From Strigamia acuminata (Eukaryota; Arthropoda; Chilopoda; Geophilomorpha; Linotaeniidae), in contig OX442324.1 of NCBI GenBank assembly GCA_949358305.1, positions 8,343,601-8,407,600 of the forward strand: a DNA stretch of 64,000 nt. Reading direction: 5' to 3'. The notes under the pieces were generated by a model. It ran no database searches. It worked only from the letters and a program-made list of their open reading frames with translations, and was not told where the DNA came from. Within the stretch, counting starts at the first letter, position 1, and each line of letters opens with the position of its first letter. The position numbers were made by a program, and so were the translations under genes. Below are positions 1 to 64,000 of the stretch, piece by piece.

Positions 1-2035
1 ATAATTTCTTGATTTGGAACAAATAGTTTCTCTTAGAGTTCTAGAAAAAACGTTCCATGGTTGAAATTAGCAATTTTTGAAGATTGGTGTAAAATATCTC
101 CATCAGTGCTACTGAAATTGCTTGAAAGTATTGCTGAATGATTGAAACCAATACTACAGGCTAAAGGAGGGCCAACAAAGCCTTAGCAGACATTGTTTTA
201 AGGTTTCTCGATGCTAAACAGAGTTTGTAAACTTACTTTTGCCTCTTACTTTTTGATGTCACTTCACAAACAAATTTTTTTCTCAGAAACTAATGGATGG
301 ATTTTGATAAAATTTTAGGTGAATAAAGTAGGATGTTGTACAAGTATCCAGTTAAAATTTCATTAATTTTCTACTGTTTTTTCCAGAGATACAGCCGGGA
401 GAATCAACATGATGCGTTTGTAAACTTACACTGTAGCAACAAGGAAGAAGTCAAATTGGCGACCAGTTGAACAACTGCTTTAGAAGCCCTTTTACAAGGT
501 TTAGTCGAGCAGCGGCGCAATCCAGTCAATTACGATACCAAAAGTGGAAACATTGACAAATGGATTGTGGGATATGAAGCGATTATTGCTACGGATGCGA
601 AATGTTCCAAGCATTTGTCGATAGTAATGAAGGATGATCCGCTCTCCTGGTAAGTCGAGCAGTTACAGGCTAATGTTTTCCAAGGCTTGAAGATGCCATT
701 AGGTGTTCACTTCAATTCGTTGTTGGGTGAGTGTTTGGAAAGTAGACTCCATCTTTAAGCTTGGCTTAAAACCAGAAAACAATATGGCTGCCACTTTATT
801 AGCAGTTTGGCAAAGGTGTGTCTTCACACATACAATCAGCAGGACAAATCATATCATGTACAGGATGAATCCCTTAGGATTTACAAACACAAGTTATATA
901 ATGCTATAGGACAAATCATAACTAAGACACCGTATTTGGACCAGCATGGATAACTTCTCCAATGCACACAACGACAACACACCGCTACCGTAGGCAATCC
1001 AAATGCCGTCAGCGACGATTCGCTCCAAAACCACTACATGCTGCCCACATTGGCGTTAGGGAACTCTTATGCTTTGGACCAATGAAAGACAGCAATTAAC
1101 CGAAACTTGAGACATCGCTTTTAACGCGCTGAACCTGAAACACGCGTCGAATCTATATACTCGATCACCAACGGGTACTATAACCTAACATTAGGGACAA
1201 GTTGATAACACTATTTCCTACTACTATGAAAGATTTAATGGAGTAAAATCGGATTCGTCGACTGCTTTGTTAGCTATTGTACAGATGCTTGTGGCTCAAA
1301 AAGCAACTGTTGCAATGCCAACTTACTTGGCTGAAGCGGCGGATCTCGTAGCAGAAAACAATCATTTTAAGGAACAGAATGCGTTTTTGCAGAATGGCGC
1401 ATTGCAGGCGGGAATCTCTTCGATTTTTTACCAAGAAAACTGGTATACTCCAGCCAATAACCAGCGCCAAGGAGGTGGAAATTTAACGAGGAGGCCAGCA
1501 AAATCAGCAGCATTTTCAGCAACAACAAACTGGACCCGGATGTTTCCATCAACCTAATTGTACCTGCTGTTCATCTCAAAATAAAGGATGGAATAACAGA
1601 GGTACAGTGGGGGACAAAAGTAAGTTTACAAACGTATAATGTTGATTCTCCCGGCTGTATCTCGGGAAAAAAGAGGAAAATTAATGAAATTTTAACTGGA
1701 TACTTGTACAACATCCTACTTTATTCATCTAAAATTTTATCAAAATATATCCGTTAGATTCTGAGAAAAAAATTTTTTTGTGAAGTGACATCAAAAATTA
1801 AGAGGCAAAAGTAAGTTAACTATAAAAAAACCTTACAACGATGTCTGTTAATGCTTTGTTGACCATCCTTTACCTAGTAGTATTGCTTTCAATAATTCAG
1901 CCATACTTTCAAACAATTTCAGTAGCATTGATGGAGATATTTTACATCAAATATCAAAAAATGCTAATTTCAACCATGGAACATTTTTTTCTCAATTCTA
2001 GAGGAACTTTTGGGTCAATCTCAAGAAATCACCTC
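1..2035. repeat. Long inverted repeat (foldback-like) enclosing a Gypsy gag fragment
   Basis: Positions 1-430 and about 1618-2035 are diverged reverse complements of each other over roughly 400 bp; the left arm reaches the window edge. The inner ~200 bp of each arm (226-425 and 1622-1826) recurs as both arms of the element at 9509-10133, so it is a dispersed unit. The loop (430-1618) holds a decayed Gypsy gag. This looks like a foldback-type element or a palindrome formed by two opposed copies. The superfamily cannot be fixed because the left end is outside the window. Confidence 0.7.
480..1620 (+). pseudogene. Decayed Gypsy gag fragment
   Basis: Broken frames on the + strand resemble the gag genes of the complete Gypsy copies in this window. 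Around 530-670 a tract reads like YDTKSGNIDKWIVGYEA, matching YDTEKGNIDQWLVAYEA in the intact gag at 25420-26748. A later piece (1267-1557) matches the gag region with the LLAEN motif and the residues preceding the Cys/His-rich tail. Stops and frameshifts are frequent, for example a TAA at about 651. Gag would form the particle shell; this copy cannot. It sits between inverted repeat arms. Confidence 0.75.
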
Positions 2036-2240
2036 ATTAATGTTAAATTGGAATAAGGTTAAAATAACTGAGAAGGCCACTGGAGTTGTCTGATTTTTTG
2101 TGTGTGTGAAATACTCTCGCAAATTTGGATGTATGTTTTTGGTTCTTGTCCTGTTGCTACAACCAACCCCCATATTTTTTTATTCATCAAGATTTCTTTC
2201 TAAAATGTCTCTGTACACATAGGAATCAATTATTTCTTCG

Positions 2241-2750
2241 ATGGATTGGAGATTTCCAACTGCTGCTGAGCAGCGAAAGGACCAAAATTTAAAGGAATAC
2301 GTTGCAGCACTTCAAGATATTGAGCACCTTCCGAAGAAAAGGAGACGATCCATTGAGCAGTTCATGCTCCAAAATGATGTTTTGTTCAGACGGAAAAATT
2401 TCCTGGGCACGGAACCGTTACTACTGGTTGTGCCAAAACACTTACAACAAGATGTTCTGCATGAAATGCATGATGGTCTTCCAGGAGCTCATCTAGGCCT
2501 AGCAAAAACTTGGAAAAGGATAAGTACCAGATTCCATTGGCCTAGGATCTACTCAGAAGTCAGAGACTACGTCCTGTCCTGCGAGAACTGCGCAGCGGCA
2601 AAAACTGATACCACACCACCAAAAGGATTATTGCAACCGTGGTCAATGGTAAGAAAACTATTTGAAAGAGTAGGGACAGATATCCTAGGTAAATTCCCAA
2701 CTTCAAAGAATGGGAATAATTATGTGTTTATTATGACGGACTATTTGTGA
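2241..2750 (+). pseudogene. Gypsy pol fragment: integrase N-terminal zinc region and start of the core
   Basis: A 169-codon open stretch shows the integrase HHCC region: the two His in EMHDGLPGAHLG, then CENC after the YVLSC motif. It continues into the core start with the first catalytic Asp (VGTDILG). It is closely similar in order to the integrase of the three larger Gypsy elements here, but on the opposite strand. It ends at a stop where intact copies read DYLSR. The frame upstream (AEQRKDQNLKEYVAAL) matches the linker between RNase H and integrase. No LTR, RT or gag is attached, so it is an isolated relic. Confidence 0.85.
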
Positions 2751-2944
2751 AGAGCAGTTTGCGCAAGAGCCGCACCAACAATTGCCGGAGATATTAAACA
2801 AATCTCAGTCAAAAGAAAACCCAAAAAAAAACAATATCGATAATCAATTGGTTGCGGTACCGTAACTAGCAGTGATAAAAACAATATCAACCAATTGACA
2901 AAAGTACGAATGCGGGATCCAAAAATGAAAATCTGTAATCGTGA
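2751..2944 (-). repeat. Probable Copia LTR fragment
   Basis: The stretch around 2835-2900 (motif GGTACCGTAACTAGCA) resembles the LTR at 48430-48848 (GCAGTACCGTAACAAGCA). It lies directly 3' of the minus-strand Copia RNase H fragment, where a 3' LTR would be. The first ~60 bases continue the Gypsy integrase homology out of frame. LTR ends are not clear. Confidence 0.45.
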
Positions 2945-3605
2945 TTACCGAAAGAAATGTTTGCACATAAACTGCAAACGAGCGGGCGAGAAAAACTTCG
3001 TAAAAATGTCGACGGGATTCAAATCGCCGGAAATCTTTCGCAAAACAAAAACAACCTCGGTAAGCCAATCCCGCAAAAAGAAATAGCGCACATTGATATG
3101 TTTCGTCCGACGGTTTTTGATATCGTTCTTGGTGAAATAGATGGTGGATAACGAATCGTAAAACATTGTCGGAGCGGGTAATCGGAAAATTCGGGATTGA
3201 TCGATCGTGCCGTGGAGCCAAACAATCTCCTTCGCGCCATCGAGAAGAGGCAAAAACTTGGCCTCCATTATGCTGAAAACACAATATCGCTGCTTACAGC
3301 AGCCCCAGGAAATGGGAACCCTGAAAATCGAAATCGTGTACCCTCCGAAGCTCTTTCTGATATCTCAGTCCGAGATCCAAGATTCAACGGAGTGCCCTGA
3401 CAGGATGTCTCCAGTGACCGTGGAAAGGCGAATTGAAAAATTCCTCGTGTTCTTCACATACTGGAGGACCTGTAGAAGAAGGGCCACTTGCTTTGCTGTG
3501 AAGCACATGTTGTACTGGGACAACAAAACCACTGGAGAATATCGGGGCGCGTGCGAGAAGCCAATAACAGAAGCAACCCAATGAGAGTGTTGGTGTTTGG
3601 AGCAA
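2945..3605 (-). pseudogene. Copia pol fragment: RNase H end
   Basis: Minus-strand frames (2945-3268 and 3365-3600) carry the Copia RNase H end: MEAKFLPLLDGAKEIVWL, then a segment ending NRRTKHINVRYFFLRDW and NPVDIFTKFF. The 3365-3600 part reads LLQVLQYVKNT, the region just before RNase H. Frames are interrupted. This belongs with the RT and gag/protease fragments at 4059-6350 as one dead Copia element, split by the LTR-like insertion at 3612-4055. Confidence 0.85.
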
Positions 3606-3611
3606 GCACAT

Positions 3612-4055
3612 GGTGACAGTCTGTTAATGTCGCATGATTCCGGCTGAATGCGACGGCGATACATCGAGTTTATTACCGTATTTTGTCCGGAGGTCGAGAG
3701 TCGCTTAATCTGGTTTTTATCCCCCGTGTTACGGTATTCCAAGCGGTTCATTTAGCGCGGTATTCATTTGCTGTATCGTCTGCTCGAAAGAGCTTATTGT
3801 TTAGTTCGTTTTGGGCTACTTATCGGATGATAATGCAAGCATTTATTTACCTTTTATGTAAAGGACAAATCAATGATGATTATCCATTGATTTGTTCTCA
3901 TGTTTTATGTATTTGACTTGTGAAGAACAAATCAAAAGCCAAAACCACTTGTCTTTATGATTTGGCAGAATAAAGATGTCTGCCACCATTAGTTTTAGGT
4001 TTGACAAGTAGGAAAACCATGTCTCGCTTATTTGGACTGCACACACATCGATTAA
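3612..4055 (+). repeat. Copia-type solo LTR inserted in the dead Copia element
   Basis: This stretch interrupts the minus-strand Copia pol. It shares the motif TCGTCTGCTCGAAAGAGC and a following palindromic AAAGGACAAATCA/TGATTTGTTC tract with the minus-strand LTR at 48430-48848, here in + orientation. No coding potential. Exact ends and target duplication could not be set by eye. Confidence 0.55.
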
Positions 4056-4058
4056 GGA

Positions 4059-4984
4059 TCAATAGAGAGAACGGTACGGGAATTCATCATCCTTCAACAC
4101 ACGTTCTCCCTCTCTAGCGCAATTAACCATTGTGCCAATGGTGATCGGGACCCTGCACAGATGTACGGAGGAAATTCCAGAGTCTTCCGCGATCCGGTCA
4201 ATGTAATCGCGTTGGTGAATAGAAATATTTACACCATCACGATCAAATTGTAAGCCCAACAGCTTCGATACCGGACAAAGATCTGTTATCGTGAAAGATC
4301 CACGAAAGGACCTTAACAGTTCGGTCCTTTAGTGAAAAGCACCATGTCATCGACATAAACAAGGATGACGGCATCGTAAGTGTTGGAAATGAAAACGCCA
4401 TTTACACCTAGAAGCTTGTGGAAATTAATCTTTGACAAGGCTTTGACAAGATGGAAATTCCACTGTCGTCTGCTTTGATAAAAGCCGTAAAGAGCCTTAT
4501 GAAGCCGCCACACTTTTCCAGTGTTTTGAGGAGTTTCCCAGCCCCTGGGAATGCTTATGAAAATGGCTTCATCCAAGTTGCCATAAAGATAGGCACCCTT
4601 GACATCAAGGTGTGTGTCTAGCCAGCCAAGAACGACCACTAGAAGCACGAAAAATAGGCGTATCAAAACGTAGTTGACCACGGGACTGAAAACCTCGGAG
4701 TAGTCAACACCGAACTTCTGGCTGAAACCCTGAGCCACTAACATTGCCCTAAAACGGCGCACAACGCCTTCTGTATCGCGCTTGATGCAGTAGACCCATT
4801 TATTCCCTACAATGTTTACATCAGGAGAAGGTTTTTCAATTTCCTCGTAAACACCTCGCTCTCTAAAGAGATCAAGCTCTTCCTCCATGGCTTTCTGCCA
4901 ATGGACACGGTCGGGGCTAGAAATAGCTTCCTTATGACCGTTTGGCCACCCTAGAGGCCTACTGTACATCACTCCACACACCAT
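4059..4984 (-). pseudogene. Copia pol fragment: reverse transcriptase
   Basis: The frame 4313-4984 carries the Copia RT core in order: WVYCIKRDTEGVVRRFRA, LVAQGFSQKFGVDYSEVFSP, HLDVKGAYLYGNLDEAIF, KALYGFYQSRRQW and the catalytic VYVDDMVLF. After a break, 4059-4259 continues with LGLQFDRDG, IHQRDYIDRI and PYRSL. The integrase expected upstream is missing: 4985-5200 has no integrase motif, so an internal deletion joined the GAG-pre-integrase region to the RT. Confidence 0.9.
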
Positions 4985-5199
4985 CTGGTGGCCCCAAGCC
5001 GTCCCCTCACGGAGGAGTGGACCAACCTAGCAGGGGAGGTACGAGCAGAGTGGTGTGGTGAGAGAGAGACTTTGTGCGGACAGCAGAGGGTGAGGATGTG
5101 TCATGCGTAAGCTGCCACGGTCCGAGCCACGGCAGAGACAACTGTCGACTCTGTTGCTCTCACCACAGGCGATAACCGCGCGTGCGAAAAGCATAGCTA

Positions 5200-6350
5200 A
5201 CAGCCACGCCAGTCCAGGCTCGGGATTCGAATTAAGAACCATTAAAATCCAAAAGCTTTTTGGTAGAAATACCATCCTTCGTGCTTGGAAAAGAAGCACG
5301 GGTGGATTTGGCGCGGCACACACAGCACATGCTGGCAATGCGGAAGTAGAAATTTCTATTCCGGATGCTTTCGGAGATTTCGTCAGATGACGGATACCGT
5401 CGGCATTAAAATGCCCACATCTCTGGTGCCAAAGCTCCAAATCAGACAACTTCCCTTCAAGGGTTGAGGAGAAGAGGTTGAAACAGGTCCCTCGGCAAAA
5501 GTGACATGCCGGACAGGTGAGGCGGAGGTCGAGGCAGAAAGAACCTGTTTGGGAACTGGGGCGGAAGTAGCCGCAGGAGGCGTCGCAGATGTAGGATCTG
5601 CGGGCAAAATATGCTGAAGAGAATATAAATTGTCCTTCAGTTTGGCCGTTAAAAGAAATTGTTTGGCCTTGTCATCAGGGTGATAAATGGACATTTGGCC
5701 ATTTACGGCTGCAAAATGCAGTCCGGCACGATCTATCTTCGACAAACTCACCAAATTACTCGAGAAAGCGGGGGCATGCAAAACATTACACATAGTCACG
5801 GGAAAATCAGACCCTCCTGCGCCGCCACGGCCAACTCGCAACACCACATCTCCAACACCACTCACTCGAGAGCGACCTTCACCTAAAATGATGAAATAAT
5901 TGGAGACCGGCTTGTAATTGATGAAACGATCACGATTAGAACATACGTGGTCGGAAGATCCCGAATCGATGAGCCACTCATTTGATGAAGCCGAAGACAC
6001 ATTCGATTCCGACCGCGAGAAGAAATTCAGTCCGGTGACCACATTCGAAGAAACAGTGGTTGTTTGTGGAGCACCACCACCACGTCCACGCTTGCGGTTG
6101 CGAGAATTCGAGCGTCGACCACGATTAGCGGATGGAGCGGAAGAGGCAGCGCCCTGGACTCGAGGTTTAGGACACTTATTCACGTAGTGTCCCATTTCTT
6201 TGCAATTGAAACATGGAATTTGTCATAAAGGTCGAAATGTCTTCGGATTCGTGCTCGATGTCATGCTGGAGGATTGAAGACTGGTTGAAGGTTCGGAATT
6301 TGCATCTTTCATCTTCAATCGATTAAACTCCGATATCAAAGGCCGCCTCA
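5200..6350 (-). pseudogene. Copia gag end, protease and GAG-pre-integrase region
   Basis: Reading on the minus strand: gag C-terminus ending in a zinc knuckle (CFNCKEMGHYVNKC, CX2CX4HX4C; preceded by an in-frame TGA near 6225), a basic Arg/Ser-rich linker, the aspartic protease motif WLIDSGSSDHVC, and GAG-pre-integrase (LELWHQRCGHFNADGIRHL) near 5380-5449 with its Cys pair CAVCAA near 5320. The protease stretch is open for about 270 codons. Integrase does not follow. It is the 5' part of the Copia relic at 2945-4984. Confidence 0.88.
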
Positions 6351-6902
6351 GGGCGGCACACTGAAAGGGGCGGCAATTTTGGCCCAAAATTTTTTTTTTT
6401 AGAATTTTTTTTTTTTTTTTTTTTATTCTAAAAATATTTTCGGACGTTATCCAATGCTGGCTTTTTGATCTGTGCGCTTTCACGGCTGCCATTCGTAACC
6501 ACATCACACAAAATTATAACTTAAACATCGAGTCATACTCCTCCCGTAGCCACATGTTTGAGATAAGAGAACATCTCTCCAACTACCTCTCCAGGATCTA
6601 TTCATTTCATTGCATAAGCCTCTGGAACAACTTATCCTGACATCCATGAAACAATGTTTTCTTCTTCTGCACAGAGGTGCGGACATCACTTTTTTGTTTT
6701 AATTATTTTTTGAGATGACACATGATTGTAGCATTTGTCTTGTTATAAAATGTTTTTATATAAATAATGTTAAGACTGCCAAAAACAATCATTATGAATT
6801 GAAATCAGTGTATGTGGTGGATGTGAGTGATTGAATACATTTTATTAGGATTATATATCTATCAATCAGTCTAGTAAAATGTAAAATATTTTGCAAAACT
6901 AG
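6351..6902. other. No gene recognised; Mon2 intron
   Basis: A poly-T run (about 6390-6425) follows the end of the Copia gag. The remainder is AT-rich and non-coding as far as I can see, ending in the acceptor tract before the Mon2 exon at 6903. Confidence 0.5.
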
Positions 6903-7084
6903 GTTGGATATGTTGGACAGACTGGAAGCACCTTTGTTACCAGAAGGATATGGCATTTCATTGGCATATGCATGCCTGCTGCAAATTATTTGTAGCATTG
7001 GTTTGATAATTGAAAATAAATCCGAGATGTCAAACAAAATTGATGAAGAAATTTTGGAACATTTTCAACAAAACAACAATGAAA
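6903..7084 (+). CDS. Mon2: Mon2 homologue, internal exon (first in window)
   Basis: Acceptor AAACTAG precedes 6903. The exon reads LDMLDRLEAPLLPEGYGISLA and continues through CLLQIICSIGLIIE, matching the animal MON2 region DMLDRLE...LPDGY. Mon2 is a large HEAT-repeat protein related to Sec7-family Arf-GEFs but lacking the Sec7 domain; it works at the trans-Golgi/endosome. I end the exon at the donor A|GTAATA (7085). This leaves one base, which joins the two first bases of the exon at 16809 to restore a Lys codon. The frame stays open to 7131, but the phase argues for the earlier end. Upstream exons lie outside the window. Confidence 0.85.
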
Positions 7085-7275
7085 GTAATATTAAATATTT
7101 GTGTATAAAACCCCTCTCCAAAAATATTTAAATTTTTTATTTTAATATTTTAATATACAGGGTGTATAAAAAATGCACCATATACGTTTAATTTTTAAAT
7201 ACCGTATTCACTCTGTCCCAAATTATGGTTTACACATTTCCATAAAAAATATCTGATTACCGTTAGCTTCATATA

Positions 7276-8041
7276 CAGGGTGGTGCAAAAAGTCTGGTTC
7301 ACAGTAAATAATTTCCAAACCGTTTTAGATGTTGATTCAGCAAAATGATTGTTAAGGTAGTATGTCGGGGGAAATCCAATTATGACATCCAATTTGACCT
7401 CTGAGGTCATCTTCAAGGTCATCCATATTGTAACTCGAGAACCGTGACAGTTAGAACAAAAAAGTGAATTAGAAAGTTGTAGAGCATCATCCAATTAGTC
7501 TAGAACTGTTCTTAAAAAAAATATTTCTTAGGGAAAAGTTTTGAGAAAAAAAGGTTTGAAATGTTGATCTACTCAGCTTTGTAACCTAAAACTATCATGT
7601 GGAATGCATTTCCAAAATAAATTATTTCCTTTCTTTTGTATTTCCTCTCTTCCACTTACAAGTATGATTCAATAAAGTGTCCTAATTGAGGATTAGCTTG
7701 GTTGCCTCAATATATTTAGGTTACAAAGCTGAGTTATAATGCTAAGTAGGCCAATGTTTCAGACCTTTTTTCTCAAAACTTTTCCCTAAGAAATAATTTT
7801 TTTAAGAACAGTTCTAGACTAATTGGATGATGCTCTACAACTTTCTAGTTCACTTTTTTGCTCTAACTGTCACGGTTCTCGAGTTACAATATGGATGACC
7901 TTGAAGATGACCTCAGAGGTCAATTTGGATGTCATAATTGGATTTCCCCCAACATACTACCTTAACAATCATTTTGCTGAATCAACATCTAAAATAGTTT
8001 GGGAATTATTTACTGTGAACCAGACTTTCTGCACCACCCTG
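7276..8041. mobile_element. Foldback MITE, TA-flanked (766 bp)
   Basis: Ends CAGGGTGGTGCAAAAAGTCT and its reverse complement, flanked by TA. The two arms (about 300 bp each) are near-perfect reverse complements around a ~170-bp centre. Both arms contain TGACCTCTGAGGTCA-like and TCAAGGTCA motifs and AGTTGTAGAGCA. Sister copies are at 16148, 20260, 20985, 36628 and 44119. TA flanks suggest a Tc1/mariner-mobilised element. Open frames inside are mirror shadows, not genes. Confidence 0.88.
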
Positions 8042-8669
8042 TATGTATGTTTAAGACATTTTACTTAATATTTATCAAAATTAAGTGTTTGTGCTGATGA
8101 ATACATGGAATTACGTGTAATAAGTTTTTTAGTTAAGTTAGGATTAAGTTGCATCTTGTCAAAATTCATTCAAAATGAAATGGCACCCGTTCTGCTTAAC
8201 AACAATGTACAACATTATAACTTTACAATGTTGTAAGAAGTCAACTATGATCACTAAAGGTGAAAATAATTATAATATTTCAACATACCGTACTGCCTTG
8301 AACAATGGCCCGGGCGTTTAATTTTTTTTTCGATTTGCCCGCCAGGCGCTTATTCAAAACCAGGCGATTATTTAAGCCAGGCCTCTATTCAAAAAAAAAG
8401 TTGCTTACTCCGAACGTTTCGTTTGTTGAGGTTTCGTCCGTCGAAGTTTCCTCCAAAAGGCTACTAAAAACCGTTTTTAATAACCGTTTTTAAAGTATTT
8501 TCCGGTTAACCCGGCGCTTAAACGCGCCCGGCGTTCATTTGAGGCAGGCGCTTATTGGTTTTTCGGCTGGCGGTTGCCAGGCGCTTAATCAAGAGCCGGC
8601 GCTTAATTGCGCCCGGCCATTGTTCAAGATAAGAATAATGAACAACTCGGTTGTGAGGGCATTTGACAC
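8042..8669. other. Intron with low-complexity repeats
   Basis: From about 8300 to 8640 the sequence repeats variants of CAGGCGCTTATT and CCCGGCGCTTAA in both orientations, probably an inverted-repeat or hairpin MITE. No gene seen. Confidence 0.4.
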
Positions 8670-9166
8670 TAGGTGCATTCAATTCCAAAAGTGCTTTCAA
8701 AAACCGTTTTTCATCGTTTTCCGAAAACGATGAAAACGGTTTTAAACATTGAGCACAGATCCGGCCAAAATCGGCAGCTTTCGATCGCGCAAATGCGGCC
8801 GAAAATTTGGCCGCATTCGACGCGCAAAACCGGCCGAAAATTGGCCGCATTCGACACGCAAATGCGTCCGAAAATTGGCCGCATTCGACGCGCAAATGCG
8901 CCCAAAAATTGGCCGCATTCGACGCGCAAATGCGGCCGAAAAATGGCCGCATTTGACGCGCAAATGCGGCCGATCTATTCGATTACAAAATGGCGGCCGG
9001 GAAAACGATTTGAAAACCAGGAAAACCACGATTTTCTGGTTTTCATGAAAACGGTTTTCAGGAAAACCGATTTTCGAAATGTGATGTCAAATGCATCTAC
9101 TTCCGGTCTGGGAAAACGGGGAAAACAGGGAAAACGGGGAAAACTCTTTAGAATTGAATGCACCTA
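8670..9166. mobile_element. CpG-rich MITE with 16-bp TIRs
   Basis: It begins TAGGTGCATTCAATTC and ends with its exact reverse complement. The outer parts are rich in GAAAACGG / CCGTTTTC. The centre (8760-8980) is a tandem array of a ~35-bp unit containing GGCCGCATTCGACGCGCAAA, about six copies. Long open frames across it on both strands arise from the repeat. No clear target duplication; the 8 bp on each side are not identical. Confidence 0.75.
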
Positions 9167-9299
9167 TTGTCTATTGAATGTAGTTAAGACGCACTTGATA
9201 GTGCAACAAAATACTTTGCAACAAAATTTATTTACGAGTGCTAATCGATAAAAGTTCACTTTGAAGCACACAATTTATTTATAATCTAAGTTACCCAGG

Positions 9300-9485
9300 A
9301 GAAAAAGGTTCTGCAGAATTCTGCATACTATGCAGAAAAATGTTCTGCAGAAAAAATTATCAATTTCTGCACAATTTTGCAGGAAAATGTTAACCTTTTC
9401 TGCAGAATATTTTGTGCAGAAAGCTTTTTCTGCAGAATACTGTACAGAGTTCTGCATTAGTTTGTTAACTGTTTCTACAGGCATA
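9300..9485. repeat. TTCTGCAGAA-rich repeat
   Basis: About 170 bp built from TTCTGCAGAA and CTGCA variants on both strands, self-complementary and AT-rich between motifs. Probably a small hairpin MITE. No coding potential. Confidence 0.5.
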
Positions 9486-9508
9486 TTACAGTGAGGGCAA
9501 AAACTAAG

Positions 9509-10133
9509 TTAACAAACGCATCATGTTGATTCTTATGGCTTTATCACGGGAAAAAAGAGAGGAAAATTTATGAAATTTTAACTGAAGGCTCGTACAACAT
9601 CCTACTTTATTCACCCAAAATTTTATCAACATCTATCCATCAGTAAAACATTAAATTAAGGGGTATCATAGACAAATATACTTATAAAAAAGTATTGGAT
9701 GATTCTTATGCTTCCATTTGCAGATGATGAACTGCCTCTGACATGGATATTTCAGCAGTAAAATGATTCTAAGCACAAAGTCAAGGCAATTGCTCAGTGT
9801 TTCACAATGGCATTGCTTGTGGTTTGGATGTTTTAATGAAGTGTATGAGTGACTATACATGTGTTTATGGATAAATTTGAATATTTGCCGCATATTTTTT
9901 ATGGGAATGGCTAATTGTTTGTGGCTAATGGGTATGTTAACTTCTTTTTTGCCTCTAATTTTTGATGTCACTTCAGAAAAGATTTTTTTTCTCAGAAACT
10001 GATGGATAGATGTTGATAAAATTTTGGATGAATAAAGTAGGATGTTGTACGAGTCTCCAGTTAAAATTTCATAAATTTTCCTCTCTTTTTTCCCGAGATA
10101 CAGCCATAAGAATCAACATGATGCGTTTGTTAA
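9509..10133. mobile_element. MITE with TTAA flanks and ~180-bp inverted arms
   Basis: TTAA at 9509-9512 and 10130-10133 flank inverted ends starting CAAACGCATCATGTTGATTC. The arms (9513-9660 and 9940-10129) are reverse complements and match the arms of the palindrome at 1-2035. TTAA duplication points to the piggyBac group. The centre (9660-9930) is unrecognised. Confidence 0.75.
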
Positions 10134-10525
10134 CCCTCCCCACCTCAACCTAGGATCAATTTTGACCTCCAAAAGTGTTTTTATTTTATTTTTAAAAATC
10201 TAGTGGGATTTTTATTCTGAAATTTCATGTATTTTCATTTAACAACCTACAAAACAATAAAAAAAATAATAGATTTAAAAATTGCAAAAATTTTTTTTCC
10301 ACAAATTTCCTTTGTTTACTCACTACTTTTGAATGCAATGTCAATTATTTTTGTCGCTCTCTTCTGACAAATATCGAATTGCTTAAATTCCTTCATAAAC
10401 ATGAAATAGTCAGAGAATAAAATCATTTTCACTTATTTTTGAAATAATTTTTTCGGCTTGGGGTCAAAAATGACTCGGGTTGGGTGAGTAAAGAATTTTT
10501 TTTAAGTTGATACTGCGAGGGTTAA
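10130..10525. mobile_element. piggyBac-like MITE, TTAA-flanked
   Basis: TTAA at 10130-10133 and 10522-10525 flank short inverted ends CCCTC and GAGGG. A pair of TGACC/GGTCA-containing subterminal motifs also lies inverted inside. It shares its left TTAA with the right end of the preceding element, so one inserted at the other's target. No transposase. Confidence 0.7.
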
Positions 10526-10639
10526 TTATGTTTTAAGATAAAACCAAATTAAACCAATATGTAAACCATAATTTGGAACAAAAATAAAACCAGAAATATA
10601 AACTATAATTGGAGACAGAAGGAGTATATAAATTGTTAG

Positions 10640-11480
10640 TTGTGGACAGTGGAAAGTACCACCTCTATTACACGGTACTTTTGTGGAATTCTATAGCAGT
10701 AGCGGTACCAGTTTGTGCACCTTTTAAAAAAAGTACCATGTTTTGCAATAGCGGTTCTGTACTGGTACTCATACCGGGATCCGTCCTTATTAGCAAATCT
10801 CATTTTAGCGAAAAAAATTTTTTATACCTATTTTAGCAAACTCATTTTAGCGAAAATGAGATTAAATCGCCAAGGCATAAAACACATTTTAGCGAAGCTC
10901 GTTTTAGCGAATGACTCATTTTAGCAAAAATCTCTAAAAATCTCAAAAGAAATCTCTAAAGTAGGAAGTCGATTAACTTGACGCACTGACTGGATTTTCC
11001 CTCTCGCGCATCGTCTGATCAACAAACAATTGCGTTTTCTTTGGAATTGTGTGTTTTTGGTTCTGTGGTTTGTGGCCGGTGGCCCCATCGCTTGATATTT
11101 CGCCTCAAACTGCGCGGTTAAATAAAGTAGTTTAATTCATCTAAAAAAATTTCAACCACTTCATTTTAGCGAATTCCATTTTAGCGAATCCCATTTTAGC
11201 GAATTACTCGCTAAAACGAGTCATCGCTAAAATAGATTCGCTAAAGTGAGATTCGCTAAAACAATGTGCACTCCTCATACCATATTTTGCGGTACCATGC
11301 TGTGCTACTGTAGATCTCACAAAACCATAATAATATAGTGCTATTGATGCCAATAACATCACCATAAAGGTTTGGATAATGTTATCGTCAATTTTTAATG
11401 GACGAGATAGTACAGTACTGCTGCACAGGATGTGATGCTTTTTTAAAAGTACTGCTTACCAGAACTGATACTTTTTCAAA
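10640..11480. repeat. Nested inverted repeats with ATTTTAGCGAA units
   Basis: The outer parts (10650-10785 and about 11270-11480) contain GGTACC / GTACTG motifs in opposite orientations. The inner part (10790-11265) repeats CATTTTAGCGAA or its complement about ten times, arranged as inverted arms. I read this as one MITE inserted in another. No gene. Confidence 0.5.
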
Positions 11481-11533
11481 TTAGCCGTGTAAAAAAAATA
11501 GCTCTTTTACTTATACTGGCATGTTTCAATTTA

Positions 11534-13633
11534 CAACTCCCTGACATAAGTCAGGAAATCAATGTTAAAATACGGTATTTACTCCTGCACTTTAAAAGTG
11601 GAATATCTTTTAGATGATTTGTCTTGTAAAAATGAATTAATATGGAAAATGAAGCCCTATTTTTTCTCTTTATTTTCATATTTTGTTATTATTTTACAAA
11701 CTTTTATTTTGGTGTAAAAATTTAAGTTAAAAATTATCACCACACAAAAATAAAGAAACTGCACTTTTGCTGGACAAATGTTTGGAATTATCATCTGAAA
11801 AATTATACTAATGCTTTGAAGGATATCCATTGGCACAAATAACAGCCCTTATGAAATTTGTCATTGATGCAGAGATAACTTCTGACATTGGCTTGCTGTG
11901 ACTTCTTTCAAGATCTGACCAAGATTTTGAATTAAATTTGTCTTAGTGTTCATTCTTTTTTATCTGGTTTACTGTAAGTTACGGCTGTTTCCTAGCCAAG
12001 GTAAGATTTTTATTTTTGTGTTTTCAGCTACGATGATGTTGATTTAACATTGTATGCTGGCTCCAGATCATGTTGAAAAACTACAAATCGGTGTCTTCCT
12101 TTGAACAGGAAGGAGAAGTCCTGTTTCATGCATGTTTTCATACTTTGCAACATTAATATTACCATCCACAATCAGAATTTCAACAATGCCATTAGCACAA
12201 AAGCAACCCCAGAGCATTATCCCCAAAAGAAATTTGACTGATTTTTTCGCACAATCGGGATTAAGCTTGTTAACCCGATCCGATCCGATCCGCTAATCCG
12301 CGGATTTGATCCGCTCGGATCGGATGCGGATGGTTTTTCGACTGATCCGCCTGCGGATCGGATCGGATCGGATCGGTGACCAATCCGAGCCGTGGATTGA
12401 TCCGAGCGATCCGCCATTTAAAAAAAAATACATTTAACGTGTTTTTTTTCGAATAAGAACGAAATTACAACTGTTTACAATACAATTAACAATAAGTTAT
12501 GGTTAATTGTATTGTAAACACTTGTAATTCCGTTGTTATTTGGAAAAAAACACAATCAAAAAAGAAAAAATCTGCGGATTGATCCGCAATCCGCGGATTG
12601 ATTGCGGATCGGATTGGATCGGATCGGCCAATCAGGGAATGCGGATCGGATCGGATCCGCATTTTCCAATCCGCTCTATTTTCGGATCGGATGCGGATTG
12701 GCCAGAAATCCGATACAATCCGATCCGTTAACAAGCTTAATCGGGATGAAGTTCTTCTGACTTTTTCTCCACATCTTTGTCCCTTCATCACCAAATCCAA
12801 AGGAAAATAGAGATTTGTCGGACCAAATAATATTTTTTCATGAGGTTAAAGTCTATTTTTATGCATTTTGCACCATTCAAGTCTTTGCTTTCTCATTCTG
12901 GTTGTGAGGTAAGGTTTTACTTTTGATTTACATGGTTTAAAACTAATTTTTGCTGTTGTTTTCTAGTGGTTTGAGTGCTTACTGATACATTTTCTGCATC
13001 TATCCAAGCAGCAGTAATCTCAGTTGATGTCTTCGTTCATAATTTCATGCAAATTTGTCTCAAATTTCTGTCCTTATTTTTATTTTTGGTTTCTCACTTT
13101 GCTTTCTATTCAATGTAACTCGTTTCTCTAACTGTTTTAGTGTTTTAGACATGTTTCTACACTACAGTTTACAATTTTCAGAATTTCCTTTTGCAAAACA
13201 TCATCTTTTTTAACCTTAAAATTTGATTTTTGATGGTTGCATTTAACTATTTTCTTTTTGCCACATTTGTTAAATACTTTTAATAAAGGCACACAACAAA
13301 GGTTGTTTGTTTAAAGGATAGTGTCCGTTTATTATTTAGTATTCAAGAAGTGGGATGCTTGCTGGATAATTTTTCCAGATCATATTGCCAAACTTTTGTC
13401 CAGCAAAAGTGCAGTTTCTTTATTTTTGTTCATTGATTTTTTTTAACTTTGATTTCTACACGAATATAAAAGTTTGTACAATATTAATACAATATGAAAA
13501 TGAAGAGAAAAAATAGGGCTTCATTTTCCGTATTAGTTTATTTTTCTATGACAAGTCATCCCAGATATTCCACTTTTACAGTGCATGAATATATTTTTTA
13601 ACATTGATTTTCTGACTTATGTGCTGGGAGTAG
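11534..13633 (-). mobile_element. Dead Tc1-like transposon
   Basis: TA-flanked; inverted terminal repeats of about 250 bp (11534-11795 and 13370-13633). Minus-strand transposase scraps include IIWSDKSLFSFGFGDEG near 12800 (first catalytic Asp), MLWGCFCANGIVEILIVDG near 12160-12230 and a diverged QHD motif near 12070. Stops are numerous. A hAT-like MITE (12262-12739) lies inside the transposase region. Confidence 0.8.
12262..12739. mobile_element. hAT-like MITE built from GGATC repeats
   Basis: Inverted ends TAAGCTTGTTAAC / GTTAACAAGCTTA are flanked by a perfect 8-bp direct repeat ATCGGGAT (12254-12261 and 12740-12747), the target size typical of hAT elements. The subterminal sequence is dense in GATCCGATCC and its complement. 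It interrupts the Tc1-like transposase remnant. No coding potential. Confidence 0.85.
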
Positions 13634-13855
13634 TACTGAGGTTCGGGATAGAGAGAGATTAATGTAATTGGTTAAATTTTAATTCAGATGTTACAATTTT
13701 TCTTTTCTTGATCAAATAGTTTTTTTCTCCACTTTGTTGAAATCAAATACTTTTTCATCAGAGGGGACAACAAAAATATCTGTAACTTTTATTTTGTTTA
13801 ATTTTTCAAAATGTCTACAAATTGTAGCATTTGACTTAGTCAAGACAGTAAATAC

Positions 13856-14345
13856 TAAGGGGTTTCATTAAATGAGCGATTAGTTGATTACTTTAATTAC
13901 TTTGATTAGTCGATTACTTGATGTGTCATGTGACTGGATTCAACCAATCCCGGGAATAATCATTTCATCAAACAAGCAACTAAGCAACTAATCAAGTAAT
14001 CACCCCAAACCATGATTTTCTGCTGACTTGGGCCGATTATAAGTGCTCTCTCAACGTGGCGGCGCCAGACCCACTTCAACTACACAAGGTCATAATATTG
14101 TATAACAAAGTCTGCTCAGTTTAGGTCAAACTGAACACTTGAAATGAGTTAGGTAGTTGCAATTATTATTTGTAAGAACTTTTTTTAAACAATTGCAACA
14201 TATTTAGGTTACAAGTTAAACAATTCCACCCATCGGAGCAATAATCAAATAATCAGATTTTTGTTGGACACTCAATAATTGAGTGATTACGATTATTGAA
14301 ATAATCAACTAATCACAATAATCGCTCACTTAATGAAACCCCTTA
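13856..14345. mobile_element. MITE with TAAGGGGTTTCATT ends
   Basis: Inverted ends of about 26 bp (TAAGGGGTTTCATTAAATGA and its diverged complement) with subterminal ATTAGTTGATTA motifs repeated in both orientations. The centre is less repetitive (14020-14210). No convincing target duplication, no transposase. Confidence 0.65.
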
Positions 14346-14719
14346 ATATGTTTTATATATAAATTATTGTTTGGACTGCAAAAAAAATCATATTGAGTTT
14401 GAATCAGATCATGTGGTAGCAGTTCAAATACTTGTACTTTGTGCTAGGGCTTGTACAACTCAAATACATGAAATTAGAATACACACCTCTGTCAAAACAA
14501 AAGTTGTGTTTGAAATTACATCACACAAAAAATAAGCAACAAATTACCAAATGTTTATTTTTCCCAATATAATAAGTAAAAAATAAATTAAATAAAAAAT
14601 ATTTGATGGAAATTAATCATTTTTTTCAGAAGTTATCATGAAAAATGATTGGGCCCTGCAAGACACTAAATTAGAATCCTGAAGAATTAGAGGCATGAAA
14701 TTAGAATATTTACCCTTAA

Positions 14720-15468
14720 TATATTGTAGGTCCGCCTTTTGCATTAATTACTGCCTTAATTCGTTTGGGCATAGATTCCATCTGACCACTCTAATACTTG
14801 AACCAATCCTGAGTAACTTTAGCTGAATGTGTTGGTGCTAAATCATGTTGAAATGAATAACCAGAAAAGCATCCTCTTCATTTTAATGAAGCCATAAGTC
14901 CATCTATGAAAATATCTTTTATTTTCCAGCATTAATAGTATCCTCAACGAACAAGAGAGTGCCAATGCCCTTTGCAGCCATGCAACCCCACACCATAACA
15001 GATGTGGAATGCTTCACTGTAGACCTCAACATACTCTTCTCCTTTTCTTCACCAAATGTTACACAAAATCGAGACTCATCTGACCAAATGACCTTATTCC
15101 ACTGAACAACAGTCCATTTCATGTGTTTTCTTGCCCGCAATAATGGTTTTCTTCACTGTTTTGTATTAGGATGTGGTTTGCGTTTAGGAACTCGAGACTT
15201 GAATCTCATTTCTTTTAGCTCTTTTAATGTTGTGCGAGTTGACACTTGGATTTTAGATGCTTGTTTCCATTCGAGTTATTTATTCAGCATTCTTGAACCT
15301 GTTTTTCTTCACAATCACACGAAGGGAGCTGTCCGTTCGTTTAGATTTTTTACAAGCGCGTTGTTTATATTTTTGCTGGTCAAAAATCTCATCACCATTT
15401 GCTTTAAATTGTTTTATAACTTTTGACACAGATGACTGACAAGGAGACCGCAGGAGTGTGTCCCTCAC
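14720..15468 (-). pseudogene. Tc1-like transposase remnant
   Basis: On the minus strand in order: helix-turn-helix region (SVSKVIKQFKANGDE and KKSKRTDSSL, 15280-15468); catalytic core with VIWSDESRFCVTFGEE and VMVWGCMAAKGIGTLLF (14919-15140); then FQHDLAPTHSAKVTQDWF and a C-terminus near 14720-14860. The frame breaks between these parts and a TAG lies after DWFKY. The enzyme would cut and paste DNA at TA sites; this copy cannot. Confidence 0.85.
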
Positions 15469-15540
15469 AATTGTTATAATTATAGTTAAATAATGTATTC
15501 ACATGACCTGAGGATTGTTACTTTCAAATATTTAAATGCA

Positions 15541-16147
15541 ATGCTCTCGCACATTGTTACAAACAGTCATAACACACAGGATTCTTTACTGTGTGTAGAA
15601 GCGTTATTCTTTCACTTTTTTGAGTAAAAAGGTCAAGTGTAGCACTACACTTGGTGATTAGCCTGTTCAAACTTTACTCTGAAACCCAAGTAATTTGATA
15701 TCACATGACATATGACATCACAACATGTTGATGACTGCCTGCATGAAGACAACAATAGTTTGTAGTGGTGGCCCAGTGGTTTTGGCAATGGACTAGGAAT
15801 CTTTCCACACAGGTTCAAATGCTATTGTCTGCGAAAATTTTTACTTTTATTTTTTATTTATTTTTAGCAGTAATTTTAATGTTTGTAATATTATACTCCG
15901 TATTTGTTTTTAGAAAATTTTAATTTAATTAATTTTAATTTTTTAACAAATAGAGGGACACACTCTTGCGGTCTCCTTGTGAGAGCAAGGAAAAGCTTTG
16001 GCTATGTCAATTTGCTTCAGTTTTTGTTAAAATAAAGTAATTATTTTGATATTTTCACGATCAGTTAAGTCTGAACGCTTTCCCATCTTGGATTCAATTT
16101 GAAGTGACATTGGCATAATGTAATAACAAATCATTACTAAGCTTATA
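15541..16147. other. Non-coding part of the Tc1-like element
   Basis: AT-rich sequence on the 5' side of the transposase remnant. It may include a further small insertion: the motif CTTGCGGTCTCCTTG near 15965 repeats inverted the CAAGGAGACCGCAGG near 15440. Nothing coding. Confidence 0.4.
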
Positions 16148-16482
16148 CAGGGTGGAAGAAAAGTCTATTCCCCTCAAATATTTTCTGAGAAATTGCATTT
16201 AGACAAACTTTGATGAAGCAATCGTATAGGAAGTTGGGTGAGAGCAATCCAATGATGTCATCAAATTTGACCTTGAAGGCCATTTTCAAGGTCATTCACT
16301 TGCTAACTTCTAAACTAATCAGGTTAGAGCAAAATTTCCAATCACAAAGTTGTAGAGCACCAAATATGAAGACATCATTGGATTGCTCTCACCCAACTTC
16401 CTATACGATTGCTTCATCAAAGTTGGCCTAGAAGCAATAGCTCAGGAAATATTTGAGGGGAACAGACTTTTCATCCATCCTG
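16148..16482. mobile_element. Foldback MITE, shortened copy (335 bp)
   Basis: Ends CAGGGTGGAAGAAAAGTCT and its imperfect reverse complement, TA on both sides. The arms contain TTGACCTTGAAGGCCATTTT and TTCAAGGTCATTCACTTGC and fold onto each other. Same family as 7276-8041, but with the centre missing. Confidence 0.8.
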
Positions 16483-16808
16483 TATATTCACTTTTGGGGC
16501 TTAGCTCATTAACTGCAGGTGATTTTGTGATGATTACGCATTATAATTTGCATTTCTGCTCAATATTCTAATTTCATGAATCTAATTCTTGAGGATTCTA
16601 ATTTAGTGTCTTGCAGGATCCAATCATTTTAGATGATAACTTCTGAAAAAATTGATCAATTTCCAGCAAAGTTTGATTATTTAATTCATTTTTTGCTCAT
16701 TGTATTGGGAAAAATAAAAATTTGGTTGTGTGTTCTAATTTTATGTCTTTGAGTTGTATGTTCAAAAATGAAGCATTTCTGATGTTTTTTGTTTTTATTG
16801 TTATCTAG

Positions 16809-16890
16809 AAAGTGTGCAATTAAACCAACATTTAATTACATCCTCTTGGTGTAGTCTTTTAAGATCATTGTTTTTGTTGCTAGAAGCCAG
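16809..16890 (+). CDS. Mon2: Mon2 homologue, 82-bp exon
   Basis: Acceptor TTATCTAG, donor CCAG|GTTGTT. In the frame set by both neighbours it reads SVQLNQHLITSSWCSLL and then RSLFLLLEA, matching the MON2 tract with WCGLLAALSLLLDAS. The two leading bases complete a Lys codon from the exon ending 7084; the last two bases plus the first of the next exon give Ser. It is too short to stand out as an open frame, so it is recognised by homology and phase. Confidence 0.82.
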
Positions 16891-16959
16891 GTTGTTACAA
16901 TTATTTTTGTTTAATGTGGCCACCTTTAATTATATTTTTATTTTTACATGAACCATCAG

Positions 16960-17144
16960 TACTGAGGAATCTACTACAGAAAATATTTTGGAGGCCATAC
17001 TATCCTATACTTGCCTTACTGGCAGTTTGAACATTATAGTAGCACGTGATGCTTTCATTACTGCCCTTTGCAAGGCTTCATTACCACCAAATTATATACT
17101 GTCTGTGTTGCATGTTCAGAACGTAGACTCAAATGCAAACAATG
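16960..17144 (+). CDS. Mon2: Mon2 homologue, exon
   Basis: Acceptor ACCATCAG, donor AATG|GTAAGA. Reads STEESTTENILEAILSY, then VARDAFITALCKASLPPNY and ILSVLHVQNVD, matching MON2 TENILKAELTMAALCG and SRDAFITAICKGSLPPHY. It follows the previous exon after a 69-bp intron. It ends in phase 1; the G joins AA of the next exon to give Glu. Confidence 0.92.
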
Positions 17145-18769
17145 GTAAGAAAATATATCTGTTCATCTAATTGTGTTATTTTAATAACAATGCTTCGTGC
17201 AAAACATTTTGGATTTAAAAAAAAAGTCATTGGAAAGTTAGAGGTGAAAATATAATAGAAAGGAAATGGGAAATATTTTTTAGAAAGTTGAGTTTCTGTA
17301 AATTTGCAACACTGAAAGATAATGTTACAAGTTTTTGTTAAATGTATGGAAATGTATGTAAACTAGGTTTGGAAATATAAATTTCCCTAAATTTTTCAAG
17401 ATTGAAAGATGATGTTGCAAGTTACTGTAATTGTATGTAAAGTTAATGTAAACTAGATTTGGAAATTTGTATTTCCATTCATTTCACAAGCCTATAAATT
17501 AGTGACTAAAGATCCTATGTTTCCAGCTTGTAAAATGTATGGGTTTATCACCAGATGGCGAACATAATTCAAAACTAGAAAATTTATATTTATTAAATAT
17601 GGGATTGGTTTTTTTCATTTGTACTTCAAGAAATAATTAGATTATTATTGTTGGACTGAAATAAAAAGTTAAAACAAATTTTTTAGTGTATCATTTAAAT
17701 TTGATTTTATAATTTGTTACACCATCATATCGCTGCAAGTTTTTATTATTGCCTTCAGTTGACTTTGCTCATTTTTTGTGTTGAGGCTGTAATCATAGCT
17801 TTGGTTTATAAATATAGGATTCAAGATTATTGGATTCAAGATTTATAAATCATGGATTCAGGATTCAGGAATGAATTCAGGATTCAGGAATGAATTCAGG
17901 ATTCAGGAATGAATTCAGGATTCAGGATTCAGGATTCAGGAATGAATTCAGGATTCAGGAATGAATTTAGGATTCAGGATTCAGGATTCAGGAATGAATT
18001 CAGGATTTGGGATTCAGAAATGAATTCAGGATTCAGGATTCAGGAATGAATTTAGGATTCAGGATTCAGGAATGAATTCAGGATTCAGGATTCAGGAATG
18101 AATTCAGGATTCAGGAATGAATTCAGGATTCAGGATTCAGGAATGAATTCAGGATTCAGGATTCAGGAATGAATCCTCTGCATATTTTCAGGATGTATTG
18201 AAATTTTATGGAAATTTATAGGGATTTATTTTTATGAGATTTATTTTGAGATTTAACTTATTTAGAATTTGTATTAAAAAAGAAATATCATATTTTATAT
18301 TTGGAAAGTTGTTATTTACTGATGGGATGCACAGTACAAATTTAGCATCAAGATACCAGGCACGAACTTTGTTTTTGCCAATTAAGACACACATCACACT
18401 GAATACTGGGCGAAACCATTCACTTTGTGTGTTCCAAGAGGTCTTTTATTTCTTATGCATACATTTGTGCAAACCTTCTACGCTATGTGGATGCTGTCGC
18501 CGTTAAATTCATAACATCACTATCATTACCTTTCAAGGCTTTGGATTTTGGAGATTGTTTGGATTGTCACAAACTCTTCGTCACATCTGCATAAGGGGGT
18601 GAAGACAGTACTAGACTAAGTGTGTGTTCACACTCCCGCAGTGGTACTGGAGTTATTCAGTTCTGTTTTTTGATAACACGACCTTGCAATTTACTCATTG
18701 TTGTCTAACTTAGCAAAAAGAAAATATTTGCGCTTCTACCTAAATTATTTTTTTAATTTATTCTTATAG
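17145..18769. other. Mon2 intron
   Basis: AT-rich intron containing the tandem array at 17820-18178. No other gene seen; 18234-18506 is open on the + strand but has no recognisable homology. Confidence 0.5.
17820..18178. repeat. Tandem array of GGATTCAGGAATGAATTCA
   Basis: About 350 bp composed of the 8-mer ATTCAGGA and the longer 19-bp unit GGATTCAGGAATGAATTCA in irregular alternation, around 20 or more units. The unit contains GAATTC. Confidence 0.95.
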
Positions 18770-18900
18770 AACCTTCGAGTTGTACTATTAAAGTCAGTCA
18801 GTACATTGGAGATTCTGAAATGAGGCAGCAAGTTGTTGCAGTTGGCACTCCATTACCAACGGCATCATTACCAATTGGAGCCTTGCAAGGACCTGTTGTT
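18770..18900 (+). CDS. Mon2: Mon2 homologue, exon
   Basis: Acceptor TTCTTATAG, donor GTT|GTCAGT. Reads [17 protein letters not shown], then [18 protein letters not shown] and ends GPVV. This corresponds to the MON2 part QQVVAVGQPL just before LTSKNIQCM. Length 131 bp, entering phase 1 and leaving phase 0, as the flanking exons require. Confidence 0.9.
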
Positions 18901-18957
18901 GTCAGTATAAAAATAATTATGCAAAGTTATGTAATAATTTCTGTGCTTATTTTACAG

Positions 18958-19305
18958 CTAACTTCAAAAAATCTACAGTGTATGAGATCTCTATTGGAAA
19001 TTGCTAACAGTCATGGAAAAATTTTGGGTACAGCTTGGCATTTGTTACTAACAACAGTTCAGCATTTAGCATGGATTCTTGGATTAAAACCTTCTGCAGG
19101 TGGTAGATTAAAAGCAGGTCGCATTACAGACTTACCAAACACAGTCATCACGACTGCTGTAATGGCAGATTTACCAATATTATCAGTCATGTTATCGAAA
19201 TTATTTGAGAGTTCACAGCTCTTGGATGACATTGCATTTCATCATTTAATTGATGCCTTGTGTAAATTATCACATGAGTCATTGGATTTGTCATATACCA
19301 ACAGG
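18958..19305 (+). CDS. Mon2: Mon2 homologue, exon
   Basis: Separated from the previous exon by a 57-bp intron (acceptor TTTTACAG; donor AGG|GTAATT). It encodes 116 residues starting [20 protein letters not shown] and containing [32 protein letters not shown] and [20 protein letters not shown]. This is among the most conserved blocks of MON2 and gives the firmest identification. Confidence 0.96.
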
Positions 19306-19360
19306 GTAATTTAGCCGTGCATTATTAATTGACATATAATATTAAAAATATTGCTTTTAG

Positions 19361-19462
19361 GAACCATCATTATTTGCTGTTGCAAAATTATTGGAAACTT
19401 GTTTAGTAAATTTATACAGAGTTGATATTTTTTGGAATCCTGTTACTAATCATTTATTGGAG
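19361..19462 (+). CDS. Mon2: Mon2 homologue, exon
   Basis: 55-bp intron before it; acceptor GCTTTTAG, donor GAG|GTGAGT. Encodes [20 protein letters not shown] and [14 protein letters not shown], matching MON2 [20 protein letters not shown]. Phase 0 at both ends. The next coding exon is 15.3 kb downstream at 34787, beyond Gypsy A and B. Confidence 0.96.
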
Positions 19463-19499
19463 GTGAGTGAATTGATCTTTTTTCAATAATTTAATCCTG

Positions 19500-20200
19500 T
19501 GACTGATATGGTCGTCGCCATGGCAGCCTGGATACTGGTTACCATGAGGATACCATGGGAATGCCATGGGACGCATACTCACATAAATAAGACAAGGACC
19601 TCCAGATTTTGGGTTGTTGGCTTTTAATCCGTTGTTTAGGAATTGGAGACTCTCGTCTACCCGCTAAATCGTCGATACTCGGCGAAAAGGGACAAAAAAT
19701 GTATGCACAACGATGGAATGCAACATAAATAAAGAAATTTACCGTCCACAGTGTCCAAATTGTCCGAAAAACCACCGAAAATGCTGCTACTTGTTACCAA
19801 AACACTCAAAAGCAGGGCGCCGCCATCTTAGATTCCCGAAAAACTGGCACTGTCGAAGAACACAGCATAATGAATTTAAACAGTTCCAAATTGTTTAATC
19901 GCAAAATAAACGACGAAAACATACAGTTCCTGTCCCTTTCTGCCGTGGCAATGCGTTTCCAGCGCTGAAACACACTCACAAGCGCCGAAAATCATCTAAA
20001 TTCATTCCGTCGCTACCGTAGTTGGCATCTCTGCTACGCGACGACGGAAAAACAATATTCTCGATGCCGCCGTTTCGACCGCGTCTACCCGTCCTGAGGT
20101 AAAAAACGACGCAGAATCCGGATTTCTACTCCAAATTGTTGCCAGACTCACCAGGAACCATCCTTTGCTACCAATGTGGAATAAATTTGGTTAAAGGGGA
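19500..20200. other. CpG-rich patch in the intron, unidentified
   Basis: In contrast to its AT-rich surroundings this segment is rich in CpG and contains GGCGCCGCCATCTTAG (19838 onward), which on the minus strand reads like a leader with a Kozak ATG. The minus frame 19539-19775 (78 codons) has no recognisable domain. It could be the 5' end of a gene, a retrocopy or a mobile-element leader. Confidence 0.35.
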
Positions 20201-20259
20201 GTCTAAAAACAGTGAAAAGTGTTAGAGAGTTTTTCATGTATAATTATACCATGTTCGAG

Positions 20260-20494
20260 ATTATCTTTTGTTGTTTGATGGTGCTCTACAACTTTGTAAT
20301 TGAAAATTTTGCTGTATCTTCAACGGTTTAAAAGTTAGAAAGTAAATGACCTTGAAAATGACCTTCAAGGTCAATTTTGATGACGTCATTGGATTGCTCT
20401 CACCCAACTTCCTATATGATCCCTTCATCAAAGTTGGCCTAGATGCAATTGCTCAGGAAATATTTGGAGGGGACCAGACTTTCAGAACATCCTG
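20260..20494. mobile_element. Foldback MITE, right half
   Basis: Contains CTCTACAACTTTGTAATTG, then ATGACCTTGAAAATGACCTT and a terminus GTCTGGTCC-like stretch running to CATCCTGTATAG. It matches the right half of 16148-16482. The left arm is missing or replaced. Confidence 0.7.
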
Positions 20495-20979
20495 TATAGA
20501 AGAGAGACCTTGAGAATCTAGGTGAAACAAATAATCTCAATTCAGACATTCTTTATTCATGAGGATTTATTACATAAATGCCTTACCTTAATCATAATCA
20601 AATCATAAACTTAAATTATAAATCTAAATTATAAATGGCACAAATGATAATCAATGTTATTCAATTTCAAATGGGTTGAAGCCAAGGCAGACCAAGCACT
20701 GAGTGTGCTGGTCCATCAGAGCCAAGATAGAAGCATGTTGACCAGTTGGAATCCAAATCATCTCTGCTCTATCCTGCTTAATTCTCTTAGCAAGTAAACT
20801 ATGAGTTTCCCCCCATCTTACTTAATTAATCAGTCCAGTTGTAATGTGCTAAGATAGCACAGCGCCAACTGGTGAGTAAACTCAAAAGCTAAATCCATCT
20901 AGTGAGAGAACTTGGAATTGTTAAGATGAGACTTAGCCTTTAGGCCTGCTATCTTTTAGCGAGGCCTGGGCGCATAACA
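20495..20979 (-). repeat. Probable Gypsy-type solo LTR, diverged
   Basis: The stretch ends GCGCATAACA directly before ATAT, like the Gypsy LTRs here, which end CGCGTAACA next to ATAT. It also has a TTTATT tract followed by an ATAAAT-rich stretch at a position equivalent to the other LTRs. The left end is not found and appears truncated at the MITE. Confidence 0.45.
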
Positions 20980-20984
20980 ATATA

Positions 20985-21125
20985 CAGGGTGGAAGAAAAG
21001 TCTGGTTCTCTACTAAATATTTCTGAAAGTACTGACAATTCATCTAATCTAATGATGGCAAAGTATTAAAGTTGGGTGGGGCAATCTTTTGGTGACCCGT
21101 AATTTGACCTTGGGATTGTTGAATA
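20985..21125. mobile_element. Foldback MITE, left half
   Basis: Starts TA|CAGGGTGGAAGAAAAGTCTG and continues with GATGGCAAAGTATTAAAGTT and TGGGTGGGGCAATCTTTTGG, matching the left arm of 44119-44875. It breaks off after TTTGACCTTGG. Confidence 0.75.
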
Positions 21126-21129
21126 CAGC

Positions 21130-21288
21130 TACTAATTAGTATGAATTGCCTGGTTCTGCAGTGGTGTGGAAAAACTCCAGTTGTGAAATAAAATGCACAA
21201 GATCATCACCGGTTGGAATCTAAACATAGAGTGACATTTTATTTCATAGTCATGTGACTCATAATATACAGTGCCCCCTTTAGGCAAC
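21130..21288 (-). repeat. Copia LTR fragment
   Basis: Resembles the Copia LTR at 43866-44118: both contain GCAGTGGTGTGGAAAA, ACATAGAGTGA and a CATGTGAC/CACGTGAC motif before a short 'gtgcc/atgcc' block. It is cut at ATAT (21289-21292) by the insertion of Gypsy A and B. Confidence 0.75.
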
Positions 21289-21292
21289 ATAT

Positions 21293-21795
21293 TGTTACGT
21301 GGTTAAATGGGGATTGATTTAGTCCTACGTGACATGAATTTAATCAAGAATGACACAGGGTTTTATATGTAAAATGCCTATTGGCTTTATTATTCAAAGT
21401 CGGACATTTACTAACGTAAATGTTCGGTCATCAGCTCTTATTACATTTGTTCATTTATTAAGCCTAAAATATAAATCATTCATTCAAATCAAATAAATAA
21501 CTAAATAAGGATGATGCTGTTGTCAATTCAATTCAATTCAGGAAACCTAGTCCTGCCTGACCGTCAACCGGCTGGCAGTAGTAGGTGAAGGTAAAAGTTT
21601 GAGAATCAAAAGAGATCTGAGCTCTCTGGCTTAATCAGCTCACTAAGTAAACTCCTATTCCCCCTATCAACTAATTTGAACGGTCTGTGCATCTAATTAG
21701 GTGCACAGCGCCGTCTAGTGAGAATTCATTGCATTAAATGCCTAAACAGAGCGAGCAGAGCCAGCCGATACACGGTACGGCTCTACCGCGTAACA
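21293..21795 (-). repeat. Gypsy A 3' LTR
   Basis: 503 bp, TGTTACG...CGCGTAACA. It differs from the other LTR at three sites. Immediately inside, on the minus strand, lies a purine tract (A3G9, about 21796-21808) suitable as plus-strand primer. Confidence 0.95.
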
Positions 21796-21964
21796 GCCCC
21801 CCCCCTTTAATTTTTTCGGTCTCTCGAAAAACAATGAATTGTTCCAACTAACGCATCTCCTTTTACATAAAAAAAAATTTTCAAATCATAAAAACAATTT
21901 TACAATTTTGAGAATCTCTTTTCATCATCCTTATTTTTACAAAAATATAATATGATACACTCTT

Positions 21965-24900
21965 TCAATGTTTATAAATGTCTGTTTTCTTTCCATTTGA
22001 GCTTCTAATTTCGTAGTCATTTGGCGCGGTTCTTCTTACTATTTCGTATGGGCCTGAGAATTGTGGTAGGAGTTTTTCACTTAACCCAACTTTTCTATTG
22101 GGTGTTTTAAGATAAACTAATTCTCCTGGATCAAATTCCACATGAACTCGGCCTTTATCGAATCTTTTTCTGCTTTTTCCTTCTTGCCATTCCAATCTTT
22201 CATTTGCTATTTTCCTAGCTTCTCTGATGAATTTCGAGGTTCGCAAGGTGAATTCTTTTTGAGGTAAGTTGAGGTTTACGTCCACGTTGAGATCAACTTC
22301 ATATCCTTTCAAAAGATAATAAGGTGTATATCCTGTCGTCTCGTGCACACCGGTATTATATGAGAAAAGCAAAAATGGCAAAAAATCATCCCAGTCCCTC
22401 TGGTCCTTATCAACATAAATCTGCAACATTTTTGCAAACGTCGCATTAAAACGCTCAGTGAGTCCATTGGTCCTTGGATGGTACCCTGAAGTGGTTTTAT
22501 GTAGGGCTTTAAACATATTTGATACTTCTTCCACCATTTTGTTTCTGTATTCTGTGCCTTTATCGCTCAGGATTTCTCTCGGACTGCCTTCCTTCAACAT
22601 TAACTCATAAAGCAAAGTTCTAGCTGCTTCCAACGCTGTTGATGCTGGAGCTGCTCTAGCAATCACTGTCCGCGACAAATAATCTGTCATTACGAAGACA
22701 TACTTGTTGCCCTTGTCGGAGGTTGGAAAACTTCCCAATGTATCAATTCCAATCCTCTCGAAAGGCTTAGATATTGTAGACCACGGCTGCATTAAACCTT
22801 TTGGCGGTGTTGTCATTGATTTCGAGCTCGCGCAATGTGGACAAGAAAGTACGTAATTTCTAACGTCTTTATATATCCGGGGCCAGAAGAATCTTGTTCT
22901 CATTCTCTTCCATGTTTTGTTTAGGCCCAAGTGAGCACCCGTCAGTCCGTCATGCATTTCTTCAAGAACTGCAGTTTTCAAATGCTGCGGAACATATAAC
23001 AGATTTACTTCCGTGTCTAGAGAATTCAAAGAATTTTTCTTCCTAAACAACACATTGTCGAGAAGGACGAACTGCTTTAGAGGACGTCTTCTCTTCTTCG
23101 GAAGCTGCTCTACTTGATTCATTGCGGTGATCAATTCCAGTAGCTTCTTATCCTTACGCTGCTCAGCAGGAAGGTCGAGCTGTTCGAGTAAAAGTGAGGG
23201 AACTATTTCGTTTTCTTCCTCGCTTAAATCTTCTGGAATTCTGCTCAAGGCGTCGGCATCTTTGTGCGCTTTTCCGCTCTTGTGGATCACATCGAAATCA
23301 AAGTCCACTAGCTTTAAGCTCCATCTAGCTAGTCTGCCGTTGGGGTTTTTGACTGATTTTAGCCATTGAAGTGCCGAATGGTCTGTGACGATCTGGAACT
23401 TCTTACCATACAAATAAGGTCGATACTTTTCAATTCCAAACAGAATGGCCAGACACTCCCTTTCTGTGGCATTGTAGTTCTGTTCTGCTTGGCTGAGAAG
23501 TCTGCTGGCATAAGCTATCACATGTTCTTGTTTGTTTATCTTCTGTTTCAACACTGGTCCAAGACCATATGCGCTCGCGTCGGTCGATACCATGAAGGGT
23601 TCTTCAAAATTAGGGTGAGCTAAAACTGGCACGGTTACCAGGGCGGTCCTTAATGTTCTAAAGGCCTTGTCATGAGGTGGGCCCCAATCGAATTTCTCGT
23701 CCTTCTTCGTCAAATTGACTAAGGGCTTGCATATGTCCGCAAAACCTGGAATAAACTTCCTGTAATACGAACAGAGCCCTATGAATCCTCGAAGAAGTTT
23801 GAGGTTAGTAAGAACTGGAAACTTAGCTACGGATTCCAGATTCCTTGGGTCTGGTGATATTCCCTCGGAGTCCACTACATGTCCCAAATACTTAATGGTG
23901 TTTGTCCCAAATGTGCACTTGCTTAACTTCACCTTTAAGTTAGATTGTCTAAGCTTGTCGAAAACGTTGTCTAGATCTTTCAAATGCTGATCGAATGTTT
24001 TAGAGAAAATGATAAGGTCGTCAATGTATGCTATACAAACTTTGCCGAGGAGGTTGCCTAATACTTTGTTCATTAGCTTTTGAAAAGCTGCTGGGCTATT
24101 GCAGAGACCTTGGCCTAGGACATTAAATTCATAATGCCCGCTGGAAGTTGTGAATGCTGTCTTTTCTTTGTCTTCTTCATTGATCTCTACCTGGAAATAT
24201 CCTTGGATAAGATCCATCATGGAGAAGAACTGTGCACCTGCCAGCTGATCTAAGGTGTCATCTATTCTTGGCAATGGGTACACCATTTTCTTTGTTATCG
24301 AATTCAATCGTCTCCAATCGACGCAAAATCTCCACTTACCATCTCTTTTCTTTATTAGCAATACAGGCACGCTCCAGGGACTTTCTGATTCCCTTATCAC
24401 TCCCATATCAAGCAATTTCTTTGTTTCCTCTGCTTCGACTTCTTTTTCCTTCATAGAACGACGATACGGTTGCAAATGTATTGGGTCATGATCTCCAGTA
24501 TCGATTTTATGCTTATACACTTGAACTCTTCTCAAATCCTTGTCAGAAACAGCAAATCTGTCTTGATCCTTTTGAAGAAGTTGTCGCATTTGCTCTTGTT
24601 GGTCTTTATTCATTTTGTCTTTTGCTATTGAGGAGTCAAAGTCAAAACAGTGTACCTGTTTTTCGTCAAACACCCCAACATCAACCACATAAAAAGCTTT
24701 TGCGATTGCTGACCTCTCCTTTAGAAAGACTGTCTTCTTGGTTGGGTTAGCCACTCGAATGATGCCTTTGCCGTTCTTGAAATCTGTTAAAGTTTTACAA
24801 CCTATAACAGCAAATCTATCAGTAACATTATGCAATGGTTGTACAAACATGTCTTGTGTAATTGTTTTATTCAAATAGATGGGAACAATGCATTCGTGCA

Positions 24901-25429
24901 TTGGTGGGATAGTGATGTTTTTCATTACCCTCGCAACATAATTCTGATCAACAAAAGTTTTATTCATTGGAAATGACACTTCCTTTCCACTAGTTTGGCC
25001 CACAAAGATTTTTTGTTTGTCGTAGTCTAACACGCACTTCACGAACAGCATGAATGGGTAACTTAGCAGCAATTCATAATGAAATCCTTTAACAATCAGG
25101 ACCTCGATCCTGTATGTTAATTCACCAATTGTAATATTCATCTTGGTTTTTCCTATTGGAGTCACAAGTTCTCCGCTTACCCCTTTTAATCGAATATTTG
25201 GGCTAGGCGAGTAATTCAACTGTAGAGCTTCAGCAAGCTCTTCGCTGATAATATTGCGTTTTCCTCCACTGTCCATAACTGCCTTGACTTCCATGTTGTT
25301 CACTATTACTGGAATTTCCAATAGAGATTCTGAAATGTTCATTTCGACTACGATTATCTTCTCTCTTCTACTCTTTCTTTTCTTCTTTGGATGGTAACAT
25401 TTTCTTTGTGGCCGACCCACTAGTTTCCC
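21965..25429 (-). CDS. pol: Gypsy A pol polyprotein (protease, RT, RNase H, integrase)
   Basis: The pol frame is entered by -1 frameshifting at 25423-25429; there is no ATG at its start. Order of domains, numbered from GTG at 25420: aspartic protease with VMDSGG at about 50-53 (Gypsy C has DTGA); RT with the YIDD catalytic motif near 465; RNase H starting STDASAYGLG near 610; integrase HHCC (EMHDGLTGAH, CPHC) near 820; and DD35E core (GIDTLG, LSDKG, LTERF). It copies the RNA into DNA and inserts it. The frame is open throughout but stops at GKKTDIYKH, where B and C read on for over 100 residues; an indel and deletion removed the tail. The Gly in place of Ala in the protease triad may weaken processing. 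Confidence 0.92.
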   Translation of the reverse strand, partial: GKLVGRPQRKCYHPKKKRKSRREKIIVVEMNISESLLEIPVIVNNMEVKAVMDSGGKRNIISEELAEALQLNYSPSPNIRLKGVSGELVTPIGKTKMNITIGELTYRIEVLIVKGFHYELLLSYPFMLFVKCVLDYDKQKIFVGQTSGKEVSFPMNKTFVDQNYVARVMKNITIPPMHECIVPIYLNKTITQDMFVQPLHNVTDRFAVIGCKTLTDFKNGKGIIRVANPTKKTVFLKERSAIAKAFYVVDVGVFDEKQVHCFDFDSSIAKDKMNKDQQEQMRQLLQKDQDRFAVSDKDLRRVQVYKHKIDTGDHDPIHLQPYRRSMKEKEVEAEETKKLLDMGVIRESESPWSVPVLLIKKRDGKWRFCVDWRRLNSITKKMVYPLPRIDDTLDQLAGAQFFSMMDLIQGYFQVEINEEDKEKTAFTTSSGHYEFNVLGQGLCNSPAAFQKLMNKVLGNLLGKVCIAYIDDLIIFSKTFDQHLKDLDNVFDKLRQSNLKVKLSKCTFGTNTIKYLGHVVDSEGISPDPRNLESVAKFPVLTNLKLLRGFIGLCSYYRKFIPGFADICKPLVNLTKKDEKFDWGPPHDKAFRTLRTALVTVPVLAHPNFEEPFMVSTDASAYGLGPVLKQKINKQEHVIAYASRLLSQAEQNYNATERECLAILFGIEKYRPYLYGKKFQIVTDHSALQWLKSVKNPNGRLARWSLKLVDFDFDVIHKSGKAHKDADALSRIPEDLSEEENEIVPSLLLEQLDLPAEQRKDKKLLELITAMNQVEQLPKKRRRPLKQFVLLDNVLFRKKNSLNSLDTEVNLLYVPQHLKTAVLEEMHDGLTGAHLGLNKTWKRMRTRFFWPRIYKDVRNYVLSCPHCASSKSMTTPPKGLMQPWSTISKPFERIGIDTLGSFPTSDKGNKYVFVMTDYLSRTVIARAAPASTALEAARTLLYELMLKEGSPREILSDKGTEYRNKMVEEVSNMFKALHKTTSGYHPRTNGLTERFNATFAKMLQIYVDKDQRDWDDFLPFLLFSYNTGVHETTGYTPYYLLKGYEVDLNVDVNLNLPQKEFTLRTSKFIREARKIANERLEWQEGKSRKRFDKGRVHVEFDPGELVYLKTPNRKVGLSEKLLPQFSGPYEIVRRTAPNDYEIRSSNGKKTDIYKH

Positions 25430-26748
25430 TCTTCTTGTTGACCTTGTTGTGGGTTCTGCTTAGGATTAGGGTTAGTTTTACCACCCCCTTGTGTCCTTTT
25501 CTTTTTAAACCACTTTCTGTTGTTTGGATTCCCTCTATTTTCTTGAGATTGTTGCTCCTGTGGCGCTGATGTGTTATGTTCACAACCATAACGATGCCAA
25601 CATCCACATGAACGCGTTGTTGTCGGACTGCTGTTTGACCGCTGTCTACCTCTGTTATATCTACCTCTAAAGTTCTGTCCGTGCTGCGATGCTGGAATAT
25701 ACCACTCGCCTTGTATGAATAGTGGAATCTCTTGTTGTGGCTCTACTGACTCACTTTCGAGCTTTTGCTGTTTTAATTTGATATTTTCAGCTAATAACTC
25801 GGCGTAGCTTACTGGGGATCCCCCTGTTCCAGACAGTATACCTGTTGTCGTAGGGTTCACCTTTTCATCTACTACTTTTCTGAACATTGTGAGCAGTAGA
25901 TCCGCTGGTTCTTCTGTTTTGTGGCTTTCATACAATTTAAGTCTCTGTTCCATTTCTTCTAACGTTGATGGAAATACTGTTATCATCATCTTCTGCATTG
26001 CAGGCTTCAAACCTTGGTAAACATAATTTATTTTCTGAGTTTCAGTCATCTCTGGTAGAATAAACGCACATTCGGCCAAGACTTTCTTCATGAAGGCATC
26101 TGCTGTACCCTCTTTGTGTTTCATGAAGTGGAGAGTATTGTAAACATTTTCTTGGCTTCTTCGGAATTTTTTCTCGATCTGTGGTTTCCAATCCGTCCAT
26201 TTCCATGTCGGATTCTTCTTAAGTTGTTCCACAAACCATGCCAATCCATCAGTCTTTAAGGCTAATGCCAAATGTTTTACTCTCTCATCATCTGTTCCTA
26301 TTGTAGCTTCATATGCCACAAGCCATTGGTCGATGTTGCCTTTTTCTGTATCATAAGTGACGACAGGTCGCTTCTGCACTACCAAACTCTTCAATAAGTC
26401 GGTCAATACGTCCGTTGGAGTCTGTGATGTCATCTTTGGAAAATTTGGTTTAATTGGTGTTGGAACTGGTTTAGTCTTTACTGGTGTAAATGTCTTTATT
26501 ATTTCTTCTAAACCTATTTGTGGAATTAATTTTATTGCTGGAGTAGCAAAATCCAATTTCTGTAGGATCGATTGAGGTTGAGATCGGACTTCCTTGTTAT
26601 CTTCTTGAGGTTCAGTGTCAGATTCAGATCTAGTCTTTTTACTTCTTCTAGTGGTGATATTTTTCAAATTTGGTTCAGGTGACTGCAAATTTTGTAGATC
26701 CTGAAGATTATCCAAGTTGAACTGTGACAATTTAATTGGCTTATCCAC
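25420..26748 (-). CDS. gag: Gypsy A gag
   Basis: 442 open codons. The first ATG is at 26433 (codon 106, PKMTSQTPTDVL), matching the Kozak ATG of Gypsy C at 58624. The frame upstream is also conserved as protein between A and C (DKPIKLSQ / DKPVKLTQ) but begins without ATG (GTG in both). The core (about 130-300) resembles retrotransposon capsid: DTEKGNIDQWLVAYEA, LALKTDGLAWFVEQL, ECAFILPEMTE. The C-terminus is Arg/Asn/Gln-rich with a Cys/His cluster, SCGCWHRYGCEH, in place of a normal CCHC knuckle. Gag forms the particle and binds the RNA. Confidence 0.9.
   Translation of the reverse strand: MDKPIKLSQFNLDNLQDLQNLQSPEPNLKNITTRRSKKTRSESDTEPQEDNKEVRSQPQSILQKLDFATPAIKLIPQIGLEEIIKTFTPVKTKPVPTPIKPNFPKMTSQTPTDVLTDLLKSLVVQKRPVVTYDTEKGNIDQWLVAYEATIGTDDERVKHLALALKTDGLAWFVEQLKKNPTWKWTDWKPQIEKKFRRSQENVYNTLHFMKHKEGTADAFMKKVLAECAFILPEMTETQKINYVYQGLKPAMQKMMITVFPSTLEEMEQRLKLYESHKTEEPADLLLTMFRKVVDEKVNPTTTGILSGTGGSPVSYAELLAENIKLKQQKLESESVEPQQEIPLFIQGEWYIPASQHGQNFRGRYNRGRQRSNSSPTTTRSCGCWHRYGCEHNTSAPQEQQSQENRGNPNNRKWFKKKRTQGGGKTNPNPKQNPQQGQQEEGN
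25423..25429 (-). promoter_or_regulatory. -1 ribosomal frameshift heptamer GGGAAAC
   Basis: In the gag frame the sequence reads G GGA AAC followed at once by the stop TAG (25420-25422). This is a canonical X XXY YYZ slippery site, and slipping one base back enters the pol frame exactly. Gypsy C has the related G GAA AAC at the homologous place. A downstream structure cannot be judged by eye. Confidence 0.8.
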
Positions 26749-26759
26749 ACTGAAGCCTT

Positions 26760-27271
26760 ATATTGCACTTTTTTATTCACTTCACTAGCACTAATTACTT
26801 TTTAAACACTGAAATGCACTAACACGAATTCATTACCTGAAAACTTAAAGTGTTATTAGCATATAATACATAAATATTACACTCAAAATTACAAAGAAAA
26901 TAATCCAACAATAACATTTCAAAACAATTTTTCAATTCCTATAAATTCACAAAAATTTCCTGTAAATAAATATCAAAATTAGTATTTATACACTATACAT
27001 TTTATTTATATAACAATTGTAAATCAATTAATTAATCCCTAATAAACAATTAAACTCTATATTTATTTCCAAAATGCAAATTTTTTCACACAATGACATT
27101 AAATATTCAAGCTGTGACTTCACTTATTTTTACCAACTCTGAGTCATTCAAGATAATTGCTATTAAATCAGCAATTTTCACTATTTATATCTTGATTTTT
27201 AAAGAGATTTTTTTAGCATTTTTAAATCCAATTTTTCTAATTTTAACAATCTAAACGGGCTACAATCGAGA
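26760..27271 (-). other. Gypsy A leader
   Basis: About 510 bp of very AT-rich sequence between primer site and gag. It contains no ORF of note. A splice donor for a subgenomic mRNA would be expected in this or the gag region, but I cannot point to one. Confidence 0.5.
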
Positions 27272-27285
27272 CCGCATCTCCACCA
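27272..27285 (-). promoter_or_regulatory. Gypsy A primer-binding site
   Basis: Two bases after the 5' LTR on the minus strand comes TGGTGGAGATGCGG, beginning TGG as needed to pair with a tRNA CCA end. Gypsy C has TGGTGGAGGTTGCGG at 59719-59733. The tRNA cannot be named from memory with confidence. Confidence 0.65.
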
Positions 27286-27287
27286 GT

Positions 27288-27790
27288 TGTTACGTGGCTA
27301 AATGGGGATTGATTTAGTCCTACGTGACATGAATTTAATCAAGAATGACACAGGGTTTTATATGTAAAATGCCTATTGGCTTTATTATTCAAAGTCGGAC
27401 ATTTACTAACGTAAATGTTCGGTCATCAGCTCTTATTACATTTGTTCATTTATTAAGCCTAAAATATAAATCATTCATTCAAATCAAATAAATAACTAAA
27501 TAAGGATGATGCTGTTGTCAATTCAATTCAATTCAGGAAACCTAGTCCTGCCTGACCGTCAACCGGCTGGCAGTAGTAGGTGAAGGTAAAAGTTTGAGAA
27601 TCAAAAGAGATCTGAGCTCTCTGGCTTAATCAGCTCACTAAGTAAACTCCTATTCCCCCTATCAACTAAGTTGAACGGTCTGTGCATCTAATTAGGTGCA
27701 CAGCACCGTCTAGTGAGAATTCATTGCATTAAATGCCTAAACAGAGCGAGCAGAGCCAGCCGATACACGGTACGGCTCTACCGCGTAACA
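27288..27790 (-). repeat. Gypsy A 5' LTR
   Basis: 503 bp, same ends as 21293-21795 with three substitutions. It is followed by ATAT and directly by the LTR of Gypsy B. Confidence 0.95.
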
Positions 27791-27794
27791 ATAT

Positions 27795-28299
27795 TGTTAC
27801 GTGGCCAGACTGACTACTGTTTGACCACGTAAATACTTTATATTAGACTGGGGGTTTGCAATTGCATTAAGTTAAACTAGCACTTAAACTGTGCTGCTAA
27901 TAAGAAGGTAATGAAGAGGACTCATTGTATTATTATTAAAATATAACAGTATGTTTATTAAACCATAAATACAATCTGAAAACAAATATAATTTAACTTA
28001 AACTAAATTCTAAAACTATCTTAAAATTAACCTAAGACTAAATAAGCATGAATAACTTTTGGGATGGGAAAACCTTGAGATGCCACTGCAATAACTGCCT
28101 GACAACCTCTGTGCCAATTTGGCTCTTGTCAAACATTAAATAGAGCTCGATCGTTCTATTATTCAGTGATAGGTAAAGTCATTACCTCATCCGCTTAAGG
28201 CGGACTCTAGTGAGAGTTTTAGGGGTTATTCTCTAATGATTAACTACGGAAGCGAGGTGGCGACAGCTGATTCACAGCGTGCTCGCCCACCGCGTAACA
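27795..28299 (-). repeat. Gypsy B 3' LTR
   Basis: 505 bp, TGTTACGTGGCCAG...CGCGTAACA, preceded by ATAT. Inside it on the minus strand is a purine tract (AAAGGAGGGGGC, 28300-28311). Confidence 0.88.
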
Positions 28300-28810
28300 G
28301 CCCCCTCCTTTAGCTTTTTCGGACTCTCGAAAACAAAATACCTAAATAATTAACCCAATTAGCTAATCATGTTATTCATGTTTATAAGTCTGTTTCCCAT
28401 GTTATTCATGCTTTTACATAATTCACACTCTAATTCAAAACAATAAAATAATCAAACACAATTTCAAACTATGAAATCAAATGATATGTCAATTTCAACA
28501 CAATACACTTTTTTAAAGATAACACTTTTTGATGTTTTTCTCACTTATATTAATTTTTTTTTTTGTTTACAGTTTTCCTATTTTCTATACAAACTAATAA
28601 TTCAAAAAAAAAACAATATACACTACATTCAATGTGAATGAAAATGAAAACAATGACAAAATTAAAAAAAACAATATCAACTTCAAATAATAAGAAAATA
28701 ATAATGTCTCTGCTCGCTCCAGTACACCTGGGCTCACTTCACTGACAAAACAATAAAAAAAATAAATAATACACAAAAAAAAATAATTTCACACAACACT
28801 TAATGTTCGA

Positions 28811-28935
28811 TTAAGGCTGGTTTTCTTCCTTCTCGAATGGGATCAACTTCTCGTGTAGAATTTCGTACACTATACGCTGGCGCAATTCGATGGGATGGCC
28901 ATGGCGCATGTTGTCCCTATCCTTGATATACGGTC
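28811..28935 (-). pseudogene. Remnant of Ulp1-like protease ORF in Gypsy B
   Basis: About 40 codons on the minus strand ending in TAA at 28811. The peptide includes YIKDRDNMRHGHPIELRQRI and VYEILHEKLIPFEKEE, aligning with the C-terminal end of the Gypsy C ORF (YLVDRDYMRHAHPIHLRHRI, then LYELHQKALEPFEEEK). It lies at the same place, between pol and the 3' LTR. All catalytic residues lie in the deleted part. The divergence shows that the ORF was not acquired by the Gypsy C copy alone. Confidence 0.8.
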
Positions 28936-29497
28936 CATTCAAGTTTAATATGTACAAAAATTAAATTAAATTCATTAATGACCAATATAATATACAATCA
29001 ATTTGTCTAAATTTCATTAAACTTCTAACTTTATACAATATTCAAATTATTCTAAGCAATTTTATTAAATATTCAAAGCTATTTCTATTGATTTTTAAAT
29101 TTAAATGTCAAGCTAACATTTCAAAATTTGTGCTAAGTCATTTTAATCGTCGGAAAAATGGCGATAGATTCGTTTCGTTTTAATCACTTTTGGCGTATGT
29201 TAAATATCCTACGTCTATCGTGCGAAGAAAACGTCTCAACTTCGCTCAGATAAATAGAATTAATCAAAGTTTAATCAGAATTAATCTCGGGTCACTGCAA
29301 ATAACTTGCGTTCACCTCAAAAAAATCCGACCAAATAAATACCAATCATGTCGCCTTCACGTTCATTTCAATATATTTCAATTACAAAATACCTGTTGTC
29401 ACCAAAAAAAAATGCTCTCTGTTCGTCAAAAACACAACGAAAAACAAGGTTTTTCCTTCGTTCACGGCAATCCACTTGCGTTCACGTCAGAATTTCG
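28936..29497 (-). other. Spacer between pol and protease relic in Gypsy B
   Basis: AT-rich, no gene. Composition and position resemble the 53336-53714 spacer of Gypsy C, which I interpret as the end of an intron. The body of the protease ORF is deleted here. Confidence 0.5.
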
Positions 29498-32423
29498 CTA
29501 GTAAAACGAAGTATAATCCTGGCGTGGCTGCTGTCGAAGTCGGCGTGACCGGAAATCACTTTCAGCAGGTAGTCGCGCATGCGCGTCAGTACTTACGGCA
29601 CTTGCGACACCTGGTGATGGTTTCTGCAACTGATTTTGCTGTTCTAAATCAACCTCCTTTTTCGCCCGACGTTCCTCAATTTCTTTCGGCCCGTAAATTG
29701 CCTTCAGTCGCTCCTTCTCAGTTAGAACCGGTAAATCCGACGCTCTATCTTCGGATTCAAAGAAATTCCGCAACGAAATTTGATCGTCATCATCAATAAA
29801 CCTTTCCTTTGCTTCTAATTTAGGCCTATCTCGCGAATCATCGTCCTTCTTCACAATTTCCGCATTTTGATCGTCTTTTTGCGAACTTTCTTGCACTTCA
29901 TCAGAAAATGTTACTTTCTTTGGTGGTAAATCCTGCAGAATAGTTTCTGGAATTTCCTCTCGCGGCTTGTATGGTTTTAAACGCTCAACATTGACAATAC
30001 TAGTTTTCTTTCCTGATGAATTCCTTACTTCATAATCGTTTGGCGCTGTGCGTCTAACTATTTCATATGGTCCAGAAAATGGCGGCAGGAGTTTTTCGCT
30101 TAACCCTACTTTCCTATTCGGGGTTTTCAAGTAAACTAATTCCCCTGTTTCGAATTCCACCACAATTCTGTCCAAATCAAATCTTCTCTTGCTCTTCTCA
30201 CTCTGCCATTCTAGTCTTTCGTTGGCAATTTTCCGCATCTCCCTCATAAATCTAGAAGTGCGAAGAGTGAATTCCTTTCGAGGGAGGTTCAAGTTCACGT
30301 CCACATTCAAATCAACCTCATAACCTTTCAACAAATAATATGGGGTATATCCAGTTGTTTCATGGACTCCGGAATTATAGGAGAAAATGACAAATGGTAA
30401 AAATTCATCCCAATCTGTATGATCTTTATTAGTATAACATGTCAATATTTTGGCAAACGTTGCATTGAATCTTTCCGTTAATCCGTTGGTCCTTGGATGG
30501 TACCCGGAAGTAGATTTGTGCTGGGATTTAAACAGTGCTGATACTTCATTGATCATTTCATTCCTGTACTCCGTCCCCTGATCGCTGAGTATCTCGCGTG
30601 GACTTCCCTCTTTGAGCATTACCTCGAATACAAGAGTTTTTGCTGCTTCCAACGCTGTACATGCTGGAGCCGCTCTAGCGATGACTGCACGCGATAAATA
30701 ATCAGTGATGACAAAAACAAATTTATTTCCACTATTTGAAACTGGAAAGCTTCCTAACGTGTCTATACCAATCCTCTCAAACGGTCTTGAGATCGTCGAC
30801 CAAGGTTGTAATAAACCTTTTTGTGGAGTGGTCATTGACTTACTTCCTGCGCAATGTGGACAACTGAGAACGTAATTCCTCACGTCCCTGTATATCCTCG
30901 GCCAAAAGAATCTTACTCTAATTCTTTTCCACGTCTTATTTAGGCCGAGATGAGCACCTACGAGCCCGTCATGCATTTCTTCTAACACTTGCTTACGTAA
31001 ATGCTGCGGTACTACTAAAAGGTTTCCTTCCATGTTTAGAGAATTGTAACTTTTCTTTCTAAACAACGTGTTATCCAGGAGAACGAACTGTTTTAAAGGA
31101 CGTTTCCTGTTTCTTGGAAGTTGCTCAATGTTCTCCATTGCGGTGATGATCTCCAAAATTTTCTCGTCCTTACGCTGTTCTACAGGTAAGTTGAGTTTTT
31201 CGAGAAGTAGTAAGGGAATAATTTCTTTTTCTTCCTCACCAATCTCTTCTTGGATTCGGCTAAGAGCATCTGCGTCCGTGTGCTTCTTGCCTGACTTATG
31301 CATCACATCGTAGTCATAATCTACCAGTTGTAAACTCCACCTGGCCAACCTACCGTTGGGATTTTTCACCTTATTCAGCCATTGTAACGCAGAATGGTCT
31401 GTCACAATTGTAAATTTCCTACCGTAAAGATATGGTCTGTACTTGTTAATGCCGAATATTATGGCTAAACATTCTCTTTCCGTAGCTGTGTAATTCTGTT
31501 CCGCTGTACTTAATAATCGACTGGCGTAACAAATCACATGTTCTTGCTTGTTAATACGCTGCTTCAGAATTGCACCGAGTCCATAAGCACTTGCATCCGT
31601 AGACACAATGAATGGCTCTGCAAAATTTGGATGTGCTAAAACTGGTACCGTAACTAAAGCTGTTCGTAAGGCCTTAAAAGCTGTTTCCTGTGGTGGCCCC
31701 CAATCAAAAGCTTCATCCTTGCGAGTCAAGTTGGCTAATGGTTTCGATACGTCCGCAAATCCTGGAATGAACTTACGATAATACGAACATAAACCCAAAA
31801 ACCCTCTCAACTGCTTTAAATTCGTGGGTTTTGGAAATTTGGCGACACTTTCCAAATTCCGTGGATCAGGTGACACTCCATCAGAATCAACTATGTGGCC
31901 TAAATATTTGATGGTATTAGTACCAAACGTACATTTGCTGAGTTTAACCTTTAAGTTTGCCAACCGCAGCTTGCTGAAGACAGCATCGAGATCCTGAAGA
32001 TGCTGGTCAAATGTTTTCGAAAATATAATAAGGTCGTCAATATAAGCTATACAGACCTTGCCAAGAAGATTACCAAGCACCTTGTTCATCAATTTTTGAA
32101 ACGCAGCTGGGCTATTACATAATCCCATTCCTAGGACGTTAAACTCAAAATGTCCGCTTGAAGTGGTAAACGCTGTTTTTTTCACGATCTTGTTCATCTA
32201 TTTCGACTTGATAATATCCTTGAATAAGATCCATCATCGAAAAATACTGGGCCCCTGCCAGTTGGTCTAATGTATCGTCAATTCTGGGCAGTGGGTATAC
32301 CATTTTCTTTGTGATCGCGTTTAACCTCCTCCAATCGACACAAAATCTCCATTTACCGTCTCTTTTCTTGATGAGTAGTACTGGTGCACTCCATGGACTT
32401 TCTGATTCCCTAATGACTCCCAT
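29498..32423 (-). pseudogene. pol: Gypsy B pol: RT, RNase H, integrase and tail
   Basis: RT begins at VIRESESPWSAPVLLIKK (32423) and is interrupted by a single-base insertion in an A run near 32180 (seven A instead of six). It then continues with VLGMGLCNSPAAF, YIDD, the RNase H start STDASAYGLGAIL, integrase HHCC and the DD35E core, and a long tail ending RRLRQQPRQDYTSFY at 29498. The tail, rich in Asp/Glu/Lys, is shared with Gypsy C and absent from A. Protease and gag are missing, so the copy is not autonomous. Confidence 0.92.
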
Positions 32424-32425
32424 CT

Positions 32426-33428
32426 GAAGAAACAGGTTTTTTGTGTGATTTTTTTTGATGTGGTGCTAAGCTTTTTCTGCCGGCCCAACTCACTTGAGCC
32501 AATTAGCGTGGTGGCCAAATACACTTGTGCCAAGTAGCGCAAATTCAAATGTTCATAACTTATTGTTATGTACCGAAATCACGAGGCAGTGGACTCCATG
32601 ATGGTTGCAAAGTTAACAAGTTCTTAATCTCAAACACAGAACATAATCTCAAACACAGATACATCATAATTCAATACAAGAACACTAGATGTCGTTATAA
32701 TCAATACACTCCACTTATGATCCATTTAAATTAAGGAAAAAATTTTAAATAATGTTTGTTCTATAAGTTGCATTCATTTATTTTTATTAAAATAGTTTTT
32801 AGGGTTTGAATTTTACAATTTTATTTTTTTTAACATTAAAAAATACAAGCGGCCCTATACACATGGGTGCAGGTTGTATATCGCTTGTTTATGGTTTAGC
32901 ACTTTTGTGACTTAATACAGTGATACCCGGTCCAGTGAGTTATTTTGCATTAACAAGATTGTATTGCAACATGTATTTGTAAAGTTTCTAATGCTGGCCC
33001 AAATGCATTATCCTTTAGTTATTGTATAAACATATAACTGGAATCAAATGTGATTCCTTACTTTGTAAACATGATTTGTTCTGTACTATACTCTTGTTCG
33101 ACCCAAAAGGATGGCCTTCTCCTATTGGCCGAGCCGCATGACTCCTAACTCCAGTCCGTATAACTACCACTGGTTGAAGTAGTTTAATTTTTATTATGTT
33201 TTGTGATTGCTATTACCATTTACGTTGATATAATTTTAATTGTATTTTATTATAAAATGTTATTTCCATTTAGGAAATAAAGTTTTATGCTCAAATAAAT
33301 GTAAAACTCATGTTTGTTCTGTTTATTGGTTGCATTGTCTGGAAAGCACAATATTTTGAAATTTTAGCTGTTACCTAGGCAATCGATTACAATGTAATTA
33401 CATTGTAATGCATTTCTGGTGTTTATAT
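32426..33428. other. Intron, nothing recognised
   Basis: AT-rich sequence between the break of Gypsy B and the next LTR fragment. The motif TGTTTGTTCTRTWWRTTG occurs twice (about 32753 and 33311). No gene or clear transposon end found. Confidence 0.4.
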
Positions 33429-33786
33429 TGTTACGTGGCTAAATGGGGATTGATTTAGTCCTACTTGACATGAATTTAGTCAAGAAAGACACAGAGTTTT
33501 ATATGTAAAATGCCTGTTGGCTTTATTATTCAAAAGTCGGACATTTACTAATGTAAATGCATCAGCTCTTATTACATTTGTTCATTTATTAAACTTAAAA
33601 CACATAAATCATTCATTCAAATCAAATAAGTCAAATAAGGATGATGCTGTTGTTGTTTCAATTCAATTCAGGAAACCTAGTCCTGTCGATCCGCAAACCG
33701 GCTGACAGTAGTAGGTGAAGGTAAAAGTTTGAGAATCAAAAGAGATCTGAGCTCTCTGGCTTAATCAGCTCACTAAGTAAACTCCT
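33429..33786 (-). repeat. Truncated LTR of the Gypsy A family
   Basis: Starts TGTTACGTGGCTAAATGGGG after ATAT (33425-33428) and follows the Gypsy A LTR with substitutions and small indels up to CTAAGTAAACTCCT. There it runs into a tandem repeat. The last ~145 bp of the LTR and the second ATAT are gone. Confidence 0.9.
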
Positions 33787-33900
33787 CGAAATAATTTGTT
33801 TTTTCCCCGAAACAATTTGTTTTTTTCCCGAAACAATTTGTTTTTTCCCCGAAACAATTTGTTTTTTCCCCGAAATAATTTGTTTTTTTTAAAACAATTT
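33787..33900. repeat. Minisatellite, ~22-bp unit
   Basis: About five copies of CGAAACAATTTGTTTTTTCCC and variants, starting at the truncation point of the LTR. Confidence 0.92.
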
Positions 33901-34019
33901 TTTTTCTTAAATAATTTTTATTTACACATTCTGTATTGATAATTCCTCTCATTGTGCACCCACAGCACTCTATTGGAGATCTGCCTGCGGTCTGAGAAAG
34001 GCCTGCACGTGTCAAACAT

Positions 34020-34440
34020 CACAAAAATCACAAAAATACATTTTTTGACCCAAAAATCGATGATTTTATTCAACAATAAATTTTTAAAAAACATTACAAT
34101 TCGATATAAAAAATTGATAAAAATGGAGAAAAAACGATAAAAATCGGTAAAAATCGATAAAAATGGAGAAAAATCGATAAAAATCGATAAAAATCGGTAA
34201 CAATTGATAAAACCAATTTTTATCGTTTTTTCTCCATTTTTATCGATTTTTACCGATTTTTATCGTTTTTTCTCCATTTTTATCGATTTTTACCGATTTT
34301 TATCGTTTTTTCTCCATTTTTATCGATTTTTCATATCGAATTGTAATGTTTTTTAAAGATTTATTGTTGAATAAAATCATCGATTTTTGAGTCAAAAAAT
34401 AGATTTTTGTGATTTGTGAGTCAAAAAATAAATTTCTGTG
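34020..34440. repeat. Large AT-rich hairpin with GATAAAAATCG units
   Basis: The halves 34030-34215 and 34216-34400 are near reverse complements. The inner parts repeat GATAAAAATCG or GATAAAAATGGAGAAAAA. Further out come TTCGATAT and the AAAATCGATGATTTTATTCAA tract with their complements. Likely a hairpin MITE; there is no coding potential. Confidence 0.8.
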
Positions 34441-34786
34441 ATTTGTGAGTCAAAAAATTGATTTTTGTGATTTCTAACATATAATGTCATATTTTTATGT
34501 GTAATTTAAATTTTCTTTTTGTAATTTTCATTTCAATTATTTTAGTAATTTTTTTTTATTTATTACACATTTCAGGACTTTGGGGTATACCCTGTGTTTT
34601 GTAGTGACCCATTGCCAGCATAGAATGAGAGTCCAGTTTTTTTTAACACGACTGTTCATCCATAATGTCACGATTCCATTTGCATTTTTTAATTTTCCAA
34701 TGATTGATAATTGAAATTTATTTCTTTTTTAAAATTAAATGTACGGCATGAATTTTATTTAAAAGTACATTGAAATTATTTTGCAG

Positions 34787-34897
34787 GTTACACAACATCC
34801 AAATAGCAAAATGCGAGATTGGGGTGCCGAAGCAGTAACAATGCTGGTGAAAGCTGCTTTGAACTACAAGTATAGTGGATCCTTAAAACAAAACAAA
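34787..34897 (+). CDS. Mon2: Mon2 homologue, exon (last in window)
   Basis: Acceptor TTTTGCAG, donor AAA|GTAAGA. Encodes VTQHPNSKMRDWGAEAVTML, then VKAALNYKYSGSLKQNK, matching MON2 [20 protein letters not shown]. Phase 0, 37 codons. It joins the exon ending 19462 across 15.3 kb. The following MON2 segment is not found up to 64000, so the next intron exceeds 29 kb or the gene is broken here. Confidence 0.95.
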
Positions 34898-35333
34898 GTA
34901 AGAATTTTTTCTAATGTTTAATTGGACAAACCCATACAGACAAACTGTCGTGCCATGTTATACGTCGCATATGTGGATATTTAGGACAATTGTTGTCACA
35001 GTATTTCATATGGAACACGCGTTTCTGGCTTGAATTAATAAAATTTAAAAGCATATTTCAAAGTAACATTTGATTCATATATTCTTATACCAGCTTGCAC
35101 ATGGTACAAATATCTTCATACTCTGTATTTTAATGTAAAAATTTTTACATTTACACAAAAACTTTATGTAAATCTAATCGTGCTAATCAAAATAGCATAA
35201 AACATTTCAATTATAGATCTTTTGTCAGTAAAATTGCACCAGGAAGGCTTTTTTCAGCACTAAAACATGACTAGAATGGCAAAGTTGCACATTGACCAGG
35301 TTATTTTCCTTTTAAAACTTATACAAGTAGTAT

Positions 35334-35340
<7 letters not shown>

Positions 35341-35365
<25 letters not shown>

Positions 35366-36140
35366 GAGACACTCCAGTGGAGTAGGATACAGGTTTATGA
35401 AAGAGCTTGTTGGTCTAATAGGTGTTTGCTTCTGCGCTTATGAAGGTGGCAGCAGTGGAAACGACACTTTGAGGCAGCACAGTCAAAGACAGTAGTGCGG
35501 AGGTCGATGGGAAGATCATTCCAGAGTGTCGTGCATCTATGAGGGAATGTCTTGCGTAGGTAGGTCGTTCGTTCTACCGTGATCTCGAACTTATGGCGCC
35601 GAGACGTCCGGGTATTCACGTCAGAGTGGTAGAATTCCGTAATGGCATGAGCAGGATGATCAGCATTTCGGAGGACGTCTGCTATGGCGGAGAGATCATG
35701 AAGCAGGAGGAGGTTGTCCAAAGTCAGGATACCGAACTCATTGCACACCGGAGTGATGCGGTTATGACCGTAACGGTTGAAAGCGTTGCGAATGACCGCA
35801 TTGTACGCCTTAGCGAGAGGGAACTTGAACCGGCGGGCCGTCGAGTTCCAAATCGACGAGGCATAGGTGATGACGGGGTAAATCTTGGACTTAATATAAC
35901 TGATCATTTCTGTACGGGACAGGACACGGCGCAGGTGTTTCACAATGTAGGCTGACCGGGTAAGGAATAAAGTTAAATGGCGGATATGAGGGCCAAAGGT
36001 GAGATGTGGGTCGAGGATGAGTCCCAGGACTGTAATCTGTTCGGTGGGGTAAGGTACGACGCCTCTCGAGGGTCGCTTGAAGCTCAGGGTTGATGTTTTT
36101 TCCTGGTTGAGAATAGCAGTTTTTCTTGAATTTCATCTTT
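35341..36140 (-). pseudogene. Non-LTR retrotransposon 3' end (RT thumb and C-terminus)
   Basis: The minus frame 35395-35943 reads RRVLSRTEMISYIKSKIYPV, TYASSIWNS, ending near CRFHCCHLHKRR. Upstream, in another frame, TVLGLILDPHLTFGPHIRHL is the typical LG(V/L)xLD motif after the RT core of LINE-type elements. A (TTTA)n tract at 35336-35365 is the tail, (TAAA)n on the element strand. The RT catalytic core and endonuclease are absent: the copy is 5'-truncated, as is usual for LINE insertions. The clade is not certain. Confidence 0.82.
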
Positions 36141-36627
36141 TATCATATTGATACAGGATAATGAGTTCACATGACCTCTGAAAAATCTTAATATCTGGTT
36201 TATCATGGCCTGAAAATTCCATCTAAATGTGCCACAGAACTGCCAATCTTTTTTTACCTATTTGCACATCATCATCAACTTCCAGTTGCTTCCAATTGCT
36301 TCTCCTACATCTAAATTGAGTTTTTTATCCAAAAATGTGACAAGGTACATTAATATATCAAGAACAATGAGTTTCATGTGATGATCAAATAGTCAATTTT
36401 TATTTTTCTCTGCTAGTGGTGCTCTGATTTCTGTGTAATTGTAAGACACATAAAAATAGTACAAGACGAGCCCAAAAGCACTATTGTATCTGACATTTTG
36501 CTTGCTGCTATCCTAGCACAAGTTATCAGGGCACAAATCTGTCATTTAGTTCTGGTCAATGTGAAACTTTGTCATTCCAGTCATGAAAACAGCCTTTCCT
36601 GGTCCAATTTTACTGACAAAGGATATA

Positions 36628-37384
36628 CAGGGTGTCCCAAAAGTCTGAACCTCCCCAAGTAATTTCCAAAATACTTGAGATATCAGAAAACTGAAGAAAA
36701 ACTCATAGGGGAAATCTTTCATTGCGAATCTGATGGAATCCTCAAATTTGACCTAAAAGGTCATTTTCAAGGTCATTCACTTGCTAACTTCTAAACCAAT
36801 CAGGTTAGAGCAAAATTTCCAATTACAAAGTTGTAGAGAACCATCTAATTAGTCTAGAACTGTTCTTAAAAAAATTATTTCTCACGGAAAAGTTTTGAGA
36901 AAAAAAGGTTTGAAATGTTAGTCTACTCAGCTTTGTAACCTAAAACTATCATGTGGAATGTACTTCCAGAATAAATTATTTCTTTTCTTTTGTGTTTCCT
37001 CTCTTCTACTTACAAGTATGACCCAATAAAGTGTCCTAATTGAAGATTAGCTTGGTTGCCTCAGTAGTTTTAAGTTACAAGGCTGAGTTACAAAGCTGAG
37101 TAGACTAACATTTCAAACCTTTTTCCGTAAGAAATAATTTTTTTAAGAACAGTTCTAGACTAATTAGATGGTTCTCTACAACTTTGTAATTGGAAATTTT
37201 GCTCTAACCTGATTGGTTTAGAAGTTAGCAAGTGAATGACCTTGAAAATGACCTTTGAAGTCAAATTTGAGGATCCCATCAGATTCGCAATGAAAGATTT
37301 TCCCTATGAGTTTTTCTTCAGTTTTCTGATATCTCAAGTATTTTGGAAATTACTTGGGGAGGTTCAGACTTTTGGGACACCCTG
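36628..37384. mobile_element. Foldback MITE, TA-flanked (757 bp)
   Basis: Ends CAGGGTGTCCCAAAAGTCTG and its complement, TA on both sides. Near-perfect inverted arms over more than 300 bp with GGTCATTTTCAAGGTCATTC and its complement. It interrupts the right arm of the palindrome at 35025-37595. Comparison with the intact left arm shows that the empty site contained a single TA. Confidence 0.92.
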
Positions 37385-37647
37385 TATAATTGAAATGTTT
37401 TATGCTATTTTGATTAGCACGATTAGATTTGCATAAAATTTTTGTGTAAATGTAAAAAATTTTACATTAAAATACACAGTATGAAGATATTTGTACCATG
37501 TGCAAGCTGGTATGAGGATATATGAATTAAATGTTACTTTGAAATATGCTTCTATTTTTATTAATTCAAGCCTGATTGGCATAAGATTTTGTTTATACTT
37601 TCTTCAGATGTATCTATATAACTGCTTAAAATTTCAAGGTTTAATTC

Positions 37648-37933
37648 TGTTAGAATATTACATGTGTTCATCAATTACTATGTATATTTAACTGTATCGT
37701 ATTATCTTTGCTCGGAATGTTACTTTAATCCTTAGCCAGTATTTGTTTACATTTATACTTTGTATTTCACCCACAAGGTGGCGTTGTATACCTATGGGTC
37801 ATGTGATTGCAGAGAATAAACTCTCACTTATTGTTTTGCTTCTGACCAGTAAAGACTATGTGCTTCATTTCAACTACTAATGTTTTTCCAAACCACTGTG
37901 AGTTTACACACAAGTTTAATGCATAAACTAACA
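37648..37933 (+). repeat. Copia 5' LTR
   Basis: 286 bp from TGTTAGAATATTAC to CATAAACTAACA, with 6-bp inverted ends. Contains ATAAACTC and a CACAAGGTGGCG block. Confidence 0.95.
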
Positions 37934-37934
37934 A

Positions 37935-37945
37935 GGTTATGGGCC
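37935..37945 (+). promoter_or_regulatory. Copia primer-binding site
   Basis: GGTTATGGGCC one base after the LTR. It fits the anticodon-arm part of initiator tRNA-Met, the internal half-tRNA primer known for Drosophila copia, rather than a tRNA 3' end. The same site occurs at 63541-63551. Confidence 0.85.
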
Positions 37946-38692
37946 TTTACAACGTTGGAAACCATTAGAAAACAATTTGGAGTCATTTTCAAGGAATTGG
38001 AGCCAATCAGAGGTCAGCTAGAAAATTTCCTCCAATTTATTCAAAATGGCGGCGCCCATGAGGAAAATGTCAGCTTGTGTTTGTGCCATTGGATTCCAGG
38101 TTTTGAAGCAGTTTTGAGTCAGCAAACAACACGGGAACACTAGTTGGGTTCGAACAATATAAAACAATTATTTATACGTTTTTCTTTTTTCGAATTTTGG
38201 ACGTTTATTCACGTATCGCAAGTCGCGATACGTATCGTTAACGTGACGAGAATTTCGGCAGGCAAACGCGTCGACGAGTGCGATAAATCTCGCCAACCAC
38301 ACGTGAAGTGTGAACCGAGATTTTTGGGAACAAATAAATGACAAGGAACTGAAAAACGACGCGCAATAAGTGAACAATTCGCAGAATCAACACGGCACGA
38401 GAATCGACGAGAAAAGACAACAGTGGGCTGCAAAATACAACGAGAAAAACAGCTGGAAATATCTCGAAGACATCATTCTCGAACATTTTTGTTGAATTTA
38501 AAATATTAGCATTGTTTAGTTTGAACAAATGAATATGTACCAGTCGAAATCACTTGTTACTAGCATTAAGTACTAACATAATCTAAGAGCGAACTAACAT
38601 CACAACTTTGCACTTTGTTGTGATTATTCAGTACTGAAAGTGATTTTGAGGCAATTAGTGTGCACAGTGCTTGTTTATACAAAGAAAACACA
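37946..38692 (+). other. Copia 5' leader
   Basis: About 750 bp before the gag ATG. It includes CAAAATGGCGGCGCCCATGA (38042-38061), conserved in the leader of the Copia element at 63216. Short upstream ATGs are present (an 87-codon frame around 37880-38143 crosses the LTR border). No domain is recognised. Confidence 0.6.
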
Positions 38693-41600
38693 ATGGATTC
38701 GGACAAATTGGAAAGAAAAATTACGTTGCTGAACAGAACGAATTACGACGGCTGGAAACAACAAGTCAAGGTTCTCCTAATGCACCATGGATGTTGGGGT
38801 TTCACTGACGGGACGGAAGAGGCTTTGGCACTAGGAGCATCGTGGCGTGATCGCTCAGATTACAAATTGCGTAAGGGAAGGGCTTTCAGCCTAATTTATT
38901 ACCCGATTGAGGAGCAGTATCACGAATTGCTCAGCAGAATTGAGGACGCCAAGAAGGCGTGGGACACTTTGAAAGCCAATTTCGAACCCGTATCTCGCGC
39001 ACGGATAATACGTCTGCTGGACGAGTTCTTCAGCCTCAAATACGATCCAACGACGGAAACGATTGGAGTCTTTGCGGCGAAAATACGGAATGCGGCGAAG
39101 AAACTCGCGGACGTTAAACACCAATTAGACAATTTATACCAGGCATTCCAGTTGATTAGATATTTGCCACAAGAATATCAATCTATTGTCCAAAACATTT
39201 ATCGATGGGAGGAGAAAGATTTCACATTGGAAAAGGTCGAGGCCGAATTAGTTGCAGAAGAAGGAAGACTTGCACAACAACGAAGGGATTCGGGCCAGGG
39301 GCCAATTGTGGATGCTTTTAGCATGGGGACGAGCTCCACAAACACGAAAAACAATGACAATTCGCCGAAATTCCAACAACAGCAAGGAAACAACAGCCAA
39401 AACAGTCGTGGATTTCCAGGCGAACAAAAGGGCGGAAGATCGAATTATCGAGGCGGCAAAAACACGAGGAATTTCAGAGGAAATACAACCGGATCACCAG
39501 GACGGGGGCCGTGTTTTCGCTGCAATCAACACGGGCATTGAGCGAAGGATTGCACAGTGCAATTCGCACCAAATAATTCCAACAACAACATGAACACAAA
39601 TACCACGAAAGAATTGGACACAAATATGGTGGATGTCGGTTTTCTCACCGAATTAAGTGAAGAAGAGATGTTCCAGTGCAGTGCAGCCAGCAATTGTTGG
39701 ATCTACGACACCGGGGCCACTGGACATTTCTGTAAAGATAAAAACCAATTCTTCAACTTCAGAGAAACAACAGGAACAATTAGCCAAGCTGATAAGAAAA
39801 CTTTGATTCAAATTCAGGGCGTAGGAGACGTTTGTGTGATGTGTCTGGTTGGAGACGACACAATTCCGATCACATTGAAGAAAGTTTATTACGCGCCGGA
39901 TTTACGAAGAAATCTATTGTCGGGGCCGTGCATCGATGAAGCGAGATGCAAAGTCGCCGTCGGTTCGGGTTTGGTCAAGATTTACGATCCAACCCAGAAG
40001 AGGCAAGACTTTGGCATGAGCGACTGGGACACATTCATTTCCCAAGTGTGCAAGCAATGAGCAAAGGAGATGCTGTGGTTGGATTGCCTATTTTGGATGT
40101 GCCGATAACACAATGCGACGTGTGTGACCTCGCAAAGAAGAAGTCAATTTCTCACAAGTCCATACCAGGAATTAGATCGAAACAACCACTAGAACTTTTA
40201 CAGATGGATGTTTGTGGAGCGTTTGGGACAGCGACACCATCGGGAAATAGGTATTTCCTGACCATAACCGATGATTATTCGCGTTACTCCACCGTCTACT
40301 TGATGAAGAAAAAGGATGAGGTTTTCGACTTATTCTGCAAACACGCAAAACGGATAGTCGATTCTTGCGATCAGAACAGACAATGGCATGGAGTTCTGTT
40401 CTAACAAATTCGGACAATATTTAGAAGAACAAGGGATAATTCACGAAAGGACAAATGCATATACGCCGGAGCAGAATGGAGTTTCCGAAAGGCTTAACCA
40501 AACATTAGCAAATGGGATGCGAGCACTTGTCTACGATGCGGGCTTGGAACATCGATTCTGGGGAGAAGCTATCTTAACCTTCAATTACCTCAGAAACAGG
40601 ATTGCCAAACTGAAATCGGACAAGACACCGATGGAGCTTTACTACGGCCGTAAGCCATCATTGCGCCATCTAAGGAAATTTGGAAGTTTATGCTTTGTTC
40701 AGAAGAAAGTTCGAGATGGGAAGATTGATAGCAAAGGCATACATGGAATAATGCTCGGCTATTCCAGGATCACGAAGGGTTACAGAGTTTGGCTACCAGA
40801 ATTTTCTAAAGTCATTGAAACGAGCAGTGTCAAGTTCGTTGAAAGCAGGCGCGGAGTTGAAGGCGTGCTGGGCCTACCGGACAAATACACGACGTATATC
40901 GACAATTTGGACGATAATCTGGACGATAATGATCGCCAGTACTACTCGGATGAAGACGTCAGGCCACCGCTACCCCCGCCAATACCAGTCAAGAAGAAAG
41001 AAGACCAACAGGAGGAGTTACCTCAAATGAAACTCAAATTTAGACTACCTGAAGAAAAGCTGCAAGCCAATTTACCAGGAACAGCACCTCAAGCGAAAGC
41101 ACAAGTTCCTGATCCAGTTCGCACTATACCTCCACTCGTGTGGAAGAAAACGGAGAAGATTAGGCCAACTGGACAAAAGGACGTTGAATACACAATCGAG
41201 GGATACGACAAACCCAAGTTACGTTCAATTCCCGACGTGAAACGTTATTGTGCTGACCATAATCTTCGCGTCTCAGAGCATCTTTTTGAGGACAAGAGGA
41301 AGAAGAAACCTTCTGAATCAAATACGACAACAGACGATTTGAGCTTTGATTTGGAGGCAAATCATCTCGAAGTCCATATTCCTCTCCGATACGAAGAGAT
41401 AGCAAATTTACCAGAGAAGAGTGAGTGGCGCCAAGCGATGAACGATGAAATCGGCACAATGCACGAACGTGAAGTTTGGGAGTTGGTTCCACCACCGCCT
41501 GACACCAACATAATTGGATGCAAGTGGATTTACACCACCAAACCAAACGAGAAAGGGGAAATCGCACGCTACAAAGCGAGACTTGTCGCACAAGGGTTTT

Positions 41601-42952
41601 CGCAGGTTTATGGCGAATCTTACGAGGAAACCTTCTCACCCGTAGTGGACTTCTCCATCGTACGCTTCATGTTCACGCTATTTGTTTGCATGCTGAAGTG
41701 GTCCTACGTTCAAGCAGATGTCAAATGTGCTTATCTTTACGCGAAATTGCACAAGGTTGTTTACATGCGCCAACCAAAAGGATTTGTTTGTGAAGGCTAA
41801 GAGAATTACGTCTGCAGACTCCTTCGAGCGATTTACGGACTACATCAATCCGGTAGAGAATGGGGCTTGGAGTTGGAAGAGACTTTGTTGAAACTCGGCC
41901 TGCAGCATGTGAACTGGTGCAACTGCATTTATAAGTACGGAACTGTCGCGTATTTGATCGTGTACGTGGACGATATCGTCGTTTTTGGTAAACATCATGA
42001 GGATGCAATGAACGTACTCAACATGATCAAGACGCGGTTTGACTTAGTCGTTTTGGGGCAAACGAAGAAGCTACTGGGAGTCGAATTTTATTCGTACAAA
42101 CAGCAAATGATCCTACATCAAAGATCGTACGTCAGCAAAGTCTTGTTAAGATTCAAAAATCATTTGGACTCAGTTAAGATAAGATTGCAACCGATGACAA
42201 AGTCAACTATTCTTACGAAGCAAGATTGTCCAAATACGATTGATGACATTAGGATCATGGAGAAAATTCCCTATAGAAGCTTACTCGGATCTTTGGCGTT
42301 CATCGGATCAAGGACAAGGCCCGACAAGACTTATGCAATCAACATTCTAAGTCAATTCCAATCAAACCCAGGTTGGGACCACTGGATTGCATTACTGGAC
42401 CTGCTCAGTTATTTTAGAACGACAAAGAATGATGGATTGATGTTATTCCCGAACAATCGGATTGAAGTCATTGGATATAGTGACTCCGATTACGCCAACA
42501 ATAGAGACGACCGAATCTCCGTTGGAGGAACTCTTGTGACGTTGGGGAGCGCACCCATTTACTGGAGGACCTTCAAGCAGCGGAATGTTACACTGTCAAC
42601 CATGGAGGCCGAATATGTGGCCCTTACGGAAACTGTAAAGGACTACATCTGGATTGTAAGGGTCTTACATGAGATTGTTCCCGATTTGGCGGATAAATTC
42701 TATCATTGTGTCATGTGCGACAACATTTCAACGGTTGATTTCACCAAGTCTAACGTTGAAAATCGTAAAACCAAACACATAGACATCAGATATCACTTTA
42801 TTCGGGAACTTGTAAAAAGAAATAACCTTCAAATCATACATGTGGGGACAAAGTGTAATTTTGCGGATATTTTTACAAAATCGGTTGACAAAACTGATCT
42901 TGTACAATTTTGTGATCGTTTCTTAATTGATTTAAGTCTCTTAAACGCCTGA
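38693..42952 (+). pseudogene. Copia gag-pol, disabled
   Basis: Starts at ATG 38693 in ACACAATGG. Gag of the UBN2 type (NRTNYDGWKQQVKVLLMHHG) ends in a knuckle CFRCNQHGH*AKDC broken by TGA at 39539. Protease motif YDTGATGHFC near 39700. Near 40000 a deletion removes most of GAG-pre-integrase and shifts frame: KIYDP runs into NPEEARLWHERLGH. Integrase has LLQMDVCG, then a frameshift near 40385 at the TDNG Asp, then GVSERLNQT. RT runs from WIYTTKPNEKGE to VYVDD (41960). A TAA at 41799 replaces a Lys codon of the related copy at 44983. RNase H ends at 42952. Confidence 0.93.
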
Positions 42953-42970
42953 TAATACGAGGGGGCCGAT

Positions 42971-43256
42971 TGTTAGAATATTACATGTGTTCATCAATTA
43001 CTATGTATATTTAACTGTATCGTATTATCTTTGTTCGGAATGTTACTTTAATCCTTAGCCAGTATTTGTTTACATTTATACTTTGTATTTCACCCACAAG
43101 GTGGCGTTGTATACCTATGGGTCATGTGATTGCAGAGAATAAACTCTCACTTATTGTTTTGCATCTGACTAGTAAAGACTATGTGCTTCATTTCAACTAC
43201 TAATGTTTTTCCAAACCACTGTGAGTTTACACACAAGTTTAATGCATAAACCAACA
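42971..43256 (+). repeat. Copia 3' LTR
   Basis: 286 bp, four substitutions relative to the 5' LTR, followed by the AATTC duplication. Confidence 0.95.
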
Positions 43257-43865
43257 AATTCAAACTAGATTAAATTTGAGGTCAATCCAAATATTTTATT
43301 TCTATCACTTTCACTGTAGTATGAGGATATATGGATTGGACTAGTATTCATTGATGTATTGTTTATCCGTGTTTGCTGTATTGATTTGTCATTAATTTAT
43401 CATTTATGCAAAAGATTTGTTCTATTACACATGATGCAATTGTATATTTTGTTATCCTGGAACCCAATGATCCTACTCTTGATAAAGTTTTCAAGCAATA
43501 AAGATGGCGGCACGTTTTGTGCCTGGAAAGCACACTGAAAATACCGGACTGGACACACCTTTATTGGATTCATTATTTATATGGTAACAGAACATTGGGG
43601 GGTGAGGTCCAGCGGTTATTCCGACGTCAAATTCGGATTTTACGCCATTTTTCGGGCCTAGGCGAACTGTTTGAGCCACGTACGACACGGAGAACGGGCG
43701 GAGACAGACAAAAAACGACAAAACACGACTTTGCAAACGTCGTGTGACGCAGTGAAGCCGACTACGGGGCCGCTAGGAAGCCAAATACAGTGTTTTGCGA
43801 CCGTATCAAGTGGAATTTCGGACTGACACGGATTATTTGGATATAATTGGGTGAATTTATACTTA
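43257..43865. other. Unassigned segment with CpG-rich part
   Basis: 43257-43500 is AT-rich with nothing recognised. 43500-43850 is CpG-rich, starting AAGATGGCGGCACG on the + strand; on the minus strand ACCATATAAATAATG and AATAAAGG suggest retroelement LTR signals. No protein domain in either frame. Confidence 0.35.
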
Positions 43866-44964
43866 TGTTGATAATTGTTGATTTCTAGTGGAAATCATCA
43901 GCAAATGCCTTGTTTTGCAGTGGTGTGGAAAACCCTAATTGTGAAATGAAGAGCCAGGTGTTCTCAGGTGCAAAACCAAACATAGAGTGAGTTTATTCTG
44001 TGTGATCACGTGACCCCAAGGTATACAATGCCACCTATAGGCGCAATATAGAAGTTATATATCCGAAATGTAAACAAAGCAAAGACTCGTAATGCTAAAG
44101 ATAAATACAAAGGATATACAGGGTGAACAAAAAGTCTGTATCTTTACTTAAAATTTCTAAAAGTGCTAACAATGCATCTAATCTAATGATGGCAAAGTAC
44201 TAAAGTTGGGTGGGGCAATCTTTTGGTGACCTGAAATTTGACCTTGAAATGTTCTTTCAAGGTCATTGGGAAATTATCTCAGAAACCGTTAGAGATAGAC
44301 AGAAATTTCCAATTGTAAACTTGTAGAGCAACATTTGTTTAGTCTAAAAATGACTAATTCTCAAATCTTTTGTACTAAAAAATTTTAAGAAAATTGCAAT
44401 TGAAAAAGTAGACACAAGTCAAAAGATAACATGGCCAAAATTGAAAAAGTGCCAAAAACGTGCCGATTAGACGTAAAATGACCCAAAAAAATCGATTCTC
44501 CTGGTCGGAATTTTCATATCTGGCACCGTTGCAGAGATATGGGCAGAAAACTGAATTTTTTATGACTTTTTCTTTTCAAAACTACTTTTTCAATTGCGAT
44601 TTTTTAAAAAAATTTTAGTACAAAAGATTTGAGAATTAGTCATTTTTAGACTAAACAAATGTTGTTCTACAAGTTTACAATTGGAAATTTCTGTTTATCT
44701 CTATTGGTTTCTGAGATAATTTCCCAATGACCTTGAAGGAACATCTCAAGGTCAAATTTCAGGGTCACCAAAAGATTGCCCCACCCAACTTTAGTACTTT
44801 GCCATCATTAGATTAGATGCATTGTCAGCACTTTCAGAAATATTAAGTAAAGATACAGACTTTTTGTTCACCCTGTATATACAGAATGAACAATAATAAG
44901 CATTATCGCTTGATAATACGATTACAACAAATAGACCAAAGTTGCTACACACTATAATTCAACA
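43866..44964 (-). repeat. Copia 3' LTR containing a foldback MITE
   Basis: On the minus strand it starts TGTTGAATTATAG at 44964 and ends at a TCAACA (43866 or 43876). Without the MITE it is about 330 bp, close to the 324-bp LTR at 63216. Contains the GTTTTCCACACCACTG block shared by the Copia LTRs here. Confidence 0.75.
44119..44875. mobile_element. Foldback MITE, TA-flanked (757 bp)
   Basis: Ends CAGGGTGAACAAAAAGTCTG and its complement, TA on both sides. Inverted arms of about 330 bp contain AAGGTCAAATTTC / TTCAAGGTCATTGGGAA. It sits inside the Copia LTR and is therefore younger than that insertion. Same length as the copy at 36628. Confidence 0.92.
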
Positions 44965-44982
44965 ATCGGCCCCCTCGTATAA

Positions 44983-47900
44983 TCAAGCGCTTAGTGTACA
45001 AACGTCAACAAGAAAAAGATTGCAAAAATTCAAAAGGTCAACCTTGTCGACAGACTTGGTAAATATGTCGGCGAAATTACACTTTGTTCCTACTTGTGAA
45101 ATCTGTAGGTTGTTTTTCTTGACTAGCTCGCGGATGAAATGATATCGAATATCAATGTGTTTAGTTTTGCGATTTTCGATGTTAGACTTAGTGAAATCTA
45201 CCGTCGAAATGTTATCGCATAAAACACGATGGTAGAAATTATCCGCAAGATTAGGAACAATCTCGTGTAGGACTCGGACAATCCAAATGTAGTCCTTTAC
45301 TGTTTTCGTAAGGGCCACATACTCGGCTTCCATGGTGGACAGCGTTAGATTCCGTTGTTTAAAAGTTCTCCAATAAACTGGTGCGCCGCCTAGAGTTACT
45401 AGAGTTCCTCCAATGGAAATCCTATCGTCCCTGTTGTTAGCGTAGTCAGAATCGCTGTAGCCAACAACTTCAACTCGATTATTTGGAAACAACATCAGCC
45501 CCATGTCTTTCGTTGTTCTCAAATAACTGAGTAAGTCCAGTAGAACGGTCCAGTGATCCCATCCTGGATTGGATTGAAACTGGCTCAGGATGTTAACAGC
45601 ATATGTCATGTCCGGTCTGGTTCTCGACGCGATGAACGCCAAACATCGCAGCAAATTCTTGTATGGGATTCCTTCCATATCTCTGAATTCGTCAATTGTG
45701 GTTGGACATTGTTTTTTAGTTAGAACAGTCGATTTAGTCATCGGCTGTGATCTAATCTTTACAGACTCCAAGTGGTTCTTAAATCTTAGCAAGACCTTAT
45801 TGACGTAAGATCTTTGATGCAGTATCATCTGTTGATTATGCGGATGGAATTCCACTCCCAGCAACTTCTTTGTTTTTCCCAAAATCACAAGATCGAATTG
45901 CGTTTTTATCATGTCCAGTACATTCATGGCATCTTCGTATCGTTTGCCAAAAACAACAATATCGTCCACGTATACTATCAAATACGCAACGCTTCCGAAC
46001 TTGTAAACACAGTTGCACCAGTTCACATTTTCTAGTCCAAGTTTTAATAAAGTGTCCTCCAGTTCGATGCCCCATTCTCTGCCTGATTGATGTAAACCAT
46101 ATATTGCTCGAAGGAGTTTACAAACGTAGTTTTCTTTTCCTTTGCAAATGAATCCCTTCGGTTGACGCATATAAATGGTTTTATGCAGCTTTGCGTAAAG
46201 ATACGCGCATTTGACATCCGCCTGGATATAGGACCATTTCAACATGCATACTAGCAGTGTGAACATGAAACGAACAATGGAGAAGTCGACTACGGGTGAG
46301 AAAGTTTCTTCATAAGAATCGCCATAGACTTGCGAAAAGCCTTGTGCGACGAGTCTTGCTTTATAGCGGGCTATCTCTTCTTTCTCATTCACTTTGACTG
46401 TGTAGATCCACCTACATCCTATCACTTTAGTGTCGGGTGGCGGTGGAACCAATTCCCATACGTCGCGCTCGTGCATTGTGTCGATCTCCTCACACATCGC
46501 TTGATTCCATTCTTCTTTTTCTGGTAGACTTGCAATCTGCTCGAAGCGCGTTGGAATATGAACTTCGAGATGATTAGCTTCAAAGTTAAGAGTTAATTCG
46601 TCTATATCCAAGTCGAAATTGTCTGCTGTCGCATTCGATTCGGAGGGCTTCTTCTTTCTCTTGTCCTCGAAAAGATGCTCAGGAACACGAAGATTGTGGT
46701 CCGCACAGTATCGTTTCACTTCTGGTATCGAACGCAATTTCGGCTTGTCATATCCGACGATCGTATATTCAAAATCCTTTTGTCCCGTTGGTCTAACTTT
46801 TTCTGTTTTCTTCCAAACAAGTGGAGGTATAGTACGAACAGGGTCCGGGACTTTTGCCTTCGCTTGTGGTGCAGGCAAATTGGCTCGTAATTTCTCTTCC
46901 GGTTGTCTAAACTTCAGTTTCACTTGAGGTAATTCCTCTTGTTGAACTTCTTTCTTCTGGATTGGGACCGGCGGCGGTAGCGGTGGTCTAACGTCCTCAT
47001 CTGAATAATATTGGCAATCGTTATCGTCCAAATTATCTTCTAAGTTGTCAATATACGTTGTATATTTTTCTGGTATGCCCAGCACGCCTTCAACTCCGTG
47101 CCTGCTTTCCACAAATTTAACATCGCTAGTTTCGATGACTTTTGAAAATTCCGGCAGCCATACTCGATATCCTTTTGTGATCCTGGAATATCCAAGCATG
47201 ATCCCGTGCAAATCTTTGTTATCGATCTTCCCATCTCGTACTCTCTTCTGTACAAAGCAGAGACTTCCAAACTTCCTTAAATGTCTGAGAGATGGTTTGA
47301 GGCCATAGTACAACTCCATTGGCGTTTTGTCTGAATTTAGCTTGGCAATTCTATTCCTAAGGTAGTTGAATGTCAAAATTGCTTTGCCCCAAAAACGGTG
47401 TTCCAAGCCGGCATCGTAAATGAGCGCTCGCATGCCATTTGCCAACGTTTGATTTAATCTTTCCGATACGCCATTTTGGGCAGGCGTATACGCGTTGGTC
47501 CTCTCGTGAATGATTCCTAGTCCCTCGAGGTATTCTCCAAACTTATTGAAACAAAATTCCATTCCATTATCCGTCCGAATGGCTAGAAACAATTTTCCCA
47601 ATAATCGTTCTATTCGTTTCACGTGTTTCTGGAATATCTCGAATACTTCATCCTTTTTCTTCATTAAGTACACTGTTGAGTAACGCGAATAATCATCAGT
47701 AATAGTGAGAAAGTATCTATTTCCGGAAAGTGTTTGCGTGTTAAATGCCCCGCATACGTCCATATGAAATAGTTCTAGTGGTTGTTTGGATCTAATTCCA
47801 GGCAAAGACTTGTGTGAAACCGACTTTTTCTTCGCCAAATCACAGACGTCGCATTGTGTAATGGGCACATCTAATATAGGCAGTCCAATTACTGCATCAC

Positions 47901-48252
47901 TTTTACTCATCCTTTGTACACTTGGAAAATGAATGTGCCCCAATCGTTCGTGCTAAAGTCTAGCCTCTTCTGGATTAGATGCACTTCTAGTTGATCCAAT
48001 TGATGATTGTTTTTGTTGCTCGCCAACAGAAGCTTTGTTGTTTTGCTTTTGTCTCAGCTTTTCAAATTCTGGTTTCTGGTCACTCGTTTTAATGTAGTAA
48101 AGTCTGTCCTTTTTCACAGCTTCCATTAATTGTCTCTTCCACTGTGGGTCATAAATCTTAACTATTCCGCAGCCAATCGCAACCTTGCATCTCGCCTCGT
48201 CTATACAGGGTCCCAACATTAAATTTCTCCTCAAGTCCGGTGCGTAGTACAC
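44983..48252 (-). pseudogene. pol: Copia pol: GAG-pre-integrase, integrase, RT, RNase H
   Basis: One frame interrupted by a single TAG at 47953-47955, where the sister copy has the Trp of LWHERLGH. Upstream part: YYAPDLRRNLMLGPCIDEAR and KKDRLYYIK. Downstream 986 codons: zinc residues CDVCDLAKKK; integrase core FHMDV (Asp ~62), RTDNG (Asp ~125) and GVSERLNQT (Glu ~161), which gives 35 residues between the last two (DD35E); RT with KARLVAQGFSQVYGDSYEE and YVDDIVVF; RNase H with STMEAEYVAL, NRKTKHIDIRYHFIREL and ADIFTKSVDK. Apart from the stop codon and the missing 5' end it looks intact. Confidence 0.93.
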
Positions 48253-48428
48253 CTAATATCCGCAAGTTGGATGGGACAAATTACGAGACGTGTTTAACTC
48301 AGATGCAATTGCTATTGGAACAGCAAGGAGTATGGGGCAACGTTGTCGTTGACGAACCGGCATTGGCAGTAACTGAAGAGATAATCCCGGCCTGGCAGAG
48401 TCGAAATCAATTGCAAACACGTTTTTAA
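48249..48428 (+). pseudogene. Copia gag N-terminal fragment
   Basis: Sixty codons on the + strand, NIRKLDGTNYETCLTQMQLL and LEQQGVWGNVV, typical of the start of Copia gag (UBN2-type, LxGxNYxxWxxxM). Trp is replaced by Cys in NYETC. It is opposed to the pol at 44983-48252 and ends at TAA beside an LTR, so it is a rearrangement scrap. Confidence 0.8.
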
Positions 48429-48429
48429 A

Positions 48430-48848
48430 AGGTGTGCGACACCGACATGCGTGCGCCATCTTTTATTCAGCAAAACATAAAGATAAGATCCGCTTCGAGA
48501 CTATTTAGTACTCGAGAATACAACAATAAAACACATAGGACAAATCATTGATTTTCCACAATGATTTATCCTTTACAAAGGAAACAAATCATTCGACACA
48601 TATAGTCGATAATTAAACAAAACAAACAACAATTGCTCTTTCGAGCAGACGACACAAATGATACGTGTTAATATTAAGAGACGGTCGACTGCAGTACCGT
48701 AACAAGCAAGTATAAAAGTCATGATTGGTCGACCACAACATCGGGACATTAAATATCAACACGCATATTGCACTTATCCTGAAGAGTGCAATTAATAAAA
48801 CACGCAAGCATCATTTGCACAAACAGTTAAACACTATCGCAACCCAAT
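48430..48848 (-). repeat. Copia LTR (3' LTR of the element to its right)
   Basis: Follows on the minus strand a purine tract AAAGGGGGATTTATT (48846-48860) and the Copia RNase H end. Contains a palindromic AAATCATTGATTTTCCACAATGATTTATCC block and GCTCTTTCGAGCAGACGA, shared in the opposite orientation with 3612-4055. Precise ends uncertain. Confidence 0.7.
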
Positions 48849-48904
48849 AAATCCCCCTTTGTTTAGCTATTTGTGCATCACAAATAAATGCTCGCACAAG
48901 GTGT

Positions 48905-49840
48905 TCAGTCTCGGCTTTTCAACCATTTGGTCATTACATCGGCAACATTCAGGGCTCCTGGGATATGCTTAATAGCAAAAGTTCCTTGCTCGAATCAGTC
49001 TCTGAGAAAATGGAGTTTCACGTCGATGTGCTTATTTGCCCTATTTTCAATTCGGTTTTTTGTGTATTGTATCGCGGGCATACTATCCGCATACACACAC
49101 GGGATGTTCCTATCGATGCAGAAAATGATGTCGGCATCATAAAGCCTCTCGAGCCATATCCCTTCTTTTACGCCGTCAACCACAGTGAGAAACTCACTTT
49201 CCATGATTGACAGCCCAGTCATGGACTGTTTGGGGCAGTTCCAGGTGATTGGAACGCCACACAAATAAACAATATGGCCCCCGAAACTGCGTCTCTTATC
49301 TTGGTCGAGGGCAAACGACGCATCAGTATACACGGTCAGGTTATCATTCCTGCAGTTCGAAAGGTTAATTGTGTAATTTGGCGTGTTTGCCAAAACCTGT
49401 AACAACATTCTAATGTGTCGCGTTGAATGCTTTTCATTGTACTGTGAGAGGACAATGATGTTGCGCCTTGTCCTACTCGCAATGAACAAGAGACTTCCGA
49501 TTAAATTTTGATATGGGAACGATGTGTCTAATCGTTCATCTTCCTTTACACCTTGAATAATTGTGCCAGGTGTCCCGGGCATTTTTACTCGAAAACACGA
49601 ATTGATCCCATACAATTTGCAAAGCTTGTCAATATAAGCCCTTTGATGGATCCGTATTTTGCCCCCTGTTCTATCAAAGGCGTTGCCCAAATCTATTGTG
49701 TCAAAAGACTTCCTTATCCAACGAACTATGCATTCCTCGACAGTCATCTTTGGAAAATAAAACTATGTCGTCCACATAGAATATGATTATCGCATCGTTA
49801 TCCAGCGAATAAACGCAATTAAGACCCAACAAAGGCATGA
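48905..49840 (-). pseudogene. Copia pol fragment: RT end and RNase H
   Basis: Starts in the RT with LLGLNCVYSLDNDAIIIF and YVDDIVLF (frame broken near 49750), then IRIHQRAYIDKLCKLYG, FPYQNLIGSLLFIASRTRR, YTDASFALDQDKRRSFGG, LSIMESEFLTVVDGVKEG, ENRANKHIDVKLHFLRD, a TGA, then IPGALNVADVMTKWL. Upstream RT, integrase and gag are missing. A different Copia family from 44983-48252. Confidence 0.9.
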
Positions 49841-50395
49841 ATTGTAGCAGAGGAGTGCGCAATTATCGGCAAATTAACCGAATGGAAGCATGCGAATTGC
49901 GTCGCAAATCTGCGACGGTTATTTCCGATAACAAAAAATGGCGTTGTGCTTCGCGCACGAACGTCGGCGATACGTCGCGAATTGATTCGACAGATGCGCG
50001 CGACTTAAGGTCGCTTATCTGGGCTCTAAATAGCACAGAAGGTTCACTAATGTAAAGACAATTGCTAAAAACATAAAATACACTTCAATTAAGCGAGAAT
50101 ACATTACATTTGTGTAGGAAATCAGTCTCCGACCGTGTGCTGCGCCATCTTGGATTTAGATGAATACAAGTGTGGCACTCTGGTGCCAGAAAATAACAAT
50201 AACATAGACAAAGAGAACAAATCTTTGGAAAATACATAGATTGTACGGAATCTCGTACGGAACAATTACAAAGTGCAAATAGACACTGGATTGGATTCTT
50301 AAACAACAAAAATTAACATCATATGAAACAATACATTGACTAGACGTCGCAAACATTCGACATCGACCGAAAATATGGTCTTTTGACCTACAAAT
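49841..50395 (-). repeat. Probable Copia LTR
   Basis: Downstream (minus strand) of the Copia RNase H end at 50582-50850 and of a purine tract GAAGAGGGGATTTG (50390-50404). CpG-rich in its distal part (49850-50030) and AT-rich otherwise. No ORF; ends not defined. Confidence 0.5.
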
Positions 50396-50581
50396 CCCCT
50401 CTTCGATGGTGAATAATTGCAGGGGAGAAAGCTAACAGATACTGGAATTACAGTATATAAAGATTAGATAAAATAAATAATAAAGGTGCGAATTACCGAG
50501 CCGGGTACTGTGATTGGAGAACACTGCGTAAGCCCAAAAATTCCCACAGAACTCGATAATCCTCAAATCCGGGTAAAAAAC

Positions 50582-50850
50582 AACACAGGAATGTCACAAT
50601 AAGTTCATGATCTGAATATTTCAGAGTTCAGAGATCGCAAACGCTCCGATCCAAGCCATTTGGTAAACATGTCTGCAACATTGAGTTCCCCTGGCACTTT
50701 AAGAAGATCAAAGCGTCCCGCCGTGTACCACTCCCGAAGCCAATGATATCGAACGCGAATGTGTCGAGTTTTCGCGTTCTCTACGTCATTGGAGGTAAAC
50801 TGGATGCTGGCTAAGGCATCGGAATAAACGATGGGTCGAGACAGACGGTT
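50582..50850 (-). pseudogene. Copia RNase H C-terminal fragment
   Basis: The minus strand reads RPIVYSDALASIQFTSNDVE, NAKTRHIRVRYHWLREW and PGELNVADMFTKWLG, ending at TGA near 50600. This is the end of Copia pol (motifs TRHIxxRYHW and ADxFTK). Everything upstream is lost; the break near 50850 leads into the hairpin-rich segment. The interval 50396-50581 is its 3' untranslated part. Confidence 0.88.
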
Positions 50851-50869
50851 TAGAGTCGGAAACTTGTGA

Positions 50870-51211
50870 CGATTCTACTTTAGGCTAATTTATTAGCCAT
50901 TTAAGATAGATAAATAATCGGTTTAAACAAGACGTTGCTAAGAGTAGCAACAACCTAACCGAGATAAGCTTACAGAAGTCCGTGTAAAAATGTGAATTCA
51001 TGACTGAGTAGAAATAACCTACAATATTAGTGTAACGTAACATATTTATTACTGAATAATAATAATATAATTGGGTTCTTGACGCGTGTAAGCAGGCGGC
51101 ATCAACTGGTTGAGGATCCGGGCGAAGCCAGAGGGATACGGCTGACTTGCGGCATCGTCACAAATAGCGCTACGGAGACGTATTTGGTCCGCAGCTCGAT
51201 TGTCTAAATAT
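50870..51211. other. Hairpin-rich segment, left part
   Basis: Contains perfect short hairpins: GGCTAA-TTTA-TTAGCC (about 50891) and GTTGCTA-AGAG-TAGCAAC (about 50935). The distal half is GC-richer. It ends at the ATAT where Gypsy C inserted, and continues at 60254. No protein-coding sign. Confidence 0.5.
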
Positions 51212-51724
51212 TGTTACGTGGCCAAATGGCCAATAGTGACCACGTAACTTATTACTTATTTACTAAGAATCCTTTAGCTTCACTAATACTAGCTGAGCTA
51301 AAGAGTGACTTAATTAGCTAAGAGTGAAATGAAACAAAGCCAGAGTTTAAGATTGAAAACAATACAGTGTCTTTATTCTTTAAATCAAAACACTTAAATC
51401 ATAAATACAAAATGTAAAACTAAATCTAAACTTAAACCTAATAAATACTCTAAGATATGATTAACACTTTGATTCAATTTGGAGGGAAACAATCACACCA
51501 CGCCATTTGCTGGCTGGTGCTAACTGTTTAGAAGCCCGGGATGGACTGAGCTCTAAGAGCCAAAGTGGCTCTTTTATACTAGAGTCACCCCCTGAGTTAA
51601 TCCAGATTGACCAGCCCGTGATGTCACCATCACGTACGCTGGCTAGTGATAGATTTTGACAACTTCTTTAATTCTATCGCTGGTTTGAGCTGGTCGGCAG
51701 ACGACGCAACTCAACCGCGTGACA
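51212..51724 (-). repeat. Gypsy C 3' LTR
   Basis: 513 bp, TGTTACGTGGCCAAATGG...CGCGTGACA. Immediately inside on the minus strand is AAAGAGGGGGC (51725-51735), the plus-strand primer tract. 51736-52069 is AT-rich 3' untranslated sequence. Confidence 0.95.
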
Positions 51725-52069
51725 GCCCCCTCTTTAAATTTTTTGGTCTCCAAAAACCACAGTACTTTAGAATTTAAGCCAATTATTTTATATGCTAATC
51801 ATACCTTAAAAATAATCAAATATATGAGTCCCACCCCAGTGTTAATTATATCTTTTACAAAGTAAAACAAAATTCCACATTTCACTAAAAAAAATTACAA
51901 TGAAATTCAACACTTTACTATTCAAAATAACACTTTTTGGATTTTTCTACATTTTTATATTACTTTTTTTCTTCGGGTTTTCTAACATTTTCTATATAAA
52001 AAAAAAATTGTGAGATTTATATCTCAATTAAAATACACAAAAAAAAACAAAGTATTTAAAATCAAAAGT

Positions 52070-53335
52070 TCATAGAAGAGGCGCTTTTAGCTTTTCTTTT
52101 TCTTCTTCGAATGGTTCCAAAGCCTTCTGGTGTAATTCGTAAAGAATCCGGTGACGTAGATGAATCGGATGCGCATGGCGCATGTAGTCCCGGTCCACCA
52201 GATAGCGCCGTGCAAAGTACAGCACCGCTGGCCCACACGAATCTGGGTCGAGCTGCTGAACTCGCGGCGGGTCCCACTGCCTCAGTCTGTGCGGGAAATA
52301 AATCCCCGCACCTGTAAAGCAGTTGTGGATGGTCTGCCATTGAATGCTTTTAGTGTCCAATGGACCCGATGGGTCGTACAAAACAATGTCCGTTGGGAAT
52401 TTGGTCCAGTCAACTATCAGAAACTGCCAGTGCTCCTCAATCGGAATTGGAAGCAGCCAAATAGGCCTCGCATTACCCGGCCGATCTTGTTTAATCATAT
52501 TTATGGCTTCAAGAAACGACTCGCGGTCTAACATCAAGGCGACAAGCTCGAGAGCCGCCATCTCATGATTTTTAATAATCATCGGTGGTGTTCCGTCCAT
52601 CGTGACCGCTGCGTCATCCATTGGTTTCCAAGCGTAGTCACGCGCGAGTTGCAATGCCACTAGTTGTTTGTCGGTATCCAACTGCACTTTATATGAATAC
52701 AGAACAGGCGGCAAGTCAAAATAAGGATCTCCATACGATGTCCTGTTGGCTAAGGCTTTCGCCTTTTGTATGTTCTTACGGATGACAGCTTCGTGTAACA
52801 GCAGCTTGTCTGCCGCTTGAAACCAAGCTTCATATATCACCTTGCCATCTGTCCCTTTCAAGTTCAGCTTGTCCACTGCAATCGCCATGTTCCTTTGCTC
52901 TAGCCGAAGTTCGCGTAGACGTTTCTCATTTCGCTCGATGGTTTTGGCGTTCTGCTTCTTCATTTCCTTAATTCCCTGTTCCGAAAATTCCTGTTTCTCC
53001 TTCTTCATCTTCTGTCTCTTCACCTTCTCACTCGCCTTTCGCTTCTCAACCTTATGCTTTTCTGCTGGCGTCAAAGGGCGCTCGTGAACCTTCGGTGCCT
53101 GTCTTTGTTCCTTACCATCTGAAAATGGTCGATCAAATTTGACAAAGTCCGTCAGTTTAGGAGTTTCCTTTGAGCATGACGCCATCGCTCCCTCTTCGAC
53201 CTGCTCCAATCGAGATGTACAGGTAAACAAATCAGCGAGTCGAGTTGACGCCCCTGAACATGTCGACATTGCATCGTCCTCGTCCTCCGACTCATGGATC
53301 CTCACGTGCTTAAATTTGTTAGTCATCTCCTCCAT
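52070..53335 (-). CDS. Ulp1/adenain-like (clan CE) cysteine protease ORF in a Gypsy element
   Basis: 421 codons from ATG 53335 (CGAATGGAGG); the frame is open a little further up but without ATG. Residues 1-80 are acidic and Ser/Thr-rich; 85-152 are Lys/Glu/Arg-rich and probably coiled coil or nuclear-targeting; 155-280 have no known motif. The C-terminal part has clan CE hallmarks: His302 in IEEHWQFLIVDW, Asp321 in IVLYDPSG, Gln360/361 and Cys367 in VQQLDPDSCGPAVLYFARR. The Gln-to-Cys spacing of 6 equals that of yeast Ulp1 (Q574, C580). Such enzymes cleave SUMO or ubiquitin-like conjugates, or viral proteins. It has the strand and position of an env gene. No signal peptide or membrane segment. 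No stops, so it seems functional. The target is unknown. Confidence 0.85.
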   Translation of the reverse strand: MEEMTNKFKHVRIHESEDEDDAMSTCSGASTRLADLFTCTSRLEQVEEGAMASCSKETPKLTDFVKFDRPFSDGKEQRQAPKVHERPLTPAEKHKVEKRKASEKVKRQKMKKEKQEFSEQGIKEMKKQNAKTIERNEKRLRELRLEQRNMAIAVDKLNLKGTDGKVIYEAWFQAADKLLLHEAVIRKNIQKAKALANRTSYGDPYFDLPPVLYSYKVQLDTDKQLVALQLARDYAWKPMDDAAVTMDGTPPMIIKNHEMAALELVALMLDRESFLEAINMIKQDRPGNARPIWLLPIPIEEHWQFLIVDWTKFPTDIVLYDPSGPLDTKSIQWQTIHNCFTGAGIYFPHRLRQWDPPRVQQLDPDSCGPAVLYFARRYLVDRDYMRHAHPIHLRHRILYELHQKALEPFEEEKEKLKAPLL

Positions 53336-53714
53336 TCGTGCTTCATAAAAAAAAAACAAAACAAATTAATATACGGTTGACCAATATCAAACATAATCCA
53401 ATTTAATTCCTATCAAATTCGTCTATTGCAACTATCCTTCCAATTTACTATGTAAAATTCAAATTATTATCTATGAACTAATTAATTATTCAATGTGAAA
53501 AATGTCCAAGTTAATAATTTCAATGCAGCTTCTTGAAAATCATTCGCATTAATTTCGTTTTCAAACTTTCCAAATTTCCGCTCTATTAATCTTCAATTTC
53601 AATTGTTTAATAATACGTACTGTCACACACGAGCTTTCTAAATATCACGTTGTTAAGTTCAATTGAAAATTTTCTCCGGTCACAACAATATGCTTGTGTT
53701 CCCTTTGAAAAAGT
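53336..53714 (-). other. Spacer between pol and protease ORF in Gypsy C
   Basis: About 380 bp, strongly AT-rich beyond 53360, no ORF. Read as 3' part of an intron ending at the acceptor above. Confidence 0.5.
53340..53362 (-). promoter_or_regulatory. Putative 3' splice site before the protease ORF
   Basis: On the minus strand a pyrimidine tract (TTGTTTTGTTTTTTTTTT) is followed by ATGAAG, with the AG at 53341-53342 and the protease ATG six bases further. This would let a spliced subgenomic mRNA express the ORF, as for env in errantiviruses. The donor was not identified. Confidence 0.5.
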
Positions 53715-56700
53715 TCAGTAGAATGTAGTGTAATCGCGTCGTGCCTGTTTGCGTAGGCGGCGTGACCGGAAACTGCCAACTTCAGGTGGTCGCGCATGCG
53801 CGTCGTTGTCGACCGCACTTGCGACGCCTGGTGACGGTTTCGGAAGTTGATTTTCCTCATTTTTCGCCGGAAGTTCATCCTCGAATAATCCTCGCAACGA
53901 TATTTGATCGTCATCGTCAATGAAACGTTCCGTAGCTGCAGAAATAGGTTTGTTTGACGAATTTACGTTGTTTTTCGCGATAATTTCCTTTCCGCTGTCT
54001 ATTTCCTTCAAATCATCAGCAAATGTAACCTTTTTAGCTGTTAAAGGCCTCATAATATCTTCTGAAAGTTCTTCTCTCATTTTGTACGGTTTCAGTCGCT
54101 CTATGTTCACAATGTCCATCTTTTTGCCTGATGAACTTCGAATTTCGTAGTCATTCGGCGCTGTTCGTCGTACGATCTCATATGGCCCAGAGAATTGTGG
54201 CAAGAGCTTTTCACTTAAACCAACCTTTCTATTTGGTGTTTTCAAATAAACTAGCTCTCCTGGATCGAATTCCACATGTACTCTGTCCAAATCAAACCTT
54301 TTCTTGCTTTTCAAACCTTGTTCTTGTATTCTTTCATTGGCAATTCTCCTTGCCTCCCTGATAAATCTGGAAGTACGCAAAGTGAATTCCTTACGAGGAA
54401 GATTTAAGTTGACATCCACGTTGAGATCTGCTTCATAACCTCGTAATAAATAATACGGAGTGTAACCTGTTGTTTCATGGACTCCAGTGTTATAAGAGAA
54501 GAGAAGAAATGGCAAAAATGCGTCCCAATCAGTATGATCTTTATTTACGTAGCTCTGCAACATCTTAGCTATTGTCGCATTAAATCTTTCCGTAAGACCG
54601 TTTGTTCTTGGATGGTATCCGGAAGTGGATTTGTGAAGGGACTTAAACAATGCAGATATTTCCTTAATCATTTCATTTCTATATTCTGTTCCCTTGTCAC
54701 TCAGAATCTCTCGTGGGCTTCCTTCTTTCAGCATGACTTCATAAACAAGGGCATTCGCTGCTTCAATAGCTGTGCTAGCTGGTGCTGCTCTAGCTATTGC
54801 AGTGCGTGATAAATAATCCGTAATAATGAAAACGTACTTGTTTCCTGTGTCAGATGTTGGGAAACTGCCTAACGTGTCTATGGCTACTCGTTCGAATGGT
54901 CGAGACACTGTCGACCACGGCTGCATCAATCCTTTTGGCGGTGTTGTCATGGTTTTTGCACTTGCACACTTCGGACATGAGAGTACGTAATTCCTTACGT
55001 CCCTATAAATCCTTGGCCAGAAGAAACGTGTTCTAATTTTCTTCCAAGTTCTACTCAGGCCTAGATGAGCGCCTGTAAGACCATCATGCATTTCTACTAA
55101 AACATCTTTTCTCAAATGCTGTGGAATATACAGTAATTCTTCCGTGTTCAAGGAATTAAATTTCTTCTTAAACAAAATATCGCCTTGAAGTACGTACTGC
55201 TGTAGCGGACGTCTTCTTTTGCGCGGAAGTTGCTCTATTGTCTGCAGTGATGTGATGAGTTCCATAATCTTCTGATCTTTACGCTGCTCTGCAGGTAAAT
55301 CGAGATTTTCGAGCAATAATGAAGGAATAATTACTTCTTCTTCACTAATGTCCTCAGGAATCCTACTTAACGCATCGGCATCTGTATGTTTCTTGCCTGA
55401 CTTATGCTGTACTTCATAATCATAGTCAACCAACTGCAGACTCCATCGTGCTAACCTACCATTTGGATTTTTTACACTCTTCAGCCATTGCAGTGCTGAA
55501 TGGTCCGTGATGATGGTAAACTTCTTTCCATACAAATAAGGGCGAAATTTCTGTATGCCAAACAATATGGCCAGACATTCTCTTTCTGTCGCGTTATAGT
55601 TCTGTTCGGCATTGCTCAATAACCTACTAGCATAACAAATCACATGCTCTTGGTTGTTAAGCTTTTGCTTCAAAATGGCTCCCAAACCGTAAGCGCTTGC
55701 ATCCGTCGATATGATGAAAGGCTATGCGAAATTAGGATGAGCCAAAACTGGCACTGTTACCAAAGCTGTTCTTAGTTGTTTAAATGCTTCTTCATGAGGC
55801 GGTCCCCAGTCGAATTTCTCGTCTTTCTTCGTAAGGTTGACCAAGGGTTTGGAAATATCAGCAAATCCTAAAATGAATTTTCTATAATATGAGCACAAAC
55901 CCAAAAATCCCCTTAACTGCTTCACATTTAATGGAATTGGAAACTTTGCTACAGACTCGAGATTTCGTGGATCTGGTGAAATGCCTTCTGAATCAATCAC
56001 ATGTCCGAGATACCGGATGGTATCCGTCCCGAACGTGCATTTACTTAGCTTTACCTTTAAATTCGCAATTCGCAGTTTTTCAAAGACTGAGTCCAGATCT
56101 TGTAAATGTTGTTCAAATGTTTTAGAAAAAATTATAAGGTCGTCAAGATAGGCTATACAGACTTTTCCAAGGAGGTTGCCCAATACTTTATTCATCAATT
56201 TTTGAAACGCTGCTGGGCTGTTACATAACCCCATTCCAAGGACATTAAATTCATAGTGTCCGGTTGAAGTGGTGAACGCTGTCTTCTCTCGGTCTTGTTC
56301 ATTTATTTCAACTTGATGGTATCCTTGGATTAAATCCATCATCGAGAAAAACTGGGCCCCTGCTAGTTGATCTAACGTGTCATCTATTCTTGGCAGTGGG
56401 TACACCATTTTCTTTGTAATTGCGTTCAACCTTCTCCAATCAACACAAAACCTCCATTTACCGTCTCTTTTCTTGATGAGTAAAACTGGCGCGCTCCAGG
56501 GACTTTCTGATTCCCTTATGACTCCTTGTTCTAACAATTTTCTGGTTTCCTCAGCTTCTACTTCTTTTTCTGCAATTGAACGTCTGTACGGCTGCAAGTG
56601 AATAGGTTCATGATCACCTGTATCAATTTTATGACTAAAGTTGGTTACTCTTCCTAAATCTTTATCTCTCATGGCAAATCTGTCCTGATTTTTCTGAAGT

Positions 56701-57629
56701 AACTGCTTCATTTGTTGCTGTTGGTTCTTGGTCATCTTACCTTCGGCTATTGCGGAGTCAAAATCAAAGCAATTTGCTTGTTTTTCATTCGACAACTCAA
56801 CAACCTTAGAACTCGGGGAGTTAGAGTCAAAACAATTTGCTTGTTTTTCATCCATCAACCCAATATCAATAATATAATGTGCCTTACCAATCGCAGACTT
56901 CTCTTGCAGAAAAATGGACTTAGATGTTGGATTCGCCACTCGTATTACGCCTTTGCCGTTCTCAAACTTTGTTAACGTCTTACAACACATAATACCAAAC
57001 CTATCAATTACATTTCCTAAAGGTTCCAAAAACATTTCTTTCGTTAAAGCTGTGCTTAGGTTAACTGGAACTGCACATTCATGCATTGGTGGAATTGCTA
57101 TGCCTTTTGTCACTCTTGCTACGTAATTCTGGTCCACATACGTCTTATTCATCGGGAAAACTGCTTCTAATCCACTTTTTCGGCCCACAAAGATTTTTTG
57201 TAAATCGTAATCAACAACACACCTCGCAAAAGTCATAAATGGATCCCCCAATAAAAGTTGGTAATTAAAACTTCTAACTATCAATACTTCTACTGAATAC
57301 TGCAATTGTCCTATTTGAATGTTCAAATTTGTTTTACCCACTGGAGTTATTAAATCAGTTCCTATTCCTCGTAATCTAACGTTAGGTGTAGGTTGATAAT
57401 CCAACTGTAATATTTCTGCTAACTCTTCACTCAAAATGTTCTTCTTAGCTCCAGTGTCCATGACTGCCTTTATTTCCAAATTCTTTACAATTACCGGGAT
57501 TTCCAACAATGATTCCGAAATTTTTATATCAATTATTGTAATGTTGTCCTTTTTCCATCTTTTCTTCTTTTTCTTCTTACTTCTATTCGGATGGTGACAA
57601 TCTCTCTGTGGCCGACTTCTCAGTTTTCC
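53715..57629 (-). pseudogene. pol: Gypsy C pol polyprotein, one nonsense codon
   Basis: 1305 codons in the -1 frame from the slippery site to TAA after RRDYTTFY, interrupted only by TAG at 55722-55724 in RNase H, where A and B have Glu (HPNF-E/A-EPF). Order: basic Cys/His tract (RPQRDCHHPN), protease VMDTGAKKNIL, RT with YLDD near 56140 (YIDD in A and B), RNase H (ASAYGLG side of the stop), integrase HHCC (EMHDGLTGAH, CPKC), DD35E core (AIDTLG, LSDKG, LTERF, 35 residues between the last two), GPYEIVRR-type C-terminal domain, and an acidic tail. No chromodomain seen. Confidence 0.93.
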
Positions 57630-58978
57630 GTCTGTTGTTGGGTGTTGACTGTAGTGCTAGGACCTTCTCTTCTACGTCTTCTTGGTCTTCCAGCAGTACC
57701 ACCTCTATCCTGTTGGTACCTTGGTGGATTATAAAACTCGCAAGTAAAGTGATGATAGCATCCACAAGATCGAGTATTATTATTATTACTATTATTGTTA
57801 TTGTTAGTATTGTAATTTTGACTACCACCTCTATTAGTACTACCTCTTTGAAAATTCTTATACTGAAAATTCTGACCTCCTCGCTTCATTGGTGTATACC
57901 ACTGGCTTCCTATCAAGATGGGTTCTTCTGACGTCGGTTCCACCGTCTCAAGAGCTAATAACCGTTGCCTTAACATTGCATTTTCAGCTAAAAGCTCGGC
58001 GTGGGTTAATGAGGTTTCCACAGTTCCACTCAGTTTACCTGATGTCGCTGGAGTTACCTTTTCATCCACTACCTTTCTGAACAGTGAGAGCAGTAAATCC
58101 GCTGGATCCTTAACCTTATGGGTCTCGTACAACTTCACCCTCTGTTCCATCTCTGCCAGTGTGGATGGGAATACTGTAATTATCATCTTCTTCATATCGG
58201 GTTTCATACCTTGATAAACATAATTAATCTTTTGATGTTCAGTGAGCTCCGGCCTTACAAAAGCACACTCAGCCAAAACTTTTTTCATATAGGCATCTGC
58301 TGTTCCTTCTGTATGCGACATAAAATGAAGAGTATTTAAAACATTTTCCTGGCCTCTACGAAATTTATCTTCTAGTTGTGGTTTCCACTCTGTCCAAGTC
58401 CATGTTGGATTTTTCTTGAGCAATTCCACATACCAAGCCAGACCATCAGTTTTTAACGCTAATGGCAATTGTTTAACTCTCTCATCATCTGTGCCTATTG
58501 TTGCTTCGTAAGCCACGAGCCACTGATCAATATTCCCTTTTTCCGTATCAAAACAAACGACAGGTCGCTTTTGTATCATCAAACTCTTAAATAAATCAGT
58601 TAGTACTGCCGTTGGGTCCGCCATCTTGGATACTATTCCTTTTGATGTGGATCCTTGTGTATTAGTTTTTAATAAAGGTGTTTGTATAGTCTTTATTGAT
58701 GTTAGTAATTCAAAAATTGATTTTAACTCTTTTGGTCTTGTTAATTTCAAAGGTGAGGACAAATCAAGTTCTTGTTGCGATAATGAATCTTGAAATTGAT
58801 CTTCCTCCTTTATTTCAACAACTGGATCTTCCTCCTTTACTTCCGATCCCGAATGTGATTTTGATTTCTTCCTAGTTTTGGTTATATTAGGGTTATCCAC
58901 TAACCTTTGTAATTCTTGTTTCTGTAAGTCTAGTAAATTGTCCGTTTGTGTCTGTGTAAGCTTCACTGGTTTATCCAC
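57620..58978 (-). CDS. gag: Gypsy C gag
   Basis: 452 open codons. The first ATG is at 58624 (codon 119) in AAGATGGCG, a good start context; this gives a Gag of 334 residues. The frame above it is conserved with Gypsy A and starts at a GTG. Capsid-like core: DTEKGNIDQWLVAYEATIGT, KTDGLAWYVELLKKNPTW, ECAFVRPELTEHQKINYVYQ. The C-terminus has an Asn run and the cluster SCGCYHHFTCEF, then Arg-rich residues. Ends TEN-stop directly at the frameshift site. Confidence 0.92.
   Translation of the reverse strand: MDKPVKLTQTQTDNLLDLQKQELQRLVDNPNITKTRKKSKSHSGSEVKEEDPVVEIKEEDQFQDSLSQQELDLSSPLKLTRPKELKSIFELLTSIKTIQTPLLKTNTQGSTSKGIVSKMADPTAVLTDLFKSLMIQKRPVVCFDTEKGNIDQWLVAYEATIGTDDERVKQLPLALKTDGLAWYVELLKKNPTWTWTEWKPQLEDKFRRGQENVLNTLHFMSHTEGTADAYMKKVLAECAFVRPELTEHQKINYVYQGMKPDMKKMIITVFPSTLAEMEQRVKLYETHKVKDPADLLLSLFRKVVDEKVTPATSGKLSGTVETSLTHAELLAENAMLRQRLLALETVEPTSEEPILIGSQWYTPMKRGGQNFQYKNFQRGSTNRGGSQNYNTNNNNNSNNNNTRSCGCYHHFTCEFYNPPRYQQDRGGTAGRPRRRRREGPSTTVNTQQQTEN
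57623..57629 (-). promoter_or_regulatory. Putative -1 frameshift site GGAAAAC
   Basis: Gag-frame reading G GAA AAC then TGA (57620-57622); one base back gives GGA AAA CTG and the pol frame. The P-site half is not homopolymeric, so it is weaker than GGGAAAC of Gypsy A, but position, A-site codon AAC and adjacent stop are conserved. Confidence 0.6.
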
Positions 58979-59718
58979 TATTAAGCCTTGAAATGCACTA
59001 TAATTTTTATTTTCACTACTCTATAATGCACCTCCACACATTCACTACAACCAAAATTCACCAATCACTTATTCTGAAATAAATCTTTATGCAATTAATC
59101 ATTGAAATCAACATAAACCTCAACATATATAAAAAAAAACACATTGCCTATAATGTAATCGTTATCAATCAATGTTTTATCATTAAATAAACACTCAATA
59201 TTCAAAATCCTTATTCTAAAAAATATTCTCATTTTTATGTTTCACAATTATCAACAATTCTGGAAAATAAACAATTATTATTATTAGTCAACAACAGAAT
59301 CTATATAAATTATCACTAATTTGTCAATTTCCTGTAAAAAAAAATTAAATTTATTAAACTTTATTAAGTATATTATTATCAAAATAAATTTTCCTGCAAA
59401 ATTCAATATTCAACAATATTAAACAACTTTAATAATTAAATCCAAAATATTATCTAATTCAATGCAACTCAATTAAATATTCAATCACTATACTGTCTTC
59501 AAACTCTGAGTCACTCTATGATTCACTCTTATTTCTATCTAATATGCAAATTAATCTGCACTCCTTCTAAATTTTATAAGAATTCTTATTTTTAACTGAG
59601 TTTTTACGGGGTTTTTTAGCTCTAACTTCTCAATTTTAGCACAAAACTGGCTGATTTTACTGTAAATTTTTACTTTTTACTACTTTTTATCAACCAATTA
59701 GTGGGTCTCAAAAGAAAA

Positions 59719-59733
59719 CCGCAACCTCCACCA
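59719..59733 (-). promoter_or_regulatory. Gypsy C primer-binding site
   Basis: TGGTGGAGGTTGCGG three bases after the 5' LTR, similar to the site of Gypsy A. The leader (58979-59718) is very AT-rich without ORFs. Confidence 0.65.
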
Positions 59734-59736
59734 CTT

Positions 59737-60249
59737 TGTTACGTGGCCAAATGGCCAATAGTGACCACGTAACTTATTACTTATTTACTAAGAATCCTTT
59801 AGCTTCACTAATACTAGCTGAGCTAAAGAGTGACTTAATTAGCTAAGAGTGAAATGAAACAAAGCCAGAGTTTAAGATTGAAAACAATACAGTGTCTTTA
59901 TTCTTTAAATCAAAACACTTAAATCATAAATACAAAATGTAAAACTAAATCTAAACTTAAACCTAATAAATACTCTAAGATATGATTAACACTTTGATTC
60001 AATTTGGAGGGAAACAATCACACCACGCCATTTGCTGGCTGGTGCTAACTGTTTAGAAGCCCGGGATGGACTGAGCTCTAAGAGCCAAAGTGGCTCTTTT
60101 ATACTAGAGTCACCCCCTGAGTTAATCCAGATTGACCAGCCCGTGATGTCACCATCACGTACGCTGGCTAGTGATAGATTTTGACAACTTCTTTAATTCT
60201 ATCGCTGGTTTGAGCTGGTCGGCAGACGACGCAACTCAACCGCGTGACA
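59737..60249 (-). repeat. Gypsy C 5' LTR
   Basis: 513 bp; I found no difference from 51212-51724. Followed by the ATAT duplication. Confidence 0.95.
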
Positions 60250-60253
60250 ATAT

Positions 60254-61140
60254 GCGAAGAGTCCTTCACATTAATCGGAATATTCGGCAGAATATTCCAT
60301 GTTTCAAATGAATAAAAGTAAAGTGATTAATGGAATATAACAAATGAATTGTTATATAAATATTAATTGGGCGGGGACCGTCACGACAATTGAGAGAACG
60401 TCGCGGGAGTTGTTGAGACTCCATCCGCCAGCATGCCTTACGACGACAAGATCTCGTGATCAGGCGCCGAGTATTTAATTGTGTGCTTTAAATCGCTATC
60501 GGTGGTACCAACCACCAGGTAAACATTTCTATGGACTTACCGGTGTAAAAGATATTGCCAATACAGGATTACCAATGCCCGAGTAATTTGTTTAGCACAG
60601 TGTTCTTCAACTCCTGTTCACGGGTTACTAACCCGGAGGGTACAATGGGGCGGGGACCGTCACGACGGTTGAGAGAACCATCGCGGGAGGATTTGACTCC
60701 TCCATCCGCCAGCATGCCTTACGATGGCGGGATCCAATGATCGAGCACCGGGTAAAATATTACTTGGCCACTGCCGTTGGATTACCATTATCCAGGTAGT
60801 TATTTTATCGCAACATCTGAAGATATTACTCACGGGCTACCAACCCGGCGTGTTACCTGTGCATTAGGCCTTTACCGACTTTTAACGAGCGGAAGGACCA
60901 ATCGAGAAAAGACGGGAACCTGCGAGGGCTGTTTACAACAGCCATCCTGCAGCGGACTGAGGCCAGTTAGCTGAGGGACCTACTTTCATTTAGCAAGGTC
61001 GTACTGTATACGACCGTTATATTAAGTCACCGTACGAAGTCTAACTGTCCCGTAGAACAGCAAGCTAACATTACGGGACCATTTCATGCGAACGCATGTC
61101 TATTACCGGGTTGGTCTTCCCGAAATAGCCCTACAACAGC
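60254..61140. other. Hairpin-rich segment with ~280-bp tandem repeat (structured RNA candidate)
   Basis: Two copies start at GGGCGGGGACCGTCACGAC (60368 and 60652) and contain CCATCCGCCAGCATGCCTTA; a third, more diverged, part is at about 60885-60965. Equivalent hairpins keep pairing with different sequence: GGAGT/ACTCC, GGAGGA/TCCTCC and GGCTGTT/AACAGCC; GGTGGT/ACCACC and TGGAT/ATCCA. Further perfect stems are GGTCGTA/TACGACC (60997), GTCCCGTA/TACGGGAC (61047) and CATGC/GCATG (61086). No protein frame of note. Identity unknown. Confidence 0.6.
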
Positions 61141-61574
61141 AATAACAATATAGTAATGAATACCAACTGTGAAGAGCTGAGGTGGCCTGATGTGTCGATA
61201 GAGAAAGTGAGATCAAACGATAACAACAATTCAACTACAGACAGTATACGAGTTCAGTTATCAAACCAGGGGGGTGAGAGGTTGAGAAACTGGAGCTTAT
61301 ATAGTGCTGTAGAACGACTAGATTGGCAACAGCCAATCCGTGTACGAATCGGTGGATTCGTGGGTCACTAGTCCGGACCTACTATATGACTATGTCCAGA
61401 TGGGCCCAGTTGGGGTCCGGAAGGGTCCAGTTGGTCCCCTTCGACAGGTAAGTAACGTGGATATTGATTCGATAGAATCAAACATTGTCAAGTAAATAAT
61501 ACTTGGTTTATATCGAATAAAATAGTTATATTTTATTCACCGTGTCTAAATATTATTTATCACACTTTTTAGTT
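61141..61574. other. Unidentified segment, possibly LTR-like
   Basis: Contains GCTTATATAGTGCTG (TATA-like), a duplicated GGGTCCAGTTGG block and an AT-rich end with ACACTTTTTAG. 61156-61371 is open on the + strand (71 codons) but resembles nothing known to me. Confidence 0.3.
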
Positions 61575-63190
61575 TTATCGAATTTGAATTACGCGCGTTT
61601 GGTAAACAGCGCCATCTATTGTGAACATTGATAAATACGGATTTGTAATCATCACACACTGAGTGTACACGTGATCAAGCCAGTACAGCTCCTTGACACA
61701 CTCAACAAGGGCGATGAATTCCGCTTCCATTGTTGAGCATGCCACGGTGGACTGTTTGCGGCAAGACCAGCCGATTGGCACATTTCCAACGTAAGTGATG
61801 TAACCACCAAAACTCAATAATGTTTCAGGATCGCTTGCCCACGATGCATCGGTAAATGCCAATAGCTGTGATGATGTGCAGCCAGACAATTCAATGCACA
61901 AATCCGCAGTGTTGGCCACATATTGTAAAACTTGGAGTAAAGCACGGATGTGGGTCTTGTTGTAGCACGTGTTGAACTGTGCAAGTGCGATCACTGAATA
62001 GAGAATGTCAGGACGTGTCCTGGAGGCGAGAAACAACAATGACCCAATCAGGGATCGGTAGGGAAAGTCCGCCAAATTTTCTGTTGATCCTCTCACAAGT
62101 GTTGTGCCTGGTGTGACGGGGACCTTGACACGGCTGTTAGTCGTCGTTCCAAATTTCTTAATTGTCTTGTCAATATACGCTCGTTGGGTGATAAACGTGC
62201 GTCCAGCGTCGCGGATGAACTCGACGCCCAATAACTTAGTGATAGGACCAAGATTCACGATTTGGAACTTTGAACTAGTGAGGTTGATTAATTGGTCAAG
62301 GATACTGTCGTACGCGTAGAAAAGAACGATATCGTCCACGTAGATCAACATTACGGCGGAATTTCCAAAGGTATAGACACAATTGCATGCCGGCATTTTC
62401 TTAAATCCAAGGTCTTGCAGGGCTTCATCCAATTTTTCAAACCATTGCCTCCTTGATTGGTGGAGTCCGTAGAGTGACTTTACAAGTAACCATACATTGT
62501 TGGGGTTGGAGCATGTGGCACCTGCAGGGATCCTCATGTAAACTTTGTGCTTTAACTCACCATACAGGTACGCACATTTGACGTCGAGATGGGCGTCCTT
62601 CCAACCACGCATCACAACCAGGAGACAGAAAAATAGGCGAATTAACACAAAATTCACCACTGGGCTGAACACTTCGTCATAGTCCACGCCCAGGGTTTGA
62701 CGAAAACCTTGCGCAACTAGGCGGGCCCTGTATCATGTGATGGTGCCGGCTGCATCTGTCTTTAACTTAAAGATCCACTTGCAGCCCAAGATGGTGGTGT
62801 CTGGAGGTCTGGGAACCTCAACATAAACTTCTCTCTCTTTAAAAGTTCCCAATTCTTCATTGATGGCTTCACGCCATTTTGGAACATCTGTGAATTTGGG
62901 TATTCCGGCATAGGAAGCCGGTTCCGTTCGGCAAAGATGGGCTGCATGATGAGGTCCTGGGATAATTGGCAATTGCGGAACGTGAAAAGTTTAGGCTCGT
63001 AATCTATGTTGTTGAGCATGCAATATTCTTTAATGTCTTTCGAGGATCTGAGTCTGATTCCAGGCATTGGGAAATAGTAAACGTCAGTCGCAATCTTCCC
63101 GAGTATTTGATCTTTTCTTAGATGTTCTTCGCGTCTCCAGTTACTACATTCTGACTTCCCGCCGACGAGTCGCCACATAAGTGCTGTATG
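61575..63190 (-). pseudogene. Copia pol fragment: RT and RNase H
   Basis: Minus strand: KWREAINEELGTFKEREVYV and TTILGCKWIFKLKTDAAGT near 62760-62890, a TGA at about 62733, then DYDEVFSPVVNFVLIRLFFC, HLDVKCAYLYGELKHKVYM, LYGLHQSRRQW, YVDDIVLFY, SLIGSLLFLASRTRPDILY, FTDASWASDPETLLSFGG and STMEAEFIALVECVKEL. The last motifs of RNase H are replaced by unrelated sequence after VYTQCVM. Near 62970 the frame shifts. The upstream end is cut at ~63215 by the next Copia. Confidence 0.9.
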
Positions 63191-63215
63191 ACGTTCAGTC
63201 GCAGCTGGAACTTCA

Positions 63216-63539
63216 TGTTGAGATATCGTGTGTATTTATCACCTATAATGTGCATATGTTTATACTTGTATAGTATTATCATGTTATCGCATTATGTATC
63301 AATGTATTACCTTTTGTGCTTGGCAGTGAAGATAATCACAGCCTTTGTTTACATGTAACTTGTATATGTTGTCTACAGGTGGCTCTGGTGATGTCACAAG
63401 TCACATGGTGTATGAATAAACACTCACTTGATGTTTTGTTACTCACCTGTAAAGATGGACTCCAATTCTTTATCCACCTGATGTTTTTCCAAACCACTGT
63501 TTTTACAAGTCACTACAAACTCTATATGATTATTCAACA
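63216..63539 (+). repeat. Copia 5' LTR
   Basis: Shares ATGTTTTTCCAAACCACTGT and AATAAACACTCACTTGATG-type blocks with the LTR at 37648. Ends TATTCAACA. Confidence 0.9.
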
Positions 63540-63551
63540 AGGTTATGGGCC
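63540..63551 (+). promoter_or_regulatory. Copia primer-binding site
   Basis: AGGTTATGGGCC directly after the LTR, the same half-tRNA-Met(i) type site as at 37934. Confidence 0.85.
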
Positions 63552-64000
63552 GCAAACAACGTAGGAAAAACGTGCAGAGTGACTGAAAAACAATCCAAGT
63601 CAACTAGAGGTGAAAAAGAAGGCGTTTCCCTCTAATTATTCAAAATGGCGGCGCCCATGAGGAATGGAAGCAACCTGTGTCTCAGCCAAGCATCCACGGT
63701 TTAACAAGCGATTATTGGCCATCAAGTGACGCAGGAACACCAAATGGGTTCGAACATTATTAAACTTATGATTAATAACTCTGTTTTTGCAATTTTCGGA
63801 CGATTTTCCGAATATCGCGAGGCGCGATACGTAACGTCGACGTGGCGTTAATTTTCGTCGAGAAGGCGATTCAACAAGACGTACGTGAGGACGGCGACGC
63901 TCGTCAACCACACGGGAAGTGTGAACGAGCCGGAAACGAAGAGGAATTGCCAAAAACAAGGGAACTTTTGATGAACGAATTTTTCGAGGCGAAAAAGACG
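63552..64000 (+). other. Copia leader
   Basis: Includes TTCAAAATGGCGGCGCCCAT, identical to the leader at 38040, then CGCGATACGTAACGTCGACG and a CAACCACACGGGAAGTGTGA block also matched there. No gag codons recognised before the window ends. Confidence 0.7.

Follow-up and report, generated by a model that had tools for sequence, protein, structure and literature searches.

A putative Ulp1/C48-like protease gene downstream of pol in a Ty3/Gypsy retrotransposon of Strigamia acuminata

Ulp1-like proteases and captured genes in mobile elements

Proteases of the Ulp1/C48 type have been recorded in several groups of mobile elements. Ginger1 transposons combine a Gypsy-type integrase with a C-terminal Ulp1 or OTU domain, to which the authors would assign a function in transposition, and Ulp1/C48 domains are also on record for Mutator elements (PMC2836005). 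In the integrating Polinton/Maverick elements, an Ulp1-like protease accompanies a retrovirus-like integrase (PMC10175614). A C48 peptidase is carried by CryptonF and CryptonS, in some CryptonS as a protein additional to the others (PMC3212892), and the NeSL/Utopia elements are retrotransposons with an Ulp1-like cysteine protease (PMC4640811). LTR elements capture open reading frames in lieu of env (PMC6431247), their third open reading frame (ORF3) is not necessarily env (PMC5718144), and in LTR elements of bdelloid rotifers an enzymatic ORF3 occupies the env position (PMC5408684).

We analysed a stretch of 64,000 nucleotides of Strigamia acuminata DNA (the window), in which a Ty3/Gypsy retrotransposon, element A, carries an ORF3 whose product may be a C48/Ulp1-like cysteine protease (Table 1). 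In Ginger1, which are DNA transposons with terminal inverted repeats, the protease is fused to the transposase (PMC2836005), whereas ORF3 is separate and lies downstream of pol. Polintons differ in being large DNA elements with capsid genes (PMC10175614), CryptonF and CryptonS in being tyrosine-recombinase elements of oomycetes (PMC3212892), and NeSL/Utopia in being non-LTR elements of nematodes with the protease at the N-terminal end of the element protein (PMC4640811). The enzymes of the bdelloid ORF3 are a GDSL esterase and a DEDDy exonuclease, and the accessible part of that account names no C48/Ulp1 protease (PMC5408684). The planarian Burro elements, likewise of the Gypsy type, are also linked to the ubiquitin/SUMO system, but through a Ubi2/SUMO-like domain (PF11976) within their giant polyprotein rather than through a protease (PMC6431247). 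In the titles, abstract openings and selected passages of the literature searched, which took in few subscription papers and no Repbase Reports, no LTR retrotransposon with a C48 protease came to light; the accessible parts of PMC5718144 and of three further papers (PMC6264045, PMC2996953, PMC12440569) had no bearing on C48 in LTR elements. If our reading of ORF3 is right, the recurrent capture of Ulp1 known from DNA and non-LTR elements extends to LTR elements, and the env slot of Gypsy elements appears once more as a cargo site.

Table 1. Ty3/Gypsy features of the window discussed in the text (positions in the 64,000-nucleotide window).
Feature	Positions	Strand	Description
Element A, Ty3/Gypsy	51212-60249	-	two LTRs, gag, pol, ORF3
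5' LTR, element A	59737..60249	-	513 bp, TG...CA; exact repeat 59736-60249
3' LTR, element A	51212..51724	-	same as 5' LTR base for base; polypurine tract directly 5'
gag ORF, element A	57620..58978	-	452 aa from GTG; frame open 57620-59020; Ty3_capsid (under cut-off)
pol first part, element A	55722..57656	-	frame open from stop to stop, with aspartic protease followed by reverse transcriptase
pol second part, element A	53715..55721	-	in frame with the first part; RNase H, H2C2 and integrase, with a GPY/F-type C-terminus
ORF3	52070..53335	-	421 aa; N-terminus acidic, aa 86-160 basic and helical, predicted C48-like domain about aa 211-421
Predicted C48-like domain	52070..52705	-	Pfam PF02902 E 0.0013 (under cut-off); H302, D321, Q361, C367
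Element B, related Gypsy copy	21293..27790	-	gag ORF, shortened pol ORF, without ORF3
pol of element C (partial)	29498..32197	-	upstream of ORF3 tail relic
Relic of ORF3 C-terminal tail, element C	28811..28945	-	own stop; tblastn 55% over 38 aa

The retrotransposon and its third open reading frame

Element A is bounded by direct LTRs of the TG...CA type and flanked on both sides by ATAT (51208-51211 and 60250-60253), which we read as a short target duplication. The domains of pol follow each other in the order protease, reverse transcriptase, RNase H, integrase. Pfam searches with the first part of pol returned RVT_1 (E 4.5e-37) and Peptidase_A2B (E 3.4e-9), and those with the second part RT_RNaseH (7e-32), Integrase_H2C2 (1.5e-21), Integrase_p58_C (3.5e-10) and, under the cut-off, rve (4.4e-6); an SGPYEI motif was also recognized by eye in the second part. 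The gag product matched Ty3_capsid with an E-value of 0.0023, under the cut-off. A single in-frame stop codon (55722-55724) splits pol at the boundary between reverse transcriptase and RNase H. Two further elements of the window, B and C, read through at this position, indicating that unbroken relatives exist. A duplication is present in pol at 56754-56863 (63-nt spacing, 47 nt at 83% identity), which repeats EKQANCFD between the protease and reverse transcriptase parts.

The pol frame ends at 53715 and the ATG of ORF3 follows 380 nt further on (53335), before the polypurine tract and the 3' LTR, in the position that an envelope gene occupies in some related elements. At its extreme end (53701-53900) pol has a GC content of 52-54%, like ORF3 and unlike the AT-rich spacer between them. 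ORF3 comprises 421 codons within a stop-free frame of 431 codons (52070-53365). This frame exceeds the longest stop-free run, 363 codons, found in the six frames of 1000 Markov-1 sequences of ORF3 composition and 1296 bp each; when the 64-kb window itself was simulated 20 times with a Markov-1 model, the longest run was 202 codons. Codon periodicity was apparent from GC contents of 0.56, 0.35 and 0.54 at the first, second and third positions. An earlier note on this DNA had described an intact 421-codon frame on the pol strand of a Ty3/Gypsy element, between pol and the 3' LTR. The length of the frame and its position are thus confirmed, and the LTRs, the ATAT flanks and the order of the Pfam domains support the identity of the element.

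The predicted protein begins with an acidic stretch (aa 1-85, net charge -6), followed by a basic and helical segment (aa 86-160, net charge +13), and an NLS-like basic run was noticed by eye. The highest mean hydropathy over 19 residues (Kyte-Doolittle) was 1.07, below the level of the transmembrane anchor that characterizes Errantivirus-type env. Since a membrane anchor would require a higher value, ORF3 is no ordinary envelope protein and we rejected that reading. The lack of a transmembrane-like stretch, the +13 segment and the NLS-like run are more in keeping with a nuclear protein than with an envelope. A T-rich tract and AAG lie upstream of the ORF3 ATG, and donor-like sites occur in gag at 58060 and 58041; splicing from these sites onto ORF3 would be a guess.

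We compared element A with elements B and C, whose gag or pol sequences are related to its own. The gag proteins of A and B are 57-59% identical. The LTRs of element B are identical at 500 of 503 positions and ATAT flanks it on both sides (21289-21292 and 27791-27794); its pol ORF has 1151 codons, the C-terminal end being gone, and no ORF3 was found in it. Element B moved recently without ORF3, perhaps with help. Directly past its upper ATAT comes TGTTACGT, from the end of a further LTR that probably belongs to element C, and the presence of ATAT around elements A and B and at the neighbouring LTR end may reflect a target preference for ATAT.

In element C, pol is 77% identical to the second part of element A pol (667 aligned codons, stop columns dropped), with a dN of 0.15 by the NG86 method and a synonymous distance that is not estimable. 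Between this pol and the polypurine tract we detected a short sequence that matches residues 378-415 of ORF3 (55% identity over 38 aa, tblastn E 7.5e-8), ending with a stop codon near the same point as that of ORF3. The alignment score was 116, whereas none of 2000 shuffles exceeded 48. The remainder of ORF3, including the catalytic core, was not found in element C. For the 38 codons compared, a small and saturated sample, NG86 gave a dN of 0.33 and a dS of 2.2, which hints at past constraint. The presence of the tail relic at the corresponding site of a divergent element largely removes the concern that ORF3 might be a single copy, brought in by a chance insertion of a host gene, with the reservation that the relic lacks the catalytic core.

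The identity of the two LTRs of element A indicates a young copy, which took ORF3 along when it moved. Together with the ATAT flanks and the relic in element C, it supports the view that ORF3 belongs to the element. Either ORF3 is as old as the ancestor shared by elements A and C, or older, or it passed from one to the other. Since it is present as a relic in C and absent from B, it can be lost; we hold with high confidence that it is an accessory gene borne by the element.

Likeness of ORF3 to C48/Ulp1 proteases

The C-terminal half of ORF3 contains the motifs HW, YDPSG and QQLDPDSCG, starting at residues 302, 320 and 360. They supply the series His302, Asp321, Gln361 and Cys367, with a Gly after the Cys, and hence the His-Asp-Gln-Cys order and the Gln-x5-Cys-Gly arrangement by which Peptidase family C48 and clan CE are recognized. 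The four residues named in the earlier note are all in place and in the right order. In yeast Ulp1 and human SENPs the distance from Gln to Cys is 6 and that from His to Asp 17, and in adenain the Gln-Cys distance is 7; the corresponding values in ORF3 are 6 for Gln-Cys and 19 for His-Asp. A strict form of the motif, defined only after the motif had been seen, occurred in 9 of 200,000 shuffles of the ORF3 protein and in a single one of the 54 window frames of at least 100 aa, namely ORF3. A loose H-D/E/N-Q-C pattern was frequent by chance, with 63,701 of the 200,000 shuffles and 5 of the 54 window frames containing it, indicating that the four residues by themselves prove little.

When residues 211-421 were compared with Pfam, Peptidase_C48 was the sole family listed at E<=10 (E 0.0013, 19.0 bits). 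The match spans profile positions 86-204 of 217. With the whole protein the E-value was 0.053 (13.8 bits), and the only other family at E<=1 was Herpes_DNAp_acc, over the charged stretch (E 0.49). The best score is 1.7 bits under the Pfam cut-off for C48 (20.7 bits), and we therefore label the domain C48-like rather than a C48 member. Sequence evidence favours clan CE, as the earlier note had proposed, and within it family C48, at a score below the cut-off. From its motifs and profile match, ORF3 very likely carries a C48-like domain.

Single-sequence AlphaFold models of the whole ORF3 and of residues 221-421 had mean pLDDT values of 44.5 and 39.8, too poor for use; only aa 91-150 reached a block pLDDT above 70. 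Foldseek returned no match at E<=0.001 for either of these low-confidence models. With the poor model of the whole protein, SENP5 appeared at rank 20 with a non-significant E-value of 0.86, and we set this aside as uninformative; with the poor model of the domain, SENP5 was not among the best 50 of 263 matches. In phmmer searches of PDB sequences, two ORF3 queries each gave five chains at E<=10, with no C48 protease among them. PHROGs returned two families over the helical stretch (E 1.6 and 3.1), and neither NCBIfam nor Rfam gave a match to ORF3.

No relatives of ORF3 were found among about 5.8 billion protein sequences, either with the whole protein at E<=0.01 (4098 candidates) or with residues 210-421 at E<=1 (487 candidates in the same sequences). 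As a control, the second part of pol was searched against the same database and gave 830 matches at E<=1e-5. Among the best 120 of these 830, the Pfam domains of the matches were those of retrotransposon pol-type proteins, the top identity was 45%, and those matches that could be placed by name came from spiders, ticks and a pseudoscorpion at identities up to 44%. Since pol itself reaches at most 45% among these 120, close relatives of the element seem to be absent from the database, and the negative result for ORF3 says little. Searches of viral contigs and genome contigs yielded no relative of ORF3, and that of viral contigs no relative of the second part of pol.

Origin and possible role of ORF3

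The GC content at third codon positions was 0.54 for ORF3 in element A and 0.64 for the relic in element C (39 codons), as compared to 0.32-0.41 for the gag and pol genes of all three elements. The codon usage of ORF3 was the farthest from that of gag-pol in our comparison, a distance inflated by the shortness of ORF3. This difference in composition fits a capture of ORF3 from a source of other composition. However, six Copia stretches of the window have third-position values of 0.44-0.52, so that the level of ORF3 is not foreign to the genome. The persistence of ORF3 in the lineages of A and C at a saturated synonymous distance is surprising and may be due to repeated capture, to exchange or to selection on the sequence. 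A nested DNA transposon of the Ginger or Mutator type was rejected as the source because no terminal inverted repeats surround ORF3: the one inverted pair of at least 12 nt found between 51725 and 53714 does not span it.

Could ORF3 be a mere passenger, that is a piece of a host gene or of another transposon's protease, taken by template switching and of no function for the element? The third-position GC content and codon usage, the absence of ORF3 from element B and the loss of its core in element C speak for this explanation, which we nevertheless consider rather unlikely, as the relic in C is still 55% identical in protein at a saturated synonymous distance, the catalytic residues are intact in element A, and the Copia values show that such a composition occurs elsewhere in the genome. 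It is improbable, in our estimation, that ORF3 lies outside clan CE and is an env-like or other third ORF with a chance motif. The frequency of the loose pattern in shuffled proteins and the lack of fold support from Foldseek, with its low-confidence models, would agree with such a case; against it stand the rarity of the strict motif, the fact that C48 is the sole Pfam family listed for the domain, and a protein without a transmembrane-like segment. The strong divergence from known C48 proteases, the score under the cut-off and the limited part of the profile that is matched would suit a retained domain whose catalysis has been lost or changed, serving as a SUMO/ubiquitin binder or a scaffold with a C48-derived fold. 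This we also give a low probability, since none of the four catalytic residues has been lost and the Cys is still followed by Gly.

Adenain matures adenovirus proteins, and a like role is supposed for the Polinton protease, which is thought to mature capsids. By analogy, the enzyme could cut the Gag, Pol or another protein encoded by the element itself. ORF3 sits beside gag and pol, and an Ulp1-like cysteine protease is common to Polintons and related viruses (PMC10175614). Such a function in particle maturation is made less likely by the aspartic protease domain that element A already encodes, and is disfavoured further by element B, which keeps gag and most of pol without ORF3, and by the Gln-Cys distance, which has the value of Ulp1 and SENPs and not that of adenain. 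We regard it as quite improbable.

The reading that we prefer is that ORF3 is an accessory gene for a C48/Ulp1-like (clan CE) cysteine protease with a basic, helical and probably nuclear-targeting segment. The protein would be made from an RNA that arises by splicing or is initiated separately, and would enter the nucleus, the basic segment serving for nuclear entry or for nucleic acid binding. There the protease would free its targets, either silencing factors of the host or the gag or integrase of the element itself, from SUMO or another ubiquitin-like tag, and this deconjugation would lead to higher expression or integration of the element. The parts of this proposal differ in strength. Judging from its sequence, the product is probably an active protease. 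That it acts as a deconjugase on silencing or integration is suggested by analogy and is put forward tentatively, and the whole chain, from an accessory protease in the nucleus to the deconjugation of silencing factors or of the element's own gag or integrase, is a possible account that we offer with comparable reserve. The further idea that an animal Ty3/Gypsy lineage has swapped env for a SUMO-specific protease kept by selection, as a counter-defence against SUMO-dependent silencing, seems unlikely.

In yeast, a truncation of Ulp1 by which it leaves the nuclear pore increased Ty1 RNA 3.5-fold and retrotransposition 89-fold, a rise attributed in that study to reduced SUMOylation of unknown factors, and Ty1 RNA was also increased in a mutant with impaired Ulp1 activity (PMC8585004). 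Because impaired Ulp1 also raises Ty1, the precedent is one of lowered SUMOylation and not simply of more protease; as an analogy for ORF3 it is indirect, since it was loss and not gain of Ulp1 that raised Ty1. In yeast as in plants and animals, SUMO favours silent chromatin (PMC8131101). Taken together, the Ty1/Ulp1 precedent and the part played by SUMO in silent chromatin lead us to favour a deconjugase that would loosen silencing or protect the element's own complex. If ORF3 does encode a deconjugase, it would offer a direct and testable case of a retrotransposon fighting the SUMO silencing pathway.

Other repeats were noted elsewhere in the window. Copia-type elements lie at 38660-42952 and 44983-47943, one with gag/pol ORFs on the plus strand and the other with a 986-codon pol ORF on the minus strand, and they look similar by eye. 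An inverted repeat at 34022-34418 has 191-nt arms, 93% complementary and 15 nt apart, which consist of 10-nt units like AAAAATCGAT. Two nested inverted repeats are present at 44114-44880, one with arms of 182 nt (94% complementary) and the other with arms of 118 nt (97% complementary).
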